The notes below the pieces were generated by a model that did no database searches, was not told the origin of the DNA, and was given only the letters and a program-made list of their open reading frames with translations. Shown in pieces: positions 1-64,000 of a stretch of DNA of 64,000 bases. The DNA is taken from positions 12,276,001 through 12,340,000 of the forward strand of contig NZ_CP022098.1 of the NCBI RefSeq assembly GCF_002305875.1, written 5' to 3'. A program made the translations under genes and the position numbers. Positions within the stretch are counted from its first letter, which is position 1, and each line of letters starts with the position of its first letter. The stretch is from Cystobacter fuscus (GTDB lineage: Bacteria; Myxococcota; Myxococcia; Myxococcales; Myxococcaceae).

Positions 1-210
1 CGGTGTTCGCGCGAGGTGTGAAGATCCAGGCCATAAGGACGAGCCATCGACCCTAAAGAGACTCGATAGGGGCGACAATCACGCTTTGGTCGTGGTCCGC
101 GAGAATGGGCTGGAAGCGTCTGGAATTGAGCGGCGGGAGCGATGAAGCCTGCCATGACCCTGTACCGCCGGCCCATGCTGCTGTGTGCTGAGTGTCATTG
201 GGGAGACGAA
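1..210. other. left edge, no gene recognised
   Basis: I see no convincing coding sequence here on either strand. Codon third positions are not GC-rich in any open frame, unlike the genes that follow. The stretch probably holds the upstream region of the toxin lipoprotein gene and debris from earlier rearrangements, since a relic of an immunity gene follows directly. Confidence 0.4.
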
Positions 211-211
211 A

Positions 212-256
212 CCACCAGAGCCACGGGCCGTGACGTCAGTCGAGGAAGCGTCTCCA
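212..256 (-). pseudogene. relic: 3' end of a second DUF3396 immunity gene
   Basis: These 45 bases match 2722-2766 at 43 of 45 positions. In the second location they are the 3' end of an intact DUF3396 gene on the minus strand. Read on the minus strand the relic still encodes W-R-R-F-L-D followed by a TGA stop at 236-238, matching the last residues and stop of the intact gene. Homology is lost on both sides. This suggests that an older DUF3396 copy once lay at this edge, or that recombination used this short end as a junction. It is not a gene now. Confidence 0.6.
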
Positions 257-310
257 TCCCGAGCGGCTCGCGGACACTGTATGAAGTTTGACATGCACAA
301 AATGGGCGGG

Positions 311-1915
311 ATGACCCCGGCGGCACGCTCGATGAATACACACCATGCACCTGGTGCGGGACCCCACGCGGCGACAGAACCTCGTCTCCCGAACCGTCAG
401 TTTGGCGCAGTCCTCATGACCCTGGCCGTGGTCATGCTATCCGAAGGGTGCGCCACGGGCTCTCCGCGAGGGAGCCCGACAAGCGGCGTCGGTCTCCCCT
501 ATCACCCTGGGCCGCAGCAGCCCACCGTCCCCTCCACTCCCGCAGAGGCGGTGGGAGGCTCCGGCGACATCGCCGAGGAAACAGCTGACGCATTCCAGGT
601 GGTGCAGGAGGCCAGCGGCCTTGGAGAAGAGGCCCGGCATCCGGCGGGCGCGGCGCTCTACCAGGAGCAGGCGCGCCAGCTTCTGAACCGGTTGGCGAAG
701 ATGCCGGTGACGCAGAAGAGCTTCGCCCCGAGCCGGGTGCTGTGCTGGCTGCTGCGCGAGGTGCTCGCGGGCGGCGAGCGTGTGGAGTACGCCGACTTGA
801 AGTGGCGTGCCGAGCGATTCTGGTTCCTGGTGTTGGTGCGCCCGGACGGCTACCTCGTGGCCGCGCTCACTGGCACGCCCCTCCAGCGCATGGGGCCGCT
901 CCGACTCGTGGAAGGCCAGTGGCGGGTGAGGCGCCTCGTGGTGGGCGACTTCTACTTCTCGCGCGGGGGCGTCTTCTACCCGGTCACCGAAGCACTGAGG
1001 CGGGCGGACGGTCCGCCCCTGACCGAGTTGGGACTGGGGAGAGATCCACTCAACGCCGCGCTGGATGGGGCCCAGGACGCGCTGGGAGAGATGGCGATGG
1101 CGCTCGCCCATTCCATCCTCCACCCCATCCGTACCGTGGAGGATCTCGCGCAACTTCCCACCACGGTGGCCCACCTCATCGTCTCCTCGCCCGAGTACTT
1201 CGCACGCTATGGCGCCATGTCTCGGGAAGACCAGATTCGCGAGGCGGCGCGCCTGTCCACGCATGTGCTGATGATGCTCGGAGGTGCGGAGGCCACCCTG
1301 GGGCGCATGAGCGGATGGGGGGCCGGACTGCCGACATTTTCACTCACGGCCAGGGGTGAGTGGGTGCTGGGCGGAGCCATCGTGGCAGGAGGCGCCGCGA
1401 CCACCGTGGGCGTGAACCTCGAGGCCCTCTCCATCCTCCACATGGCGGGCAGAGGCCCGGGAAAGCCCAGCGGCGCGAGCGGCAAGGCGGGGACACCCTC
1501 CAAAACGGCTTCGGCGCAGGGACCCGGCAAGTGGACGTACAAGAAGCCCACCACCAAATCCAAGGACTCCCTGGACTACCAGGAGCAGGTGACGGGACGG
1601 CCCGCATGGTGGGTGTACAAGATTGGGGAAGTGGAGTTCGACGGCATCAAGGCCAAGGAGCTATTGGAGGCCAAGGGCCCCGGCTATTGCTCCTTCTTCA
1701 ACGCGGATGGCACGCCCAAGTACTGGTACAGCCAATCCGGCAAGTTCAACGAGATGATGAAGCAAGCCGAGGCGCAATCGCGGGTTGCCCACGACTTGGG
1801 GCTACCGCTGATCTGGCATGTCGCCGATGCCAACGTCGCGAAGTTCCTTCGCAAGATCTTCGCGGATCGAAGATGGAACAACATCACCGTCCAGCATACT
1901 CGGCCCGAGCGATAG
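311..1915 (+). CDS. SitA-like lipoprotein toxin with C-terminal Tox-REase-5-like nuclease domain
   Basis: A predicted lipoprotein of about 534 residues. A hydrophobic segment (residues about 34-46) ends at a lipobox Cys (C47, LSEGC). A long middle region of unknown function follows, with a Gly/Ala-rich hydrophobic stretch near residues 350-375. The last ~110 residues resemble restriction-endonuclease-fold toxin 5: an EFDG motif near 440, then LLEAKGPGY near 451-459, then a conserved Q-A-x-x-Q and WH near the end. In this fold the D and E-x-K residues are the expected nuclease centre. An Imm52-like gene lies 13 bases downstream, as expected for a toxin/immunity pair. SitA proteins of Myxococcus are lipoprotein toxins passed between kin by outer-membrane exchange, so the lipobox plus nuclease tail suggests the same mode here (inference). 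The start is uncertain: ATGs at 281, 311 and 332 are all in frame and none has a strong ribosome site. Confidence 0.75.
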   Translation: MTPAARSMNTHHAPGAGPHAATEPRLPNRQFGAVLMTLAVVMLSEGCATGSPRGSPTSGVGLPYHPGPQQPTVPSTPAEAVGGSGDIAEETADAFQVVQEASGLGEEARHPAGAALYQEQARQLLNRLAKMPVTQKSFAPSRVLCWLLREVLAGGERVEYADLKWRAERFWFLVLVRPDGYLVAALTGTPLQRMGPLRLVEGQWRVRRLVVGDFYFSRGGVFYPVTEALRRADGPPLTELGLGRDPLNAALDGAQDALGEMAMALAHSILHPIRTVEDLAQLPTTVAHLIVSSPEYFARYGAMSREDQIREAARLSTHVLMMLGGAEATLGRMSGWGAGLPTFSLTARGEWVLGGAIVAGGAATTVGVNLEALSILHMAGRGPGKPSGASGKAGTPSKTASAQGPGKWTYKKPTTKSKDSLDYQEQVTGRPAWWVYKIGEVEFDGIKAKELLEAKGPGYCSFFNADGTPKYWYSQSGKFNEMMKQAEAQSRVAHDLGLPLIWHVADANVAKFLRKIFADRRWNNITVQHTRPER

Positions 1916-1928
1916 AGGAGGAGCACGC

Positions 1929-2669
1929 ATGCAGGACAGCTACTACGTGGGGGCGTACTGGGGCCCTCGCAAGGAAACCGCGCTGGAGTGTGCCCGGCGC
2001 GCGGAACTCTTCCTCCACATGCTGGCGCGGTGTGATCCGTCCTTCACCCAGTGGTACCGGGCGGGCCGAGGCGTCCCCCGAGAACTGCCAGGCCATCCTG
2101 TCCGCGCGGACATCACGGAGCTGGAGAAGTTCCTGCTCCAGGGCAGGATCCGCGCGGGCAAGAGGGTCATGGAGGACATGGGCTTCCGCCAGATGATGTG
2201 GAACGCGAAGAAGGAGGCCACCGAAATCCACCTTGCTTGCGGTGGCTATTTCCTCCCCTGGGGCGGGCCCAATTCGTGCCTGCTCTACCCGACCCGGGAG
2301 AGCCCGCTCCGGGAGCGGCTGCTGTGTGCTCCCGTGCTCGCCGAAGTGCTCACCAGCATGGCCACCGCGTGGGACCCGGACTTCGCCATGGTCAGCTCGA
2401 CCGAGATGGTCCGCCTCGTCGAGAAGGGAAAATGGGAGGTGCGCGTGGGCTGGTTGACGTACCTGTCTCGCAGGCTGGGCAGGCTGCCGCCGCTTCCCGC
2501 CCCCGTGCGCATCGAGCCGGTGGGGACGCTGGGCTGGCTCCTCCACCTCTCCCCCGAGCCCATGAGTGCGAGCAACCCGGAGCACGTGGCCTTCACCACC
2601 CGCGTGCGCGAGCTGCTCGACCGGGCGGGCCTCATCGAGCTTCCGGAGCCAGAGCCCGCCGGTGAGTGA
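1929..2669 (+). CDS. Imm52-like immunity protein
   Basis: A 246-residue protein whose N-terminus (YYVGAYWGPR), Q-W-Y region and MMWNAKKEA segment resemble immunity family Imm52, which is typically found beside Tox-REase-5 toxins. It has no signal peptide, so it should act in the cytoplasm by binding the nuclease toxin encoded just upstream. The start at 1929 is set by a GGAGG-type ribosome site a few bases before it, and the gap to the toxin gene is 13 bases, so the two are probably co-transcribed. A longer in-frame opening from 1818 would overlap the toxin and is unlikely. Part of this gene is duplicated 1.86 kb downstream (3897-4118). The family call rests on motif memory and the neighbouring toxin, not on a search. 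Confidence 0.75.
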   Translation: MQDSYYVGAYWGPRKETALECARRAELFLHMLARCDPSFTQWYRAGRGVPRELPGHPVRADITELEKFLLQGRIRAGKRVMEDMGFRQMMWNAKKEATEIHLACGGYFLPWGGPNSCLLYPTRESPLRERLLCAPVLAEVLTSMATAWDPDFAMVSSTEMVRLVEKGKWEVRVGWLTYLSRRLGRLPPLPAPVRIEPVGTLGWLLHLSPEPMSASNPEHVAFTTRVRELLDRAGLIELPEPEPAGE

Positions 2670-2745
2670 AACGAGCGGGAGGCTCCCCCAGGTCCATGGG
2701 AAAGGCTCACCGCCCCCGCAGCCACCGGAGCCACGGGCCGTGAGG

Positions 2746-3759
2746 TCAGTCGAGGAAGCGTCTCCACCAACGGCGCAACTCCCCCTCATCGCGCTCATGG
2801 CCCTGACGACGGAGAAAGCCCCACGGGAAGGGCTCCAACCAGGGCTCCAGTACCCGCGCGAGTTCGCGGTACGCGGGAAGAGGCTGTCCCTGAGCCAGGT
2901 CTCCCGCTTCGGGCTCTGACCCCAGGCTTACCAGCACACGCTCACCGTCCAATTCGCGCACGGTAGTGGTGGGCGACTGGAGCTTCGCGCGAAGACCGGT
3001 GGTTCCCCCCAGTTCGCCAAGCACGGGAGGGCCCACGAAGTTCATCCAGTGCACACCATCCACCCGAGTGCCCAGGTTGTCGCGAACACCGGCATCGCGA
3101 ATATCGAAACCAGGGTGACGGAAGATCAACGGACGCAGGATGTCGAGTTGCTCTAGAGAGGAAAACGCGACGTCGAGCGCGAGCCCCACGTGCCCGGAGA
3201 CGAAGGGAAGCCGTGAAGCCATGGCGACGGCGAGTTCGCGCACGAAGTCCGCCCCCCTCTCCTCGAGGTACTCCGTTGCAAGGGTCGCGCGCAGGACACT
3301 GACGGAGCCAGGCGGTGTCTCACGCCACGGAAGGCGAGCGTGGTAGGTGAAGGAGAAACCACTGTCCTGCGCACCGTGAATGCCGAAGGAAGGCTCGGCG
3401 CCCGCCTTCTCTGGATGGAAGGCCTCGTCCTCATCGTAGTCGTCGAAGTACCTGCGTTCCTTCGGGTTCAGGGTGTCCCGGATGAGTTCCCAGCCCCTGT
3501 CACCGAGCCTGGACGGCTCCCAGTAGCCGCAGGTGTATTCGGACAACGGATTCGGACGGTCATCCACAGCGCGCAGGTAGCTGTCGAGGGCATGAGACAC
3601 GCCCGCCGCGATGTCGAAGTGATCGTGAGGTACGAAAAAGACGATGCGCACGAGCTCCCGCACGACGAGTCGAGCCCATGAGTGCTCGACAACGCCAGAC
3701 CCTGACGCCGACGAGGTGTACGAGATGGGTCCAGGGATTCGGACTCGCGGGTAGCGCAT
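2746..3759 (-). CDS. DUF3396 (type VI immunity family) protein
   Basis: A 337-residue soluble protein with the layout of DUF3396, a family often annotated as type VI immunity protein. It has an N-terminal R-Y-P-R-V-R-I stretch, a L-V-V-R-E segment leading into a hydrophobic strand, a region around YLRAVDD, and a later H-P-G-F-D-I and V-x-W-x-N-F-V-G-P-P-x-L-x-E-L-G-G block. It lies between an Imm52 gene and an Imm52 fragment and is transcribed against them. No obvious partner toxin lies next to it on the same strand, so it may be an orphan immunity gene protecting against toxins from other strains (inference). The 3' end is duplicated at the left edge of the window. Confidence 0.7.
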   Translation of the reverse strand: MRYPRVRIPGPISYTSSASGSGVVEHSWARLVVRELVRIVFFVPHDHFDIAAGVSHALDSYLRAVDDRPNPLSEYTCGYWEPSRLGDRGWELIRDTLNPKERRYFDDYDEDEAFHPEKAGAEPSFGIHGAQDSGFSFTYHARLPWRETPPGSVSVLRATLATEYLEERGADFVRELAVAMASRLPFVSGHVGLALDVAFSSLEQLDILRPLIFRHPGFDIRDAGVRDNLGTRVDGVHWMNFVGPPVLGELGGTTGLRAKLQSPTTTVRELDGERVLVSLGSEPEAGDLAQGQPLPAYRELARVLEPWLEPFPWGFLRRQGHERDEGELRRWWRRFLD

Positions 3760-3762
3760 CGA

Positions 3763-3840
3763 CTCTCTCTTCTACGGACCACGCCAGGTATTGCCGCCGG
3801 CCAAAATGCTCAAATACAGCACCTCTCCATACTCCATCCG
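3763..3840 (+). other. possible toxin-lipoprotein remnant
   Basis: A short open stretch encodes L-F-Y-G-P-R-Q. This recalls the L-F-Y-G-P-W-Q-C motif of the toxin lipoprotein at 49656-50321, and the underlying DNA is also similar for about 15 bases. It ends in a stop after about 25 codons. It could be the decayed end of a toxin gene lost when the adjacent Imm52 copy was truncated. The match is short and may be chance. Confidence 0.2.
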
Positions 3841-3896
3841 AGCCAGGCAGTAGGGCTCGCTCGTGCACGAAACGCACTCATGTATCACCGTCCGGC

Positions 3897-4118
3897 CCTT
3901 CACCCAGTGGTACCGGGCGGGCCGAGGCGTCCCCCGAGAGCTGCCGGGCCATCCTGTCCGCGTGGACATCACGGAGCTGGAGAAGCTCCTGCTCCAGGGC
4001 AGGATCCGCGCGGGCAAGGAGGTCATGCAGGACATGGGCTTCCGCCAGATGATGTGGAACGCGAAGAAGGAGGCCACCGAAATCCACCTTTCCGGAGCCA
4101 GAGCCCGCCAGCGAGTGA
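3897..4118 (+). pseudogene. truncated, internally deleted Imm52 copy
   Basis: Positions 3897-4090 match 2041-2234 of the intact Imm52 gene with seven differences in 194 bases (about 96% identity). Positions 4090-4118 then match 2641-2669, the gene's 3' end. A block of about 406 bases is missing between them and the reading frame is shifted at the join. The 5' third of the gene, including its start, is absent. Several differences change amino acids (A to V, F to L, R to E, E to Q), as expected of a diverged immunity allele rather than a fresh copy. No functional protein is expected. Confidence 0.85.
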
Positions 4119-4128
4119 CGCGGCCCCC

Positions 4129-6690
4129 TCAGCCCTGGGTGATGTAATTGCGACCCTTGTCTTCGAACTCCTTCACCCGGGCGGTCGCATCTTGCTTGGT
4201 GATGTAGCCCTTGCGCTTCTCCGGGTCCTTGTTGTCCAGGTTGATGTTCTGCGTGTAGGCCTTCGTCCCCGCCCTGTAACAGATGTGCTCTTCCGGCTTG
4301 CCCACGGCGGCGGGACAGAGGATGGCCATATAGACGTCGCTCAACGTCCGCAGCGGTCCGCGGGCCTTGATGCAGCGGCTCATGTAGAGCTGGACGTAGT
4401 CGAGCTGCTCCAGCTCGGTCATCGCCCGGAGTTCAGCCAGTGTCTTGCCGAGCTCCGAGGCTCCATCCTTGGTGAACTGGATGAGCCCATACGCCTGGGC
4501 ACCACCGGTGTGCTGCACCTTGGCCGAGAACTTCTCCCCCGTCTCGAAGGCCATACAAGCCATCAGGTGATTCGGGTCGATCCCCAGCACCGCGCAGATG
4601 GCCAGCACCTTGTTCTTGAAGTCTGGTTTCACGAGCGGGTGGGTCTCGTAGATCAGCTTTCCCTCGGTGGAGCGAGGCGCTCCACCAAACTCCATGGCGA
4701 GCACGGCAACGGCGTGGGACAGCACCTTCCCCCCATTGCTGGTGACGACGGCTTCCAGCCGGAACCTGCCCGCGCCCCGCACCCGCTCCACGTCCTCCTC
4801 GTCCACGAGCCGGGCCCGCAGCACGCCCTGGGCATCGCAGTACCCGCCCTTTCCCTTCGGGACGTCATAGCGAAGCCGGAGGATCGTCAGCGCGATCGGC
4901 TCCGGCAGGTTGGAGAACTTCTCGTACACGCGGAACTCGAGGACGGCTCCGTCCTTCCCCCCGTTCGGCATGTGGTGGGCATGACACCGGAACTGCACAT
5001 GCGAGGTGTCGTCGGTGAGCTCGATGAAGCTCATCTCCAGGCCACTGAACCGGGGCACCGCCTCGTAGTTGAGGGAGAAGACGGGCGGAGCGGGCACCAG
5101 CTCACCCCAGAGCATCGCGCCCGGATGAGACACCTTGCCCTGGATGCACACCTTCTGGCCCAGCAGGCGCTTGTCCGACAACGGCACCAGCGCCTCGTAC
5201 AACCGCGGGTTGTCCTGGGAGGGCGAGGCGGTGAGCTTCATGAGCTCCTGCGGCGGCCGCGCGGGCGGCGGGTAGCTCGCGGGACCTCGCGCGTCACTCA
5301 CCTGGTCCCGCGCGGGCGGAGTCACCTGCCCATGGACGGAGAAGACCGGCGCCGCCGCGCTCCAGTAGGAGGGATCTCCGATGAGCTTGATGGAGACCAA
5401 CATCTTGTCTTCACGCACGCCCACCCGGACGTCGCCGAAGTCCGGAGTCCGGGTGGGCCGGAACGTCAGCTCCTTGGAGGCGAGCGCGGTGGCCAGCTCC
5501 TTGGGGGTCTTCTGTTGCTTGGGCCGAGTGCCCCGGGGATTCCTCGGCGGCTCGAGCCAGAGCTGCTCGTCATCGAACTGGAGGAAGCGGGACTCGTCGT
5601 AGTCGAACACCACGCTCAAGGGCACGTACTCGTCGGTTCCCGACAGCGTCTTGGGGACTCGCAGCAGCGCGAAGAGGTTCTCGCGCTGCACCGTGTGCCC
5701 GGGGAACAAGAGCGACCAGAAGAACGTGGACGAGGGCGCATCCACCAGCGAAGGCGGCCCGAGGCGGTACATCACGGGAATCTCATAGCGATCGTCCATG
5801 ACGTGAACGGCCCACCGCCAGAGTGACAGCTCCATGGGCAGCTCGAAGCCCGGCTCGATGCCGTCGACCTGGATGCGCACGGAGGAGGAGCCCAGCTCGA
5901 ACCCCGAGAGCACGGGACGCTTGAACCCGAGGGCGCGCGGCTTCTCCCAGACCAGGTAGCACTTCTCCTCTCCTTCCGTCTCCTGGAGGAGCTCCAGCCG
6001 CAAGTCGTAGGTGGTGTCGTCGCGCGCCTTCAGATCGAGCAGCAGCAGGGAGCCCTCGCTCTCCGCGCAGCCGATGCGCCAGTGCATCACTTCGTCCCGA
6101 GCAGCCCAGTCGAAGGTGGCGAAGCGCTGGGTCTCCGGCGCCATCTTCGGCTTCTCGTCCTTCTTGAGCGCCTGCGAGTGGAAGACGGAGAGCACGAGCT
6201 TCGACTTGCGGAAGACCGGATCCCGCTTGGGCTCGAGCGCGAAGCGCCGGCCGAAGAGGAGCGCCGGACCCAGCTCCAGCCCCTCGATCCTCAGCGGGTG
6301 GTCGAACTCGAACGGGTTGGAGACGGTGCACCCCTTGGCGAGCGGGAAGTCCGGGACGACGGTGAGCTCGGACCTGCCCTTGCCGAAGAGACCCGCCTCG
6401 AAGATATCGACGTTCACCTCGACGGTGCAGGAGGTGCCCTCGATGTGCATGGGCACGCCGACGACCGAGTGATCCCGCGAATCCGCGTGGAGGCTGGTGG
6501 TCTTGAACAGGACATTGCACACCGTGTCCGAGGGCAGGTGCTTCTGCGTTCCCCGCAGCGTCAACGTGCAGGTCCGCCCATTGCGCCGGGAGCCCACCAG
6601 CTTGAGCGCCAGCTCCGTGGGTGGAACGGCGACGAGCCGGAGCACACTCTCCGAGCCCGGGGTGATGCGCAGCTCGAGTTTCGTCGTCAC
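4129..6690 (-). CDS. large protein with C-terminal lysozyme-like (SLT-type) domain
   Basis: An 853-residue protein. The first ~690 residues look like a string of beta-rich domains of unknown family. The last ~150 residues resemble a lytic transglycosylase or lysozyme domain: a helix ending A-F-E-T-G-E (candidate catalytic Glu), then a G-A-Q-A-Y-G-L-I-Q-F motif like the G-A-x-G-L-M-Q of SLT enzymes, then a Y-x-x-x-Y-x-x-R-C segment. It is likely to cleave peptidoglycan glycan strands. The GTG start at 6690 overlaps the TGA of the upstream gene (GTGA), with a GAGGGG-type site about 10 bases upstream. This implies tight translational coupling with the giant protein. There is no signal peptide, so export or cell entry must depend on another system or a partner. 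Confidence 0.6.
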   Translation of the reverse strand: MTTKLELRITPGSESVLRLVAVPPTELALKLVGSRRNGRTCTLTLRGTQKHLPSDTVCNVLFKTTSLHADSRDHSVVGVPMHIEGTSCTVEVNVDIFEAGLFGKGRSELTVVPDFPLAKGCTVSNPFEFDHPLRIEGLELGPALLFGRRFALEPKRDPVFRKSKLVLSVFHSQALKKDEKPKMAPETQRFATFDWAARDEVMHWRIGCAESEGSLLLLDLKARDDTTYDLRLELLQETEGEEKCYLVWEKPRALGFKRPVLSGFELGSSSVRIQVDGIEPGFELPMELSLWRWAVHVMDDRYEIPVMYRLGPPSLVDAPSSTFFWSLLFPGHTVQRENLFALLRVPKTLSGTDEYVPLSVVFDYDESRFLQFDDEQLWLEPPRNPRGTRPKQQKTPKELATALASKELTFRPTRTPDFGDVRVGVREDKMLVSIKLIGDPSYWSAAAPVFSVHGQVTPPARDQVSDARGPASYPPPARPPQELMKLTASPSQDNPRLYEALVPLSDKRLLGQKVCIQGKVSHPGAMLWGELVPAPPVFSLNYEAVPRFSGLEMSFIELTDDTSHVQFRCHAHHMPNGGKDGAVLEFRVYEKFSNLPEPIALTILRLRYDVPKGKGGYCDAQGVLRARLVDEEDVERVRGAGRFRLEAVVTSNGGKVLSHAVAVLAMEFGGAPRSTEGKLIYETHPLVKPDFKNKVLAICAVLGIDPNHLMACMAFETGEKFSAKVQHTGGAQAYGLIQFTKDGASELGKTLAELRAMTELEQLDYVQLYMSRCIKARGPLRTLSDVYMAILCPAAVGKPEEHICYRAGTKAYTQNINLDNKDPEKRKGYITKQDATARVKEFEDKGRNYITQG

Positions 6691-9600
6691 GGGGGCCACA
6701 TCCCCTCGCTCTTCATGGGCATGTTGATTCCATCCACCGGCCACATGCCCTGGAAGGAGTCGTGGACATCCTGCATGGCCGGTTGCTGGAGCGGCTCGGG
6801 CAGCGAGCCCTCGGCCTCGGTGCGCAGATCCGCATCGCCCTTGGCGACGGGAACGGCGCGCACCGTGAAGCGCTGACCCCCCTTGAGCGCGACCGAGACG
6901 TCCCTCAGGTTCACCTCGGCCTGGAGGATGCCATCCGGGCGCGTCACGCCGTACCCCTTCACCATCGACTTGTAGACGAGGGTGTTCTTCGCGAGCTTCA
7001 AGGGCCGTGGCGCTCCGCCCTCTCCGTCCGCGGGCGCGACGAGCTCGAGCTTGAAGCTCCGGCCCGAGGGGACGGCGAACGTCTTCAGGGAGACCCCCAG
7101 CACGAACGGATCATCCGGCCTCGGTTTGAGCTCGAGTTCGGCGCCACGCTGCGTGTCGTAATCAACTGTCTTCGATGGCTCGACGTCGATCCGCTCTGTC
7201 TCCAGCGGCACACGCTTGTTCTTGGCCTCCGCGAAGATACGGAGCACGGCATCCTTCAACTCCTCATCCTTCCACACGTCGCCATCGAATCTCACCTGCC
7301 GAACGAGTCCGAGCCCATGGGCGGAGGCCTGGATGGTCGACTTCGGATTCACATCGAGCTTGTCTTGACCGGTCTTGATGACCGGCGCGGTCGCCTTCCA
7401 GAAACGCTCATCGGCCCCCAACAGGGGGACGGTGATCTGGATGCCCACCGAGGTGAGCTGAACCTCCGGAACCCCGAACGAAGGCTGTTGATGCAGCTCT
7501 TCCGCCTCGACGGTCGACCACAGCTCCAGATGGCCAGCACTCGCCTGACCTCTCAGTTCCTCCACGTCCACCTTCTCGGCACGCTTGCCCAGCGTCTCCG
7601 TCCGAGACAGACGCGGGTCATGCAGATGGCCGCCATTGGGGAACAGACAGCCGAACTGCACGACCAGCTTCTTCTCGGGCTGAAGGGTCTTGCGGAGTGC
7701 GGAGAAGGCCTCGTGGGCATCGAACTCGATGACGATCTCTCCGGGGTGCTGGCTCGCCTGCGGCTCCTTTACCCGGATGAGGACGGCGCCCTTACCCGCC
7801 TCCTCCGCGTCCTGAATCCACCCCTCGTCCTTCGCCCGGGCCACCACCTGGCGCAGCACGTCCGGGTTCAGGGACCTGAGCACGATCGACAGGCCATCCC
7901 CGGAGAGCGCGGTCAACGCCAATGCCTGACGGGGACCGTACATGCACTGGATGCGCTCGACCGCGTCGACCAGCTCCCACGCGAGCAGGGGCTCGGTGCT
8001 GGCCGCGCCCTTCGCGTCCTTGGCGGCCGCGTCGAGGAAGGCCTTGTAGGTGAAGTGTTGCGAGACATAGGTGCTGGCATCCTTGACCGCACCTCGCTTG
8101 ACGTAGCCGTCGATGACCTGGAACCCCCTGGCCTCGCTGAACGCCAAGCTCTCGCGCCCCTCGACGGGGATGGCCACCGCGGCCACCTGGAACTCGAGCG
8201 GCGGCGCGGGCGCCGGTGGCTCCGCACCTGGCTTCTGCCTACCCGGCTTCTTGGGGGGAAGCTTCTTGGGATCCTCCGCGCTCGCCACACGCAGGAGCAC
8301 CCAGCCCCGGATGCTCTTCGGGCAATGGTCGCGGAACGGAATCCGCCACGAGAACGAGCCATCCTCGTGGGAAGTCAGGCCCGCCGGATTCCGTGCGGAC
8401 AGCAGCACCGGCTCGAGTCCCGTCAGCTCCAGTCCCCCCAGCGCCTTGACCCCCGTGGCATCGAGCTTCCAGGTGCCCCACCCGGGGAACTCGAGGGGAT
8501 ACATGACCGTGCCCTCCCGGGCCTTTCCCAGTGGCAGCTCGTAGGTCCGCTGTTCATGGCTTACGCGCGCCGTCACCGACTCGGTGGCGCCGCCCCGCTG
8601 TATCGCCGCGAGATAGATGTGCTCCCCGACCCGCATCGGCGGGTATTCCGGCCGGGCCGGGACCCACCCGATGGCGGAGAGCGCCTTCGCCTCGTCGGAC
8701 AACCAGGGCCGTGTGTCCGAGAACCGGACGAGGCCGTGATTCGTCAGCAGCATCAACAGCCAGGCGAAGGTGACTGGATGCGGGTTGTCCAGGAGCGTGT
8801 CCTTGGGCAACTGCTCGCCGTTGGGTTGCGCGGCGAACAGGGACTTCTCCTGGCCCGGCACGCCCAGCACCACCGTCTCCTGGTGCGCCCACCAGCCCAC
8901 CACGTCCGAGAGTTCCTTGATGGCGCGCGTGGCCGCCTCCTCGTTCTCGGAGTTCACGAGGGTCTTGCCGATCTGGAGTTCCTCGTAGAAGCGCAGCTGC
9001 GCCTCCACCTGCTTCGCGATGCCCTCGGGGATCCACGCGTTGAGGTGCCGGAGGACCACGTTGCGCCAGCGGACGGAGGCCACGTTCTTGAAGTGCGCGG
9101 CGTCGCGCTTCAAGGCGTCCTGTCCGCCACCACTTCCAGTCTGGAGCAGGAGGCGGCTTGGATCCGCCGGCTCCACGAAGACCTTGCGCGCGTTCGCGGG
9201 CAGGCGGATCCGCAGGTGGGTCTGCTTGCCGTCGTAGTCGATCAGCAGTTCCCGGGAGGGCGGCTCGAACGTGAGCTTGAGCTGATAGGCCCCCGGAGGC
9301 AGGGAGTCCTTGTAGTTGGTGATGAGGAGATCAACGGGGTAGCTGGGCTCGTCTGGAATCCCTTTCCCCGAGGACTCGGGCTCCTCGGAGGAGAACGGGA
9401 GCGTCGTATAGGTCGTGAGGATCTCCTGGAGCGTCTCCTCGCTGTAGGTGTTCCGGAAGTGCTTCAAGCGCGCATAATCCGGCCCATTGGCGTGCTTCGA
9501 TTCGGGCGCGAGCGCCAGGACCTGATCGATGACCTCGTTGCCCTTGCCGGACTCATCCTGGGGAGGCTCAAAGAAGTTGTTTCGATCCTTCTCCTCGAAG

Positions 9601-11669
9601 AACTTGAAGAACGGCGCGCCCTCCGCCGACAGCCCGAGCTTCTGCTCGGTGAACTTCAGCAGCTTCTCGATGGAGCTGTTCTGGCTGGGCGCGAGGATCT
9701 CCCAGTGGAGGAAGCCATCGCCCATCGCCCGACTCTTGTCATCGAGGTACCCGAGCACCTCGCCAGCCCGGACCATGAGGAAGGGATGGGCGAGCGTGAC
9801 GACCTTGCCCGCGATGAGCGCCTCGTGGAGTTCGGTCACGTCGCGATCCGGCTTCCTCCAGACGGCGGACACGCCCTCCGTGCCCTCGCCGAGCTCCAGC
9901 GGCTCCGGCAACCCGAGCCCCGCGCCGATGACGGAGAACTCGCCTCCCGACTTCAGGAGGATGTCCTCCTGCACCGGGCTGCTCGCCTCGGACGGAGGCT
10001 GAAGCCAGCGCACCTGACCGAAGGCCGGATGCTTGGGATCGATCACCACCAGGGAGCCCTCGCGGCGCGCGAGCGTCTTGAGCCAGGCGACGTCCCGGTA
10101 CGTGTTGGCGTCCTTCCAGTCCGGGGGCATCAGGTGCATGTAGAGGCTGTAGAAGGTGAAGCGCTCCGGCGTGCCCGCGCCCGGCTGGGCGTCCTCGTCC
10201 TTGGGTGGAATCACCTCGACGTCGTGCCGGACCAGCACGAAGGAGTTGTGGTTTCCCACGAGCTCCTGGGCGAGCTTGTTCTTCTCGCGGCCCGCCTTGG
10301 CTGCTTCGCTGGATTCCGCGGCCGGAAGGGCATTCGTCAGCCGGAGCGCCACGATGTGGCCAGGCGCCAGGCAGCGAACCTCTCGCTGATTGGTCGGTGT
10401 GACGGGGGGAGCCGGCTGGGCGGTGCTCTTCGCGCCCTTGCCAGAGCCCTGCGCCTTCGTCTCCTCCGGCTTCTTGGAAGGAGGCGGCGGGGGTGGCCGC
10501 GCTGGGAACTGGGAGCGCTCCAGGTGCACCCCCGAGTGGAGTGTCCGATGACCCCCGAAGGGGAAGAGCCCCATCTCGGACTGCTCCGCCGTCACGTAGC
10601 CGTTGACGGGGCGGAAGCGCATCTGCTGGCCATCGAGCGGCAAGGAGACGGAGCGCATCACGTTCGTGTAGACGAAGTCCGGAGGCACCCGCGTCGATTT
10701 GTGTGAATAGATGAAGGTGCCCCCCTTCGCGCCGTCCGACCAATAGTCCATGAACAGGTCGTCGAGCCGGCTGAAGGGATTCTCCTCGAACAGCTTCCGG
10801 GCACGGATGAGGATCAATGCCCCCTGGGCTTCTTCCCAGGCCCCTGGAATGACGCGGATGAGGTCGTGCTCGTGCGTCAGCTTGCGCTCGGCGACCGCAT
10901 CCACGTCGTTTGGCGCATCGGCGGTGGGTGGAAAGAAGATGGCCGCCCCCTTGCGCGCGGAGATCTTGTTTCCATGGGTCGCGGGGTCCGCCACCGCGAG
11001 CCAGAGATGCCGGCCGTTGTCATCGGTGATGTAGGCGTAACCGATGATCAGGATGAGGTGGATGGGCGCGCTCTTCTCGGTGGAGAAACCCGAGTAGAAG
11101 ATGACCGGGTTGTTCGAGGTGACCGCTTGGAGGATGGTCTCCAACCTGGCCGCGATCTGCCCCGGATCGTTCGCGATCTGGATGGCCTGGGCCTTCCGGC
11201 CGGACTCACCATAAGGCAACACGACGCCCCGCGAGAATCCAAGAACCGCGGAGGCGCTGTAATCAGGTCTACTCACCCCGATTTCGGGTGGCTTGACGAC
11301 AGCGACATCGCCTTGAGTGTAATCAGGGTTCGAAACCGAATAGCCGCTGAGATTGCAGTGAACCGGAGGCTCTCTTGGTTTCGTGTGAAACGCTCGATCT
11401 CCGTTCGGATAACGAAGATCGACGAACCAGCCCTGCCTGCCACCATCCCAGTGGGTAATGAGCCTGGATTCGAAATCATCGCCTCCCTGCAAAACCTGGT
11501 AATAATTGTACGCCATGGAGCAGGAAGTTCGACCGCACCAGTCCGAGGGTCCACCCGGGTAATGCTGCCCGAGAAGAGGAACCTTGAGGATGTGGTATTC
11601 CTCCAGCCTGGCGAGCAGCTTTTCCGGGAGCTCATACTTCCAGTCCGGCACGTATCTACTTTTCTTCAT
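6687..11669 (-). CDS. giant protein with papain-like and M23-like regions
   Basis: A protein of about 1,660 residues. Near the N-terminus is a papain/C39-like cysteine peptidase pattern: S-D-W-C-G-R-T-S-C (Cys45), P-I-H-L-I-L-I-I-G-Y (His204) and V-A-D-P-A (Asp228). Between residues about 370 and 660 lies an M23 (LytM)-like pattern: F-G-G-H-R-T-L-H-S-G-V-H, S-L-Y-M-H-L (about 508-513) and L-H-W-E-I (about 655-658), split by a Pro-rich linker. The remaining ~1,000 residues are unrecognised and beta-rich, similar in texture to the next gene's product. It is probably a cell-wall-targeting effector or spore/cell-wall hydrolase. An earlier in-frame GTG at 11756 exists, but the added codons are AT-rich at third positions unlike the rest, so 11669 is preferred. 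Confidence 0.55.
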   Translation of the reverse strand: MKKSRYVPDWKYELPEKLLARLEEYHILKVPLLGQHYPGGPSDWCGRTSCSMAYNYYQVLQGGDDFESRLITHWDGGRQGWFVDLRYPNGDRAFHTKPREPPVHCNLSGYSVSNPDYTQGDVAVVKPPEIGVSRPDYSASAVLGFSRGVVLPYGESGRKAQAIQIANDPGQIAARLETILQAVTSNNPVIFYSGFSTEKSAPIHLILIIGYAYITDDNGRHLWLAVADPATHGNKISARKGAAIFFPPTADAPNDVDAVAERKLTHEHDLIRVIPGAWEEAQGALILIRARKLFEENPFSRLDDLFMDYWSDGAKGGTFIYSHKSTRVPPDFVYTNVMRSVSLPLDGQQMRFRPVNGYVTAEQSEMGLFPFGGHRTLHSGVHLERSQFPARPPPPPPSKKPEETKAQGSGKGAKSTAQPAPPVTPTNQREVRCLAPGHIVALRLTNALPAAESSEAAKAGREKNKLAQELVGNHNSFVLVRHDVEVIPPKDEDAQPGAGTPERFTFYSLYMHLMPPDWKDANTYRDVAWLKTLARREGSLVVIDPKHPAFGQVRWLQPPSEASSPVQEDILLKSGGEFSVIGAGLGLPEPLELGEGTEGVSAVWRKPDRDVTELHEALIAGKVVTLAHPFLMVRAGEVLGYLDDKSRAMGDGFLHWEILAPSQNSSIEKLLKFTEQKLGLSAEGAPFFKFFEEKDRNNFFEPPQDESGKGNEVIDQVLALAPESKHANGPDYARLKHFRNTYSEETLQEILTTYTTLPFSSEEPESSGKGIPDEPSYPVDLLITNYKDSLPPGAYQLKLTFEPPSRELLIDYDGKQTHLRIRLPANARKVFVEPADPSRLLLQTGSGGGQDALKRDAAHFKNVASVRWRNVVLRHLNAWIPEGIAKQVEAQLRFYEELQIGKTLVNSENEEAATRAIKELSDVVGWWAHQETVVLGVPGQEKSLFAAQPNGEQLPKDTLLDNPHPVTFAWLLMLLTNHGLVRFSDTRPWLSDEAKALSAIGWVPARPEYPPMRVGEHIYLAAIQRGGATESVTARVSHEQRTYELPLGKAREGTVMYPLEFPGWGTWKLDATGVKALGGLELTGLEPVLLSARNPAGLTSHEDGSFSWRIPFRDHCPKSIRGWVLLRVASAEDPKKLPPKKPGRQKPGAEPPAPAPPLEFQVAAVAIPVEGRESLAFSEARGFQVIDGYVKRGAVKDASTYVSQHFTYKAFLDAAAKDAKGAASTEPLLAWELVDAVERIQCMYGPRQALALTALSGDGLSIVLRSLNPDVLRQVVARAKDEGWIQDAEEAGKGAVLIRVKEPQASQHPGEIVIEFDAHEAFSALRKTLQPEKKLVVQFGCLFPNGGHLHDPRLSRTETLGKRAEKVDVEELRGQASAGHLELWSTVEAEELHQQPSFGVPEVQLTSVGIQITVPLLGADERFWKATAPVIKTGQDKLDVNPKSTIQASAHGLGLVRQVRFDGDVWKDEELKDAVLRIFAEAKNKRVPLETERIDVEPSKTVDYDTQRGAELELKPRPDDPFVLGVSLKTFAVPSGRSFKLELVAPADGEGGAPRPLKLAKNTLVYKSMVKGYGVTRPDGILQAEVNLRDVSVALKGGQRFTVRAVPVAKGDADLRTEAEGSLPEPLQQPAMQDVHDSFQGMWPVDGINMPMKSEGMWPP

Positions 11670-11800
11670 GCTGCTTATCAATGAGGGGAACTCCTCATTG
11701 ATCCCCCTGTCAGTCACATAACGAAACCCGACAAATGCATTGCGTGCACGACTCACCCAAGAGACCGCGCCCGGGGTGGCGAGTCACACCAGCCAACAAC

Positions 11801-12943
11801 TCAAGGCCCTCCCTCTTTACAATTGTCGTGTTGCGCCGGGTACCTGCGCAACTTGAACGTATAAGCCACATCGTTCAGGTAGCCGATATCCTTACGCCCC
11901 TCGGGCAGCTTGAACACCATGCGAGTCATGTCGTTTCCGTAGGTCTTCGCAAGCGACAGCTGGAGTTCATTCTCCCGCTTCGACACCGAGGTAATCCAGA
12001 ACGTCTCTCTTCCTTCTGCCCCCTTTTCACGCAACATCATCCAACGACCGTGGATGTCCGGAACGAACTCGAGCAGATAGGGCGTCTTGAGACAATCGTT
12101 GATCGGCGTCCAGAAACGGCCTTCGCCATCCTGCTTGAGCAGGGACCACGCAGAAGGAACCCCGTTCAGGAGCGCATGAGAAGCATCATCAAGTACGAAT
12201 CGACCGAAGGGGAGGTCCGCGTTTCTGACATCGACATCCTCCACCCCCGCGAAGAGCGCCTTGTCCATCACCGGAGTCGAGGGAAAGGAGTTCCGCTCGA
12301 GGACATCCATCGTCAACTTCGTCGTCTCCGGATCGAGTTGGTGTTTGCCACGGTAGATCGTGACATTTTCCGGATCCTTCACCGCGATGATGAACAGGTC
12401 TTTTCTTGTCTCGACTCGAATCTTGACATCCCGGAGGAACCCCCCCGCCACTTCCAAGATGCAGACATTGGCCCCGCGCAAACCGCAGTAGGTCGAGAAG
12501 GTCCGCTTCGAGGCCCCCGTGCCCTTGAAGCCCGCCAGGAGCTTGAAGTTGCGCTCGAAGAAGAGCTCGCCGAGCAGCTTCGGCAACTCCGCGTCCTCCG
12601 GAGCCAGCAGCGCGGCGCGCAGCGCGCTCTCCTCGCGGTGCTCGGGCGTGAGCATGGGATTCTTCGCCTCGGCCCTCAGCGTCTCCACCGAGGGCTTCTC
12701 CGGCGCCACCAGCGACACGGCGGCGTAACCCTCGTAGTCCCCGCAGCGCACCTTCATCCACTCCGCCGCGGCCGTGTCCGTCACCGAGCACTCCGTCCCG
12801 ATGGGCGCCTTGACCAGCACCTCCGCGTCCTTGCTCGGCTCCTTGCGCAGGTTGACCGATGAGCCCTGGACGTAGACCTTTGGCAGGACGCCGGCGTCTT
12901 CACCAGCCGCGGCGAGCAGTAGCGTGAGCAGTACCGTTTTCAT
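11801..12943 (-). CDS. exported SH3-domain protein, first gene of the hydrolase cassette
   Basis: A 380-residue protein with a short signal peptide (M-K-T-V-L-L-T-L-L-L-A-A-A) followed at about residues 22-80 by a bacterial SH3 domain (S-S-V-N-L-R-K-E-P-S, then V-R-C-G-D-Y-E-G-Y-A). The rest is unrecognised. SH3b domains commonly bind peptidoglycan. It lies upstream of, and in the same orientation as, the two large hydrolase-like genes, with 131 bases before the chosen start of the next gene (44 before the alternative start). It could be the periplasmic immunity or anchoring partner of the cassette (inference). Confidence 0.6.
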   Translation of the reverse strand: MKTVLLTLLLAAAGEDAGVLPKVYVQGSSVNLRKEPSKDAEVLVKAPIGTECSVTDTAAAEWMKVRCGDYEGYAAVSLVAPEKPSVETLRAEAKNPMLTPEHREESALRAALLAPEDAELPKLLGELFFERNFKLLAGFKGTGASKRTFSTYCGLRGANVCILEVAGGFLRDVKIRVETRKDLFIIAVKDPENVTIYRGKHQLDPETTKLTMDVLERNSFPSTPVMDKALFAGVEDVDVRNADLPFGRFVLDDASHALLNGVPSAWSLLKQDGEGRFWTPINDCLKTPYLLEFVPDIHGRWMMLREKGAEGRETFWITSVSKRENELQLSLAKTYGNDMTRMVFKLPEGRKDIGYLNDVAYTFKLRRYPAQHDNCKEGGP

Positions 12944-13010
12944 CTCGAAGACCCGAGGGGGTGATTCCCCGCCAGGTCATGATGGCACGCTCCTCCTCGT
13001 GGAGCATAGG

Positions 13011-13032
13011 CGGGGAGGAGTTCTCCTCCCCG
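13011..13032 (-). terminator. hairpin after the royal-jelly family gene
   Basis: A perfect 10-base inverted repeat (CGGGGAGGAG and its complement, 2-base centre) lies nine bases beyond the stop of the minus-strand gene 13041-14126. No T-run is obvious, so it may act as a stabilising or rho-assisted end. Confidence 0.5.
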
Positions 13033-13040
13033 TGGAAGGC

Positions 13041-14126
13041 TCACCGCACCCGCAGGCGCAGCAACTGGACGGGCCGCACGGTGCGCGACACGCCCCCGTT
13101 GAACAGCGCCACCCGGTCCATCTGCGGCACCGGCAGCCACAGCCATCCGTCCGCGGCCAGGAAGGGCGCGTCCACCCAGTGCAGCCGGGGATCCGCGACC
13201 AGCGTCTCGATGCGCCCATCCGCCGTGCGCTTCTTGATCGCGTCCTCGGCCAGGTCGCTGAAGTACAGGTTCCCATGCGCGTCCAGCGTCGTGCCCCCCG
13301 TGGGCGGCAGATCGGCCCAGGGCTCGACGTGGGACAGCACGGCCGCGGGCGAGAGGCTCGCATCGTCCAGCCAGCGCGTCTCGATGCGCGACCACGGCCC
13401 ATGCAGGGACGCGAAGTAGAGCCACCGTCCATCCGCGCTCAGCTCCAGCGGATCCGCGTGCACCCGGAGCGGCGCGCCATCCGGCCCATTGAGCACCTTG
13501 CCCTCCAGCACGATGGGCCGATCCGTGGGCGCCGTGACGGGCGGGGTGTGGTCCAACACCCGCCGCGCCGCGCCCGTCTCCAGGTCGAGCACGATGAGCC
13601 CGGGACGGCCCGCGTCCGTCAGGTAGCCCCGCGTGCCCTTCAAGCGGATGTCATCGACATAGCTCGTGGGCGTCGCGACGTCGGAGCCCAGCGGGTAGAT
13701 GCGGACCACCTGGCCGTTCTTCAAGTCGATGCGCACCACCTTCGCGCCACCCGGCAGGGGCGCTCCGCCGAAGTCGGGCGAGCCCGTGTCGATGACCCAC
13801 AGCGAGTCCTCCGGACCCTTGTGGATGGCGTTGATGTTCACGAAGGCCGCGCTCGCGTCCTGTCCCGGCTGCCACGCGTTCCAGCGATCATCGGGATAGG
13901 CGTGGGGCTGGCCCTGCGCGTCCAGGACGCCGAGCGCCGGCCCCGTGGACCCGGTCCAGCGCGGACCCGCGACGAACACCTGTCCCTCGTCGGACAAGGC
14001 CACGCCATTCCAGATCATCCCGTCGCTCTCGGCGGCGACGACGAGCGAAGGGCTCGTCGCGGAGGAGACGGCGGGCAGGGCGCATGCACTCAACAACAGA
14101 CTCGTGACGAGCGGAAAGGTTCTCAT
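13041..14126 (-). CDS. major royal jelly/yellow family exported protein
   Basis: A 361-residue protein with a signal peptide containing an S-A-C sequence near residue 13 that could act as a lipobox. The mature part resembles the MRJP/yellow six-bladed propeller family (L-dopachrome tautomerase-related): an N-A-W-Q-P-G-Q segment, then S-L-W-V-I-D-T-G-S-P, then Y-V-D-D-I-R-x-K-G-T-R-G-Y-L-T-D-A-G and G-W-L-W-L-P-V-P-Q near the end. The function in bacteria is unclear. The ATG at 14126 has a GAGGAG site about 8 bases upstream. It is divergent from a LysR regulator with 97 bases between the starts, and LysR proteins often control the divergent neighbour. Confidence 0.8.
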   Translation of the reverse strand: MRTFPLVTSLLLSACALPAVSSATSPSLVVAAESDGMIWNGVALSDEGQVFVAGPRWTGSTGPALGVLDAQGQPHAYPDDRWNAWQPGQDASAAFVNINAIHKGPEDSLWVIDTGSPDFGGAPLPGGAKVVRIDLKNGQVVRIYPLGSDVATPTSYVDDIRLKGTRGYLTDAGRPGLIVLDLETGAARRVLDHTPPVTAPTDRPIVLEGKVLNGPDGAPLRVHADPLELSADGRWLYFASLHGPWSRIETRWLDDASLSPAAVLSHVEPWADLPPTGGTTLDAHGNLYFSDLAEDAIKKRTADGRIETLVADPRLHWVDAPFLAADGWLWLPVPQMDRVALFNGGVSRTVRPVQLLRLRVR

Positions 14127-14223
14127 GGGAAAGCTCCTCGATAGGGACGGCACAGGCACCGTCACGGGCGGGAAAGTGTTCGAAGAGCCCTCGTTCCGAA
14201 ATCGACAGTTCTGAATTCGCGGT

Positions 14224-15177
14224 ATGCGTTCGCGCATGCCATCGAACCGGGCGAAGGACGTGAACGATCTCCAGTGGGACGACCTCAAGGTGTTTCTCGC
14301 CATCGCGAGGGCGGGCTCACTGATGGGCGCGGCGCGAGCCATCGGCCAGACGCAGCCCACGATGGGACGCCGACTCCAGGCGTTGGAGCGCACCGTGGGC
14401 TGCAAGCTGATGCGGCGCACCACCGAGGGCTTCGTCCCGACCGACGAGGGCAAGGCGGTGCTCGCCCACGCCGAGCGCATGGAGGAGGAGGCCGTGGCCT
14501 TCGCGCGACGCCTGGCGGGGCGGGACAGCGAGGTGGAGGGCACGTTGCGCGTCTCCAGCTCGGAGTGGTTCGCCAGCCACGTCCTGGCTCCCATCTTCGC
14601 CCGGATCCAGCTCCAGCATCCCCGGTTGGAGGTGGAGCTCATCACGGAGACGCGGCTGTTGAACCTCGACCGGCGCGAAGCCGACCTCGTCTTCCGCTTC
14701 CGCCGCTTCGAGGAAGCGCACATCGTGCAGAAGCGGCTCACGCACGTCACCTACGAGGCCTATGCCTCGCGCGACTACCTGAAGCAGCGGGGGCGCCCCG
14801 ACCCGTCCACGGGTGGCGTGGGCCATGGGCTCATCACCATGGACCTGGCGTTCAACCACCTGGCGGACGTGGGCTGGCTCACGAGGCTACTGCCCCAGGC
14901 GCGCATCTCGGGGCGCAGCAACAGCCGCGACGTGCAGGCGAGGATGTGCGCCGCGGGAGCGGGAGTCGCGGTACTGCCCTGTCAGCTCGGGGAGGCCCTG
15001 CCGGGCCTCGAGCGGGTGGACCTCGGCGAGCAGCCCCCCGGCCGGGACATCTGGGTGGGCTATCACCGGGACTTCCAGCGCCAGCCCCGGCTGCGCACCC
15101 TGCTCGACGCCACCGAGGCCGCCTTCGCGCCCACCCCCGGCGACCAGGCCCTCACTCCTCCTGGAAGGAGACGGTGA
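14224..15177 (+). CDS. LysR family transcriptional regulator
   Basis: A 317-residue LysR-type regulator. The winged helix-turn-helix lies at residues about 17-75 ([13 protein letters not shown], then [13 protein letters not shown]), followed by a substrate-binding domain. It is divergent from the royal-jelly family gene and probably controls it from the shared 97-base gap. The 3' end overlaps the convergent pseudokinase gene by 26 bases. The start is uncertain, with in-frame ATGs at 14224 and 14236. Confidence 0.85.
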
Positions 15178-16774
15178 GGGGCGTCGTCATGCCGGGTTTC
15201 ACCTCCACCCGTCGCGTCACCGTCTTCGACAGGGAGGGACTGGTGAGCGTCACGGTATAGGTGCCCACGGGCAGCTCCAGCGCCTTGTCCAGGGGCGTCG
15301 TTCCACTCGGCTGCCCATCCACGGTGACGACCGCATAGACGGCATGGGGGTGCGCGCGTACATCCAGGTGGCCCAGGGCCGCGGGGAAGGGACGTCTGGA
15401 TTTGACGGAGCGCGCGATGCGCTCGCGGGCGGCGGGCGAAGGAGGAGCGGACTCCGCGAAGGCAGCCGCCGCCTCCTCCCCCAGGGCCAGTTCCCGAGGC
15501 ACCTGCTCCAGGGCTCGTGGGAAGGGAGCAGGAATCGCGGAGGAGGCCAGGGAAAGCGCCACGGCCGAGGACTCGGTGCGCTCCAGGGCCGTGCTCCGCA
15601 TCCACGGCATCATGCCCCCGCCCGCCACGAGCAGCAGGCCGCCGACGAGCACCTGCCGCGTCCACGACCAGGCCTCCAGCGTCGGCCGGGTGCGCGCGAG
15701 CGTCAGCGCCAGGGCGGACGGAGGCGGGTTCTCGGGGAAGAACACCTCCGGGGGAGCCACCGGGTGCTCGGGCAGAGCGGGGAGGGGGCGCCACTCGGGA
15801 GTCGAGTCCAGGGCGCGCGCCTCCGCGGCCACCCGGGGCGGAGCGATGGGCGCGCGACGTGGGGAGCGGGGCGCGACGGCCCGAGAGAGCCGCTGCGCGG
15901 GCAGGCCCGTGCCCGAGGTGGCCCGGTGGATGAGCTCGGTCACCTGCTGCGTCGTCACCGCCCTGCCCTCCGCGAGGATGAAGTCCTCCAGCTCCACCTG
16001 GAGCGCATGACAATCCGGGTAGCGCTGGTGACGCTCCCGGGCGAGCGCCCGGTCGAGGATGCGTTGGAGGGCCTCGGGCACGGGCTCATCGCGGAGGGTC
16101 ACGCTGGGGGGCTTGTGGAACGTGAGCAACTCATGGAGCACCACCCCGAGCGCATACACATCCACGCGCCGGTCCAGGTGCCGGGCGCGCAGTTGCTCGG
16201 GCGCCAGGTACGCGCGCCTGCCCGGGCCGATGCCACCGCGGCTCCGATGGCTCCGGCCAGAGGCCCGGGCGATGCCGAAGTCCACCACCTTCACCGTGCC
16301 CTGACGCGACAGCAGGAGGTGATCCGGACTCACGCCCCGGTGGAGGAGTCCCAGGGGCTCGCCCGTGTCCGGATCCACGAAGTCATGGGCGAAGGCCAGC
16401 CCCTCACAGGCCTGGGAGACGAGCCGGGCACAGACCGCGGGAGGCAGGGACAGGCGCCGGGCCGAGGCGCGCCGCAGGAGCGTGCGCAGACTCGGCCCAT
16501 CGACGTACTCCATGGCCAGGAAGCAGGCGCCATCGGCCTCGCCGAAGTCGAGGATCTGCACGATGTTCGGGTGGGCGAGCCGGGCGGCCCCCATGGCCTC
16601 GGAGAGGAACGCTTCCACGAAGGAGGGCTCCCGAGCCAGGTGCGGCAGGAGGCACTTCACCACCAACGTCTTCTCGAAGCCCAGGGGCCCGGTGGCCCTG
16701 GCGAGGAACACCTCGGCGGTGTCTCCCACGGCGAGCTTGCGGATGAGCTGATATCTGCCGACCTGCCGTGTCAC
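15152..16774 (-). CDS. Ser/Thr pseudokinase with C-terminal PEGA domain
   Basis: A 540-residue membrane protein. Residues about 8-270 have a Ser/Thr kinase fold with the VAIK-type lysine (K40) and DFG (165-167). The catalytic loop reads H-R-G-V-S-P-D-H (145-152) where myxobacterial kinases have H-R-D-x-x-P-x-N. Both the catalytic Asp and the metal-binding Asn are therefore replaced, and the glycine loop (A-V-G-D-T-A) keeps one Gly. It is predicted to be catalytically dead. A single membrane helix near residue 390 precedes a PEGA domain at the C-terminus ([13 protein letters not shown]). The GTG at 16774 gives the usual R-Y-Q-L-I-R-K-L opening and has an AGGAGG site about 11 bases upstream. 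An ATG-initiated longer form is possible. Confidence 0.85.
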
Positions 16775-16943
16775 GAACCCGCTGCCTCCTCGCCCCCCAT
16801 CTCCCCCGAATGCGGGAGGAGGGCTCGAATGAGCCCGGTAGAGAAGGACGCTCATCGAGGCCCTATTCCGCCTCGGAGGGAGGGCCAGCGGTGGTCCGTC
16901 AGCACGCTCGGAGGGCATCCGGCCAGGAGGCAACGTCCCGCGC

Positions 16944-18005
16944 TCAAGCCCCGCGCTCGGACTCCTCGATGAGCGTGCGCATCAGCTCCGCCGCGGGCAG
17001 GCTCCGCGACAGCGCGGCGGCCTGTCCCGCCCACAGCGCCATGAAGCGCGAGTCGCCTCGCGCCGCCGAGGCACCGCGCAGCGGCGTCGTGGCCGCGTGC
17101 TGGAGGGGGAAGGGCAGGATGTCGGGCGAGTCGCGCAGGGCCTCGGTGAAGTCATTGGCGATCCCCCGGGCCGGACGGCCGGAGAAGGCGCGCGTGAGCA
17201 CGGTCGAGTCGTCCTTCGCCTCTCGGAGCGCGGCCTTGTAGACGGGAGCGATGCCCGACTCCGGGCAGGTGAGGAACGCCGTGCCCAGCTGCACGCCCGC
17301 CGCCCCGAGCGCCCGCGCGGCGCGGATGCCCCGCCCATCCATGAGGCCTCCGCTGGCGACCACCGGCAAGCCCACGGCGTCGGCCACTTGCGGCACCAGC
17401 GCCATCGTGCCCACCAGGGCCTTCTCCACGGGCCCCACGAACGTGCCCCGGTGTCCTCCGGCCTCACTGCCCTGCGCGACGATGAAGTCCACGCCCGCCT
17501 CCTCCAGCAGCTTCGCCTCCCGCACGGTCGTGGCCGTGCCGGCGAGCACCAGGCCCCTCGCCCTCAGCCGCGCGAGCACTCCCGCGGGCGGCACCCCGAA
17601 GATGAAGCTGAAGACGCGCGCGCCGCTCTCCGCGACGGCGTCCACCTGCTCCTCGAAGGAGGGCATGGGGGAGGTGGGAGGCTGGGGCGGCGCGAGCCCG
17701 AGCCGTGCATGGTAGTCCGCGAGCACCGCCAGCATCCGGTCCGGCGCGACCTCGGCGGGCGGCGGCGGGGGCACGAAGAGGTTGATGGCGAAGGGACGGT
17801 CGGTGAGCTCGCGTACCCGCCGCGAGTGCTTCACGATGTCCTCGGGCTTCAAGTAGGCCGCGCCCGTCGAGCCCAGCCCGCCCGCGTTCGACACGGCGGC
17901 GACCAGCTCCGGGGTGGTGGCGCCCCCCGCCATGGGGGCCTGGATGATGGGATGCTCGACGCCCAGCAACGCGGCGAGCCGACTCCAAGCGGTGGACCGG
18001 GTCAT
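16944..18005 (-). CDS. nitronate monooxygenase-like flavoenzyme
   Basis: A 353-residue TIM-barrel flavoprotein of the nitronate monooxygenase / 2-nitropropane dioxygenase family. It opens with [10 protein letters not shown], has the [11 protein letters not shown] motif carrying the family's catalytic His, then [12 protein letters not shown] for FMN phosphate binding and a [10 protein letters not shown] segment. It probably oxidises alkyl nitronates. The start at 18005 has AGGAGG a few bases upstream. It is divergent from a LysR gene (140 bases between the starts), which probably regulates it. Confidence 0.9.
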
Positions 18006-18145
18006 GCCTTCCTCCTGGGAAACTCCGACTCTACAATGTGTCCGCGAGCCCATCCGCGGTAGCGAATCGTTCAGATGGGAGTCATCGCCCGAAGCGATGG
18101 CTCCTCCCGAGCCCTCCGCGCCGCGCTCCCCCGCGAGGTGCCGAC

Positions 18146-19021
18146 ATGGACGCAGCCGAACTCAAGGTCTTCGAGGCCGTGGCCCGCACGGGGGGAATCG
18201 GCCGGGCGGCACAGGAGCTGCACACGGTGCAGTCCAACGTCACCGCGCGCATCCGCCGGTTGGAGGAGGAGCTGGGCGTGCCGCTGTTCGACCGGCACAG
18301 CCGCGGGGTGAAGCTCACCAGCGCGGGCCAGCGGCTGCTGCCCTACGCCACCCAGGCCGAGCGGCTCATGGCCGAGGCCCGCCAGGCCGTGGCGGACGGC
18401 CCCGAGCCACACGGCACGTTGAGCCTGGGCTCGCTGGAGACGACCGCCGCGCTGCGCCTCACGCCCATCCTCGTCGCGTACACCCGGGAGTGTCCCCAGG
18501 TGGACGTCTCGCTGCGCACCGGCACCACCCAGGGGCTCCTCGCGGACGTGCTGGAGCACCGGCTGGAGGGCGCCTTCGTGGCGGGGCCGGTGCGCCACCG
18601 CGAGCTCATCGAGGAGCCCGTGGTCACCGAGGAGCTGGTGCTCGTGACGGCGCCCGGCGTGCGCCTCGAGGAGCTCCCGGCCCTGAGCGGAGGCCCCAAG
18701 GTGCTCGTCTTCCGCACCGGCTGCGCCTACCGCCAGCACCTCGAGCACTTCCTGGCCTCGCGCGGGCTCAAGGCGCTGCGCACGCTCGAGCTCGGCACGC
18801 TGGATGGCATCCTCGGCTGCGTGAGCGCGGGCATGGGCCTCACGCTGCTGCCGCGCGCCGTGGTGGAGGCGGCCTGGCGCGCGGGCTCGGTCGCCGTGCA
18901 TGCCCTGCCCACCTCGCGCTCGCGCGTCACCACCGTCTTCATCCGCCGACGCGAGGGCTTCACCTCCCGGGCGCTCCTGCGCTTCATCGACTGCGCCCAG
19001 CGCATCCACGGGGGCCGCTGA
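18146..19021 (+). CDS. LysR family transcriptional regulator
   Basis: A 291-residue LysR-type regulator with an N-terminal winged helix (L-K-V-F-E-A-V-A-R-T-G-G, then Q-S-N-V-T-A-R-I-R-R-L-E) and the standard effector-binding half. The ATG at 18146 follows a GAGGTG site with a six-base gap. An in-frame start about 108 bases upstream adds unlikely sequence. The divergent nitronate monooxygenase-like gene is the likely target. Confidence 0.9.
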   Translation: MDAAELKVFEAVARTGGIGRAAQELHTVQSNVTARIRRLEEELGVPLFDRHSRGVKLTSAGQRLLPYATQAERLMAEARQAVADGPEPHGTLSLGSLETTAALRLTPILVAYTRECPQVDVSLRTGTTQGLLADVLEHRLEGAFVAGPVRHRELIEEPVVTEELVLVTAPGVRLEELPALSGGPKVLVFRTGCAYRQHLEHFLASRGLKALRTLELGTLDGILGCVSAGMGLTLLPRAVVEAAWRAGSVAVHALPTSRSRVTTVFIRRREGFTSRALLRFIDCAQRIHGGR

Positions 19022-19047
19022 GGCCCGGCTCGCGTGGAGGGAGCCCG

Positions 19048-19605
19048 TCAGCCCTCACCGTCGAGATTCTTCTTCAACGGCACCGGCAGCTTGAGCGACA
19101 GGACGAAACCCACGTCGCTTCCATAACCGGGCCGATCTCCGGGACCGGTCGCCACCGGAATCCCGATGCGCAGGCCGGCCGTCAGGAAGCCCATGCTGAA
19201 GAAGGGCTGGAGATGCACGCTCGTCGTCGCCACTCCCTGGGCTCCGGCGAAGTCATGGGCCACGCCCAGCTCGGCTCCCAGGACGAGGGTGGTGGCCTGC
19301 ACGCCAGCGCAGACACGGTGATGCTCGCCGTTGATGGACTGCCATTGGCCGAAGACGCCCACCCCCGCGATGGGCACGGCCTCGAAGAAGGCATGGAGGC
19401 TGAGCTCCGCGCCGAGCCCCATCGCCGGACCACTGGGGCGCCCCGTCGCGCTGAAGAGGAACCCCCCGTTGAGATAAAGTTCGCCGGGCTGGGGAAACGA
19501 GGCCGGAATCAGCCAGGGCGACAGCGACAGCGCCAGCGCCTCGCACGAGGCGCACAGCGCTCCCATCCACATCAGTCCTCGGCACGCCTTCCACGAAGCT
19601 CGCAT
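19048..19605 (-). CDS. exported protein, probable outer-membrane beta-barrel
   Basis: A 185-residue protein with a signal-like N-terminus and alternating hydrophobic strands rich in Gly and aromatic residues (e.g. Y-L-N-G-G-F-L-F-S-A-T-G, then S-V-H-L-Q-P-F-F-S-M-G-F), ending in a strand with L-S-L-K-L-P-V-P. This pattern fits a small beta-barrel, but no family is recognised. The start at 19605 has a GAGGGG site. It lies just downstream of another envelope gene in the same orientation, with 57 bases between them. Confidence 0.6.
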   Translation of the reverse strand: MRASWKACRGLMWMGALCASCEALALSLSPWLIPASFPQPGELYLNGGFLFSATGRPSGPAMGLGAELSLHAFFEAVPIAGVGVFGQWQSINGEHHRVCAGVQATTLVLGAELGVAHDFAGAQGVATTSVHLQPFFSMGFLTAGLRIGIPVATGPGDRPGYGSDVGFVLSLKLPVPLKKNLDGEG

Positions 19606-19662
19606 GGTGCCCCTCGTCTCCTGGGCACTCACGCTAACCCAGAACCCCACGCGCGCCCGGCG

Positions 19663-20568
19663 TCAGATGGTCAGGCCGATCGAGAGGTACGGACCCGGGA
19701 GCACGTCCTGGTGCACGACGCCATCCACCAGGCCGGCATCGTTCAGCACCAGCATCCGCATGCCGCCGCGCAAGGCGAACAGCTTGTAGCCGAAGTACAC
19801 GACCACCCCGCCCGCCGCGTCGAGCTGACGGTAGGGCACGGGGGTCAGGTGCACCCGCCCCTCCAGGGCGAAGAAGTCCGACAGGTAGTACTCGGCCGAG
19901 ACGCCCAGACTGGGGCCCACGAAGGTGATGTCGGGCGCCCGGGCCATGGACAACCCGCCCTCCAGCCGCAACCGGCCGCTGTCCCCCTTGAGCACCGCCC
20001 ACGACAAGTGCCCCGACAGCAGGGCGAGGGAGTCCGTGTCACCACTGCCATCATCCGCCCGCAAGCTCAGTGCGCCCGCGCGCAGCATCAGGCCGAGCCG
20101 ATCCCCCTCGAAGCCCAGATGGAGCGCCACCCCGGCACCCTCCCGGAGGATCAGGGTGTCGAGCCCGAACAGGAAGTTCTTGTAGCGGCGAGACATGTAC
20201 TCGTCCGCCGCGGCGGCCACCGAGGAGGACACGGGCGCCGCGTAATAAGACGGGGCCGGCTCGACGTAATAGGAGGGGGCCGGGTCGACATACACGACGG
20301 GAGGCGGCGGCGCATAATAGCGTGGTCGGGATTCGTAACGGGGCCGTCCGCGCGGGCGGTCGTCGCGCCCGGAGTCATGCGAAGGCGAGGGAGCGTTCAC
20401 CGGAGAGGCATCGTGCGTCGAGCCCGAGTCGCGCGACTCGCGCGTCTCACGCGAGTCGTCCTGGGACTCCGTCGACGAGCGCTTGCCGAAGCGGGCCTCG
20501 GCCTGGGGAGCGGCGAGCAGCATTCCGGTGAGCACTGCGGCGGACAGGAACTGGAGGCGGCGAGTCAT
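19663..20568 (-). CDS. outer-membrane beta-barrel-like protein with Tyr/Pro-rich linker
   Basis: A 301-residue exported protein. A signal peptide (cleavage likely after A-P-Q-A-E-A) is followed by a charged Ser/Asp/Arg-rich stretch (residues about 30-80) and a Tyr/Pro-rich segment with repeated P-A-P-S-Y-Y-x-E/A motifs (about 84-115). The rest is a series of amphipathic strands ending L-S-I-G-L-T-I, as in beta-barrels. It is probably co-transcribed with the downstream exported protein. Confidence 0.65.
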   Translation of the reverse strand: MTRRLQFLSAAVLTGMLLAAPQAEARFGKRSSTESQDDSRETRESRDSGSTHDASPVNAPSPSHDSGRDDRPRGRPRYESRPRYYAPPPPVVYVDPAPSYYVEPAPSYYAAPVSSSVAAAADEYMSRRYKNFLFGLDTLILREGAGVALHLGFEGDRLGLMLRAGALSLRADDGSGDTDSLALLSGHLSWAVLKGDSGRLRLEGGLSMARAPDITFVGPSLGVSAEYYLSDFFALEGRVHLTPVPYRQLDAAGGVVVYFGYKLFALRGGMRMLVLNDAGLVDGVVHQDVLPGPYLSIGLTI

Positions 20569-20876
20569 GATTTCCTCGGGGCGGCGAACGGCCTGTGTCC
20601 CCTGACTCGCTCGGCTGCCTTTTATTCAACGAGACGCACCCGATCGAAGGGCTTCCATCCCAGCCCCGAGGCACTGTGACTCGAGCTGTAGGACACGCGC
20701 CGGCAACGCCTGACGCCGCCCGATGAGTCCTTCGACGACGACATCTACAAGCCCCTGGAGTGACTCGCGCGGCTGACGGTGGCGTCGCGCACGCACACCC
20801 CACCCATCCAGCCAAGGGGACGCTCAGACGCTCCTCCGCCGCTCGGCTGGAGGGCCTGGAACATAACTGTTCTGGG
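20569..20876. other. intergenic, divergent envelope/Fic genes
   Basis: No full gene is visible. Around 20700-20763 a plus-strand frame reads like the tail of a protein (D-E-S-F-D-D-D-I-Y-K-P-L-E then TGA) but has an in-frame stop about 20 codons earlier, so it can only be debris. The promoter of the minus-strand envelope gene should lie near 20569-20680. Confidence 0.35.
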
Positions 20877-20893
20877 GAAACAGGCCCTGTTTC
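20877..20893. promoter_or_regulatory. palindromic operator-like site upstream of the Fic gene
   Basis: A perfect palindrome, GAAACAGG-c-CCTGTTTC (8+1+8 bases), lies in an AT-richer stretch about 115 bases before the Fic start. Such a site would suit a dimeric repressor. No regulator gene lies next to it. Confidence 0.45.
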
Positions 20894-20896
20894 TAA

Positions 20897-20976
20897 CGAT
20901 TTCTACACGCGTTGAAATGCAAATTGCGTAGAAGGTCTCCGGCTATCGATTTCGACAAACCACCACCGATTTCGAC
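20897..20976 (+). repeat. three direct repeats CGATTTC(T/G)AC
   Basis: The decamer CGATTTCTAC or CGATTTCGAC occurs at 20897-20906, 20947-20956 and 20967-20976, all on the same strand, between the palindrome and the Fic start. The last two are 20 bases apart, about two helical turns. They may be binding sites in the leader of the Fic gene. Confidence 0.45.
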
Positions 20977-21007
20977 CAAAGAGCCAGTGGAATCAAGGGG
21001 TTCAGGA

Positions 21008-22528
21008 GTGAATGCTTCCGGGAGTACCCCCATCGGGTACGCGAAAGTCATCGAGGACTACCGCCTCGCTGTGCTTCCTCCGCACCAGACCTCCTCCTGG
21101 GCGCAAGTATCGAGCAAGCGCGTGCACCTCAGTGGGGGGCACGAGTTCGCGGTCTATCCGAGCGCCTACGACCCGGGCCCATCGCTCTTCGCCCACCTGG
21201 AGTTCGCCCTCAAGCATGAGGGGCTTTCCCTGGAGGTGCTCGCCGCGTTGTTCCGCGCGGTGGAGGGGACGTCTTTCGTGAACGACCTGTGCCGCCATAT
21301 CCAGGAGCGGCCCACGGGGCAGTACACGCGCCGACTGTGGTTTCTCTACGAGTTCCTCATGGGACGCCAGTTGCCCCTGGAGGACGCGACCCAGGGCAAC
21401 TACATCGAGTTGCTCGACCCTGAGCGCTATTACACGGCGGCTCCCGTGCGAAGCCGGCGACACCGGGTGCTCGACAATCTCCTGGGCAACGTGGACTTCT
21501 GTCCCATGGTGCGCCGCACGCCCACGCTCCAGGCGTTCGAGGCGAAACGGCTCGCCGAGGAGGCGAAGCGGATCGTGGCGTCCTACGACGAGGATGCCCT
21601 GCGCCGTGCCGTCAGCTACCTCTACACGAAGGAGACACGCTCCTCGTTCGACATCGAGCGGGAGAAGCCCAGCGAGGATCGTGCCGCGCGCTTCGTTTCC
21701 CTCTTGCGAGAGCTGCCCGACAGGACTTCTCTCGACAAGGCCGCACTGGTCCAGATGCAGAACGTGATCGTGGAGCCGCGCTTCGGGGAGCATGACTATC
21801 GCGAGGAGCAGAACTACGTCGGTGAATCCGTGGGAATGCGTCAGCGGATCCACTTCGTTCCGCCGCGTCCCGAGGACGTTCCCCGCTTGATGAGCGGACT
21901 GCTGTCCTGCCTGGAGCGGATGACGGCATCCCAGGTGGAGCCGATCGTCCATGCGGCCGCCATCTCCTTCGGTTTCGTCTTCGTCCACCCCTTCGAGGAT
22001 GGAAATGGACGGCTCCACCGGCTGCTCATCCATTACATCCTGTCGCGTGCTGGTTTCACTCCCCAGGGGCTCGTCTTTCCCATCTCCGCCGTCATGTTGC
22101 AGAAACGGGGGGAGTACGATGCGTGCCTCGAGTCCTTCTCCAAGCCACTGATGACCCGGCTGAAGTACGAAACGGACGAGGCGTGGAGCCTCTCGGTGAA
22201 GGAAGAGACGGGCGGCTTCTACCGCTACAGCGACTTCACGCGGATGGCCGAGGATCTCTACCGCTGGACCGAGGAGACCATCCACACGGAGTTTCGCGAG
22301 GAGTTGGACTTCGTCGTCCGCTACCGAGAGGCCCGAGAGAAGATGGAGAACGTCGTCGAGATGTCGGACACGATGCGCAACCGCTTCGTCCAGTTCTGTC
22401 TCCAGAACGAAGGCCGGTTGTCGCCGACCAAGCGGAACAAGTACTTCAGCGCCCTCTCCGAGGACGAAGTGCGAGCCCTGGAGCAGATCGTCCAGGAGCA
22501 CCTGCTACCCTTCGGGGCTCCCCGCTAA
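21008..22528 (+). CDS. Fic domain protein (probable AMPylase)
   Basis: A 506-residue protein with the complete Fic motif H-P-F-E-D-G-N-G-R (residues 327-335), whose His is the catalytic base for AMP transfer to target hydroxyls. Upstream, S-S-F-D-I-E-R (about 212-218) resembles the inhibitory-helix motif S-x-x-x-E-(G/N), with Arg in place of the final Gly/Asn. This suggests self-inhibition by an N-terminal alpha-inh helix. The C-terminal ~120 residues form an extra helical domain. The GTG at 21008 with GGGG seven bases upstream is preferred over an ATG at 20912, whose extra codons overlap the repeat-rich leader. The gene ends convergent with the ankyrin lipoprotein, overlapping it by four bases. 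Confidence 0.85.
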   Translation: MNASGSTPIGYAKVIEDYRLAVLPPHQTSSWAQVSSKRVHLSGGHEFAVYPSAYDPGPSLFAHLEFALKHEGLSLEVLAALFRAVEGTSFVNDLCRHIQERPTGQYTRRLWFLYEFLMGRQLPLEDATQGNYIELLDPERYYTAAPVRSRRHRVLDNLLGNVDFCPMVRRTPTLQAFEAKRLAEEAKRIVASYDEDALRRAVSYLYTKETRSSFDIEREKPSEDRAARFVSLLRELPDRTSLDKAALVQMQNVIVEPRFGEHDYREEQNYVGESVGMRQRIHFVPPRPEDVPRLMSGLLSCLERMTASQVEPIVHAAAISFGFVFVHPFEDGNGRLHRLLIHYILSRAGFTPQGLVFPISAVMLQKRGEYDACLESFSKPLMTRLKYETDEAWSLSVKEETGGFYRYSDFTRMAEDLYRWTEETIHTEFREELDFVVRYREAREKMENVVEMSDTMRNRFVQFCLQNEGRLSPTKRNKYFSALSEDEVRALEQIVQEHLLPFGAPR

Positions 22529-25500
22529 CCCGGGCCCCGGCATCCGCCAGGTGTGGCACCCCGCTCCTCGAGCACTCTCACCACCTTGCGCCCCTCACGG
22601 TCCTCGCGCCCCCGCGCCAGATCCAACGGACGCACGCACTCCCGTGTCTCGGCGTCCAGCGGCGCGCCATGCCCCACGAGGTACTCCACCAGCCGCGCTC
22701 CCGCCCGCTCGGCCGCGCGATGCAGCAGCGTCCTCCCCTCGCCGTCCGCGAGCCGCACGTCCAACCGCCCCTGCTCCAACAGGACCGCCGACAACGCCTC
22801 GTCATCCTCGCTCACCGCGAGCCGCAGCAGCCACTCGAGGTTCTCCCGCGAGAGCGTGCTCCACTTGCGCATCGCCCAGTCGTGCAGGAGCGTGGAGGTG
22901 CCCGCCTCCGCCCCCGCGGCGAGCGCCGTGGACAGCCGCTCGAACGCGATGTCCGGTGGCACGCGCCCCTCATACAGCAGCCGCCGGGCCGCGTCCTGCT
23001 GTCCCTGGCCCAGCAACACCGCGAGCGCCTCGCCCGAGGGATCCGTCGCCCCCATCGCCAGGAACAGCTCCACCAGCCAGGGCCCACCCTCGCTCAACGC
23101 CAGGGTGAGCGCCGTGGGCCCCTCCCCGCTCTCCGCGCGGACGCTCGCCCCTCGTGACAACAGCCGCGCCGCCAGCGTCCAGGCGTGGGTCCGCAGCGCC
23201 AACACCAGGGCCGCGTCGAGCCGCGGCCCCTCCAGCTCGCGCGCCTCCAATCCCCGCTCGAGCAGTTCCCGCGCCAGTCCGTCCAGCTTCATGTCCACGG
23301 CGAGCCGCACCGGGGCGAAGGGGTCTCCCACCGAGGCCAGCGGCTTCACCCCGAACGAGAGCAGCGCCCGCGCCGCTGGCACATTCCCCGCTCGGAGCGC
23401 ATGCGCGAGCACGTCCAGCCCCGCGCCATCCACCGCGTGCGGGTTCGCGCCCCGCCGCACCAGCACCTCGAGCGTCCGGGGATCCGCGCACCGCGTGAGC
23501 TGGACGAGCACGGGCCCCGTCCGCTCCGCCACCTCCGCGGTGGACAGCCCGGACAGAGCGGACTCCAACAGCGCGGGCGTGCCGCAGAAGCGCCGGGCGA
23601 GCTGCTCCACCACCTCCACCCGCTGCGCCACCGTCCACGCCGGCTGCCGGAGCAGCTCGCCCAGCGCCTGGAGCGTGTTGGCCCCCAGTTCCTCCAGGGG
23701 CTCGCCGGCGTTCAAACGCGCCTCGAGGAACGCGAGCACCGGAGCCACGCGGGCCGTGGCACCACGCGACAGGAAGAACCGGGCCACGTCGAAGTGCCCC
23801 CGGGAGACGGCCACGGTGAAGGGGGGATCCGGCTCCACCCGCGGCACGGTGGGATCTCCGAGCGGCGGGGGCGGCTCCAGGATGGCGCCATGCTCGAAGA
23901 GCCAGTCCGCCACCTCCACGCTGCCCGCGGTCCCCAGGAGCGGCGCGCCCGTGACGTCCTCGCCCAGCAGGTTCGCCCCCGTCTCCACATAGCGCCGCAC
24001 GAGCGCGAGCTGCCCTCCCCGCACCGCCAGCGGGAAGTAGTCCAGATCCTCCTGGAGCCGCTTCCACACCTCGGGCCGCTGACGCTCCAGGTGCTCGAGG
24101 AACGTCCGCTCGCCCAGCGCCAGCGCCAGGCCCGCCAGCGACACCGCCCGGGGATGCTCCGGCGTCGCTCCCACGAGCCTGCGGGAATCCTTCTCCGCCG
24201 ACAGCGTCAACGGCTCCGCGCCCCGATCCACCGCGAGCATCGCCACCGCGGGCCGCCCCGCGACGAGGGCGAGGCGCGCGCTCTCCTGGAGCAGCGCCCG
24301 GACCTCGCCCGGCGGGCTCCGATCGATCAGCAGCGCCACCGTGTCCCGAGCCCCCACCTCGGCGGCCTTCCACAGCAGGGCCTGCCGCCAGCCCTGGGCG
24401 AGCGGCTCCAGGTTGTCGAACAACCAGCGCACCACCTGCGTGCGGCCCCCCACGGCCGCCGCCAGGGCCAGCTCCGAGGAGAAGTCCTCCCCGGTGGGCT
24501 TCCAGTGGCCCAGCAGGGCGAGCGCCTCCCGCTCCTCGCCCCGCGAGAGCACGTGCCGCAGCGCCTTCGGCCAGCACGCGGCGCTCGTGGAGGACGCCTC
24601 CGCCCGCTCCAGCAGCAACAGGGCCGCCTCCGGATGGGGCTCGCACAGGACGAAGTCGAGCGCGGGCATTCCCGGCCGCGCGGGCTCCAGCGCGGAGGCC
24701 CTCGCCTCCAGGAGCCGGCGCAGCGTGGGCACGTCTCCGCGCCGCGCCGCGTAGCCCAGGGGCGTGATGCCCGTCCTGTCCTTCGCGCTCACCGCGAGCC
24801 CGAGCGACAGCAGCTTCTCCACCGCCGCGACGTTGCCCGCCGCCGCGGCGTAATGCAGCACCGAGCGGCCCGCCACGTCGGCCGGCCGCGCGTTCAGCTC
24901 CCGCCGGGTGAGGGCCTCGAGTCCATCTCCCCGCAGGACGCGCCACGCGAGCGCCGAGGGAGCGAGCAGCTCCGCCGCGGCATCCACGCTCGCGCCCGCC
25001 TCGAGCAGCGCGGGCAGCACCTCGAGCCGTCCCTCCCTCAGCGCGGCGCGCAGCTCGCCATTCCTCCGGGCCCGGGCGAGGAGGCGATCCCGCTCCGGCG
25101 AGGCCTCTCCCCCAGGCTCGCCCTGTCCCCACACCGCGCCGCGCTCGACGAACAACGCGGCCACACCGAGGTGACCCTCCTCGAGCGCCATCCGCAGCGG
25201 GGTGCCTCCCCGGGACGACCCGCGCGCGGGTTCCTCCGCCTCCAGCACCGCCCCCCGATCCAGCAACCACGCCGCGCTCTTCTCCGCGCCCCCGAGCGCG
25301 GCCCAGTGCAGCAGCGTGCGGGCCTCGCGCTGGCCGAGCAGGGACTTGAAGTCCGACGGGTTGCGCGCCGCCAGCGCCTCGAGCTCGGGGATCTCCTCCT
25401 TCAGGAGGGCGCGCACGTAGGGGGTATGATCGAACGCCCCCTCCCATTGGGAGAAGGACACCCCTTCGCGCCGCAAACGGACCTCCTCCGCGCGCTGCCC

Positions 25501-26691
25501 GGTCTCCGAGGCCCACCGCAAGAGGAAGCGCTCGTGCGCCCGCGTCAGGGCCTCCTTCACGGGCTCGGAGGTGGCTCGCGCGATGAAGTGCTCGCGCACG
25601 AGCAGCGCGCCCGAGGACACGAGCGCGTCGACCGTGGCGGCATGCCCTCCGCGCGCCGCCAACGAGAGGGCGCAATGGCCCGCCGCGCCCTCGGTGTTCA
25701 CCTCCGCGCCCTGGCTGATCAACTCCCGCACCATCTCCACGCGGCCCTTCTGGGCGGCCAGCATGAGCGGAGTGCGGCTCATCGGCGTGCGGGCCTCCAG
25801 ATCCACCCCCGCCTTGACGAGCGCGGTGGCCATCCGGGGCTCGGCGGTGAGGGCGGCGTAGTGCAAGAGCCCCAGGCCCCGCCCATCCACGGCGTCCCTC
25901 AGCCCCGGATCCTCCTTGAGCACCGCCGCGAGCCGCTTGCGATCATGGGTGAGCACCGCCAGGTGGGCGGGGCTGATGCGCAGCACATCCCACACCTCGG
26001 GAGCAGTGCCGGTGATCAGCCCCTTGAGCACCGCCCCCTCCCCCTGCTCGGCGGCGCGCTCCAGGAGGAAGTGCAGGTGGGCCGCGCGCAATGACCGGAG
26101 GATCTCCGGAGGCAGCGGCGAGGACAGCAGGGCCGGATCCTCCAGCGGCACCCCCGCGCGAACGAGCACCTGGACGCTCTCGGCATCTCCCAACTGCGCG
26201 GCCCGCACGAGCAGCCGCTCCGGCAGCGCTTCGAAGTCCTCGAGATCGGGAGCCAGCGTCAGCAGCTCGCTCACGATGCGCGGGCGGCGCAGCTCCAGGG
26301 CCTCGTGCAGGGCGGTGCGGCCCTGGGCATCCAGGCTCGTGGGCCGCGCGCCGTGCCGCACCAGCACGCGGATGACCGCGGCGGCGGCCCGGGGATCCTC
26401 GATGGTCATCGCCTGGGACAGCAGCGCGCGCCCATCGAGGTCCGCCTCCGCCCGCGCGACTCCGGCGCTCAGCAGGGCCTCCACGGACTCGGCATGCCCC
26501 GCCTGCACGGCGCGCAGCAACCATCGATCCCCCCGGGTGGCCAGCTTCTCCCGGACCTCCGGGGACGCGAGCGCCTGGGCGAGCTTCGCCTCATCTCCAT
26601 TGTCGATCTCCCGCTCGACCGGGCTACGGCACCCGACGAGGGACAGGGACAGGGGAAGCACGAGCCGCCAGACGCGCGAGCCAGGATACAT
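22525..26691 (-). CDS. giant ankyrin-repeat lipoprotein
   Basis: A protein of about 1,388 residues. An N-terminal lipoprotein signal (L-P-L-S-L-S-L-V-G-C, Cys near residue 18) is followed almost throughout by ankyrin repeats, with recurring G-x-T-P/A-L-x-x-A-A-x-x-G-x-x-x-x-V-x-x-L-L-x-x-G-A units, for example L-L-H-Y-A-A-L, P-L-M-L-A-A-Q-K-G-R, S-V-L-H-Y-A-A-A-A-G-N and T-L-L-H-R-A-A-E-R-A. I estimate more than 25 repeats, many degenerate in the middle. It should be a surface or periplasmic protein-binding scaffold. Its length is unusual even for myxobacterial ankyrin proteins. The start could also be the ATG at 26703. Ribosome-site evidence is weak for both. Confidence 0.8.
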   Translation of the reverse strand: MYPGSRVWRLVLPLSLSLVGCRSPVEREIDNGDEAKLAQALASPEVREKLATRGDRWLLRAVQAGHAESVEALLSAGVARAEADLDGRALLSQAMTIEDPRAAAAVIRVLVRHGARPTSLDAQGRTALHEALELRRPRIVSELLTLAPDLEDFEALPERLLVRAAQLGDAESVQVLVRAGVPLEDPALLSSPLPPEILRSLRAAHLHFLLERAAEQGEGAVLKGLITGTAPEVWDVLRISPAHLAVLTHDRKRLAAVLKEDPGLRDAVDGRGLGLLHYAALTAEPRMATALVKAGVDLEARTPMSRTPLMLAAQKGRVEMVRELISQGAEVNTEGAAGHCALSLAARGGHAATVDALVSSGALLVREHFIARATSEPVKEALTRAHERFLLRWASETGQRAEEVRLRREGVSFSQWEGAFDHTPYVRALLKEEIPELEALAARNPSDFKSLLGQREARTLLHWAALGGAEKSAAWLLDRGAVLEAEEPARGSSRGGTPLRMALEEGHLGVAALFVERGAVWGQGEPGGEASPERDRLLARARRNGELRAALREGRLEVLPALLEAGASVDAAAELLAPSALAWRVLRGDGLEALTRRELNARPADVAGRSVLHYAAAAGNVAAVEKLLSLGLAVSAKDRTGITPLGYAARRGDVPTLRRLLEARASALEPARPGMPALDFVLCEPHPEAALLLLERAEASSTSAACWPKALRHVLSRGEEREALALLGHWKPTGEDFSSELALAAAVGGRTQVVRWLFDNLEPLAQGWRQALLWKAAEVGARDTVALLIDRSPPGEVRALLQESARLALVAGRPAVAMLAVDRGAEPLTLSAEKDSRRLVGATPEHPRAVSLAGLALALGERTFLEHLERQRPEVWKRLQEDLDYFPLAVRGGQLALVRRYVETGANLLGEDVTGAPLLGTAGSVEVADWLFEHGAILEPPPPLGDPTVPRVEPDPPFTVAVSRGHFDVARFFLSRGATARVAPVLAFLEARLNAGEPLEELGANTLQALGELLRQPAWTVAQRVEVVEQLARRFCGTPALLESALSGLSTAEVAERTGPVLVQLTRCADPRTLEVLVRRGANPHAVDGAGLDVLAHALRAGNVPAARALLSFGVKPLASVGDPFAPVRLAVDMKLDGLARELLERGLEARELEGPRLDAALVLALRTHAWTLAARLLSRGASVRAESGEGPTALTLALSEGGPWLVELFLAMGATDPSGEALAVLLGQGQQDAARRLLYEGRVPPDIAFERLSTALAAGAEAGTSTLLHDWAMRKWSTLSRENLEWLLRLAVSEDDEALSAVLLEQGRLDVRLADGEGRTLLHRAAERAGARLVEYLVGHGAPLDAETRECVRPLDLARGREDREGRKVVRVLEERGATPGGCRGPG

Positions 26692-26792
26692 GGAGCTCAA
26701 CATAGCGCGAGGCACGGCGCTCCACCCGTCCGCGCGGAAGGGAGAAGTGCACCACTGCTCGAATGCGCAGCGGCGGCCAGGACTTTCGCGCT

Positions 26793-26930
26793 TCAGCCCA
26801 GGAGCCGCCCGGTGGTGTCCCACACCGCGCGCCGGGTCGCCTCGTCCTCGGCGACCGCGGGCCAGGGCCGCTCCTCCTCCTCGACGAGCCAGCGGGCCCC
26901 CCGGGGGAAGTCCTCGCGCTCAGCGCACCG
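26793..26930 (-). pseudogene. coding-like tail with no start (possible dehydrogenase remnant)
   Basis: On the minus strand a frame ending at 26793 has GC-saturated third positions for about 43 codons and protein-like content (R-E-D-F-P-R-G-A-R-W-L-V, then D-E-A-T-R-R-A-V-W-D). No start codon lies in the intergenic part; the frame opens only inside the upstream gene. The end W-D-x-T-x-R-L-L-G recalls C-termini of short-chain dehydrogenases. It is probably the leftover 3' end of a lost gene. Confidence 0.3.
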
Positions 26931-27654
26931 GGACGCGCCTGGCGGGCAGGGTGAGGCTGACGGTGGACGCGGCGCGCGCGTCGTCCAGGGGAATGCGCAC
27001 CCACTCGGAGAGGGCGTGGTTGCCCACGTCGTCATAGACCTCGGCGCGCACCTCCAGGGGCCCGTCCGGGAGCGACTCCGTGGACACCTTGCAGGTGTAG
27101 GGGGGCTCGTGCGCGTCGCACAGATAGCGCTCCTCGGTGAGGAACTGCACCCAGGCGCCTCCTCGCGCGTGCTCGACGATGGCCGAGAGCGACAGCTTCC
27201 CCGACGACGTGGACCCCACCCCGAACGAGGACACGGTCACCGCGAGCGGCTCGCCCACGGTCACCGTCACCGGCGCCGAGGTGCTCGTGCGTCCCGAGGT
27301 GTCATACGCCCGGGCCGTCAGCGTGTGCTCGCCCCAGGCGATGCCCCGGGTGTTCCAGGTGAGCGAGTAGACGCCCCCAGGCAACGAGCCGATGAGCCGC
27401 GTGTCATCGAGCAGCACGTCCACCCGGGCGATGCGGCGCTCGTCACGGGCGGGGACGAAGACGTGGACGTTTCCTCCAAGCACCGCTCCGTCCTCCGGCC
27501 AGATGATGCTCACCTCGGCGGCGGAGTGCTCGGAGCCCGGAGCGGACACCGCCTGGAGCATGTCCCTCGCTCCAGAGAGTCCCATTCCAACGACTCCCAG
27601 GCAGGACACACCAGAGGCACACCACAACAAGCGACGAATCGATCCGGGTTTCAT
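26920..27654 (-). CDS. exported bacterial Ig-like domain protein
   Basis: A 244-residue protein with an N-terminal hydrophobic segment (about 8-28) that looks like a signal anchor or signal peptide. Residues about 45-135 form a bacterial Ig-like domain (I-I-W-P-E-D-G-A-V-L, then V-D-V-L-L-D-D-T, then G-E-H-T-L-T-A-R-A-Y-D). A second similar domain at about 140-235 ends V-R-A-E-V-Y-D-D-V-G-N. Such domains usually mediate adhesion or assembly outside the cytoplasm. It lies downstream of another exported protein in the same orientation. Confidence 0.65.
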   Translation of the reverse strand: MKPGSIRRLLWCASGVSCLGVVGMGLSGARDMLQAVSAPGSEHSAAEVSIIWPEDGAVLGGNVHVFVPARDERRIARVDVLLDDTRLIGSLPGGVYSLTWNTRGIAWGEHTLTARAYDTSGRTSTSAPVTVTVGEPLAVTVSSFGVGSTSSGKLSLSAIVEHARGGAWVQFLTEERYLCDAHEPPYTCKVSTESLPDGPLEVRAEVYDDVGNHALSEWVRIPLDDARAASTVSLTLPARRVPVR

Positions 27655-27759
27655 CTCGCGTCTCTGGAAGGAGAGGTCAGCGGCGGCAAGACGAAACATA
27701 CAGAGCGCGTCTGACACTCGAGCCCTCCCCCACGGGCCCGATTCACGCAGCCCCACGGC

Positions 27760-29175
27760 TCAACGCCGGAGCTGGATCATTTGAAGGGTCCTGTCCTCCC
27801 CCTGCTCCTTGGGGACCAGCAGCTCCATCTGCAGCACGCGGCGCACCTTGGCGTTCTCGATCCACAGGAGGATCTTCCGCGGCTTCTTGTCCTCGGTGCG
27901 CTCGAGCAGCTCGACCTTGAAGCAGGGGATCTGCTTCTTCAGGTTGCCCAGGCCCGAGACCACGCCCGCGAAGGGGACCGAGATCTCCCAGGTGGTGACG
28001 GGCTTGCCCGTGTCCAGCCCCTCCGGCTCGAGCACCTCGAGGCTTCCCGTGAATCCCTGCCCCAGGGGCAGCGTGGTGAGGGCGAGCTCCAGGGGAGCGC
28101 CCGGAAACAGCAGCGGCTTGTCGCCCACGGGCTGATCGAACTTCGCCGGGGTGGCGCCCTTGCGCTCGCCGCGCAGCGCTCCGTCGACGAGTTCCAGGAG
28201 CATCGAGGCCTTGCCGGGAGACCGGCCCTCCCACCGGTAGGGCAGCAGGGTCTTCGTGTCCACCCAGTAGCGGTTCTCGACCTTGCCCGCGGGAGTGCTG
28301 CTCGTGTCGGTGATGACGAACGCGTTGCGTTTCTTGTCGCGCTTGCGCGCGGTGCTGCGCTGGATGGTGCCCACCGTGAAGCTCCAGGGCAGCACGCCTT
28401 CGGGCAGCTTCTCCTGGATGCTCTGGTACTGGAACGCTCCCGGCTTGAGCAGCGACGATTGGAGCAGCGTCAACGTGGCGAGCGCGACGGGGGATGGGGT
28501 GGGGCTCACCACCGCGGGAGGAGTAGAGGCCACGGCGGGCGGAGTGGAGGCCACGGTGGGCGGGGGTGGGGTGAGGCTCTCGGCGGCGGGGTTGGCTGCC
28601 ACGGCGGGCGGGGTCGCCACGACGGACGGAGGCGCCACGGGCGGCGCGGACGGCCCCTCCACGCGCAAGGAGTTCACGAACTGCTGGAGCACCGCCTCGG
28701 GGGGAAGCGTCTCGCCACCCACCTCGATGTCCACGAGCTGCGCGCCGACGAGCACCAGCCGCCCCGCCGATCGGTACGTCGAGCCATCGATGGACTCGAA
28801 CCGGTAGTCGAGCGCGGGGAAGGCGCCCACGAGCAGGGGCTCCTGGCGCTTGATCTCGAAGCCCCCCTCCTCCGCGTTCCGGTCCAGCTGGAGCTGGAGG
28901 TACGCGGCGGGCGTGCCCTCGACGTCCGCCTTCCCGTACGACACGCGCAAGAGCCATCCGTCCGTGGGGTCCTCATAGCGGCAGTCCGACAGCTCGGGGT
29001 TCGTGTCGCACGTGGGCTCGGAGGGGAACTCGATGCTGAAGCGTCCTCCCGAGGGACTCACCCTGCGTGCCGGGGTCTCGGAAGAAGGTTCGGAGGGAGC
29101 GGCCGCGCAGCACAAGATGGACAGGCCCATCGACACACTCGCGTGTGCCAGGCCTCGCCAGGAAGAGATGAGCAT
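27760..29175 (-). CDS. exported protein with Pro/Ala/Val-rich linker, function unknown
   Basis: A 471-residue protein with a probable signal or lipoprotein leader (L-S-I-L-C-C-A-A-A). An N-terminal domain (about 30-170) is followed by a low-complexity linker with repeated T-P-P-A-V-A/V-S motifs (about 175-245) and a larger C-terminal beta-rich domain (about 250-471) with a P-Y-R-W-E-G-R-S-P segment. The C-terminal part recalls outer-membrane lipoprotein carrier-like folds in texture, but I cannot assign a family. Its start is the ATG at 29175; a longer in-frame opening is not signal-like. Confidence 0.55.
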   Translation of the reverse strand: MLISSWRGLAHASVSMGLSILCCAAAPSEPSSETPARRVSPSGGRFSIEFPSEPTCDTNPELSDCRYEDPTDGWLLRVSYGKADVEGTPAAYLQLQLDRNAEEGGFEIKRQEPLLVGAFPALDYRFESIDGSTYRSAGRLVLVGAQLVDIEVGGETLPPEAVLQQFVNSLRVEGPSAPPVAPPSVVATPPAVAANPAAESLTPPPPTVASTPPAVASTPPAVVSPTPSPVALATLTLLQSSLLKPGAFQYQSIQEKLPEGVLPWSFTVGTIQRSTARKRDKKRNAFVITDTSSTPAGKVENRYWVDTKTLLPYRWEGRSPGKASMLLELVDGALRGERKGATPAKFDQPVGDKPLLFPGAPLELALTTLPLGQGFTGSLEVLEPEGLDTGKPVTTWEISVPFAGVVSGLGNLKKQIPCFKVELLERTEDKKPRKILLWIENAKVRRVLQMELLVPKEQGEDRTLQMIQLRR

Positions 29176-29330
29176 GCGCCGGTGTCTATCATGGCCCGGC
29201 ACCCTCCCGCCCCCCGGGGCCCTCGCTCCCGACCCACCAGGGTATGTGACACGAGGTCTTCCCAGAGGTGGACATCGCCCCACGCCCCCATGTAAGGCAA
29301 AGGTGCATTCGCGCCATCCCCCGTTCCCCC

Positions 29331-29753
29331 ATGCCCGATCGGAACATCCACGAAGAGGCCATCACCGCATGGCGCGCGGACTGGACGGGGACCCTGGCGC
29401 CACCCGCGTTACTGGACCTCTTCGAGCGCGCCCTGGACGCGCTCTGGCATCGCGCGCACATGAGCTTGGGAGAGATGACCCTGATGGCCATCGTGGATCG
29501 GGTGCTCCACCAGGGCGGCGAGAAGTTTCCCCACCTCTCGCTGCTCAAGGTCGAAACGAGCGGCGTGCACTTCGGTGAGCTGCGTCATGCCATCCGTGAC
29601 CTCGATGGCGCGCTGCTCGAGGACTCGCTCGTGTTCCTGGTGTACGAGCTGCTGCGGGTGTTCGGCACGCTCACGGGGGAGATCCTCACCCCGGGCCTCC
29701 ACGCGGAGTTGCGCAAGGTGCGGGTGCCAGCGTCGCAGGGAGGAAAGCCATGA
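29331..29753 (+). CDS. small protein of unknown function in the KaiC operon
   Basis: A 140-residue mostly helical protein (E-E-A-I-T-A-W-R-A-D-W, L-L-D-L-F-E-R-A-L-D-A-L-W, L-V-F-L-V-Y-E-L-L-R-V-F) with no recognised family. Its stop overlaps the start of the KaiC-like gene (ATGA), so the two are translationally coupled and probably act together. The start is uncertain: an in-frame GTG at 29268 is possible, and neither has a strong ribosome site. Confidence 0.55.
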   Translation: MPDRNIHEEAITAWRADWTGTLAPPALLDLFERALDALWHRAHMSLGEMTLMAIVDRVLHQGGEKFPHLSLLKVETSGVHFGELRHAIRDLDGALLEDSLVFLVYELLRVFGTLTGEILTPGLHAELRKVRVPASQGGKP

Positions 29754-31954
29754 GCGGCCCCGCTGAACCCTTCTCGCTTCCCCGGCTGCAGACGGGCATT
29801 CCCAACCTGGATGCCATCTTCCACGGCGGCGTGCCCAAGGGCGTCATCTCCGTCATCGCCGGCCCCCCGGGCTCGGGCAAGACGACCCTCACCCAGCAGA
29901 TGTGCTTCCACCACGCCGCCCAGGGGGGCCGCGTCCTCTACTTCAACACCCTCTCCGAGCCCACCGCCAAGACGCTGCTCTACCTGCGGCCCTTCGCCTT
30001 CTTCGATCCGACGCTGCTCGAGGAGCACATCCGCTTCGTCGACCTGGGCCTGAGCCTGCGCACCAAGGGGCTCGAGCTGACGAGCAACCTGCTCATCGAG
30101 CAGCTCAAGCTGTTCAAGCCCACCATGGTGGTCATCGACAGCTTCAAGGTCTTCGATGACCTGGCCCAGTCCGCCGAGGAGCTGCGCAAGTTCACCTACG
30201 AGCTCACCGTGCGGCTGATGGCCTGGGAGTGCACCACCTTCCTGCTCGGGGAGTACAGCTCCGAGCAGTTCGAGCACCCGGCCTACTCCGCCATCGACGG
30301 CATCATCACCGTCAAGCAGCACCACCTCTCCGGCGAGCGGCAGCGGATGCTGCAAGTCATCAAGATGCGCGGCACCTCGCACAGCCATGACGAGCACCCC
30401 TTCGTCATCACCTCGGCGGGCATCGAGGTGTACGCCCCGAGCATCACCCTGCAGCGCGTGCGCCGGGACGCGTCGGGCGCGGAGGGCATCCGCCGGATGA
30501 AGACCGGCATCTCCAAGCTCGATGCGCTGCTGGGCGAGGGCATCCCGCTGGGCTCGAGCATCATCGTGTCGGGCGTGGCGGGTACCGGCAAGACGGTGCT
30601 GGGGCTGGAGTTCGTCTACCGGGGCGCCCGGGAGCTCGGCCACAAGGGCCTCTTCTTCTCCTTCGAGGAGACCGAGGCGCGCCTGCGCGACACCGCCCGG
30701 GGGCTCGGCTGGGAGCTGGACCGGGAGATCGACCGGGGCATGGTGCAGATCGTCTTCATCCCCCAGCCCGACATCCTCGTGGACCGGGACCTGATGGAGC
30801 TGCAGCGGCGCGTGGAGACGTTCGGAGCCCAGCGCGTGGTGCTCGACTCCATGTCCGTCTTCCTCCACAAGATCGAGGACCGGAGAATCACCCGGGACAA
30901 GGTGTTCTGGCTGGCCAACATCATCCAGAACCAGAACGCGGTGGGCCTCTTCGCCAACGACCTGCCCGCCGGCACTCAGCAGCACAGCCGCTTCGGAGTG
31001 GAGGAGACGGTGATGGACGGGCTCATCCTCCTGTGGGCGGAGGCCCAGGGGCTCGAGCGCCATCGCTATGTCGAGGTGCACAAGCTGCGCAACACCGCGC
31101 ACGCCTCCGGCCGGCACTCCATCACCATCGGCGCCGGGGGCATCCAGGTCTTCCCGCGCCTGGACGAAGTGCCCCGCCTGGAGTCCCCCGCCCCCACCTC
31201 GCGGCGCAAGGAGCGGGTGCCCACGGGAGTGCCGCAGCTCGACGCGCTGCTCGGCGGAGGGCTGCTGGACGGCAGCGTCACCCTGCTGTCGGGCAGCCCT
31301 GGCACCGGCAAGAGCACCCTCGGCGTCCAGTTCGTGCTCGAGGCGGCCCGCCACCAGGAGCGCGCGCTCTACATCACCCTCGAGGAGGGCACCCATCAGC
31401 TCATCCAGGACGCCGAGTCCCTGGGACTGCCGCTGGGCGAGGCCGTCTCCACCGGGAAGGTGGAGATCCTCTACCTGCCGCGCGAGCACCTGCACGCCTC
31501 GCGCTTCCTGAGCATGGTGGAGCAGAAGATCCAGGAGCTGCGGCCCACCCGGCTGGTGCTCGACAGCGCGAGCGACATCGAGGTGCTCGGGTTCATCTCC
31601 GAGGAGCTGCGGCGGCTGCTCTACGGGCTCGTGCTGCGCCTGCGCACGCTCGGGGTGACGAGCCTCTTCACCGTCGAGGCCCGCTCGCTCTTCATCACCG
31701 ACACCCTCAGCGAGCGCGGCCTGTCGCCCCTGGCCGACAACATCTTCATGCTGCGCTACCTCCAGGAGGGGGCGGGGCTGGTGCCGGTGCTCACGGTGGT
31801 GAAGACCCGAGGCAGTGACCATGTCCGCTCCAGCCACCGCATCCTCTTCGAGCAGGGCGGTCTGAAATTGGGTGGCCAGTTCGAGGCGCCGACCCCATCT
31901 TCAGGGACGAGGAGCCAACACCGCCTGGGCCTCAAGTGGAGACGCCACAAGTAG
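29750..31954 (+). CDS. triple KaiC-domain ATPase
   Basis: A 734-residue protein with three RecA-superfamily KaiC-like domains. The Walker A motifs are G-P-P-G-S-G-K-T-T (38-46), G-V-A-G-T-G-K-T-V (about 275-283) and G-S-P-G-T-G-K-S-T (about 514-522). Domains 2 and 3 keep the adjacent Glu pair expected for catalysis (F-F-S-F-E-E and Y-I-T-L-E-E). Domain 1 has F-N-T-L-S-E with only one Glu, so it may bind but hydrolyse ATP poorly. Cyanobacterial KaiC has two domains; three in one chain is unusual. Its stop is followed 35 bases later by a histidine kinase. The likely role is an ATP-driven signalling switch (inference). Confidence 0.85.
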   Translation: MSGPAEPFSLPRLQTGIPNLDAIFHGGVPKGVISVIAGPPGSGKTTLTQQMCFHHAAQGGRVLYFNTLSEPTAKTLLYLRPFAFFDPTLLEEHIRFVDLGLSLRTKGLELTSNLLIEQLKLFKPTMVVIDSFKVFDDLAQSAEELRKFTYELTVRLMAWECTTFLLGEYSSEQFEHPAYSAIDGIITVKQHHLSGERQRMLQVIKMRGTSHSHDEHPFVITSAGIEVYAPSITLQRVRRDASGAEGIRRMKTGISKLDALLGEGIPLGSSIIVSGVAGTGKTVLGLEFVYRGARELGHKGLFFSFEETEARLRDTARGLGWELDREIDRGMVQIVFIPQPDILVDRDLMELQRRVETFGAQRVVLDSMSVFLHKIEDRRITRDKVFWLANIIQNQNAVGLFANDLPAGTQQHSRFGVEETVMDGLILLWAEAQGLERHRYVEVHKLRNTAHASGRHSITIGAGGIQVFPRLDEVPRLESPAPTSRRKERVPTGVPQLDALLGGGLLDGSVTLLSGSPGTGKSTLGVQFVLEAARHQERALYITLEEGTHQLIQDAESLGLPLGEAVSTGKVEILYLPREHLHASRFLSMVEQKIQELRPTRLVLDSASDIEVLGFISEELRRLLYGLVLRLRTLGVTSLFTVEARSLFITDTLSERGLSPLADNIFMLRYLQEGAGLVPVLTVVKTRGSDHVRSSHRILFEQGGLKLGGQFEAPTPSSGTRSQHRLGLKWRRHK

Positions 31955-31989
31955 GGTCCCGCGCCAGGAGTCCTGGCAGGAGTCACCCC

Positions 31990-33891
31990 ATGGAGGAATC
32001 GAGCCCCGCCCCCGAGGTTCCACCCGACGACTCCCCCCAGCCCCCCTGGAGGGACGCCCGGCCCGGCACGCCCTCGGTCTTCCGCGAGCTGGAGCACGCC
32101 CGGCGGCACCTGGGCTATCTCTATGAGATCAGCAAGCTGCTCAGCGGCTTCGAGAACGTGGAGCACACGTTCCCCCGGTTGATGGCGCTGGCCACCCAGG
32201 TGCTGCCCGTGCGAACCGCCTTGCTGCTCGAGGGCGTGGATGCCGACGGCCAGACGTGCCCGGACCGCCCCGGCCTCACGGCCTGGCGGGCCAACGACGT
32301 GACGGACGCGCAGTGGGCCGGAGCCCTGGAGCAGGCGCTCGCCCGCCATGGCTATCTGGTGGGCGTGAGCGGGGTGCGGCCCCAGAGCGGAGCGATGGGG
32401 ACACCAAGCGGTCCGGAGGAGCGGGACGCGCACCAGCCCCGCGTGACGCCGACGCTCGTGAGCCTGCCACTGGCGGCCAAGGGCCACGCCTTCGGCTCGC
32501 TCCACATGGAGGTGGCGGGGGTGCTGGCCGAGGAGGGGCTCGCGTTCATCGACGCGGTGGCCAACCAGCTCGCCACGGCCCTGGACCGTGCCCATGCGCT
32601 GCGGCGCGAGGTGTGCCTGCGCGAGCGCGCGGAGGCGAGCGAGCGCGCCCAGCGCGAGCTGCTCGAGCGCGAGCAGCGAGCGCGCCAGGAGCGGGAGAAG
32701 GCCCATCGGCGCCAGGCCTTCCTCGCCGAGGCGGGCGCGTTGCTCTCCCAGTCGCTCGACTACCGCGCGTCACTTCCCGGGCTGGCGCGCCTGCTGGTGC
32801 CCACGTGGGCCGACTGCTGCGTCATCGACCTGTTCGCCTGTGAGGACAGGGACGCGTGCGGCACCGAGCGCATCGCCCTGGTGGCCACCGAGCCACCGGA
32901 CCCGGCCCGGGAGGGCACGCCCTTCGCCTCCCGGACCGTCACGGAGCACCCCTGGGTGGCCATGCAACCCACCCTCGAGAACCTGACGGAGCCGCCCACG
33001 GCGGTGGAGCGGGCCGAGTGGTCCGGGTTTCCCTCCAACCTGCGCCTGCGCATCCAGGCGCGCGGCCGGACGCTCGGGGTGTTGAGCCTCATCGCCGCCC
33101 AGCCCGGGTGCCATGAGGCCGCCGACGTGGCGCTCTTCGAGGCGCTCGCCCAGCGCATCGCGGCGGCGGTGGACACCGCGCATCTCTACGCGCGAGCCCA
33201 GGAGGCGGTGCGCTGGCGCGACGAGCTGCTCGCCGTCGTCTCCCACGACATCAAGACGCCCCTGCTCGTGGTGAGGCTCAACGCGGAGCTCCTCCTCACG
33301 GCCATCCAGGAGCGCACGCCCCACCCGCGCCAGGAGAGCCTCATGAAGTCCATCCTCCACTCGGCCGAGCACATGCGCGAGCTCATCGGGGGCTTGTTGG
33401 ATCGCTCGCGGCTGCACGGGGGGCCCCTGCCGCTCACCCTCGAGCCGCTGCCGGTGAGGGAGCTCATCGAGCAGGCGCTCCAGGTGCTGGAGCCGCTCGC
33501 CCGGAGCAGGGCCCTGAAGCTGCGGGTGGCGGTGAGTCCCGAGGCGAGACCCGTGAAGGCCGACCGGGAGCGGGTGCTTCAGGTACTCATCAACCTGGTG
33601 GGCAATGCCCTCAAGTTCACGCCCCCGGGGGGCACCATCACCTTGAGGGTCAAGCCGGTGGACGGGAGGGTGCGCTTCTCGGTGAAGGACAACGGGCCGG
33701 GAGTGTCGCCCGCGGACCTGCCGCACCTCTTCGAGCGCTTCTGGCGCTCGGCGAGCGCGTCCGAGCGGGGCACGGGGCTCGGACTGAACATCGTGAAGAC
33801 GCTGGTGGAGGCGCACGGCGGCACCGTCTGGGCCGAGTCACGGCTCGGCGCGGGCAGCACCTTCTTCTTCACCCTGCCCGTGGCCGACTGA
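31990..33891 (+). CDS. GAF-GAF sensor histidine kinase
   Basis: A 633-residue cytosolic sensor kinase with no membrane helix. It has two GAF-like domains (about 35-195 and 250-400) separated by a charged Arg/Glu coiled-coil (about 200-240). A HisKA domain follows with the phospho-acceptor in V-S-H-D-I-K-T-P-L (about 418-426), then an HATPase domain with N-L-V-G-N-A-L-K-F, D-N-G-P-G-V and G-T-G-L-G-L-N boxes. The ATG at 31990 has an AGGAG site. It follows the triple-KaiC gene in what looks like one operon, recalling the KaiC-SasA arrangement, but no response regulator lies in the window. Confidence 0.9.
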   Translation: MEESSPAPEVPPDDSPQPPWRDARPGTPSVFRELEHARRHLGYLYEISKLLSGFENVEHTFPRLMALATQVLPVRTALLLEGVDADGQTCPDRPGLTAWRANDVTDAQWAGALEQALARHGYLVGVSGVRPQSGAMGTPSGPEERDAHQPRVTPTLVSLPLAAKGHAFGSLHMEVAGVLAEEGLAFIDAVANQLATALDRAHALRREVCLRERAEASERAQRELLEREQRARQEREKAHRRQAFLAEAGALLSQSLDYRASLPGLARLLVPTWADCCVIDLFACEDRDACGTERIALVATEPPDPAREGTPFASRTVTEHPWVAMQPTLENLTEPPTAVERAEWSGFPSNLRLRIQARGRTLGVLSLIAAQPGCHEAADVALFEALAQRIAAAVDTAHLYARAQEAVRWRDELLAVVSHDIKTPLLVVRLNAELLLTAIQERTPHPRQESLMKSILHSAEHMRELIGGLLDRSRLHGGPLPLTLEPLPVRELIEQALQVLEPLARSRALKLRVAVSPEARPVKADRERVLQVLINLVGNALKFTPPGGTITLRVKPVDGRVRFSVKDNGPGVSPADLPHLFERFWRSASASERGTGLGLNIVKTLVEAHGGTVWAESRLGAGSTFFFTLPVAD

Positions 33892-33909
33892 GGGCGTGGG
33901 TAGCGGCGC

Positions 33910-34713
33910 TCACTGCCGCCCCAGCGCCCGGTCCCACGCGTACAGCCACCTGTTCACCGCGAAGCGGCAGGCGCTGAGAGACTCGAACTCCTCTGGACGG
34001 AGCGCATCGAGGCGCTCGCACAGGAAGTCCGGGTCATTGAGCACCTCGCGGTGTTGGAGATCGGTGTTCATCCGCACCACGCTGGGAATCACCCGGAGCA
34101 CGGCCTGCGTACACTCCTCCCGAGTCGCACGAGCCATGCGCTCCACTGTCAGCGTCAGGTGCTCGCGCACCGAGGTGGAGCATCCGGGGCACCACGCCTC
34201 CAGCGTCACGCCGTAGATGTACGCGATGAGTTCATCGAGCGTGTGGTGGGTGTCGGGCTCCCTGTACGCGTAGCGTGGGCCCTGGAGCACGTCCCAGAAG
34301 CGCAACAGCGCCGCGAACCGTCTGGCCATGCGCTGCGCGCTCCGCGGCGGGGGAGGAGACACGGCATGGTAGAGCGCCCCCCACGGGGTGCTCAGACAGA
34401 AAGACTCGAAGGCCGCCTCCATGCGCTGGCGCTCCTCTTTCGGGACGCCCTCATCCAAGTGGGTGAAGACGTCGATGAACATGTGAATCCGCCAGCGGGG
34501 GTGGGGGATGGCGTCGAACACGGCCCCCGAGATCATCTCCAGAAGCTCGCCAGGCGGCACCTGGAGCATCCGCCGGGGCCGGCTGAAGCCACCCGACTCG
34601 AGGTACTCCCGGGCCCACCTGCGGCCCTCGGCGCTCACCTGGCGGCGAACGGCACCGATAGAACCGTGGAGCATCGCGGGGAACTCGAGCACCGGGGACG
34701 GGACCGTGGTCAT
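33910..34713 (-). CDS. hypothetical protein
   Basis: A 267-residue soluble protein with helical content and an internal C-P-G-C pair (about residue 170). No family is recognised and there is no signal peptide. It is convergent with the histidine kinase, 18 bases from its stop, and stands alone. Third-position GC supports it as a real gene. Confidence 0.55.
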   Translation of the reverse strand: MTTVPSPVLEFPAMLHGSIGAVRRQVSAEGRRWAREYLESGGFSRPRRMLQVPPGELLEMISGAVFDAIPHPRWRIHMFIDVFTHLDEGVPKEERQRMEAAFESFCLSTPWGALYHAVSPPPPRSAQRMARRFAALLRFWDVLQGPRYAYREPDTHHTLDELIAYIYGVTLEAWCPGCSTSVREHLTLTVERMARATREECTQAVLRVIPSVVRMNTDLQHREVLNDPDFLCERLDALRPEEFESLSACRFAVNRWLYAWDRALGRQ

Positions 34714-34857
34714 GGCCTCGGCCCTACCATGGAGGTCAAGTGCGCTTCAAGCGCCAGGACCCGCGCGCGCCTCCCGTCTCGGGGTCAGACCTCGCGAGGA
34801 AACAGCAAGGGCTGACATGCCGAGCACGGGAGGCGGTGGGCTTCGCGGCCCAAGCGC

Positions 34858-36474
34858 CTAGAAGAGGAAGTCGGTGGTGAGGAAGTCCGACTCGCGGCGC
34901 GTGAGGATGGACTGCACCAGGCTGGTGTTCTCCTTCGTCGTCTTCGCCGCCACGAGCGTGCGGATGGAGAACACGCGCAGCGCGTCCGCCACCGACAGCG
35001 TGCCCTCGGCCGAGTCCTTGCGCCCATTGAAGGGGAACGTGTCCGGCCCACGCTGGCACTGGCAGTTGAGGTTGATGCGGCCCACCTGGTTGGCGAACGC
35101 GTCGATGAACCGCCCGATGCGCGCCGAGTCCTGTCCGAACAGGCTCAACTGCTGCCCGAACTGCGACTCGACCACGTAGCGCACCGCCTCCTCGTCCTCG
35201 TCGAACACCATCACCGGTATCACCGGGCCGAACTGCTCCTCCGACGCCAGCCGCATGTCGCGCGTCACCGGGTACACCACCGCGGGGAAGAAGAACGACT
35301 GGTTCACCTGTCCTCCCAGCTCGTTCACCACCTTCGCCCCCTTGCCCACCGCGTCGTCCACCAGACCCTTCAGGTAGTCCGTCTTCCCCGGCTCGGGCAG
35401 CGGCGTGAGCGCCACCCCCGGCGTCCACGGCATGCCCGGCTTGAGCTTGTCCACCGCCGCGCTGAAGCGCTCGAGGAAGGGTTTGACCACCTTGCGGTGC
35501 ACCAGCAGCACCTTGAGCGCCGTGCACCGCTGCCCGTTGAAGGACAGCGTGCCCGTGATGCACTCCTTCACCGTGTTGTCGAGGTCCGCGTCGTCCAGGA
35601 TGATCGCCGGGTTCTTCGCGTCCAGCCCCAGCACCGACTTGAGGCGGTGCGGACGCGGGTGCATGCGCTTGAGCTCGCTGGCGCCCTTGTTGGTACCGAT
35701 GAACGCGAACAAGTCCACCTCGCCGCTCTCCATCAGCGCGCCCACCGTCTCGCGGCCCCGGCCGTAGATGATGTTGATGACGCCCGGCGGGAAGCAGTCG
35801 CGGAACGCCTCGAGCAGCGGACGGATGAGCAGCACGCCGAACTTCGCCGGCTTGAAGATGACCGCGTTGCCCATCAGCAGCGCGGGAAACAGCGTGCTGA
35901 AGGTCTCGTTCAGCGGGTAGTTGTACGGCCCCATGCACAGCGCCACGCCGATGGGCGCCCGGCGGATCTGCGCCATGATGCCCTGCTCCTGCACGAAGCG
36001 CGACGAGGTCCGGTCCAACTCCTTGAGCGCGCGGATCGTCTCGACGATGAGATCGATCGTCCGGTCGAACTCCTTCTCCGAGTCGCCCTGCGTCTTGCCG
36101 ATCTCCCACATCAAGAGGTTCACCACCGCGGTGCGCTGCGCGCGCATGGCCACGAGGAAGCGCTCGACGTGCTCGATGCGCTCGGCCACGCGCATGGACG
36201 GCCACGCGCCCCGGCCATGGTCATACGCCTTCACCGCCGCCCGCAGCGCCTCGAGCGACTCCTGGGAGGTGAGCAGCGGCGTGGCGCCAATCACCTTCTG
36301 CTCCACGCCCCGGGCCGTCTTCACGAAGACCGGGCTGCGCACCGGGTTGAGATCTCCCCCCCACACGCGCAGCTCGCCTCCAACGAGGTACTCGCGCTGC
36401 TCCACATACGCGGGCAGCCGCACGCCGGCGGGAATCTGTTCTTCGGAGGGAAAGAGCTCATCGAGGGTCGTCAT
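34858..36474 (-). CDS. gapN: NADP-dependent glyceraldehyde-3-phosphate dehydrogenase, GapN-type
   Basis: A 538-residue aldehyde dehydrogenase. It has M-G-P-Y-N-Y-P-L-N-E for the conserved Asn region, F-I-G-T-N-K-G near the cofactor site, G-L-D-A-K-N-P-A-I with the general-base region, and the catalytic Cys in F-N-G-Q-R-C-T-A. The F-N-G-Q-R-C-T-A-L-K pattern and the C-terminal Q-C-Q-R-G-P-D-T-F-P are typical of non-phosphorylating GapN, which oxidises glyceraldehyde-3-phosphate directly to 3-phosphoglycerate and yields NADPH. The ATG at 36474 has AAAGGA seven bases upstream. No partner genes are adjacent. Confidence 0.8.
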   Translation of the reverse strand: MTTLDELFPSEEQIPAGVRLPAYVEQREYLVGGELRVWGGDLNPVRSPVFVKTARGVEQKVIGATPLLTSQESLEALRAAVKAYDHGRGAWPSMRVAERIEHVERFLVAMRAQRTAVVNLLMWEIGKTQGDSEKEFDRTIDLIVETIRALKELDRTSSRFVQEQGIMAQIRRAPIGVALCMGPYNYPLNETFSTLFPALLMGNAVIFKPAKFGVLLIRPLLEAFRDCFPPGVINIIYGRGRETVGALMESGEVDLFAFIGTNKGASELKRMHPRPHRLKSVLGLDAKNPAIILDDADLDNTVKECITGTLSFNGQRCTALKVLLVHRKVVKPFLERFSAAVDKLKPGMPWTPGVALTPLPEPGKTDYLKGLVDDAVGKGAKVVNELGGQVNQSFFFPAVVYPVTRDMRLASEEQFGPVIPVMVFDEDEEAVRYVVESQFGQQLSLFGQDSARIGRFIDAFANQVGRINLNCQCQRGPDTFPFNGRKDSAEGTLSVADALRVFSIRTLVAAKTTKENTSLVQSILTRRESDFLTTDFLF

Positions 36475-36951
36475 GGGGGAATCCTTTCTGGGGCCACAAT
36501 CTACGGCCCTGCCCCCTTCCGCGCTCCTCAAGTTGAGCCCTCGCGCGCGGCCATTCCCCCCTCCGGCTCTGGTACCGCTGGAGATTTTCAGCCCGTCCCC
36601 TTGGACCCCCAAGCAGGACGACGAGCGGTGCGAGCCCTCCCACGCCCACGGCATGCCATGGGCCACCGGCCGCCCTGCCCCGTCTCCATTCCCAAGAGTC
36701 GAGGAGGCACGTGGAGAGCATCGCCACGGGCATCGAGGCTCGAGACCGGGCGTCGGGGCCCAAGCTGTTGCCCAACATCGCCCCACGATCAGCCAGGTGC
36801 GGCTGGCGCAGCGGGCGCCGGTGCGCACCGCGCTGGAGCACATTCCACCGGGGACCCAGTGGGTCGCGGGGAGAACCGCGACGGTGCGGATCGGCCACCG
36901 GCCTCCTCCCCCGAGGCCCAACACTCCGGTGGAGGCCCGCCGATGAAGCGG
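36475..36951. other. gene-free stretch with possible frameshifted remnant
   Basis: There is no intact gene. The promoter of the dehydrogenase should lie near 36475-36560. From about 36711 to 36946 the plus strand has protein-like content split between two frames (E-S-I-A-T-G-I-E-A-R-D-R in one, then I-S-Q-V-R-L-A-Q-R-A-P-V-R in the next). This could be a frameshifted remnant of a lost gene. Confidence 0.3.
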
Positions 36952-37347
36952 CTACTCGGCGTCGTCTCCCATCCATTCCGCCGTCCGCAACTCTTCTGGA
37001 AGAGGTCGATCAATCAGCGTCTGCCTTCCGGGCAGCTGAACGACCATGAAGCCCTTGCCGGCGATCTTGATGCGTTCCTTGTGCTCGGCCTTTCCACTGG
37101 CGAGCCATGCGTCCGCTTCTTCTCGCGTCGCGAACTCATGGGACACTTCGACCGTGAAGGAGGTGTCCACGCAGCTTTTGCGAAACCTGGCGAACGCCTC
37201 CTCCTTGTCGCGGAGGCGGACAAAGAGCAACGCGAGCTGCGCCAGTTTTGTCGCTTCCCGCTCCTTCGAACCCTCCGCATAGCTCTCGATGACGGAATTC
37301 AGGACGCCGAGCATCTCTTCGAAATCGAAGTTTGGGATATCTGCCAT
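36952..37347 (-). CDS. hypothetical protein
   Basis: A 131-residue acidic soluble protein (N-F-D-F-E-E-M-L-G-V-L at the N-terminus; I-K-I-A-G-K-G-F-M-V-V mid-protein). No family is recognised. Its composition is slightly lower in GC than its neighbours. It lies back-to-back with the toxin/immunity-like pair that follows and could be part of the same acquired segment. Confidence 0.5.
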   Translation of the reverse strand: MADIPNFDFEEMLGVLNSVIESYAEGSKEREATKLAQLALLFVRLRDKEEAFARFRKSCVDTSFTVEVSHEFATREEADAWLASGKAEHKERIKIAGKGFMVVQLPGRQTLIDRPLPEELRTAEWMGDDAE

Positions 37348-37602
37348 GTTGTCACCCAGCCCGCTGGGATGCCACGAGGGCGAGAAGAAAGGTAGACCGG
37401 CGAAGTAGAATGTTCAACGTGGCGCAATCTGACCTACCAGAACGGGTTGGAAGCCGCCAGCCGGCCTGCCCTACCCCGAGCTGATGTTCCCTGGTTGATG
37501 GAGGGAATCCCGGCAGGTAGGCATGGATGGAGATACGCTCGACATCTGCGCTACCGTGGTGGGTGCTTCATCAAGCATTCCTTTCCGAGCCGAGGTAGTG
37601 CC

Positions 37603-38109
37603 GTGGGCCATTCAAGGCGACTGGCGCGGATGTTCTGGTTCCTGCCGCTGCTCGTACTGTCCTCGGGGTGTGTCACGGGCGGTACGGTGAACTGGGTCGA
37701 AGGGGGGGTCAGGCCGAGCCACTTCAAGTTCAAGGACGTTGTCCCGCAGCGCGGCAAGGGAGCAGGAGGTTGGCGCGCGGCATGTCTTCATGTTGGCATT
37801 TTGAGGGACACGACCGAGGAACTGGTCTACTGCAAATTCGGCGTTGAAGTGCCCATTGAGAATGAAAAGCAGGGATTCATTCCTGTCAGTGAGGCACAGA
37901 GTCGCGCGGCACGCTGCGCCAACGAGGCGGCCTGGACAACGCTCATGGCGGCCACGCCGACAACGCCCATCGGTATCGCGTGCCAGCAGTTCAAGACGCT
38001 TTACGGTCTGACTCTCGGCGAGGTCATATCCGGGTCGCGCGTCACTCCGGCCTGCTATCCAGGGGTCACGCCCGTCATCCTCACCCCTCGCACTTCGCTC
38101 CCCAGGTGA
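37603..38109 (+). CDS. small lipoprotein, candidate toxin of a SitAI-like pair
   Basis: A 168-residue lipoprotein. The N-region R-R-L-A-R and hydrophobic core lead to a lipobox Cys near residue 23 (L-V-L-S-S-G-C). The mature part has several Cys residues (A-C-L-H, V-Y-C-K-F, A-A-R-C-A-N-E-A, I-A-C-Q-Q-F, P-A-C-Y-P-G), suggesting disulphides in the envelope. The GTG at 37603 has GAGG seven bases upstream and gives a normal lipoprotein signal; the longer opening at 37447 does not. The next gene starts four bases after the stop. The lipoprotein plus tight small cytosolic partner matches the layout of the other toxin pairs in this window, but no toxin domain is recognised. Confidence 0.6.
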   Translation: MGHSRRLARMFWFLPLLVLSSGCVTGGTVNWVEGGVRPSHFKFKDVVPQRGKGAGGWRAACLHVGILRDTTEELVYCKFGVEVPIENEKQGFIPVSEAQSRAARCANEAAWTTLMAATPTTPIGIACQQFKTLYGLTLGEVISGSRVTPACYPGVTPVILTPRTSLPR

Positions 38110-38112
38110 GCC

Positions 38113-38682
38113 ATGTCCCTCTCTCGTGAGCAGTTGGTTTCAATCGCGAAGAGCTACTGGTCTTCAAATGATGACCCGCACTCGCGACAGGAGATCAGCC
38201 CCGAGGCGGAGCGGCTCCATGCGAGATGGGAGCAGGAGCTTCAGAAGATCAATCGGTGGTGGGCATTCCTCGAGGGCCTCGAAAAGGAATTGCCTGGGTT
38301 CTCCATCGGCGATGCCACGGCCACCCCCGATGCGTGTTTCCGTTGCGTGGCCTATCCCGAGGGCGCTCCCCTGCCAGCCCTTCGCTGGGTGGTCGTCGGT
38401 TGCGTCAGCATCCTCGCCCCCGTCTACACCGTCTATGGCGTGCAATTCGACCACGGCGAGACAACGCGGTCTCTCAGGAAGGTGGAGTTCGATCCTCGCC
38501 GGCCCGAGATACGCGCGCCCGCCGAGGTCATCGCCAGGAGGATCGAGGCGGCGTTCGGATTCAGCGCGCTCCCGCGCGAGATCGCCGAGACACCCGTCTC
38601 CCTGTTCGTGCAGTGGAAGCAGCCTCCAGAGACGACGCTGTTCCACGCACTCTTCACCAACGAGCCTGGAAGCCTGCCTTGA
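38113..38682 (+). CDS. candidate immunity partner of the upstream lipoprotein
   Basis: A 189-residue protein with no signal peptide, helical at the N-terminus (A-E-R-L-H-A-R-W-E-Q-E-L-Q-K-I) and strand-rich after residue 80 (L-R-W-V-V-V-G-C-V-S-I-L, then V-Y-G-V-Q-F-D-H-G). No family is recognised. It starts four bases after the lipoprotein gene, so the two should be co-translated. By analogy with SitA/SitI pairs it could neutralise the lipoprotein's toxic activity (inference). Confidence 0.5.
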   Translation: MSLSREQLVSIAKSYWSSNDDPHSRQEISPEAERLHARWEQELQKINRWWAFLEGLEKELPGFSIGDATATPDACFRCVAYPEGAPLPALRWVVVGCVSILAPVYTVYGVQFDHGETTRSLRKVEFDPRRPEIRAPAEVIARRIEAAFGFSALPREIAETPVSLFVQWKQPPETTLFHALFTNEPGSLP

Positions 38683-38704
38683 GCCGGTGGAGGAAACCCA
38701 CGTG

Positions 38705-39859
38705 TCAGGCCGGCCGGCGGCTGCCCAGCACCGCCACGCCCAGGCCCAGCATCGCGATGAGGGTGAACGAGCCGCGCAGGGTGGCCACGCCCGCCACCAG
38801 CCCGATGAGCGGCGGGCCCACCAGGAAGCCCAGAAAGCCGATGGAGGACACCGCCGCCAGCGCGGCCCCCGGGGACATGGTGCGCGAGCGGCCCGCCGCC
38901 CCGTACACCAGCGGCACCACGCTCGACACGCCCAGCCCCACCAGCATGAAGCCCGCGAGCGCCGTGGGCAGCCGCGGCAGCAGCACCGCCAGCGCGAGCC
39001 CCAACGCGATGAGCACGCCGCTCGTCTGGAACACCCGCCGCAGCCCGAAGCGCCGCGTGAGCTCGTCCGCGAGGAAGCGCCCCGACGCCATCATCGCCAT
39101 GAACGCCGCGTAGCCCGCCCCCACCCAGTCCGGCTCCGCCCCCACCACGCGCGCGAAGTACACCCCGCTCCAGTCGAACATGGCGCCCTCGCAGATCATG
39201 CAGCAGAAGGCCATGACGCCCAGGCCCAGCAGCTCCCGGTCCGGCATCACGAACACCCGCTGCCCGGCGCCCTCGTCCGGTGCGTCCGCGAGCAGGAAGC
39301 GCGAGCACGCGGCGAGCACCGCCAGCATGAACAGCCCCATGCCCAGGAAGTGCGGCAGCGGCGCCACCCCCGCGCCAATCATCCCCGCGCCAATGCCCGC
39401 GGCGACGAAGCCCGCCAGGCTCCACAGCCCGTGGAAGGACGCCATCACCGAGCGCCCATAGAGCGCCTCCACCCCCACCGCCTGCGTGTTCACCGAGATG
39501 TTCACCACGTTGCCGGTGAAGCCAAACACGAACAGCACGCCGAGCAGCACCGGCAGCGAGCCCACGAAGCCCAGCCCCACGAGCCCCGCCGCGTAGACGA
39601 CGAGCGCGGTGAGCGCCACCAGCGCGCTGCCCTTGCGCGACACCCACCAGCCCGCCGCCGGCAGCGCCGCCATGGACCCGGCCGGCAGCGCCAACAGCAC
39701 CAGCCCCAGCGCCGCCTCGCTCAGGCCCAGGCGCTGCTGGATGCTCGGGATGCGCGAGGCCCAGCTCGCGAAACACACACCCTGGAGGAAGAACAACGCG
39801 CCGGCCGCCATGCGGTGGACGTGGCGCGGATAACCCGTTTCCGTACCCTGGAGAATCAT
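38705..39859 (-). CDS. MFS transporter
   Basis: A 384-residue polytopic membrane protein with 12 predicted helices in the MFS pattern. It opens F-F-L-Q-G-V-C-F-A-S-W-A-S-R-I-P, which is typical of the fucose-permease-like/YbjJ group. It has a loop G-R-F-L-A-D-E-L-T-R-R-F-G-L-R-R between helices 8 and 9, the second-half copy of motif A. The substrate is unknown. Start at ATG 39859. It is convergent with the immunity-like gene and stands alone. Confidence 0.85.
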   Translation of the reverse strand: MILQGTETGYPRHVHRMAAGALFFLQGVCFASWASRIPSIQQRLGLSEAALGLVLLALPAGSMAALPAAGWWVSRKGSALVALTALVVYAAGLVGLGFVGSLPVLLGVLFVFGFTGNVVNISVNTQAVGVEALYGRSVMASFHGLWSLAGFVAAGIGAGMIGAGVAPLPHFLGMGLFMLAVLAACSRFLLADAPDEGAGQRVFVMPDRELLGLGVMAFCCMICEGAMFDWSGVYFARVVGAEPDWVGAGYAAFMAMMASGRFLADELTRRFGLRRVFQTSGVLIALGLALAVLLPRLPTALAGFMLVGLGVSSVVPLVYGAAGRSRTMSPGAALAAVSSIGFLGFLVGPPLIGLVAGVATLRGSFTLIAMLGLGVAVLGSRRPA

Positions 39860-40033
39860 CTCGCGCCCTGGCGTGACACGCCCCGCGCGCGATTGCAACC
39901 ACCCCCCCGTCGTCAGCACCCGTCAGCGGGAAACCCACCCCCTCCGTGGGGACGCCAAGCACTCTCCCATCCCAAGCAATGTCAGACACCGCGTGTAGGG
40001 TGTCTCCATCAGAAGACGGCCACGGGGTGTGAC

Positions 40034-40444
40034 ATGAGCTGGATTGTCTATTTGATGGGCGCTGCGGGCTTCGACTCGGTGCGAGACTTCCCCGAGGGCT
40101 GGTCCCCCCCGCCGCTCGGGCCCCGCGAGAGCGTCATCCGCCGGCTGCTCGAGGTGCTGCCCACGGCCGTCTTCCCCCACCCCGCCGAGGGCAGCTACCA
40201 CGGCGAGGACTTCTCGCTCACCTTCGACCTGGGCCCCTGGGAGCCCACGCCCCGCGTGCGGCTCATCGTCCACGGCACCGGCGAGGACGCGCTGGACGTG
40301 CTCGGCCGGGTGGCCGAGGCGCTCGACGCGCGGGCGCTCGACACGGGCCTGGGCGACTTCATGCGCTTCCACAAGGATCCCACCACCGGACGGCACGTCT
40401 GGCGGGATGCTCCCCGGCCGGAATCCGGGTGGGCTCCGGCCTGA
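40034..40444 (+). CDS. hypothetical protein
   Basis: A 136-residue soluble protein (F-P-H-P-A-E-G-S-Y-H-G, then S-L-T-F-D-L-G-P-W-E-P and R-L-I-V-H-G-T-G) with no recognised family. It looks like a small alpha/beta fold. The ATG at 40034 is favoured by coding bias. It is followed directly by a strong hairpin. Confidence 0.55.
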   Translation: MSWIVYLMGAAGFDSVRDFPEGWSPPPLGPRESVIRRLLEVLPTAVFPHPAEGSYHGEDFSLTFDLGPWEPTPRVRLIVHGTGEDALDVLGRVAEALDARALDTGLGDFMRFHKDPTTGRHVWRDAPRPESGWAPA

Positions 40445-40446
40445 GG

Positions 40447-40478
40447 GCCCCTCCGCCTGGAGGCTCTCCAGGAGGGGC
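40447..40478 (+). terminator. strong hairpin after the hypothetical gene
   Basis: GCCCCT and CCTGGAG pair with CTCCAGG and AGGGGC around a 3-base loop, with a 3-base bulge on the left arm, starting three bases after the stop. There is no T-run. Confidence 0.6.
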
Positions 40479-40576
40479 GCCCGGGTGGAGTTGCCCCTGG
40501 GGACAGGGCCCCCCACGGTTGCCATGGAACGCGGACGGTGCCCGGCCCCTGGCCGAGGCACCCACGAGGAGCGGCC

Positions 40577-41008
40577 ATGGCCCAGACAATCCGTGAAGTG
40601 ATGACCCGCGACGTGGAAGTCATCGGTCCCCAGGACACGCTGCGTGACGCGGCCGAGAAGATGCGCAGTCTCAACGTGGGTGCCCTGCCCGTGTGTGCGG
40701 GAGAGCGCGTGGTGGGCATGATCACCGACCGCGACATCGTCGTGCGCGCCATTGCCCTCGGCATGGACTCGGCCAGCACGTCGGTGGAGGACGCGATGAC
40801 GGGCAACGTGCAGTTCTGCTTCGAGGACGACGACGCCATGGGCGTGCTCGCCCGGATGCGGGACATGCAGGTGCGCCGCATCATCGTGGTGAACGAGGAG
40901 GAGCGTCTGGTGGGCATCGTGTCGCTGGGCGACCTGTCCCAGACGATCAGCGAGCGGCGCGTGGGCGAGGCCCTGGAGGGCATCTCCGAGCCGACCCCGA
41001 GCGTCTGA
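40577..41008 (+). CDS. two-CBS-domain protein
   Basis: A 143-residue protein made of two CBS domains (V-M-T-R-D-V-E-V-I-G, G-M-I-T-D-R-D-I-V-V-R-A, then A-M-T-G-N-V-Q-F and V-G-I-V-S-L-G-D-L). Tandem CBS pairs bind adenosine nucleotides and act as energy or redox sensors. A clear GAGGAG site precedes the ATG at 40577. The next gene, a site-2 protease, also ends in CBS repeats, so the two may respond to similar ligands, though a hairpin separates them. Confidence 0.9.
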   Translation: MAQTIREVMTRDVEVIGPQDTLRDAAEKMRSLNVGALPVCAGERVVGMITDRDIVVRAIALGMDSASTSVEDAMTGNVQFCFEDDDAMGVLARMRDMQVRRIIVVNEEERLVGIVSLGDLSQTISERRVGEALEGISEPTPSV

Positions 41009-41032
41009 GCGCCCTCCGGGGCGAGTGCCCGG

Positions 41033-41062
41033 CCGCCTCCCCGCCCTCCGGCCGGGAGGCGG
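41033..41062 (+). terminator. hairpin between CBS gene and site-2 protease
   Basis: A nine-base stem, CCGCCTCCC paired with GGGAGGCGG, and a 12-base loop, 25 bases past the CBS stop and 70 before the protease start. Confidence 0.5.
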
Positions 41063-41131
41063 TCCCATCTCCGTCCGCCTGGATGTTTTCCCGTTTCCCG
41101 GGGGCCACCTTCAGCGGGACGGAGGTGCAAC

Positions 41132-42283
41132 GTGCGTGGAAACATCCAGGTCTTCACCCTGAAGGGCATCCCCATCCGGGTGCACTTCTCCTTCCTGCTC
41201 ATCCTCCCGTTGCTCGCGTGGAGCTTCGGGCAGTCGTTCCAACTGGCGGCGCGCGCGGCGGACGTGCCCCCCGAGCGGCTGTCGGGGCCGCCGCTCCTGT
41301 GGGGGCTGGGCGTCGCCGTGGCGCTCTTCCTGTCGGTGCTGCTGCACGAGCTCGCCCACTCCGTCTACGCGCTGCGCAAGGGCGGCGAGGTGAGCGACAT
41401 CCGGCTGATGATGATTGGCGGCGTGTCCAACATCACCCGCATGCCCGACGGCTCGCGGAACGAGGCGCTCATGGCGCTCGCCGGGCCCGTGACGAGCCTG
41501 CTGCTCGGCGCGCTGGCGTTGTTCGCCCACCACCTGCTCGCGGACACGCGCTCCTTCAACCTGAGCTTCGCCGTCTTCTACCTGGGCTCGCTCAACATCT
41601 TCCTGGGCTTGTTCAACCTGCTGCCCGCCTTCCCCATGGACGGAGGGAGGATCCTGCGCGCGCTGCTCACCGGGTGGCTCGGGCGGGTGCGGGCCACGCG
41701 CGTGGCGGGCTGGGTGGGCCAGGGCTTCGCGCTGCTCTTCGGCCTGTACGGCATCGTCACCGGCAACCTCGTGCTGCTCTTCATCGCCTTCTTCGTCTTC
41801 ATGGGCGCGGCGGCCGAGTCGCGCCAGGTGCTGCTCCAGTCGAAACTGGCCGACGTGCCCGTGCGCGAGCTGATGGGGCCGCGCACCGCCACGGTGGAGG
41901 CGGCGGCGAGCCTGCGCGAGCTGACGGAGCTGCTCTATGGCGAGCGGCTGCGGGCCGCGCCCGTGGTGGAGCAGGGGCGCGTGGTGGGGCTCGTCACGGT
42001 GGAGGCGCTGCGGCAGGTGCCCGTGGAGAAGCTGGCGAGCATGGCCGTGCGCGAGCTGAGCGAGCCGGTGCCCGTGCTCACCCCGGACTCCACCGCTTGG
42101 GAGGCCATCGAGGAGATGGGAAAGCGGCAGATGCCCCAGCTTCCCGTCACCCAGGACGGGGCGCTCGTGGGCATCATCTCCCAGGACGACATCCTGCGCG
42201 GGCTGGAGCTCAAGGAACTCAAGGAGTCGCGCCGCCAGGGGCCGTGGAACCTCGGGGGCCGCGGGCACGAGTCGCCCACCTGA
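41132..42283 (+). CDS. site-2 intramembrane protease with C-terminal CBS pair
   Basis: A 383-residue membrane metalloprotease. It has the zinc motif L-L-H-E-L-A-H-S (HExxH, about residues 70-77) and the second metal motif N-L-L-P-A-F-P-M-D-G-G-R (about 164-175), within six or so membrane helices. The last ~130 residues are two CBS domains (E-L-M-G-P-R-T-A-T-V and G-I-I-S-Q-D-D-I-L). This is the Rip/SpoIVFB-like group III layout. It probably cleaves a membrane-bound signalling protein such as an anti-sigma factor, gated by nucleotide binding (inference). The GTG at 41132 follows a GGAGG site. Confidence 0.9.
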   Translation: MRGNIQVFTLKGIPIRVHFSFLLILPLLAWSFGQSFQLAARAADVPPERLSGPPLLWGLGVAVALFLSVLLHELAHSVYALRKGGEVSDIRLMMIGGVSNITRMPDGSRNEALMALAGPVTSLLLGALALFAHHLLADTRSFNLSFAVFYLGSLNIFLGLFNLLPAFPMDGGRILRALLTGWLGRVRATRVAGWVGQGFALLFGLYGIVTGNLVLLFIAFFVFMGAAAESRQVLLQSKLADVPVRELMGPRTATVEAAASLRELTELLYGERLRAAPVVEQGRVVGLVTVEALRQVPVEKLASMAVRELSEPVPVLTPDSTAWEAIEEMGKRQMPQLPVTQDGALVGIISQDDILRGLELKELKESRRQGPWNLGGRGHESPT

Positions 42284-42308
42284 GTTCCAGGTGGGGAGGT
42301 GGGCCGGA

Positions 42309-42334
42309 CTCCGCTCCGCGCGACCGGAGCGGAG
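42309..42334. terminator. hairpin after site-2 protease
   Basis: CTCCGCTCCG pairs with CGGAGCGGAG across a 6-base loop, 25 bases past the protease stop. If the small minus-strand frame ending at 42339 is real, the hairpin could serve both sides. Confidence 0.6.
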
Positions 42335-42338
42335 CGGC

Positions 42339-42539
42339 TCACCGGAACGCATCGACGATCCAGACGTCGGCCGTGGAGAAGTCGAGCATGGCGGCATCTG
42401 GAGGCGAGTCCGGCCGCTTGGCCATCTTGCCCCTGCTCACCCGGACCACCCCGCACAGGGGAATCTCGTCCTGCGTTCGCGGCCGCGCATCCGCGCGCCG
42501 CGCACTGTGTGGCGCACCACACCCCCGGACGAGTCCCAC
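42339..42539 (-). CDS. possible small protein
   Basis: A 66-residue minus-strand frame with GC-rich third positions in its last 40 codons and protein-like content (P-L-C-G-V-V-R-V-S-R-G-K, then L-D-F-S-T-A-D-V-W-I-V-D-A-F-R). It ends five bases from a strong hairpin. It could be a small gene or the remnant of one. No family is recognised. The rest of the gap between the protease and egtB holds nothing else visible. Confidence 0.3.
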   Translation of the reverse strand: MGLVRGCGAPHSARRADARPRTQDEIPLCGVVRVSRGKMAKRPDSPPDAAMLDFSTADVWIVDAFR

Positions 42540-42588
42540 CGGGAGACACTCCCCGACCCACCCCGCCGCTCCCTAGCTTGGGCGCACC

Positions 42589-43917
42589 ATGTCCCCATCC
42601 GTCGAAGTCCCGGCCCATGAGCCGGCTCCGCCCTCCGAGTGGAAGGGCCGGGCCATGGCGGAGCTCACCGAGGCGCGCGCGCGCCTCCTGCGCATGCTCG
42701 AGCGCCTGGGCGAGGCGGAGCTCGTCGCGCAGCACTCGCCCCTCATGTCCCCCATCGTCTGGGACGTGGCCCACGTGGCCAACTACGAGGAGCAGTGGCT
42801 CTTGCGCGCGCTCGGCGCCCCCGCCCTCACCGACCCGGACGTGGACTCCCTCTATGACGCCTTGCGCCACCCGCGCGCCACCCGCGTCCACCTGCCCCTG
42901 CTCTCCCCCGCCCAGGCGCTCGCCTACGCGGCACGGGTGCGCGAGGCCTCGCTCGCGTGGCTGCGCGAGTTACCCGAGGACTCGGGCGCGCCACTGCTGC
43001 GTGGCGGCTTCGTCTTCGGCATGGTGGCCCAGCACGAGCAGCAGCACCTGGAGACGATCGCCGCCACGCTGCAACTCATGACGGCGCGCGACTGGCGGCC
43101 CACCGCGCTCGCGCGCCCCCGTCCCGGCCGGGCCGCTCAGCACGAGGTGTTCCTCCCCGGCGGCCCGGTGCGCCTGGGCAGCGACGCGCCCTGGGCCTAC
43201 GACAACGAGCGCCCGGCGCACACCGCGCACGTGGAGGACTTCTTCCTGGACTCGCACCCGGTGACGAACGGGGACTACGCCGTCTTCGTCGCCGCGGGAG
43301 GCTACGAGGACGCGCGCTGGTGGACGCCCGAGGGCTCCGCCTGGGTGCGGCAGGAGGGCGCGCGCCACCCGCTCTTCTGGCTGCCCCAAGCGGGGGGACA
43401 CTGGCGGCGGCGCTTCGGGTGGGAGGAGCCCCTGCCCCCGGACGAGCCCGTGCAGCACGTGAGCTGGTACGAGGCGGACGCCTACGCGCGCTGGGCCGGC
43501 AAGCGCCTGCCCACCGAGGCCGAGTGGGAGCGCGCCGCGTCGGGACTCGCCCCCGCCTCGCGCGCCTTCCCCTGGGGGGACTCGCCCCCGCGCGCCGACC
43601 AGGCCACGCTCGGCGGGGACACCTGGGGCCCCAGCCCCGTGGGCTCCTTCCCCGCCGGCGCCACCCCCGAGGGCGTCCACGGGCTGCTCGGCGATGTGTG
43701 GGAGTGGACGTCCAGCACTTTCGGCGGGTACTTGGGGTTCCAAGCGTTCCCCTACCGTGAATATTCGGAGGAGTTCTTCGGGACGGAGTACCGGGTGCTC
43801 AAGGGGGGCTCGTGGGCCACGGCGCCAGTGGCCGCGCGCAACAGCTTCCGCAACTGGGACTACCCCCTGCGCCGGCACATCTTCACCGGCTTCCGGTGCG
43901 CACGCGACGCGAGGTGA
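42589..43917 (+). CDS. egtB: ergothioneine biosynthesis protein EgtB
   Basis: A 442-residue non-heme iron sulfoxide synthase that joins a thiol donor to trimethylhistidine (hercynine) using O2. The N-terminal DinB-like domain carries the iron ligands, including H-E-Q-Q-H-L-E-T (about residues 147-154, HxxxHxE-type). The C-terminal half is an FGE/sulfatase-modifying-factor-like domain with W-E-W-T-S-S-T-F and R-N-W-D-Y-P-L-R-R-H-I-F-T-G-F-R-C-A at the end. egtD follows five bases after the stop. egtA, egtC and egtE are not present nearby, so other genes elsewhere may complete the pathway. Confidence 0.92.
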   Translation: MSPSVEVPAHEPAPPSEWKGRAMAELTEARARLLRMLERLGEAELVAQHSPLMSPIVWDVAHVANYEEQWLLRALGAPALTDPDVDSLYDALRHPRATRVHLPLLSPAQALAYAARVREASLAWLRELPEDSGAPLLRGGFVFGMVAQHEQQHLETIAATLQLMTARDWRPTALARPRPGRAAQHEVFLPGGPVRLGSDAPWAYDNERPAHTAHVEDFFLDSHPVTNGDYAVFVAAGGYEDARWWTPEGSAWVRQEGARHPLFWLPQAGGHWRRRFGWEEPLPPDEPVQHVSWYEADAYARWAGKRLPTEAEWERAASGLAPASRAFPWGDSPPRADQATLGGDTWGPSPVGSFPAGATPEGVHGLLGDVWEWTSSTFGGYLGFQAFPYREYSEEFFGTEYRVLKGGSWATAPVAARNSFRNWDYPLRRHIFTGFRCARDAR

Positions 43918-43922
43918 GACAC

Positions 43923-44939
43923 ATGGCGGCAGGCAAGGGCAGGCAGCGGTGGGAGGCGGGGCAGCCGGCGGTGACGATGCAGGTGCACGTGCGGCCGGGA
44001 GACGCGCGGCGCATGCTGCGCACGGAGGTGCTCGAGGGGCTGTGCGTGGAGGGGCGGCAGAAGGAGCTGTCCCCCAAGTGGCTCTACGACGAGCGCGGCA
44101 GCCAGCTCTTCGACGACATCACCCGCCTGCCCGAGTACTACCCCACGCGGCGCGAGCGGGAAATCCTCCGGGAGCACGCGCGGGACATCGCGCGCGCGTG
44201 CGCGGCCCACACGCTCGTGGAGCTGGGCAGTGGCAGCAGCGAGAAGACGCGGCTGCTGCTCGACGCGCTCCGGGAGGAGGGCGGCCTCGAGCGCTTCGTC
44301 CCCTTCGACGTGAGCGAGTCCTTCCTGCGCCAGTCGGCCGAGGCGGTGGCGCGCGACTACCCCGGGCTGCACGTGCACGCGGTGGTGGGGGACTTCGAGC
44401 GACACCTGGGGCGCTGGCCGCGCGAGGGCCGCACGCTGGTGGCCTTCCTCGGCGGCACCATCGGCAACCTCAAGCCCGCCGAGCGCGCACGCTTCTACGC
44501 CCGGCTCGCCGAGGGGATGGAGCCGGGGGACGGCCTGCTGGTGGGGACGGATCTGCTCAAGAGCCGCTCGCGGCTGTTCGCGGCGTACAACGATCGGGCG
44601 GGGGTGACGGCGGCCTTCAACCGCAACGTCCTGCGGGTGCTCAACCACGAGCTCCAGGCGGACTTCGACCCCGAGGCCTTCGAGCACCTGGCGCCCTTCG
44701 ACGAGGAGAACCAGTGGGTGGAGATGAGGCTCATCTCCACCCGGGCCCAGGCGGTGCGGCTGCCGGCGCTCGAGCGCTTCGTGAACTTCGCCGAGGGCGA
44801 GGTGCTGCGCACGGAGGTGAGCTGCAAGTTCCACCCCGCGCGGGTGGAGGAGGAGCTGGCGGCGGCGGGCCTCGAGCGCGTGGGGTACTGGACGGACGCG
44901 GCGGGAGACTTCGCCTTGTCGCTCGCACGCAAACACTGA
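43923..44939 (+). CDS. egtD: L-histidine N-alpha-methyltransferase EgtD
   Basis: A 338-residue SAM-dependent methyltransferase that makes hercynine from histidine. It has the SAM motif V-E-L-G-S-G-S-S-E-K-T-R (about residues 97-108) and F-L-G-G-T-I-G-N-L (about 176-184), both typical of EgtD. The ATG at 43923 lies five bases after egtB and has a GAGGTG site formed by the end of egtB, so the two are co-translated. Confidence 0.92.
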   Translation: MAAGKGRQRWEAGQPAVTMQVHVRPGDARRMLRTEVLEGLCVEGRQKELSPKWLYDERGSQLFDDITRLPEYYPTRREREILREHARDIARACAAHTLVELGSGSSEKTRLLLDALREEGGLERFVPFDVSESFLRQSAEAVARDYPGLHVHAVVGDFERHLGRWPREGRTLVAFLGGTIGNLKPAERARFYARLAEGMEPGDGLLVGTDLLKSRSRLFAAYNDRAGVTAAFNRNVLRVLNHELQADFDPEAFEHLAPFDEENQWVEMRLISTRAQAVRLPALERFVNFAEGEVLRTEVSCKFHPARVEEELAAAGLERVGYWTDAAGDFALSLARKH

Positions 44940-45246
44940 GCACCCGGCGCCCAAGCGCGCACCGGCCAACACTCGGCGGCCTCGGGGCGGCTGGGACCGT
45001 CCGGCGACGAACATCCGCGCCATGCGTCACGGGGGGGGAGGGCCCACGCCTACCTCCGAATGCGTCATACCTTTGCACGAACGGTCCAGCCTTTGGCGTC
45101 GCGTGGCGGCGGGCCCCAGACAGGAGCGCCAGGAGCCCACCCTCCGGGGGGGAAGGGTCGGTATCGAGGTGCATGGGGATTCATCGGGCGCCGCCCGGAG
45201 AGCATGAGGTCGCTCCCGGGAGTGGCGCCCGATGTCTGTGCGGGGG
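44940..45246. other. gene-free gap between egtD and a convergent lipoprotein gene
   Basis: No open frame shows coding bias on either strand and I see no clean hairpin. The stretch separates the plus-strand ergothioneine genes from the minus-strand partition operon and may hold weak ends for both. Confidence 0.4.
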
Positions 45247-45813
45247 CTAGCGCGGCGGGGGTTGCAGGTGGATGGCCTGGCAGGAGGAGGCCGCCTCGCG
45301 CACCTCGTCCTCGGAGACGCCGGGCAGGCTGGCGCACAGGAACAGGTCGCGCTCCACGCGCCGCGCGCCGAAGAAGGCCGGGTGGGCCTCGCCCACGCCT
45401 CCGTCCGCGAACCTCGGCGCGAGCTTCACCCGCACGAGCACGAAGTCCTCGCCCTCCTCGAGCTGCTCGTCCGAGCGCGCGAAGCCCTCGAAGGCGCGCG
45501 CGAGCAGCGCGGTGAGCGCGTCACCGGAGGGCAGCGCGTCGCCCTCGCCGGTGCGCAGATCCACGCGCAACACGGGGTGGTGGGGGGGACCGAAGCGCAG
45601 GCTGCCATCCTCCTCGGGCTGGGCGCTCCACCCGGTGGGCAGGGGAACCTTCACCCCCACCCGGCGCGAGGCCGTCCGGGGAGCCTCGGCGGACGCATCC
45701 GAGGCATCCACCGGCACCTCCGCCCGGCGCTCGCGGCAGCCCTCGCACCCCGTGCCCCCGGCGGCGAGCGCCAGCAGGGCGGCGGCGAGGCGCGGGCGCA
45801 CGGAGGCGCGCAC
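45247..45813 (-). CDS. predicted lipoprotein at end of the parAB-bacM operon
   Basis: A 188-residue exported protein with a signal ending near A-A-G-G-T-G-C (Cys about 23), followed by a second Cys pair region (E-G-C-R). The mature part has V-P-L-P-T-G-W and L-R-F-G-P segments; no family is recognised. It starts two bases after bacM ends and is likely co-transcribed with bacM, parB and possibly parA. An envelope role linked to cell shape is plausible from context only. Confidence 0.6.
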   Translation of the reverse strand: MRASVRPRLAAALLALAAGGTGCEGCRERRAEVPVDASDASAEAPRTASRRVGVKVPLPTGWSAQPEEDGSLRFGPPHHPVLRVDLRTGEGDALPSGDALTALLARAFEGFARSDEQLEEGEDFVLVRVKLAPRFADGGVGEAHPAFFGARRVERDLFLCASLPGVSEDEVREAASSCQAIHLQPPPR

Positions 45814-45815
45814 CT

Positions 45816-46277
45816 CTACTTCCGGCCCTCACCGCCGGGCGGGGGCGGGGGCGTGGAGCCCTTGGCGCCGAGGTTCTCCATCTTGCTGGAGCCCTCGAAG
45901 ATGACGCCCCGGTCCATGGTGAGCGCGGGCGTCTCGATGTTGCCCTTCACGCGCGCGGGCGCATGCAGCTCGATGAGCTGCGTGGCGCGCACGTTGCCTT
46001 CCACGGTGCCATTGATGATGACGGTGCCGGCGGTGATCTCCGCCTGGACCCGGGCGCCCTCACCCACCACGAGCACGTCCTTGGTGATGATCTGCCCGTT
46101 GAACTTGCCGTCGATGCGGACCTGCCCCTCGAAGGTGAGCTTGCCCTCGAACTCGCTGCCCTTGCCCAGCAGGGTGTGAACCTCACCCGGACGCGTCGCC
46201 ACGAAATCCTCCTTGATGCTGCCGCCCCCGAGGAGCGGAACGTTGGTCTTCTCTTCCTTCTTGCCGAGGAGCGCCAC
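45816..46277 (-). CDS. bacM: bactofilin BacM
   Basis: A 153-residue bactofilin (DUF583). The central beta-helix has repeated V/I-G-x-x-x-x-x-G strands (L-G-K-G-S-E-F-E-G-K-L, then V-R-I-D-G-K-F-N-G-Q-I, then V-I-I-N-G-T-V-E-G-N-V). It is flanked by a charged N-terminus (G-K-K-E-E-K) and a Pro-rich C-terminus. Bactofilins self-assemble into filaments, and BacM supports rod shape in Myxococcus. It starts three bases after parB ends and is therefore translated with it. The order parA-parB-bacM matches Myxococcus. Confidence 0.92.
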   Translation of the reverse strand: MALLGKKEEKTNVPLLGGGSIKEDFVATRPGEVHTLLGKGSEFEGKLTFEGQVRIDGKFNGQIITKDVLVVGEGARVQAEITAGTVIINGTVEGNVRATQLIELHAPARVKGNIETPALTMDRGVIFEGSSKMENLGAKGSTPPPPPGGEGRK

Positions 46278-46280
46278 GCG

Positions 46281-47204
46281 CTACTCCTTCCTGAGGACCT
46301 TCAGGATGCGATCCAGGTCATCGTATGAGAAGTAATCGACTTCCAGGGTGCCTTTTCCGCTGCCTTTTTCGACCAGGCGAACCTTGGTGCCGAGCCGCCG
46401 CTGCATCTCCTCCACGAGGCTCTTCACCTGGGGGCTCTGCTTCTTGGGCGCGGCGGGGGCGGACTCCTTGGCCTTGCCCCCCTTGGCCTGCTGCACGAGC
46501 TTCTCGGTGTCGCGCACGCTGAGCTTCTTGGCGGCCACCTGCGCGGCGAGCTCCTTCATCTCCGGCAGGCGCGGCACGCCGAGCAGCGCCCGGGCATGGC
46601 CCGCGCTGAGCTGCCCCGCGGCCACCAGTCCCTTCACGTCGTCGGGCAGACCGAGCAGGCGCAAGGCATTGGCCACGGTGGGCCGCTCCTTGCCCACGCG
46701 CTGGGCCACCTGGTCCTGGGTGAGGCCGAACTCCTCGACGAGCCGGTGGTAGCCCTCGGCCTCTTCCATGGGGTTGAGGTCCGAGCGCTGGAGGTTCTCC
46801 ACGAGCGCGAGCTCGAAGGCCTCCACCTCGGTGACCTCGCGCACGATGGCGGGGATTTCGTGCAGGCCCGCGGCCTGGGAGGCGCGCCAGCGGCGCTCGC
46901 CGGCGATGAGCTTGTAGCCACCCGCGCCGTCCTTGCGCACGAGCACCGGCTGCAACACGCCCTGGGCCTTGATGGACTCGGTGAGCTCGCGCAGCTTCTC
47001 CTCGTCGAACTGGCGGCGCGGCTGGAGCGTGTCGCGCTGGATGGCCTCGATGGGCAGCTTGATGAGGCCATTCTTCGGCGGGGGCGGAGGCTCGGGAGGA
47101 GCGGCCACCACGCTCGCGCCCGCGGGCACGGGTGGAGCCGCCTGGGGGATGAGGGCGGAGAGGCCGCGGCCCAACGCCCGCTTCTGCTTGTCACCATTCA
47201 GCAC
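46281..47204 (-). CDS. parB: chromosome-partition protein ParB
   Basis: A 307-residue parS-binding CTPase. The N-terminal tail R-A-L-G-R-G-L-S-A-L-I-P stimulates ParA in this family. The CTP-binding motif is G-E-R-R-W-R-A-S (about residue 100) and a helix-turn-helix (L-T-Q-D-Q-V-A-Q-R-V-G-K-E-R-P-T-V) lies near 165. The C-terminal dimer domain ends the protein. The GTG at 47204 is preferred: GGGAG lies eight bases upstream, and a strong hairpin would cover the ribosome site of the alternative GTG at 47219. The start region therefore appears to be under hairpin control. Confidence 0.92.
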   Translation of the reverse strand: MLNGDKQKRALGRGLSALIPQAAPPVPAGASVVAAPPEPPPPPKNGLIKLPIEAIQRDTLQPRRQFDEEKLRELTESIKAQGVLQPVLVRKDGAGGYKLIAGERRWRASQAAGLHEIPAIVREVTEVEAFELALVENLQRSDLNPMEEAEGYHRLVEEFGLTQDQVAQRVGKERPTVANALRLLGLPDDVKGLVAAGQLSAGHARALLGVPRLPEMKELAAQVAAKKLSVRDTEKLVQQAKGGKAKESAPAAPKKQSPQVKSLVEEMQRRLGTKVRLVEKGSGKGTLEVDYFSYDDLDRILKVLRKE

Positions 47205-47218
47205 TGCGAGAACTCCCA

Positions 47219-47257
47219 CCGGGCCTTCCCGGCCATTGCCAGTCCGGGAAGGCCCGG
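47219..47257 (-). promoter_or_regulatory. 14-base-pair hairpin at the parB start
   Basis: CCGGGCCTTCCCGG (47219-47232) pairs perfectly with CCGGGAAGGCCCGG (47244-47257) around an 11-base loop, directly upstream of the parB GTG at 47204. It could act as a terminator or attenuator between parA and parB, or shape parB translation. Both would set the ParA:ParB ratio. Confidence 0.6.
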
Positions 47258-47431
47258 ACGGCCAGGTCCTTGGAGTGTCACCGCGGGGAACCTGGACGAC
47301 CCCGCGGGCGGTGCGCGACAGGCGGGCCCCCAGGGGGCTCTCGCACGGCGAACCGATCCACCACTTCAGCGGCCCGCTTCCCCCGCGCCGCCCGACATGA
47401 CTCGGGGACGCGGGGTGGGGGCCGGGGGCGC

Positions 47432-48223
47432 TCAAGCCCGGGGCTGGACGGGAGGCGGCGCGGGCTCGCGCTGCATGATCTCCCGGCCGAGCGCGAGGTA
47501 GCTCTCGCAGCCCTTGGACTTGATGTCATAGAGGATGATGGGCTTGCCGAAGGAGGGGCACTCGGCGAGGCGCACGTTGCGCGGCACCACGGAGGAGAAG
47601 ACCTGCTCCTTGAAGAAGCCGCGCACGTCGTCCACCACCTGGTTGGCGATGTTGGCGCGCGAGTCGAACATGGTGAGGAGGATCCCCTCCATCTTCAGCT
47701 CCGGGTTGAAGGCCTGGCGCACCAGATCGATGGTGTGGTTGAGCTGGGACAGGCCCTCGAGCGCGTAGTACTCGCACTGCAGGGGGATGAGGACCGAGTC
47801 GGCGGCGATGAGCGAGTTGAGCGTGAGCAGGCCGAGCGACGGCGGGCAGTCGATGAGGATGTAGTCGTACTGGTCGGCGAGCGGGCGGAGCGCGTCGCGC
47901 AGGCGGAACTCGCGCCGCTCCTGGCCCACGAGCTCGACCTCGGCGCCGGTGAGGTCCGGGGTGGCGGGGACCACCTGGAGGTAGCGCAGCTCGGTGGAGT
48001 GGAGCAGCTCGCTCATGGGGCGGCCGCCGAGCAGGGCGTCATAGACGGTGCCCTGGAGCTGCTCGCGCTTGAGTCCGAGCCCGCTGCCGGCATTGCCCTG
48101 GGGATCCATGTCGACCAGGAGCGTCTTGCGCTCGGCCGAGGCGAGGCTGGCGGCGAGATTGATGGCGGTGGTCGTCTTGCCGACGCCGCCCTTCTGGTTG
48201 GAGATGCAGATGATTCGACCCAC
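47432..48223 (-). CDS. parA: chromosome-partition ATPase ParA
   Basis: A 263-residue Soj/ParA-type ATPase with the deviant Walker [11 protein letters not shown] (about residues 10-19), the D-M-D-P-Q-G-N motif, and I-D-C-P-P-S-L-G. It binds DNA non-specifically in its ATP form and drives segregation of ParB-parS complexes. The GTG at 48223 has AAGGA about nine bases upstream. Longer frames run into the parS array and are not used. It lies directly beside the parS cluster. Confidence 0.93.
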
Positions 48224-48403
48224 GTGGCCCGTCCTTGGGGAAAGCCTGTAGCGACGCCATTGATCCATCAAACCGGGAGCTGATCCAGTCCACGGCCAGA
48301 TCAACCTCTAACCCGCCCGCCTGACATGCTTCCGGGCCCGGCCGGACCCCGCGGAGGGCGGAGGAGGCGGTCCCCGGAGGTCCAGAGCCGGACCCGGGGA
48401 GAG

Positions 48404-49569
48404 GTTTCACGTGGAACACCCGGGCGCCTTCTCGGATGCCCGTTCCACGTGGAACACGGCGGGCGAGGGGTTCCGTTCCCGTGGGCCCCGTGGACCCGAG
48501 ACGTCCGGTGGAACTCCGCATCGGCCGGGCTCCGGGAAACACCGCGCCCGGACCGGACTGGAGACGCGGAACGGAGGGAGGGACCGGGGATGTGCCGGGG
48601 ACGTGGCGGCGTGAAGTTCCACGTGGAACGGGGGCACGGGATCGAGCGCGGCCCGCGCACCCGCGGAAAGAACCCCTGCCCCACCCGAGGGCCTCCAGCC
48701 CGGCGCTCCGGGAAGAAGGGTTCGGACGTTCCACCTCACGAAGAAGGCTCCGGCTGTTCCACGTGGAACACGGAAGAAGCACCTCACGGAAGGTTCCACG
48801 TGGAACACGGTGGAGCGGCTCCCCCACCCATCTCCGCCAGCGCGGAGTCCATCGGTCCGGCGCTCCGGCCGTTCCACGTGGAACAGGGGCCCACGCATCA
48901 ACGCCCATCCCGCCCCCTGAACTCCGCCCCTTCCGGTTCCTGGTTCCAACCCCGGAAAGGTGCGGGACGTTCCACGTGGAACATGGGACTCGTGTCCGAA
49001 CCCCTCCTTCTTTCCGCCCCTCCGCCATCCCGTCCGGCCACGGTTCCGCCGCCGGAAGGAGGGGGGAGACGTTCCACGTGGAACGTGGTGAAGCACCTCC
49101 CTCACCTGTCTCCGCAAGCGCGGAGTCCACCGGTCCGGTGCTCCCGCCGTTCCACGTGGAACACGAGCCCCGTGCATCAACCCCCTTCCCGCCCCCGCGT
49201 CCCTCCCGCCTTCCCGTCCAGACCCCGGCCGCCGGAAAGGTGTTGGGGACGTTCCACGTGGAACGTGATGTCCGAACCAGGAGAAGGATGTCCCCCTCTT
49301 CTGGGCCCGCTGGAGGATGGAGGCGGTAGCGTCCCCTCCCCTTTCGGAGTTGGGGCGGCCGAACCGCGAGGGACTCCGCCGGGGAGCGGGGACAGGTCCA
49401 CGTTCCACGTGGAACACGCCCGGGAGCAGTGCCGGGTCCGGGAGGTTCCCAGAAGGTGCGGCGGGAGGTCGGGGCGGAGTGCGGCTCCCGCTGGGGCTCA
49501 GGCAGGAATGGACACTGCATCGGTGCATCCAGTCCGCGGCACGGAGCGAGGCAGCGTTCCACGTGGAAC
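48404..49569. repeat. parS cluster (12 ParB-binding sites)
   Basis: Eleven perfect copies of GTTCCACGTGGAAC start at 48442, 48616, 48756, 48793, 48871, 48969, 49071, 49149, 49251, 49402 and 49556. A twelfth with one mismatch (GTTTCACGTGGAAC) is at 48404. Spacing is 37-174 bases. This 16-base-class palindrome is the parS sequence bound by ParB in many bacteria, including Myxococcus. ParB should load here and spread, and the ParA-driven origin segregation should act on this region. No genes are credible inside the array: long open frames there only repeat the site as peptide. Confidence 0.97.
48793..49264 (+). repeat. ~280-base tandem duplication inside the parS cluster
   Basis: The three-site block starting at 48793 (sites 48793, 48871, 48969) is repeated at 49071, 49149 and 49251, offset by 278-282 bases. 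The spacers are clearly related as well, for example the GCGGAGTCC stretch before sites 48871 and 49149. The copies have diverged in spacers but not in the sites. Confidence 0.8.
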
Positions 49570-49655
49570 ACCAGCGTCGGCGCTCGTCAGACCCATCCGA
49601 TAGTTCCCCGGTCCGGCTGCCCACGCATGGGTAGTCCTCGTCCCGGGAGTTCCTC

Positions 49656-50321
49656 ATGAGGCCAGGTTGGACCGTGGTGTCCCTGCTGCTCCTCGCCGGG
49701 TGTGGTTCCACCAACGGCGCGAGCAGTTCGTTCGAACCGAAGCGCACGCCCGCACCGGGTGCCAGGCCCGCCGTGAAGAAGGAGCTGCCCTGGTTGAGCG
49801 TACCGGGCGGGCGGATGCGGACGACCCTCTTCTACGGACCCTGGCAGTGCCGCCAGGAGTTCATGAACGACTGCCAGGTGCAGTGCGCCCTCGAAGGTCG
49901 TGCGCTCAAGGGCTGCATGTGGCTGGCCGACCTCAAGTTCGACTGGGAGGGCCACCTCATCCTCCTGCCCGTTCCCGTCGAGGGCGGGAGCCGCTACGGC
50001 ATCTATCACTGCTGCTGCGACTACCCCTCGTTGTCGACCCAGGAGACCACGAGCCGCCGTAGGGAGTGGGAGCGGATCCGGAAGTCCTTTCGTCAGAGCT
50101 GGAGCGAGAAGTTCGGGGCCTGGCCCAGCAGTGGCAATAAGGCCTGGCCGGGGCACCACATCCGGGATCTCTGGCACAGCGGAGACCCCGTGGATCCCAA
50201 CAACGTCTTTCCCGCCCAGCCGGACGTTCACGACCTCTACAACCGGGCGTACCCCACCTGCTACGCGGGGCAAGCTCCCTGGAATACAACCGGGCCCGAC
50301 GTGCCCTACACCGACCATTGA
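49656..50321 (+). CDS. SitA-like lipoprotein toxin with HNH/GHH-type nuclease tail
   Basis: A 221-residue lipoprotein with a clear lipobox (L-L-L-A-G-C, Cys16). The middle is Cys-rich (W-Q-C-R-Q-E-F, N-D-C-Q-V-Q-C, then H-C-C-C-D-Y), consistent with the TIGR02269 myxobacterial lipoprotein family. The C-terminus has a P-G-H-H-I-R-D-L-W segment followed by D-P-V-D-P-N-N-V-F-P and a downstream His (D-V-H-D), the pattern of a His-Me finger nuclease of the GHH/WHH toxin class. The ATG has a GGAG site. The SUKH immunity gene overlaps the stop by four bases (ATGA). It lies between the parS cluster and rsmG. Confidence 0.8.
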   Translation: MRPGWTVVSLLLLAGCGSTNGASSSFEPKRTPAPGARPAVKKELPWLSVPGGRMRTTLFYGPWQCRQEFMNDCQVQCALEGRALKGCMWLADLKFDWEGHLILLPVPVEGGSRYGIYHCCCDYPSLSTQETTSRRREWERIRKSFRQSWSEKFGAWPSSGNKAWPGHHIRDLWHSGDPVDPNNVFPAQPDVHDLYNRAYPTCYAGQAPWNTTGPDVPYTDH

Positions 50322-50797
50322 CGATGACCACGCCCATGAGCCGCCTGCTGGCGGAAATCTCCCGCGACCACTTTCCGTACGCGCCCGCCACGCCCGAGGC
50401 GATCGCGGCGTTCGAGCATCGAGTGGGCTGGAAGTTGGATCCGGACCTGCGCGCCTTCTACCTGCACTGCGATGGCGCCGAATTGATCGAACGGCTCCCC
50501 GACTCGCCCTATCAGATACTTCCTCTCGCGGACATCGTCCGGGCCCGGGTGGCCATCTACGGCGAGGATGACGATCAGTGGGGTCCCGCCTCGGTGTACG
50601 CCCTGTGCGATGTGCAGGACGGCAACTACGTGCTGGTGGACGTGGCCCGTCAGGAGGACGGGCGCTACCCCCTCATCGACGGCTACCACGAGGCCTGGCC
50701 CGATCCGAAGTACTGCTCCCAGGTCGCCCGCTCCTTCTCGGAGTTCCTCGAGCAGGTCCTGCGCACCCGGCGCAACCTCTACTGGCTGGGCGAATGA
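50318..50797 (+). CDS. SUKH (SMI1/KNR4) family immunity protein
   Basis: A 159-residue SMI1/KNR4-type protein: helix P-E-A-I-A-A-F-E-H-R-V-G-W-K-L-D-P-D-L-R, then F-Y-L-H-C-D-G-A-E-L, then a strand region with I-L-P-L-A-D-I and a C-terminal S-F-S-E-F-L-E-Q helix. SUKH proteins commonly neutralise nuclease toxins. It overlaps the toxin gene by ATGA and is the expected antidote. A strong two-way hairpin follows. Confidence 0.88.
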   Translation: MTMTTPMSRLLAEISRDHFPYAPATPEAIAAFEHRVGWKLDPDLRAFYLHCDGAELIERLPDSPYQILPLADIVRARVAIYGEDDDQWGPASVYALCDVQDGNYVLVDVARQEDGRYPLIDGYHEAWPDPKYCSQVARSFSEFLEQVLRTRRNLYWLGE

Positions 50798-50809
50798 CTC
50801 CCCGGACAT

Positions 50810-50850
50810 GACGAGGGCCGGAGCCCTTCCCTCGGACCCCGGCCCTCGTC
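50810..50850. terminator. bidirectional terminator-like hairpin
   Basis: A perfect 12-base stem, GACGAGGGCCGG (50810-50821) with CCGGCCCTCGTC (50839-50850) and a 17-base loop, between the convergent immunity gene and rsmG. It should end transcripts from both sides. Confidence 0.75.
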
Positions 50851-50888
50851 GTCGCTTCCGTCTGTCTCGCGCCCCCGCGCGCCCTCCC

Positions 50889-51554
50889 CTACTCCGCCCG
50901 CTTCTTGAACGCCGCCACCTGCCGCTCGGCCTGCGAGAACGGCAGCCGGTAGGCCCGCGCCGACACCAACTCCAGTCCCCGCTTCCCCGCCTCCTCCCGC
51001 AGCGCCTCCTCCCCGAGCGCCTTGCCCAGCATCGCCACCACGTGCCCCCCAGGTGCCAGGTACGCCGGCGCCAGGTCCAACCAGTCCGGCAGATCCATGA
51101 ATGCCCGCGCCAGCACCCGCTCCGCTCGAGGCAACCCCTCCGCCTCGGGTCGGCCCTCCGCGCGCGTGTGCACCGCCTTCGTCCCCCCAAGCCCCAACCC
51201 CGGCACCGCCACCACCGCCTTGAGGTAGCCCACCTTCTTGCCCACCGCATCCACCATCGTCACCGACAAGCCCGCCCGCGCCATCTTCAACGGCAGCCCC
51301 GGGAAGCCCGCCCCCGCTCCCACGTCCAGCACGCTCGTGGCCCCCTCCACCTCCGGCAACACCGCCAGCGAGTCCAGGAAGTGTTTCTCCAACACCTCCT
51401 CCGGCGCGGTGATCGCCGTCAGGTTCACCTTCGCGTTCCACTTGAGCAGCTCGCCCATCAGCCGGTACAGCCGCTCGGGCACGTCCTCCCCCACGCCCAC
51501 ACCCAACGCCTCACACCCCCGCCGCAGTTGATCGGCGAAGCGAGAATTGTCCAC
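50889..51554 (-). CDS. rsmG: 16S rRNA (G527) N7-methyltransferase RsmG
   Basis: A 221-residue class I methyltransferase that modifies G527 of 16S rRNA. It has the SAM loop L-D-V-G-A-G-A-G-F-P-G (about residues 73-83), an acidic end of strand two (V-D-A-V-G-K-K), and an R-A-F-M-D-L-P region. It follows mnmG by 110 bases in the same orientation, the conserved origin-proximal order mnmG-rsmG-par. Confidence 0.93.
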   Translation of the reverse strand: MDNSRFADQLRRGCEALGVGVGEDVPERLYRLMGELLKWNAKVNLTAITAPEEVLEKHFLDSLAVLPEVEGATSVLDVGAGAGFPGLPLKMARAGLSVTMVDAVGKKVGYLKAVVAVPGLGLGGTKAVHTRAEGRPEAEGLPRAERVLARAFMDLPDWLDLAPAYLAPGGHVVAMLGKALGEEALREEAGKRGLELVSARAYRLPFSQAERQVAAFKKRAE

Positions 51555-51664
51555 AGCCCACCCTCCCTCTCCGGGGCCTCAACCCCTCGAAATGACTGCA
51601 CTCGGGGCCCTCCTCGGAGTTCCCCACACGTTGTCCACACCCCCCTGTGCGATCAGACGCCCCT

Positions 51665-53518
51665 TCAGACACCTCTTCGGGCGCCCTCGCCAAGCCCCTC
51701 GCGCTTGAGCGCCACCAGCAACAGCGAAATCGCCGCCGGCGTCAGCCCCGGCACCCGCCTCGCCTGCCCCACCGTGCCCGGCCGGTGCTTCTCCAGCTTC
51801 TCCACCGCCTCGGCCGACAAGCCCCTCACCCCCCCATACGCGAAGTCCGCCGGAATCCTCCACCCGTCCCACGCCTCCGCCTCCCGCGCCGCCGCCCGCT
51901 CCGCCATCACGATGTAGCCCTCGTACTTCACCTCCACCTCCACCTCCTCCACCACGTCCGCCGCCAGCTCGGGCCACCCCTCCCCCGCTCCCTCCGCCAG
52001 GCTCGCGTACGTCACCTCCGGCCGCTTGAGTCGCGCCGCCAGCCCCGTGCGCTTGAGCCGCTCCACCTCCCCACGCACCGCGCGCTCCCGCGCCTCCACC
52101 CGCTCGGCCAGCTCGCGCCCGACCAGCCCCACCCGCGCCCCGTACCGCACGAGCCTCAGGTCCGCGTTCCCCTCGCGCAGCCGCAGCCGGTGCTCCGAGC
52201 GGCTCGTGAACATCCGGAAGGGCTCGTCCACCCCGCGCGTCACCAGCTCGTCCACCAGCACCGCCCCGTGCGCCTCGTGCCGCCCCAGCTCCAGCGCCGG
52301 CTCGCCCTTCACCTTCAGCCCCGCTTGAATCCCCGCGTACAACCCCTGGAAGGCCGCCTCCTCATAGCCGCTCGTGCCGTTGAGCTGCCCCGCGAAGTAC
52401 AGGCCCTCCACCCGCTTCGTCTCCAGCGTCCCGTGCAACTGCGTGGGCGGCGCGTAGTCGTACTCCACCGCGTAGCCATAGCGCGCCACCTCCACCCGCC
52501 CGAGCCCCGGCAGCGTGCGCAGGAAGTCGAGCTGCACGTCCGCGGGCAGGCTCGTGCTCAGCCCCGCCGGGTACACCAGCGGCGAGTCGGGCCCCTCGGG
52601 CTCGAGGAACACCAGGTGCCGCTCGCGCGCGGAGAAGCGCACCACCTTGTCCTCCAGCGACGGGCAGTAGCGCGGCCCCCGGCCGACGATCTCTCCCTGG
52701 TACAGCGGCGAGCGGTGCAGGTTGTCGCGCAGAATCTGGTGCGTCTCGGGCGTGGTGTACGTGAGCGCGCACGTGACGGCGGGCTGGCACGGAAACCCCG
52801 CGCCCTCCCCGCCCAGCTCCCGCGCCCACTTCGTGCGCAGGGAGAGCGGACGCGGGGGGAAGTCGCCGGGCTGGGGCTCGAGCGCGGCCCAGTCGATGCT
52901 GTCGCGCACCAGCCGCGCCGGGGTGCCCGTCTTGAAGCGGCCGAGCGTGAAGCCCAGCGCGCGCAGCGAGTCGGACAGGCCACGCGCCGCCTCGTCCCCG
53001 AGCCGTCCGCCCACCTCCTTCTTCTCGCCCACGTGCATGAGCGCCTGGAGGAAGGTGCCGGTGGTGAGCAGCACCGCGCGCGCCGCCACCTGCGTGCCGT
53101 CCCCGAGCACCACGCCCGCCACGCGTCCGCCCTCGGCCACCACCTGGGACACCTCGGCCTCGTGCACCGTGAGGCCCGGCTGGCCGAAGAGCACCGCCTG
53201 CATGGCCCGGGCGTAGGCGTCGCGGTCGCACAGCACGCGCGTGGCCTGCACCGCCGGGCCCTTGGAGGCATTGAGCGTCTTGAAGTGCGTGCCGGTGAGG
53301 TCCGCCACCCGGCCCATCTCCCCGCCGAGCGCGTCCAGCTCGCGCACCAGGTGGCCCTTGGCCGTGCCACCCACCGCCGGGTTGCAGCTCATCACCGCGG
53401 CGCGCTCGCGCTTGAGCGTGAGGGCGAGCGTGGACAGGCCCATGCGCGCGCACGCGAGCGCCGCCTCGCTGCCCGCGTGCCCCAGCCCCACCACGATGAC
53501 GTCGTATGCCTGCTTCAT
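51665..53518 (-). CDS. mnmG: tRNA uridine-34 modification enzyme MnmG (GidA)
   Basis: A 617-residue FAD enzyme that, with MnmE, installs carboxymethylaminomethyl groups on wobble uridine. The N-terminus has the dinucleotide fold V-V-G-L-G-H-A-G-S-E-A-A. The family motifs C-N-P-A-V-G-G-T-A-K-G-H and A-G-Q-L-N-G-T-S-G-Y-E-E-A follow. Length matches the family. The ATG at 53518 starts M-K-Q-A-Y-D-V-I-V-V. Confidence 0.96.
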   Translation of the reverse strand: MKQAYDVIVVGLGHAGSEAALACARMGLSTLALTLKRERAAVMSCNPAVGGTAKGHLVRELDALGGEMGRVADLTGTHFKTLNASKGPAVQATRVLCDRDAYARAMQAVLFGQPGLTVHEAEVSQVVAEGGRVAGVVLGDGTQVAARAVLLTTGTFLQALMHVGEKKEVGGRLGDEAARGLSDSLRALGFTLGRFKTGTPARLVRDSIDWAALEPQPGDFPPRPLSLRTKWARELGGEGAGFPCQPAVTCALTYTTPETHQILRDNLHRSPLYQGEIVGRGPRYCPSLEDKVVRFSARERHLVFLEPEGPDSPLVYPAGLSTSLPADVQLDFLRTLPGLGRVEVARYGYAVEYDYAPPTQLHGTLETKRVEGLYFAGQLNGTSGYEEAAFQGLYAGIQAGLKVKGEPALELGRHEAHGAVLVDELVTRGVDEPFRMFTSRSEHRLRLREGNADLRLVRYGARVGLVGRELAERVEARERAVRGEVERLKRTGLAARLKRPEVTYASLAEGAGEGWPELAADVVEEVEVEVKYEGYIVMAERAAAREAEAWDGWRIPADFAYGGVRGLSAEAVEKLEKHRPGTVGQARRVPGLTPAAISLLLVALKREGLGEGARRGV

Positions 53519-53620
53519 GCCGCTATCTCACGCGCCCGCCCTCCGAAGGCAAGAGGCCCCCTCCCCTCGCTGGCCCGCCCCCCGCTCCCGCCCCCTCGGC
53601 ACGAAGCCACGGGCCCGGAT

Positions 53621-53663
53621 GATTTTCCTCCACCTCTCCAGGCGCCATCGGCTATCCCGCCCG
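53621..53663 (+). promoter_or_regulatory. conserved upstream element, copy 1
   Basis: This 43-base block is repeated upstream of the next gene (54258-54300), both starting GATTTT and containing CCATCGGCTATCCC. In both cases the element ends exactly 78 bases before the start codon. This suggests a shared promoter or operator carried along with the gene duplication. Confidence 0.6.
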
Positions 53664-53740
53664 GGCCCTCGGACCGGGAGTCCGGGGACAACACCTCGCG
53701 GCGCGCGCTCGCGCGACCGCTCCTCCTGGAGATGAACCCC

Positions 53741-54130
53741 ATGAACAACAAGTGGATTGTGTGTCTGGCCCTCGCGCTCACCGGCTGCGGCGGCAGCGGC
53801 CTCGGCGGCACGTGGAAGGGCGAGGCCGCCGGCTGGTCCGTGACCGTGGTGCTCGACGAGGCCACCGAGCAGAGCGGGACGAGCTACTTCACGGGCACCG
53901 TGAGCAGCAACAAGCCGGCCTGCTTCACCAACGGCACCGCGGCGGCCACGCTCGTCAGCGGCAAGACCGCGCAGATCCTGTCCAACTCCTCGGGCTCCGC
54001 CGCCAATACGACCGTCGTGGACATCTCCGGGGAGCTGTCCGGCAACACGCTCGTCGGCTACTTCGAGGCGACCAGCACCGCCTCGGAGTGCGACACGGCT
54101 CGCACCGCCATCACGCTCACGCGCCAGTAA
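53741..54130 (+). CDS. small lipoprotein, tandem paralogue 1
   Basis: A 129-residue lipoprotein with a lipobox Cys near residue 13 (A-L-T-G-C). The mature part has a G-T-W-K-G-E-A-A-G-W-S-V-T-V strand, K-P-A-C-F-T-N-G-T-A and a C-terminal C-D-T-A-R-T-A-I-T-L-T-R-Q. The next gene encodes a clear paralogue. The start at 53741 is chosen over 53732 because the shared upstream element then lies at the same distance as in the paralogue. Function is unknown. Confidence 0.7.
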   Translation: MNNKWIVCLALALTGCGGSGLGGTWKGEAAGWSVTVVLDEATEQSGTSYFTGTVSSNKPACFTNGTAAATLVSGKTAQILSNSSGSAANTTVVDISGELSGNTLVGYFEATSTASECDTARTAITLTRQ

Positions 54131-54142
54131 CCCGAGTCCCGC

Positions 54143-54185
54143 AGGCGGCTCCTGGCTTCCCGACCCCTCGCGCCGGGAGCCGCCT
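54143..54185 (+). terminator. hairpin after lipoprotein 1
   Basis: AGGCGGCTCC pairs with GGAGCCGCCT across a 23-base loop, starting 13 bases past the stop. Confidence 0.5.
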
Positions 54186-54257
54186 CGGCCCCCCCCTCCA
54201 GCGGCCCCCTCCTCACTCCCCGTCCGTCCCCCGAGGTCTCGCCAACTGTTCAGTGGA

Positions 54258-54300
54258 GATTTTTCTCCACCGACCCAGGTTCCATCGGCTATCCCACCGG
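54258..54300 (+). promoter_or_regulatory. conserved upstream element, copy 2
   Basis: Second copy of the element at 53621-53663, again ending 78 bases before the start codon of the downstream paralogue. Both copies contain CCATCGGCTATCCC. Confidence 0.6.
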
Positions 54301-54377
54301 AACACCTTGGCCGCGGGCCCGGGTGCAGCACCTCGCGGCCGGGCGCGTAACCTGCTTCTCACTGGAGAGGACTCATC

Positions 54378-54818
54378 ATGAAGAACTGGATTCTGTGTGT
54401 CGCCCTCGTCGTCGCCGGCTGCAACGCATGCGGTGGTGACGACGGTGGTGGCGGCGGTGGCGGCGGCGGCGGTGGTGGTGGCGGCGGCACCAACGCCTAC
54501 CTCGGCACGTGGAAGGGCGAGGTCTCCGGCTGGTCGGTGAGCCTGGTGATCAAGGAGGCCACCGAGCTGAACGGCGTGACCTTCGTCACGGGCACGGCCA
54601 GCACCAACAAGGCCTCCTGCTTCAGCACCGGCGACCTGAGCGGCAACTTCAACCCCACCTCGGGCGCGACCCTCACCGCCGTCAGCAACGACGGCAACAC
54701 GCAGATCAACGTCCTGGGCCCCGTGGCCAACGGCAAGATCACCGCCAAGGTCGAGGCGCAGGGCGAAACCGCCGACTGCACCTTCCAGAGCCTCTCCACC
54801 ACGTTCACCCGTCAGTAG
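54378..54818 (+). CDS. small lipoprotein, tandem paralogue 2, with poly-Gly linker
   Basis: A 146-residue lipoprotein related to the previous gene throughout (G-T-W-K-G-E-V-S-G-W-S-V-S-L, K-A-S-C-F-S-T-G-D-L, C-terminal T-F-T-R-Q). It differs in a run of 15 Gly just after the lipid-anchored Cys, probably a flexible tether from the membrane. The gene and its promoter-like element look tandemly duplicated. Function is unknown. Confidence 0.75.
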   Translation: MKNWILCVALVVAGCNACGGDDGGGGGGGGGGGGGGGTNAYLGTWKGEVSGWSVSLVIKEATELNGVTFVTGTASTNKASCFSTGDLSGNFNPTSGATLTAVSNDGNTQINVLGPVANGKITAKVEAQGETADCTFQSLSTTFTRQ

Positions 54819-55009
54819 CCTCCCCCCCGGGGCCCGGCGTCTCCGGGCCCGGGTGGACCCGGCGCCTCCCCCCCGTTCCACAGAGAGCGGAGGGAGGACA
54901 CGCGGCCCTCTCGGCGCAGCGCGCGGAAGAAGGCGCGCACGTCCTCGAGGAAGAGTCCCCTCCGGCGCGTGGGCCCTGGAGCCCCGAGCCCCAGGGCCCG
55001 GCGATTCAC
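54812..55009 (-). CDS. possible small protein coupled to the M16 gene
   Basis: A 65-residue minus-strand frame whose GTG overlaps the M16 protease stop (GTGA), with GC-saturated third positions and a protein-like centre (G-L-F-L-E-D-V-R-A-F-F-R-A-L-R-R-E). Its end runs through the hairpin of the convergent lipoprotein gene. It could be a real coupled small gene; no family is recognised. Confidence 0.4.
   Translation of the reverse strand: MNRRALGLGAPGPTRRRGLFLEDVRAFFRALRREGRVSSLRSLWNGGEAPGPPGPGDAGPRGGGY
54830..54850. terminator. hairpin after lipoprotein 2
   Basis: GGGCCCGG pairs with CCGGGCCC around a 5-base loop, 12 bases past the stop of the second lipoprotein gene. Confidence 0.55.
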
Positions 55010-57792
55010 GGCGCGGCCGGAGCCGTGACGGGCGCCGGGGCGGCCTTCTTCTTCGCGCCCTCGAAGTCGCCCGCCTTCACCACCGTCACCTGCTTCCAGT
55101 CGAGCACCCGCGCGAGCGCCGCGCGCACGTCCTCGGGCTTGAGCGCGCTCATGCGCTTCTCGAACGCGGCGTCGTAGGCGAGCGTGCGGTCGTAGTACAG
55201 GTACGAGGCGAGCGTGCGCGCCAGGCCCGAGTCATCCGCGCGGCCCGTGCGCCGGTACTCCAGGAGCCCCGCGCGCGCCTGCTCCAGCTCCTGCGCGCTG
55301 AAGCCCTTCTGCAGCACCTTCTCCACCTCCTCGCGCATGGCCGTCTCCAGCCGCTCGGCGTTCTGCGGCGCGTAGATGGCGAACGTGGAGAACATGCCCA
55401 CGGGGTCCAACGCCCCCGCGTTGAGCGAGCTGCTCACCGAATAGGACAGGCCGTCCTTCTGGCGCACGCGCGTGGCCAGGCGCGAGTTGAGGAAGCCGCC
55501 GCCGAGCAGGAAGTTGCCGAGCACCAGCGCCGGGTAGTCCGGCGAGTCATCGCGCAGCGCGAGCCCCTCGCCCGCGAAGAAGAGGGCGTTGGCCTTGTCC
55601 GGCGTCTCCACCACGAGCGCCTGGGCACCCGCCTTGTAGGGCCGCGACGGCACGCGCTCGTAGGGCGCGGGGCTCTTCCAGCCGCCGAAGAGCTCGGCCA
55701 CCTGCGTCTTGAGGGCCTCGGCGTCGAAGTCACCCACCGCGGAGAGCTCGCCATTCGAGGCGCCGTAGAAGTCGCGGTGGAAGGCGCGCGCCTGCTCGAG
55801 CGTGGTGCCCTTGGCCTCGGCGAGCGACTCCTCGTAGGTGCTCACGTAGTAGGGGTGGCCCGAGGGGTAGGGCGAGAGCGCGCGAGCGAAGGCGAGGCGG
55901 CCCTGGTAGGCGGGCTCGCTGCGCTGGTTCTCCAGGGAGGCGAGCCGCTCCTGCTGCGCGAGGGCGAACTCCTGGGCGTCGAAGGCCGGCTCGCGCAGCA
56001 TCTCCGCCACGAGCTTCATCACCTCGGGAAGGCTCGCACGGGGCGCCTCCACCGAGACACCGGCGCTGGTGAGCGAGCCCGACACGGACACCCGGGCCTT
56101 GAGCTTGTCGAGCGCGTCGCGCATTTCCTGGCGGGTGTGCTTCGTGGTGCCGCGCATGAGCAGCACGCCGGCGTATTCCGCCGCGCCCGAGCGGCCGGTG
56201 AGCGCCTTCTCCGTGCCCCAGCGCAGCGACATGGCCACGCTCACCATCTCCCCGCGCGTCTTCTTGGGCAGCAGCGCCAGCTCGAGGCCCCCCACCTGGG
56301 AGCGCGTGACGCGCTTCTCGATGTTGTCCGGCGACGGATCGAACGCCTCGCCCTGGGCGACGGCGGCGCGGCCCTGGTAGCCCTGGAGCATGCCGGCCAC
56401 GTCCACGCGCGGGGGCAGCTCGGCGCGGTCCGGCCGGGCGGTGGGGAGGAACTCGCCGAGCGTGCGGTTGGAGGACTTGAGGTACTCGGCCGCCACGCGC
56501 GTGACGTCCGCGGGGGTGACGGCCTCGATGCGATCGCGGTGCAGGAAGAACAAGCGCCAGTCGCCGATGGCGGCCCACTCGGACAGCTCGATGGCGGCCC
56601 CTTCCGAGTCGTTGAGCGTCAGCTCCACCTGCTTGAGCAGGGCCGTCTTGGCGCGGCCCACCTCCTCGTCGGTGAAGGGCGTGCGCGCGGCGTCCTCGAC
56701 GGTGGTGAGCAGCGCCTCGCGCGCGGCGTCGAGCGACTGGCCGTCGCGCACGGTGGCGCGGAAGGTGAGCACGCCCGGGTCGTGCAACTGCAGGCTGTAG
56801 CCGCCGGCGCTCGCGGCCTTCTTCGTCTCCACGAGCGCCTTGTACAGACGGCCCGAGGGCGTCATGCCGAGCGAGAGGGAGAGCACGTCGATGGCGGCGA
56901 AGTCGGGGTGGGCCCCTTCGGGCACGTGGTAGACGGTGGTGAGGGCGCTCACGTCGCCCACGCGGCGCAGGGTGACGCGGCGCTCGCCGTCCTGCACGGG
57001 CTCCTCGGTGTAGGTGACGGGCAGGGGCTGCTTGGGGGCCTTGAGGCGGCCGAAGGTCTTCTTCACCTCGGCGAGCGCCTGGGCGGGCTCGAAGCGGCCG
57101 GCGAGCACCAGCATGGCGTTATCCGGCCGGTAGTACTTCTTGTAGAAGGCCTGGAGCCTGTCGATGGGCACGTGCTCCAGGTCGGCGCGAGCGCCGATGG
57201 TGGACTTGCCGTAGTTGTGCCAGAGGTAGGCGGCGCTCATGACGCGCTGGCCGAGCACGCGACTGGGTTCGTTCTCGCCGCGCTCCAGCTCGTTGCGCAC
57301 CACGGTCATCTCGGTGTCGAGGTCCTTCTTGGCGATGAAGCTGTTGACCATGCGGTCGGCCTCGAAGGAGAGCGCCCAGCGCAGGTTGTCGTCCGAGGCG
57401 GGGAAGGTCTCGAAGTAGTTGGTGCGATCGAGCCAGGTGGTGCCATTGGGGCGGGCGCCGCGCTGGGTGAGGGCCTGGGGCACGTTGGGAGTGGTGGGGG
57501 TGCCCTTGAACAGGAGATGCTCGAGCAGGTGGGCCATGCCCGTCTCGCCATAGCCCTCGTGCCGCGAGCCGACGAAGTAGGTGATGTTGAGGGTGACGGT
57601 GGACTTGGTGGGGTCCGGGAAGAGCAGGACGCGCAAGCCATTGTCGAGCCGGTATTCGGAGATGCCCTCGACACTGGTGAAGGGAGCGGGGAGGGTGGCA
57701 GTCGCCGGTGTGGCGGGCGCCTTGGCGAGCGCGGGAGCGGAGACGAGCAACAAGCCCAGGCCGAGCAGGCGCAGGCGGGAGGGGAGGGACAT
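55006..57792 (-). CDS. exported M16 family zinc protease (two-domain)
   Basis: A 928-residue exported protease with a signal peptide (cleavage likely after A-P-A-L-A). The first M16 domain has the inverted zinc motif H-L-L-E-H-L-L-F (about residues 80-87) with a downstream Glu in V-V-R-N-E-L-E-R-G-E. A second M16-like half without the zinc motif follows, as in pitrilysin-type enzymes and their fused partners. It probably degrades peptides in the periplasm or outside the cell. The ATG at 57792 gives the signal peptide; the longer opening does not. Confidence 0.9.
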   Translation of the reverse strand: MSLPSRLRLLGLGLLLVSAPALAKAPATPATATLPAPFTSVEGISEYRLDNGLRVLLFPDPTKSTVTLNITYFVGSRHEGYGETGMAHLLEHLLFKGTPTTPNVPQALTQRGARPNGTTWLDRTNYFETFPASDDNLRWALSFEADRMVNSFIAKKDLDTEMTVVRNELERGENEPSRVLGQRVMSAAYLWHNYGKSTIGARADLEHVPIDRLQAFYKKYYRPDNAMLVLAGRFEPAQALAEVKKTFGRLKAPKQPLPVTYTEEPVQDGERRVTLRRVGDVSALTTVYHVPEGAHPDFAAIDVLSLSLGMTPSGRLYKALVETKKAASAGGYSLQLHDPGVLTFRATVRDGQSLDAAREALLTTVEDAARTPFTDEEVGRAKTALLKQVELTLNDSEGAAIELSEWAAIGDWRLFFLHRDRIEAVTPADVTRVAAEYLKSSNRTLGEFLPTARPDRAELPPRVDVAGMLQGYQGRAAVAQGEAFDPSPDNIEKRVTRSQVGGLELALLPKKTRGEMVSVAMSLRWGTEKALTGRSGAAEYAGVLLMRGTTKHTRQEMRDALDKLKARVSVSGSLTSAGVSVEAPRASLPEVMKLVAEMLREPAFDAQEFALAQQERLASLENQRSEPAYQGRLAFARALSPYPSGHPYYVSTYEESLAEAKGTTLEQARAFHRDFYGASNGELSAVGDFDAEALKTQVAELFGGWKSPAPYERVPSRPYKAGAQALVVETPDKANALFFAGEGLALRDDSPDYPALVLGNFLLGGGFLNSRLATRVRQKDGLSYSVSSSLNAGALDPVGMFSTFAIYAPQNAERLETAMREEVEKVLQKGFSAQELEQARAGLLEYRRTGRADDSGLARTLASYLYYDRTLAYDAAFEKRMSALKPEDVRAALARVLDWKQVTVVKAGDFEGAKKKAAPAPVTAPAAP

Positions 57793-57909
57793 GCGGGAAG
57801 CCTCGAAGCGCGAGGGGTGGGCCAGATGGCGTCTGGAAGCTACCAACCAGACGGGGCCCGAGGGTGTTCCCGAGAAGAAAAGGGGAGGGGGAATGCGGCG
57901 GGGGCTCTG

Positions 57910-57942
57910 GCTTGACTCACCCCGCTTGAACGTTTCCAGTCC
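57910..57942 (+). promoter_or_regulatory. promoter-like element shared with the SitA-like gene at the right edge
   Basis: GCTTGACTC, then CAGTCC 27 bases downstream, occurs here and again at 62436-62468 with identical spacing. TTGACT fits a -35 box. In both places a copy of the same lipoprotein N-terminus follows, so promoter and 5' coding sequence were copied together. Confidence 0.5.
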
Positions 57943-57947
57943 GGGGG

Positions 57948-58123
57948 ATGAAGCCGCACCGCGCGTGGGGAGGCTGGCCGCTGCTCGTCCTCTGCCTCGA
58001 GTCCGCGTGCGTCACCTCCCCGCGAGGGCGCGTCGTGCCCGCAGCTTCGCCCGACCGCGCGCCGACCATCGAGTCCACCCTGGACGTCCTGGAGCCGGGC
58101 GCCGTCCCTCCGCGTCCGGTGCC
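57948..58123 (+). pseudogene. truncated 5' end of a SitA-like toxin gene
   Basis: The frame starting M-K-P-H-R-A-W-G-G-W encodes a lipoprotein signal (L-E-S-A-C) and P-T-I-E-S-T-L-D-V-L-E-P-G-A-V. It closely matches the first ~60 residues of the SitA-like gene at 62531. Similarity stops abruptly at a CCGGTGCC sequence at 58116-58123, beyond which the frame runs only to a stop at 58188-58190. This is a broken 5' end created by recombination or deletion. It now lies directly upstream of a different small toxin-like gene. Confidence 0.85.
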
Positions 58124-58321
58124 AGTTGCAGGGACTTTGTTCACGCGCGGTTCGGGGAGCGTTTTGTCCGCGACGCTCACCGCGACGTGACTGAGCACGA
58201 GCCAACCAACGCCAAAGCGGCGAGTACTCCGGCTGACACATCAGAGGCGGGGCTCCTTTTGCGAATGATTCCAGTGGGTATGACGAGGTTGGCCGTTGGT
58301 CCAGGCTCCTCGGGGGTCGCC

Positions 58322-58651
58322 ATGCAACAAGCCCGTGTTGTCGGTCGCGGTCAACCGTGCCGCCCGGTATGGCTCGTTCTGGCATTTGGGTGTTTATCAA
58401 CGAGCGCCGCTGGGGACGGTGGCAGCATCGCGCTCACTCAGGCCGAGTGCAACCCGACCGACAGCACCGTCACCTGTTGTCTCAAGCAGAACCCAGGCCA
58501 ATACGATCGGTGTGGTGCAACACCTCCGACCGAGGCCACGCGCCCCAACAATCTCCTGAAGGAAACGCAGTGTAAAGCCTGTTACGAGGCATGTATGCGT
58601 CACGGGTTCTGGCCGTGGCAAGCCAACGACAAGCCCTGTCCTGGAGCCTGA
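58322..58651 (+). CDS. Cys-rich small lipoprotein, candidate toxin
   Basis: A 109-residue predicted lipoprotein with a signal ending L-A-F-G-C (Cys about 24). The mature part has a dense Cys pattern (A-E-C-N-P-T-D, T-C-C-L-K-Q-N-P-G-Q-Y-D-R-C-G, Q-C-K-A-C-Y-E-A-C-M-R-H-G), suggestive of a disulphide-rich toxin tail. The ATG at 58322 follows a GGGGG site and is preferred over earlier in-frame ATGs because it gives the lipoprotein signal. The next gene starts two bases after its stop. It may be the C-terminal part of a larger toxin that lost its original N-terminal half, since a broken SitA N-terminus lies just upstream. Confidence 0.5.
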   Translation: MQQARVVGRGQPCRPVWLVLAFGCLSTSAAGDGGSIALTQAECNPTDSTVTCCLKQNPGQYDRCGATPPTEATRPNNLLKETQCKACYEACMRHGFWPWQANDKPCPGA

Positions 58652-58653
58652 TC

Positions 58654-59139
58654 ATGGAGACCCCACGCCAGGAGCGCGCCACGACGTTCGGTGAGGAGAT
58701 CGATCTCCTCTTCATGGAATTCATGAAGTCAGATGCGCCCTACGAACAATGCAGGCGCGAACTCCTGAAACTGGAGAAACGCTGGCTGCAAAAGGCAAAG
58801 ACTCCAGCCCAGCGCCTCGCGGTGCAGCGCATCATCGCGAAGACCCTCCTCACCGAGGCATTCGGATTCGGCATGCCGTGGAAGGAGTTCGGTCGGTGGC
58901 TTCGTCGTATCCAGAATCTCGGCTTCCGCGATCTGGGGATGCGCGTCCACGTCACCTGCCTCTACGTACAATCCCTTCACCTCTTTCCCCGGCAGGCTCG
59001 TGAGGCGTGGGCCATGTTGGAGGACACGGAGCGAAGGGTGCGCCGACTCCGCCGGGAGCGCCCCCTGCGCGAGGAACATCTGGAGGCCATCGCGCACGCG
59101 AAGAAGGTGGCCCGCGTGCCACCGCCCCCTCCTCGATGA
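58654..59139 (+). CDS. candidate immunity protein
   Basis: A 161-residue, highly charged, helical cytosolic protein (C-R-R-E-L-L-K-L-E-K-R-W-L, then A-V-Q-R-I-I-A-K-T-L-L, then R-R-V-R-R-L-R-R-E-R) ending in a Pro run. No family is recognised. It starts two bases after the Cys-rich lipoprotein gene with GGAG eight bases upstream, so it is co-translated and is the natural candidate antidote. Confidence 0.5.
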   Translation: METPRQERATTFGEEIDLLFMEFMKSDAPYEQCRRELLKLEKRWLQKAKTPAQRLAVQRIIAKTLLTEAFGFGMPWKEFGRWLRRIQNLGFRDLGMRVHVTCLYVQSLHLFPRQAREAWAMLEDTERRVRRLRRERPLREEHLEAIAHAKKVARVPPPPPR

Positions 59140-59256
59140 CGTGATCGACGACGGCGCCGAACCGGACCACAAACCCCGGCCCTTCATCGGCGACCCGCTC
59201 CGAGGAACACGAGTTCGGAGGTCATGCTACGCTCCAGCACCTCGGAGGTGGTTCTC

Positions 59257-61311
59257 GTGGCACTCGTCTTCAGGCACCCAGAACCCGGGGAGATGGTCGG
59301 CGACTATCGCATCCTGGAGAAGCTCGGCTCCGGTGGATTTGGCACGGTCTTCAAGGCGGAGCGCGGCGGCCTCTTCTTCGCCGTGAAGATGCTTCGCGCG
59401 ACCGCGCTCGACGCACGCGCGCGAAGAGAGATCAGCATCCTTCTTCAACTGGAAAATCCCTGCGTCGCCCGCTTTCGCGCGTGCGACCGGTGGCTTGATC
59501 CAAAATTCGGGACTCCCTACCTCGTCATGGACTTCGTCCCCGGCATGACGCTGGAGGAGTTCGCCAAGGAGGAGAACCCCTCGGCGCGCGAGTCCGCTCG
59601 CATCCTGTTGGAGACCGCACTCACCCTCGGGGAAGTCCACGTCCAGGGCGTCTTTCATCGAGACCTGAAGCCCGAGAACATCCTCATCAAGAGCAGGAAC
59701 GAGCGGCCCGTGCTGATCGACTTCGGAGTCGGCACCTATGCCGGTGCTCCCGTGATCACCCCGTTCGGTCTACCGCCAGGGACGTATGAGTTCCGCTCGC
59801 CGGAGGCGTATCTCTTCAGCCGCTCGAACCGCGAACTCGTCCACTACGAGTTCAGTGCGAGCGATGAACTGTGGGCGCTCGGCGTCAGCTTCTATTGGCT
59901 CCTGACCAACGTGCTTCCGTTTGGCGACAGGAACAATTGGGAGGGCGGCGGACTCGCGGAGCGGATCATCCGTCAGAGGCCCATGGCTCCGCACGTTCTC
60001 AACTCGCGAGTCCCGCGCGCCCTCTCCGACATCTGCATGAAGATGTTGGAGAAGAAGCCGGAGGAGCGTTACGCGAGCGCCGTGGAACTGTGTGCCGTCC
60101 TGGGGGGCGCCCTGGCCGCTGCCGGGGAGGACGCACTCTGGGACCTCCCGCTGTTCGATCCAGACTCGCCCGACACCCAGACGACCGAGGAAGAGCCGTC
60201 CCTGGTGGATGCGCACGAGGACGAAGAGACACGCATGCTGCGCAAGTGGGCGAGGGCCCAGCCTCGACGCGGACGGAAGCCGAAGAAGGGAGCCGAGCCC
60301 GCTCCGAATCAGGACGATGTTCCCACTGTCGCGGCGGAGCCGGAGCCCGATGACGCTCTCCCCGTGAAGGTCCCTGAAGGGCTCGCCGCCGCGAGGACGC
60401 GTGCCTTTCCCCATCTCGAGGAAGGGCTTGCCTCTTCACCGGAGAGCGCCGGACACGGCCAGGAGAGCGAAGCACCACGAGTCCCGGCCCCTGCCGAAGC
60501 ACCGCGAGCAACCGCGGCTCCGCCCACTCGGATGTCGCGCCGTCGCGCTTGCTTCGCGGCCGCGGCGGGGCTCGCCGTCGTGGTGCTCGGCGCGGTCCTG
60601 TTCGCCACGTCGCCGCGCGCTCCGCCTGGGGTGGGTCCACTCGGTGCGTCATCCGAGGCCGTTCCCACCCGACAAGCCGAGTCCGGCCGTGAAGTGGCGC
60701 AATCCGCGAAGCCGCTGGATCCTCCAAGCGGAGAAGGCGCAGAGCCCACGGTGGGCTCCATCTCCGCGCCTGGGATGACCATGATGCTTCGCAAGGATGA
60801 CAGCGGCGAGAAGCCCCCACAGAAGAAGACAAAGGTTCTCGGACGCGCGGCCAAGGTCATCGGTACGGGCCTGGTTTGCAATGCGTTGGCGGGATGTCCG
60901 CCCCCTCAACAAGTGAGGCAGACTCCGGAGTCTGCTCCGTGTCCGGCGGGTGCGGTCGAGACGATGGAGACGCTCGGCATCGACATCGGGGACCTACATG
61001 ACGCGGTCTTCCAGGTTTCCCCCGCTCAATACATCCCCGTGAGAGAGGGGGACACAACCATCGAGTTGCTCGGGGGCTGGGGCAAGTTGCCGGATGCGAC
61101 CCTCTTGTCTGGGCGGCTGATTTTCGGAGATGGGCGCGTATACGCAAGACTCACCGAGGCCAAGGTGCCGGGCGGAGGGACATTCAAGGTCTGCATGGAA
61201 ATGCACGACGAGCAAGGCAGGAGAGGCGCAGGCCGGAAGCCGGATGGCGGACCGGAGAGCGTACGGATCTTCTCCTCGGTGGCCGTGAAAGCCGTCAACA
61301 GCTTCGAGTAG
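59257..61311 (+). CDS. Ser/Thr protein kinase with C-terminal membrane-anchored domain
   Basis: A 684-residue kinase with all key motifs: G-S-G-G-F-G-T-V (about residues 24-31), A-V-K in F-F-A-V-K-M, H-R-D-L-K-P-E-N and D-F-G. It is predicted to be active, unlike the pseudokinase at 15152. A long acidic/Pro linker leads to a membrane helix near residue 430 and a C-terminal domain of about 220 residues carrying Cys pairs, of unknown family. The GTG at 59257 with GGAGG eight bases upstream is preferred over ATG 59224. A DUF2381 gene follows, a common pairing in myxobacteria. Confidence 0.85.
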   Translation: MALVFRHPEPGEMVGDYRILEKLGSGGFGTVFKAERGGLFFAVKMLRATALDARARREISILLQLENPCVARFRACDRWLDPKFGTPYLVMDFVPGMTLEEFAKEENPSARESARILLETALTLGEVHVQGVFHRDLKPENILIKSRNERPVLIDFGVGTYAGAPVITPFGLPPGTYEFRSPEAYLFSRSNRELVHYEFSASDELWALGVSFYWLLTNVLPFGDRNNWEGGGLAERIIRQRPMAPHVLNSRVPRALSDICMKMLEKKPEERYASAVELCAVLGGALAAAGEDALWDLPLFDPDSPDTQTTEEEPSLVDAHEDEETRMLRKWARAQPRRGRKPKKGAEPAPNQDDVPTVAAEPEPDDALPVKVPEGLAAARTRAFPHLEEGLASSPESAGHGQESEAPRVPAPAEAPRATAAPPTRMSRRRACFAAAAGLAVVVLGAVLFATSPRAPPGVGPLGASSEAVPTRQAESGREVAQSAKPLDPPSGEGAEPTVGSISAPGMTMMLRKDDSGEKPPQKKTKVLGRAAKVIGTGLVCNALAGCPPPQQVRQTPESAPCPAGAVETMETLGIDIGDLHDAVFQVSPAQYIPVREGDTTIELLGGWGKLPDATLLSGRLIFGDGRVYARLTEAKVPGGGTFKVCMEMHDEQGRRGAGRKPDGGPESVRIFSSVAVKAVNSFE

Positions 61312-61411
61312 AGGCCAGCCGAATGGCCAGTACCATCACCGGGCTCAGTCATCACGGAGCCCGGAGACGTGATAGAGGCGGACACCGTCTCTGCTTTGGA
61401 GTCTTCTCCCC

Positions 61412-62347
61412 GTGTCTGCTTCGTCACCTGCTGCGTTCCTGATGCTGGTTCTTCTCGCGGGGAACTCCGCCACTGCTCAAACCTGCCCTCCACCTGGAGA
61501 GCTGGAAGACCGCTGCATCGAGCTGACAGCGCAAGGGGCCCACGAAGTTTCCGAAGTGCAGCTCAGTCCAGGGCAGCCCACGACCTTCCGCTTCGACTCG
61601 GATGTGCGTGCGGACGGGATGACGCTGGAGAATCGCGAGCACTTCGAGGTGGCACCTGGAAAGCGGCTCATCACGCTTGAACCCTCGGAGAAAGCGCGCG
61701 GTGCGAAGCCCAGCACGTTGACGGTGTGCTTCGCGGATGGCTCGGCTCCTGCTTGCACCTCCTTCCGGCTGATCATTCATCCCGCGATGGGCGAGCGCCG
61801 GGTGGAGATCTTCCGCCACGCGCGTTCGCTGGATTCCGTCCAAGCCGAGTTGAGGAAGACGCGCGAGGAAAACACGGGACTGCGCGCGGAAGTCCAACGG
61901 ATGCGCGCGGAACGAGACAGGCCGGATGGGCTCATTGGCCTGTTCGCTTCCGGCATGATGGGAGGAGAGGGCATCCCGTCTCACAACATCACCGAGTCCA
62001 TCACCGCGCGCGAGAGCAACACCCTCCAGCAAAGTAAGGTGAAAACGCTTCGCGCTCCTGGCCGAGTTGCCATGGAGTTGTGGCTGGAGAACCCGGACAC
62101 GGCGAAGTCGTGGACGCCGCGAGGCGCGGTGCTCGTCGGCGCCAAGGGCGAGCGGCTGGACGCGACCTTCTGGCCAGCCGAGCCAATCCCCTCGGGGGAG
62201 CGGCGGAGCATCTGGATCGAGGTAATGGCCCCGAAAAAACGAACCGAGGGCACCTTCACCTTGAAGCTCTGGGAGGCTGACGGCCAACGAACCTTCGTCA
62301 TCGGGAACGTGACCTTCCCGACGTTGGCCGTGGCGCCAGGGCTTTGA
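61412..62347 (+). CDS. DUF2381 family exported protein
   Basis: A 311-residue exported protein with a signal peptide (L-M-L-V-L-L-A-G-N-S-A-T-A-Q). Two beta-rich domains flank a coiled-coil (R-K-T-R-E-E-N-T-G-L-R-A-E-V-Q). The C-terminal W-L-E-N-P and G-N-V-T-F-P segments match DUF2381 (TIGR02268), a myxobacterial paralogous family usually encoded next to Ser/Thr kinases. The kinase just upstream fits that rule, and the two may form a signalling unit. GTG start with GGAG nine bases upstream. Confidence 0.8.
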   Translation: MSASSPAAFLMLVLLAGNSATAQTCPPPGELEDRCIELTAQGAHEVSEVQLSPGQPTTFRFDSDVRADGMTLENREHFEVAPGKRLITLEPSEKARGAKPSTLTVCFADGSAPACTSFRLIIHPAMGERRVEIFRHARSLDSVQAELRKTREENTGLRAEVQRMRAERDRPDGLIGLFASGMMGGEGIPSHNITESITARESNTLQQSKVKTLRAPGRVAMELWLENPDTAKSWTPRGAVLVGAKGERLDATFWPAEPIPSGERRSIWIEVMAPKKRTEGTFTLKLWEADGQRTFVIGNVTFPTLAVAPGL

Positions 62348-62435
62348 TGCGAGCCCTGGTGGGCCTTGCCTGACGCTCCCTCGCCGCACCGAGCTACCAG
62401 CAGCGCGCGGCGAACACGGCGAGCAACGGTCGGTT

Positions 62436-62468
62436 GCTTGACTCTCCTTGTCTGACCGTCTTCAGTCC
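62436..62468 (+). promoter_or_regulatory. promoter-like element upstream of the SitA-like gene
   Basis: Matches 57910-57942: GCTTGACTC followed 27 bases later by CAGTCC. Likely promoter of the SitA-like gene at 62531. Confidence 0.5.
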
Positions 62469-62530
62469 GTGCGATGCAGCGGAAACGCGCCGTGTCTACC
62501 CGTCGTCTCGTGAACCCACGTCCGCGGGGA

Positions 62531-64000
62531 ATGAAGCCGCACCGCGCGTGGGGAGGCTGGCTGCTGCCCGTCCTCTTCCTCGAGTCCGCGTGTGTCACCG
62601 CCCCGCCGCGAGGGAGTGGGGTGCCCGCGGCGGAGCCCGGCCCCGCGCCGGCCATCGAATACACCCTGGACGTCCTGGAGCCGGGCGCCGTCCCTGCGCG
62701 TCCGGTGCCCCTCCCCCCGGCCGAGTTCCAGCGGGCCCTGCGGCGGCTCTCACGCGACATGCGGCTGACGGGGGCCCCCGCGCACGAGGCCGCCCGCACG
62801 CTGTTGAACGCGCCGCCGCCACCGGAGCCGGACGTCGAGCACCTGGACATGCAGGGCCAGTGGCTGCTGGAGCACTACGGCGGCCAGAGCTACACCTTCG
62901 TGCCCTTGAGCCAGACGGGCCTGGTGCCCCTGTCGCCCGAGGCGGAGGAGGCCTTGAGGGTGAAGTACCTGAGGTGGTGCGAGCGCCGGGGCGGAGGCGA
63001 CTGTCTGGGGTTGTTGGAGGATGGGCCCCATCTGCGCGCGGAGGACCGGCGCACCCTGGCGCTGGCGCTGGCGTTCGGCCCGGTGCTGGACGAGACGCGC
63101 GCGGCGCTCGGGCGCGAGTTGCTGGACGTGAGGGCCATGGTGTCCCTGATTGTCTGGACGGTGGCGCTCTACTGCGCGGCGTGGGTGGTGCCCGAGCCCA
63201 CCACCAAGGCCCTGGCCGCGGGGCTCACGGTGATTCTGCTGGCGTGGCTGGGGGTGGAAACCCTGTGGGGGCTGATGGACGGCTACAGCCGCATGGCCAT
63301 GGCGGCGCGCGAGGCCACCACCTTCGAGGAGTTGCGCGCGGCGGGTGAGGGCTTCGGCACGGTGCTGGGGGAGGACGCGGCGCGGACGATGATTCTGGCG
63401 GTGACGACGCTCGGCGGGCGCACGCTGGGAGAGATGGCGGCGCGGGTGAAGTCCCTGCCGGGCCATGGGCTGGCGGGAGCGCGGTGGAAGGCGCAGGGAG
63501 GGAGCGCGGTGCTGGAGCCCGGCATGGCGCTGTCGGGCGAGGAAGCCCTGGCGCAGACGGTGGCGACAGTGCAGCAGGTGGCGATGTCGGCCCGAGGCCC
63601 CCTGGCGGTGGTGATGCTCAAGCAGGGTGGGGGGAAGGGTTCGGGGGGAGGTGGCTCCACCACCCTCATTCGCCACCGGGGCGGCAACGTGCAGGTGGAG
63701 CTCGCCAATGGACAACGCTGGCATCTGCCACGCGGTAAATCCCTGGCGGATATTCCCACGACAGACAAGGTGGGGGACCAGCTCCAGGAGGCGGTTACCC
63801 AGGCCGCGAGGGAATGGGGGCCCGGAAGGCTCACTCCCAATGAGCAAATTGCCATCCAGGATGCCCTGAGCAAGGGCAAGTATTGGCTGGCTCGGCTCCT
63901 GGAGCGTGAGGCCCGGGGGCGTTACGTGCAAGAACGGGTAAAAACCCAATTTCAGTCGCTCTACAAATTCGATCTCAACAAGGGTGTGGATGTAATTGAC
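62531..64000 (+). CDS. SitA-like lipoprotein toxin, incomplete at right edge
   Basis: At least 490 residues, running past the window with no stop. An N-terminal lipoprotein signal (L-E-S-A-C, Cys about 21) is followed by a conserved mid-region (H-L-D-M-Q-G-Q-W-L-L-E-H-Y-G-G, C-E-R-R-G-G-G-D-C-L-G-L-L) and two hydrophobic segments near residues 200-240 (V-S-L-I-V-W-T-V-A-L-Y, then L-T-V-I-L-L-A-W-L-G), the layout of large SitA-family toxins. A Gly-rich linker near 365 separates the toxin tail (I-P-T-T-D-K-V-G-D-Q-L, Y-V-Q-E-R-V-K-T-Q, N-K-G-V-D-V-I-D). The tail is visibly AT-richer at third positions than the rest, as expected for a swapped toxin domain. Its immunity gene should lie just right of the window. 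Confidence 0.8.
   Translation, partial: MKPHRAWGGWLLPVLFLESACVTAPPRGSGVPAAEPGPAPAIEYTLDVLEPGAVPARPVPLPPAEFQRALRRLSRDMRLTGAPAHEAARTLLNAPPPPEPDVEHLDMQGQWLLEHYGGQSYTFVPLSQTGLVPLSPEAEEALRVKYLRWCERRGGGDCLGLLEDGPHLRAEDRRTLALALAFGPVLDETRAALGRELLDVRAMVSLIVWTVALYCAAWVVPEPTTKALAAGLTVILLAWLGVETLWGLMDGYSRMAMAAREATTFEELRAAGEGFGTVLGEDAARTMILAVTTLGGRTLGEMAARVKSLPGHGLAGARWKAQGGSAVLEPGMALSGEEALAQTVATVQQVAMSARGPLAVVMLKQGGGKGSGGGGSTTLIRHRGGNVQVELANGQRWHLPRGKSLADIPTTDKVGDQLQEAVTQAAREWGPGRLTPNEQIAIQDALSKGKYWLARLLEREARGRYVQERVKTQFQSLYKFDLNKGVDVID

Follow-up and report, generated by a model that had tools for sequence, protein, structure and literature searches.

How a bacterial centromere region expands, and why the number of parS sites varies, is a question posed in PMC5815017 and PMC7333895, where the clustering of sites is explained by new sites being tolerated only near old ones. 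Chromosomal parS sets are ParB-bound palindromes, often several near the origin, and up to 20–23 have been counted there in Streptomyces coelicolor and Listeria innocua (PMC7333895). The question is raised in concrete form by Cystobacter fuscus, in which a 64,000-nucleotide stretch of the chromosome (termed the window) carries twelve closely spaced palindromes immediately upstream of parA.

Sites and genes of the parS array

The palindromes were located in the window and in the whole genome. Between 48404 and 49569 there are eleven perfect copies of GTTCCACGTGGAAC and one variant, GTTTCACGTGGAAC, making 12 sites over 1.17 kb, the same count as had been made from the letters alone. The variant (site 1, 48404–48417; sites and spacers are given without strand) lies closest to parA, and the same variant occupies the matching place in two congeners, G032 and G033. 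The perfect sites follow at 48442–48455 (site 2, 38 bp from site 1), 48616–48629 (site 3), 48756–48769 (site 4), 48793–48806 (site 5, which opens the unit echoed at 49071), 48871–48884 (site 6), 48969–48982 (site 7), 49071–49084 (site 8), 49149–49162 (site 9), 49251–49264 (site 10), 49402–49415 (site 11) and 49556–49569 (site 12, the last in the array). The genome, a single contig of 12,349,744 bp, contains exactly 11 perfect copies, all inside the array, and the only other copy with one mismatch among the matches listed was at 8271603. A reversed-pattern control gave 0 copies genome-wide at 0 mismatches.

The gene order at the locus is mnmG-rsmG-array-parA-parB-bactofilin, and the array occupies the gap between the minus-strand parA and a gene on the plus strand that starts at 49656. 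The parA gene (47432–48223, minus strand; AAA_31, 1.6e-65) has a probable GTG start at 48223, read by eye, and the listed open reading frame opens with TTG at 48304; the array begins ~180 bp from the probable start. The parB gene (46281–47435, minus strand), whose start within its open reading frame is uncertain, encodes ParB_N, HTH_ParB and ParB_C domains, scored above the cut-off of TIGR00180 and matched chain 7bnk_A with 326 bits. The best solved-chain matches of its product were 7bnk, 7o0n and 7bnr, titled ‘ParB family protein’, which we take to be M. xanthus proteins. Downstream of parB is a bactofilin gene (45816–46277, minus strand; PF04519, 3.2e-30) in the position of bacM, the M. xanthus operon being parA-parB-bacM. 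Rfam at its gathering threshold gave zero matches across 44000–64000.

Between rsmG and the array, the region 49656–50797 on the plus strand encodes a predicted lipoprotein of 221 amino acids followed by an SMI1/KNR4 (SUKH-1) protein, a couple that looks like a toxin–immunity type pair. The lipoprotein had zero matches in Pfam (E up to 0.001) or NCBIfam (E up to 0.01), and tblastn recovered it only from G032 (in part) and G033 among 66 fetched stretches.

The general parS consensus is a 16-bp palindrome, TGTTTCACGTGAAACA. Nine of the 12 sites were within three mismatches of this consensus (0.05 expected in the window), the other three missing that limit because of their outer bases, and 11 of the 12 agree in every base with the 14-bp core of the consensus published for M. 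xanthus parS. A DnaA domain is encoded at 434–919 of the contig and the array lies at 12324404–12325569 of 12349744 bp, a distance of ~24.6 kb with the contig assumed to be circular. The locus combines parS-type palindromes, adjacent parA and parB, and proximity to the origin, as a ParABS centromere does. Sequence, position beside parA and parB, and the published M. xanthus consensus together support the assignment of the sites as parS. In M. xanthus, ParB binds consensus parS in vitro (abstract of PMC3899335; PMC3778016, in part), and a gel shift was carried out with a 3.12-kb probe bearing 22 sites (PMC3899335, in part); by analogy with that species and other bacteria, ParB would be expected to bind and load at the array in C. 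fuscus.

The flanks of 987 perfect sites from 67 arrays were also inspected, and the site looks wider than 14 bp. Seven genera provided at least 20 half-sites; in these the base at −1 is a pyrimidine in 82–100% of cases, and C is in excess at −3 in five of the seven (not in g5, hardly in g8).

It could be that the palindromes serve a different regulator, for instance a Noc-like protein or a parAB repressor, and not a centromere. The array does lie upstream of parA, and the Noc model TIGR04285 gave 240 bits on the window ParB against 190 for parB_part. Those 240 bits are, however, below the TIGR04285 cut-off of 315 for the Noc/NBS nucleoid occlusion family, whereas parB_part (TIGR00180) was above its own cut-off of 58. 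In addition, the site corresponds to the core of the parS consensus known from M. xanthus, to which ParB binds in vitro (PMC3778016, in part), and all of the 116 genomes searched in the class carried GTTYCACGTGRAAC. Another regulator is thus considered extremely unlikely, and the array is treated below as a ParABS centromere.

The M. xanthus cluster, for which 22 (Iniesta 2014) or 24 (Harms et al. 2013) sites have been given, has the same palindrome, the same parA-parB-bactofilin operon and the same compact arrangement upstream of parA near ori. It differs in being a 3-kb cluster ~4 kb upstream of parA, where the window has 12 sites over 1.17 kb at ~180 bp from the probable parA start. In the text consulted, no description of the M. 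xanthus cluster as tandem duplicates was found, and the word ‘tandem’ occurs 0 times in PMC3899335.

Tandem duplication within the window

The sequence-only reading had proposed that the cluster was expanded by a ~280-base tandem duplication, in which three sites recur at a constant offset of 278–282. The offsets are indeed 278 (48793 to 49071), 278 (48871 to 49149) and 282 (48969 to 49251). The spacers were then compared using 300 dinucleotide-preserving shuffles per pair. Spacer A1 (64 bp, 48807–48870) is a paralogue of A2 (64 bp, 49085–49148), which repeats it at an offset of 278 with 52 of 64 positions identical (z = 11.4; score 92 against a shuffle maximum of 50). Spacer B1 (84 bp, 48885–48968) is likewise copied in B3 (88 bp, 49163–49250), with 64 of 90 columns in agreement (z = 6.9; score 88 against a shuffle maximum of 56). 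The intervening spacer B2 (88 bp, 48983–49070) is related both to B1 (z = 4.25) and to B3 (62 of 93 columns, z = 4.8).

Because B2 is itself kin to the ~100-bp monomer represented by B1 and B3, the structure reads A1-B1-B2, then A2-B3 with a short stub, which takes two duplication steps or more to explain. The ~100-bp monomer is thus present in three copies and a 78-bp monomer in two, and the arrangement in the window goes no further than A-B-B then A-B. The proposed ~280-base duplication is accordingly real, but it was one step of several and not a single clean event. Tandem Repeats Finder (TRF) at score 50 reported zero repeats in the window array, and this blank is put down to drift of the copies. 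Lone half-sites (GTTCCAC, GTGGAAC) were noted in the spacers at 48728–48734 and 48508–48514 (P = 0.02 over 200 shuffles); they are possible remnants of lost sites.

The G+C content of 48500–49499 is 0.69–0.71, and GC-rich spacers might resemble each other by chance, the sites then being independent in origin. The earlier reading had itself named local base composition as the test of its proposal. A purely compositional echo is refuted by the z scores of 11.4 and 6.9 over dinucleotide shuffles and is further opposed by the presence of the monomers in G032 and G033 beside the same genes; we regard it as almost certainly wrong.

Comparison with these two congeners places the duplications in order. 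From mnmG to parA the modules of the window read e f B3 A2 B2 B1 A1 c h i j. By spacer matches, G032 has f, three B-type monomers and one A, and G033 has e and three B-type monomers, with no A among the best matches of any spacer; modules i and j, beside parA, are common to all three. B1 and B2 are each 81% identical to a G033 spacer (its fifth and third, respectively), and B3 is 85% identical to the fourth spacer of G032. Since the B-type triplet occurs in all three species, it is older than their split, while the second A copy was seen only in the window among the genomes fetched. DNA identity between the window and G032 or G033 is 94–99% in the flanking genes, 78–83% in spacers e, f and i (>100 bp) and 88–92% in the short spacers c and j. 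A1 and A2 are 81% identical to each other, and 87% and 82% identical, respectively, to the A of G032. The A1–A2 value falls among those of the single-copy orthologous spacers (78–83%), so the A-B duplication and the separation from the congeners are of roughly equal age. The alignment also sets the intact site at 49251 against a decayed G032 site, GTTCCAGATGGAAC, with two mismatches. In G034, labelled as belonging to the same genus, no shared spacer was recognisable.

Arrays across the family and class

Perfect sites were found in 85 of 96 family genomes, at 0 to 35 per genome, and 33 genomes of the order and class outside the family carried 1 to 6 copies of GTTYCACGTGRAAC. The variant count was 1 or 2 in 13 genomes of at least 90% completeness. 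The loci of 66 relatives were fetched, and the gaps proved to follow lineage-specific periods: 77–82 bp in several g19 arrays, 104–106 in several g6 arrays, mostly 70–75 in G039, 37–38 in G040 and ~136 in G055.

Higher-order repeats were seen in some of these arrays. In G072 a trimer gap pattern of 81-78-77 is repeated, TRF reported 236 bp × 5.9 and 708 bp × 2.0, and spacers three apart exceeded 0.8 identity in 6 of 36 pairs, against 0 of 37 for neighbours. In G015, TRF reported 238 bp × 3.2 at 99% identity, which is a very recent expansion. TRF was run on 66 of the 67 arrays, one with fewer than three clustered sites being left out; it reported some repeat in 46 of the 66 and none in the window array and 19 others. 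Repeats with a period of at least 25 that span at least two sites were present in 42 of the 66, comprising 26 of 27 g19 arrays and 16 of 39 elsewhere (among them g6 7/16, g3 2/6, g7 2/7, g1 2/4).

Spacers of 30–400 bp (n = 1024, from 65 arrays) were next surveyed for paralogues. A within-genome paralogue was found for 406 of the 1024, of which 332 are in g19, and only 2 of 1024 shuffled spacers gave any match. At least one within-genome paralogue was present in 46 of the 59 arrays with at least four spacers; 13 of the 59 had none, including G034, G007, G017, G020 and G075. Within genomes, 1228 matches were direct and 7 inverted (pairs counted from both sides). The site is palindromic, so that module orientation should not matter for binding, and this head-to-tail bias therefore points to tandem copying. 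The suggestion that tandem duplication is how a parS cluster can grow thus holds for the window and extends to the family, where such growth is widespread, not universal, and contributes most of its signal from genus g19.

Spacer homology is lost between genera: the survey yielded one cross-genus match. For arrays of at least eight sites and rsmG of at least 550 bp, the mean fraction of recognisable spacers in common was 0.76 at an rsmG DNA identity of at least 0.97, 0.41 at 0.95–0.97, 0.10 at 0.93–0.95, 0.01 at 0.91–0.93 and ~0 below, figures that mix drift and rearrangement. Two individual comparisons may be noted. The loci of G020 and G029 (L178 and L187) are 97.4% identical in rsmG and have 8% of their parS spacers recognisably in common, a near-complete array change between close species. 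The loci of G035–G038 (L161–L164) have 3–5 sites in 138–254 bp, and G039 and G041, labelled as the same genus, have 15–16 exact sites; the small arrays represent contraction or lack of expansion.

Helical phasing of the gaps was considered and rejected as a result. Among the 709 gaps no longer than 250 bp, with a given length taken once per array, the Rayleigh p was 0.16–0.46 for periods of 10.0–10.6 and 0.047 at 11.0. When the gaps no longer than 66 bp were deduplicated by genus (n = 67), a weak preference emerged (p = 0.0055 at 10.5 bp against jittered gaps), which was weak within the family (R = 0.19, n = 54) and stronger outside it (R = 0.77, n = 13; the 13 values come from five genera and 19 of the 33 outside genomes, in the range G097–G128). 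The best-fitting period overall was 12.1, so phasing is only a lead. Close parS pairs outside the family favour spacings of ~37–40, 46–48 and 57–59 bp, roughly half-integral helical turns.

Selection on sites and growth of the array

Conservation of the sites was assessed by masking all sites, aligning the 50-bp flanks within the same array or with that of a congener, and then reading the 14 bases. The identical procedure centred on spacer midpoints provided control 14-mers. From g19, 120 of the 702 ordered species pairs were used, and from the other genera all 326 same-genus pairs. Alignments were discarded if they lacked significance, had fewer than 20 aligned bases a side or had fewer than 40 informative columns. 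At flank identities below 0.85, the target site was perfect in 175 of 277 cases within genomes and in 411 of 582 between species, while the control 14-mers were identical in 8 of 228 and 5 of 448, respectively. Sites were above the neutral expectation in every within-genome bin below 0.95 and in every between-species bin. At within-genome flank identities of at least 0.95 there was no excess (34 of 47, where 0.755 was expected; 39 of 70 in the control). Cases with a shifted register were counted as lost, and the test of site retention is therefore conservative. Per-base change in the sites is estimated from these counts at about a tenth of the spacer rate.

Since the sites are mostly perfect at diverged flanks and identical control 14-mers are rare, the sites are selected and the spacers turn over like satellite DNA. 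The claim that spacers had drifted while selection kept the sites after expansion is hence upheld, with the qualification that sites decay at times. At flank identities below 0.85, 29–37% of compared positions were not perfect, in part through misalignment and in part through real decay; the number of sites is thus not strictly maintained. A survey of all 1081 spacers of the 67 arrays recovered 63 two-mismatch sites, where 10 shuffles averaged 0.3, and 76 three-mismatch sites, where the shuffles gave 4.8. Site retention together with remnants of lost sites indicates an array in which birth and death take place and purifying selection acts on the sites.

One direct repeat of an array can convert another, and gene conversion between copies might rewrite sites in a way that mimics selection. 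Conversion would, however, spread the spacers too, and these diverge to 70–80% identity with most sites perfect; moreover, the same site is kept across genera whose spacers have no recognisable homology. We consider gene conversion a very unlikely source of the pattern.

A different explanation is that array size is a by-product of random slippage, the number being effectively neutral, with selection only against arrays that are too low and single sites mattering little. The exact counts of 0 to 35 in the family and 3 to 16 within genus g7 are in keeping with this, as are the frequent decayed sites and the wide differences between tree neighbours (28 in G059 and 16 in G066, on a FastTree tree with uneven gene coverage). 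Against it, individual sites are kept far beyond the neutral expectation in all the within-genome bins below 0.95 and all the between-species bins, and their per-base rate is estimated at about a tenth of that of the spacers. Effectively neutral array size is, in our judgement, possible but doubtful.

We hold it very probable that the array is a chromosomal ParABS centromere that grew stepwise by head-to-tail duplication of site plus spacer, the spacers then mutating rapidly and the sites being preserved by purifying selection. In such systems CTP-dependent ParB clamps are loaded at parS and slide away from it, and ParA moves the complex. At this array, a ParB dimer would close on each 14-bp palindrome as a CTP-dependent clamp and slide from parS onto neighbouring DNA, and ParA would move the ParB-loaded region; many close sites would then offer many ParB loading points. 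The ~100-bp monomer would have been copied to a triplet before the split from the two congeners, and a larger unit with monomers A and B would have been duplicated around when the species separated, giving the 278-bp echo. Fast mutation of the spacers would have followed, with the sites maintained by purifying selection. The copying process was presumably recombination or replication slippage, for which the parS sites may have served as shared homology.

Junctions between modules were also examined. Of 37 novel single-copy junctions, 18 had a pair of spacers that map onto a single spacer, as expected from gain or loss of a site, and the remaining 19 were deletion-like. Both edges were precise (12 bp, at least 0.75 identity) in 10 of the 19 deletion-like junctions, cases that are not independent; the same was true of 222 of 308 conserved junctions, but of 0 of 4000 edge pairs taken at random. 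A search of low detection power (4 of 29 built chimeras recovered) yielded two chimeric spacers. Note that rearrangements breaking exactly at sites are not claimed, given the power of 4 in 29.

Two other kinds of centromere invite comparison. Plasmid iteron-type centromeres are also tandem arrays of partition-protein sites; their iterons are shorter and more regular and are bound by different centromere-binding proteins, whereas modules of the window type carry fast-evolving spacers of ~20 to >150 bp. The eukaryotic centromeric satellites of animals and plants consist of tandem monomers in higher-order repeats, with fast turnover and a short conserved protein-binding box, and at the sequence level the likeness extends to all of these features, the higher-order repeats being present in some of the myxobacterial arrays. 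There is no kinship between the two, and the myxobacterial arrays measure kilobases, not megabases. The M. xanthus cluster, the binding of ParB and the wide variation of parS numbers were already known, as was this kind of element, a ParABS parS cluster; what is new is a satellite-like mode of centromere evolution. No report of tandem growth of chromosomal parS clusters was present among the matches listed from the open-licence literature, as judged by titles and abstract openings.

One interpretation of these data, towards which we lean, is that myxobacterial centromeres evolve as satellite DNA. Monomers and higher-order repeats would come, spread and vanish within a genus, the spacers would be nearly free, and only the ParB loading site of ~14–16 bp would be selected; parS may itself supply the homology for gain and loss of modules, which would make the array self-expanding. 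The arrays provide a concrete copying route for centromere growth, and intermediate states of it are preserved among relatives. That few sites can suffice is shown by the 13 genomes, each at least 90% complete, in which the variant count is 1 or 2. With a family range of 0–35 exact sites and this copying route, it becomes directly testable how parS number affects segregation. Centromere turnover under selection likewise becomes testable in a bacterium, an organism without meiosis.
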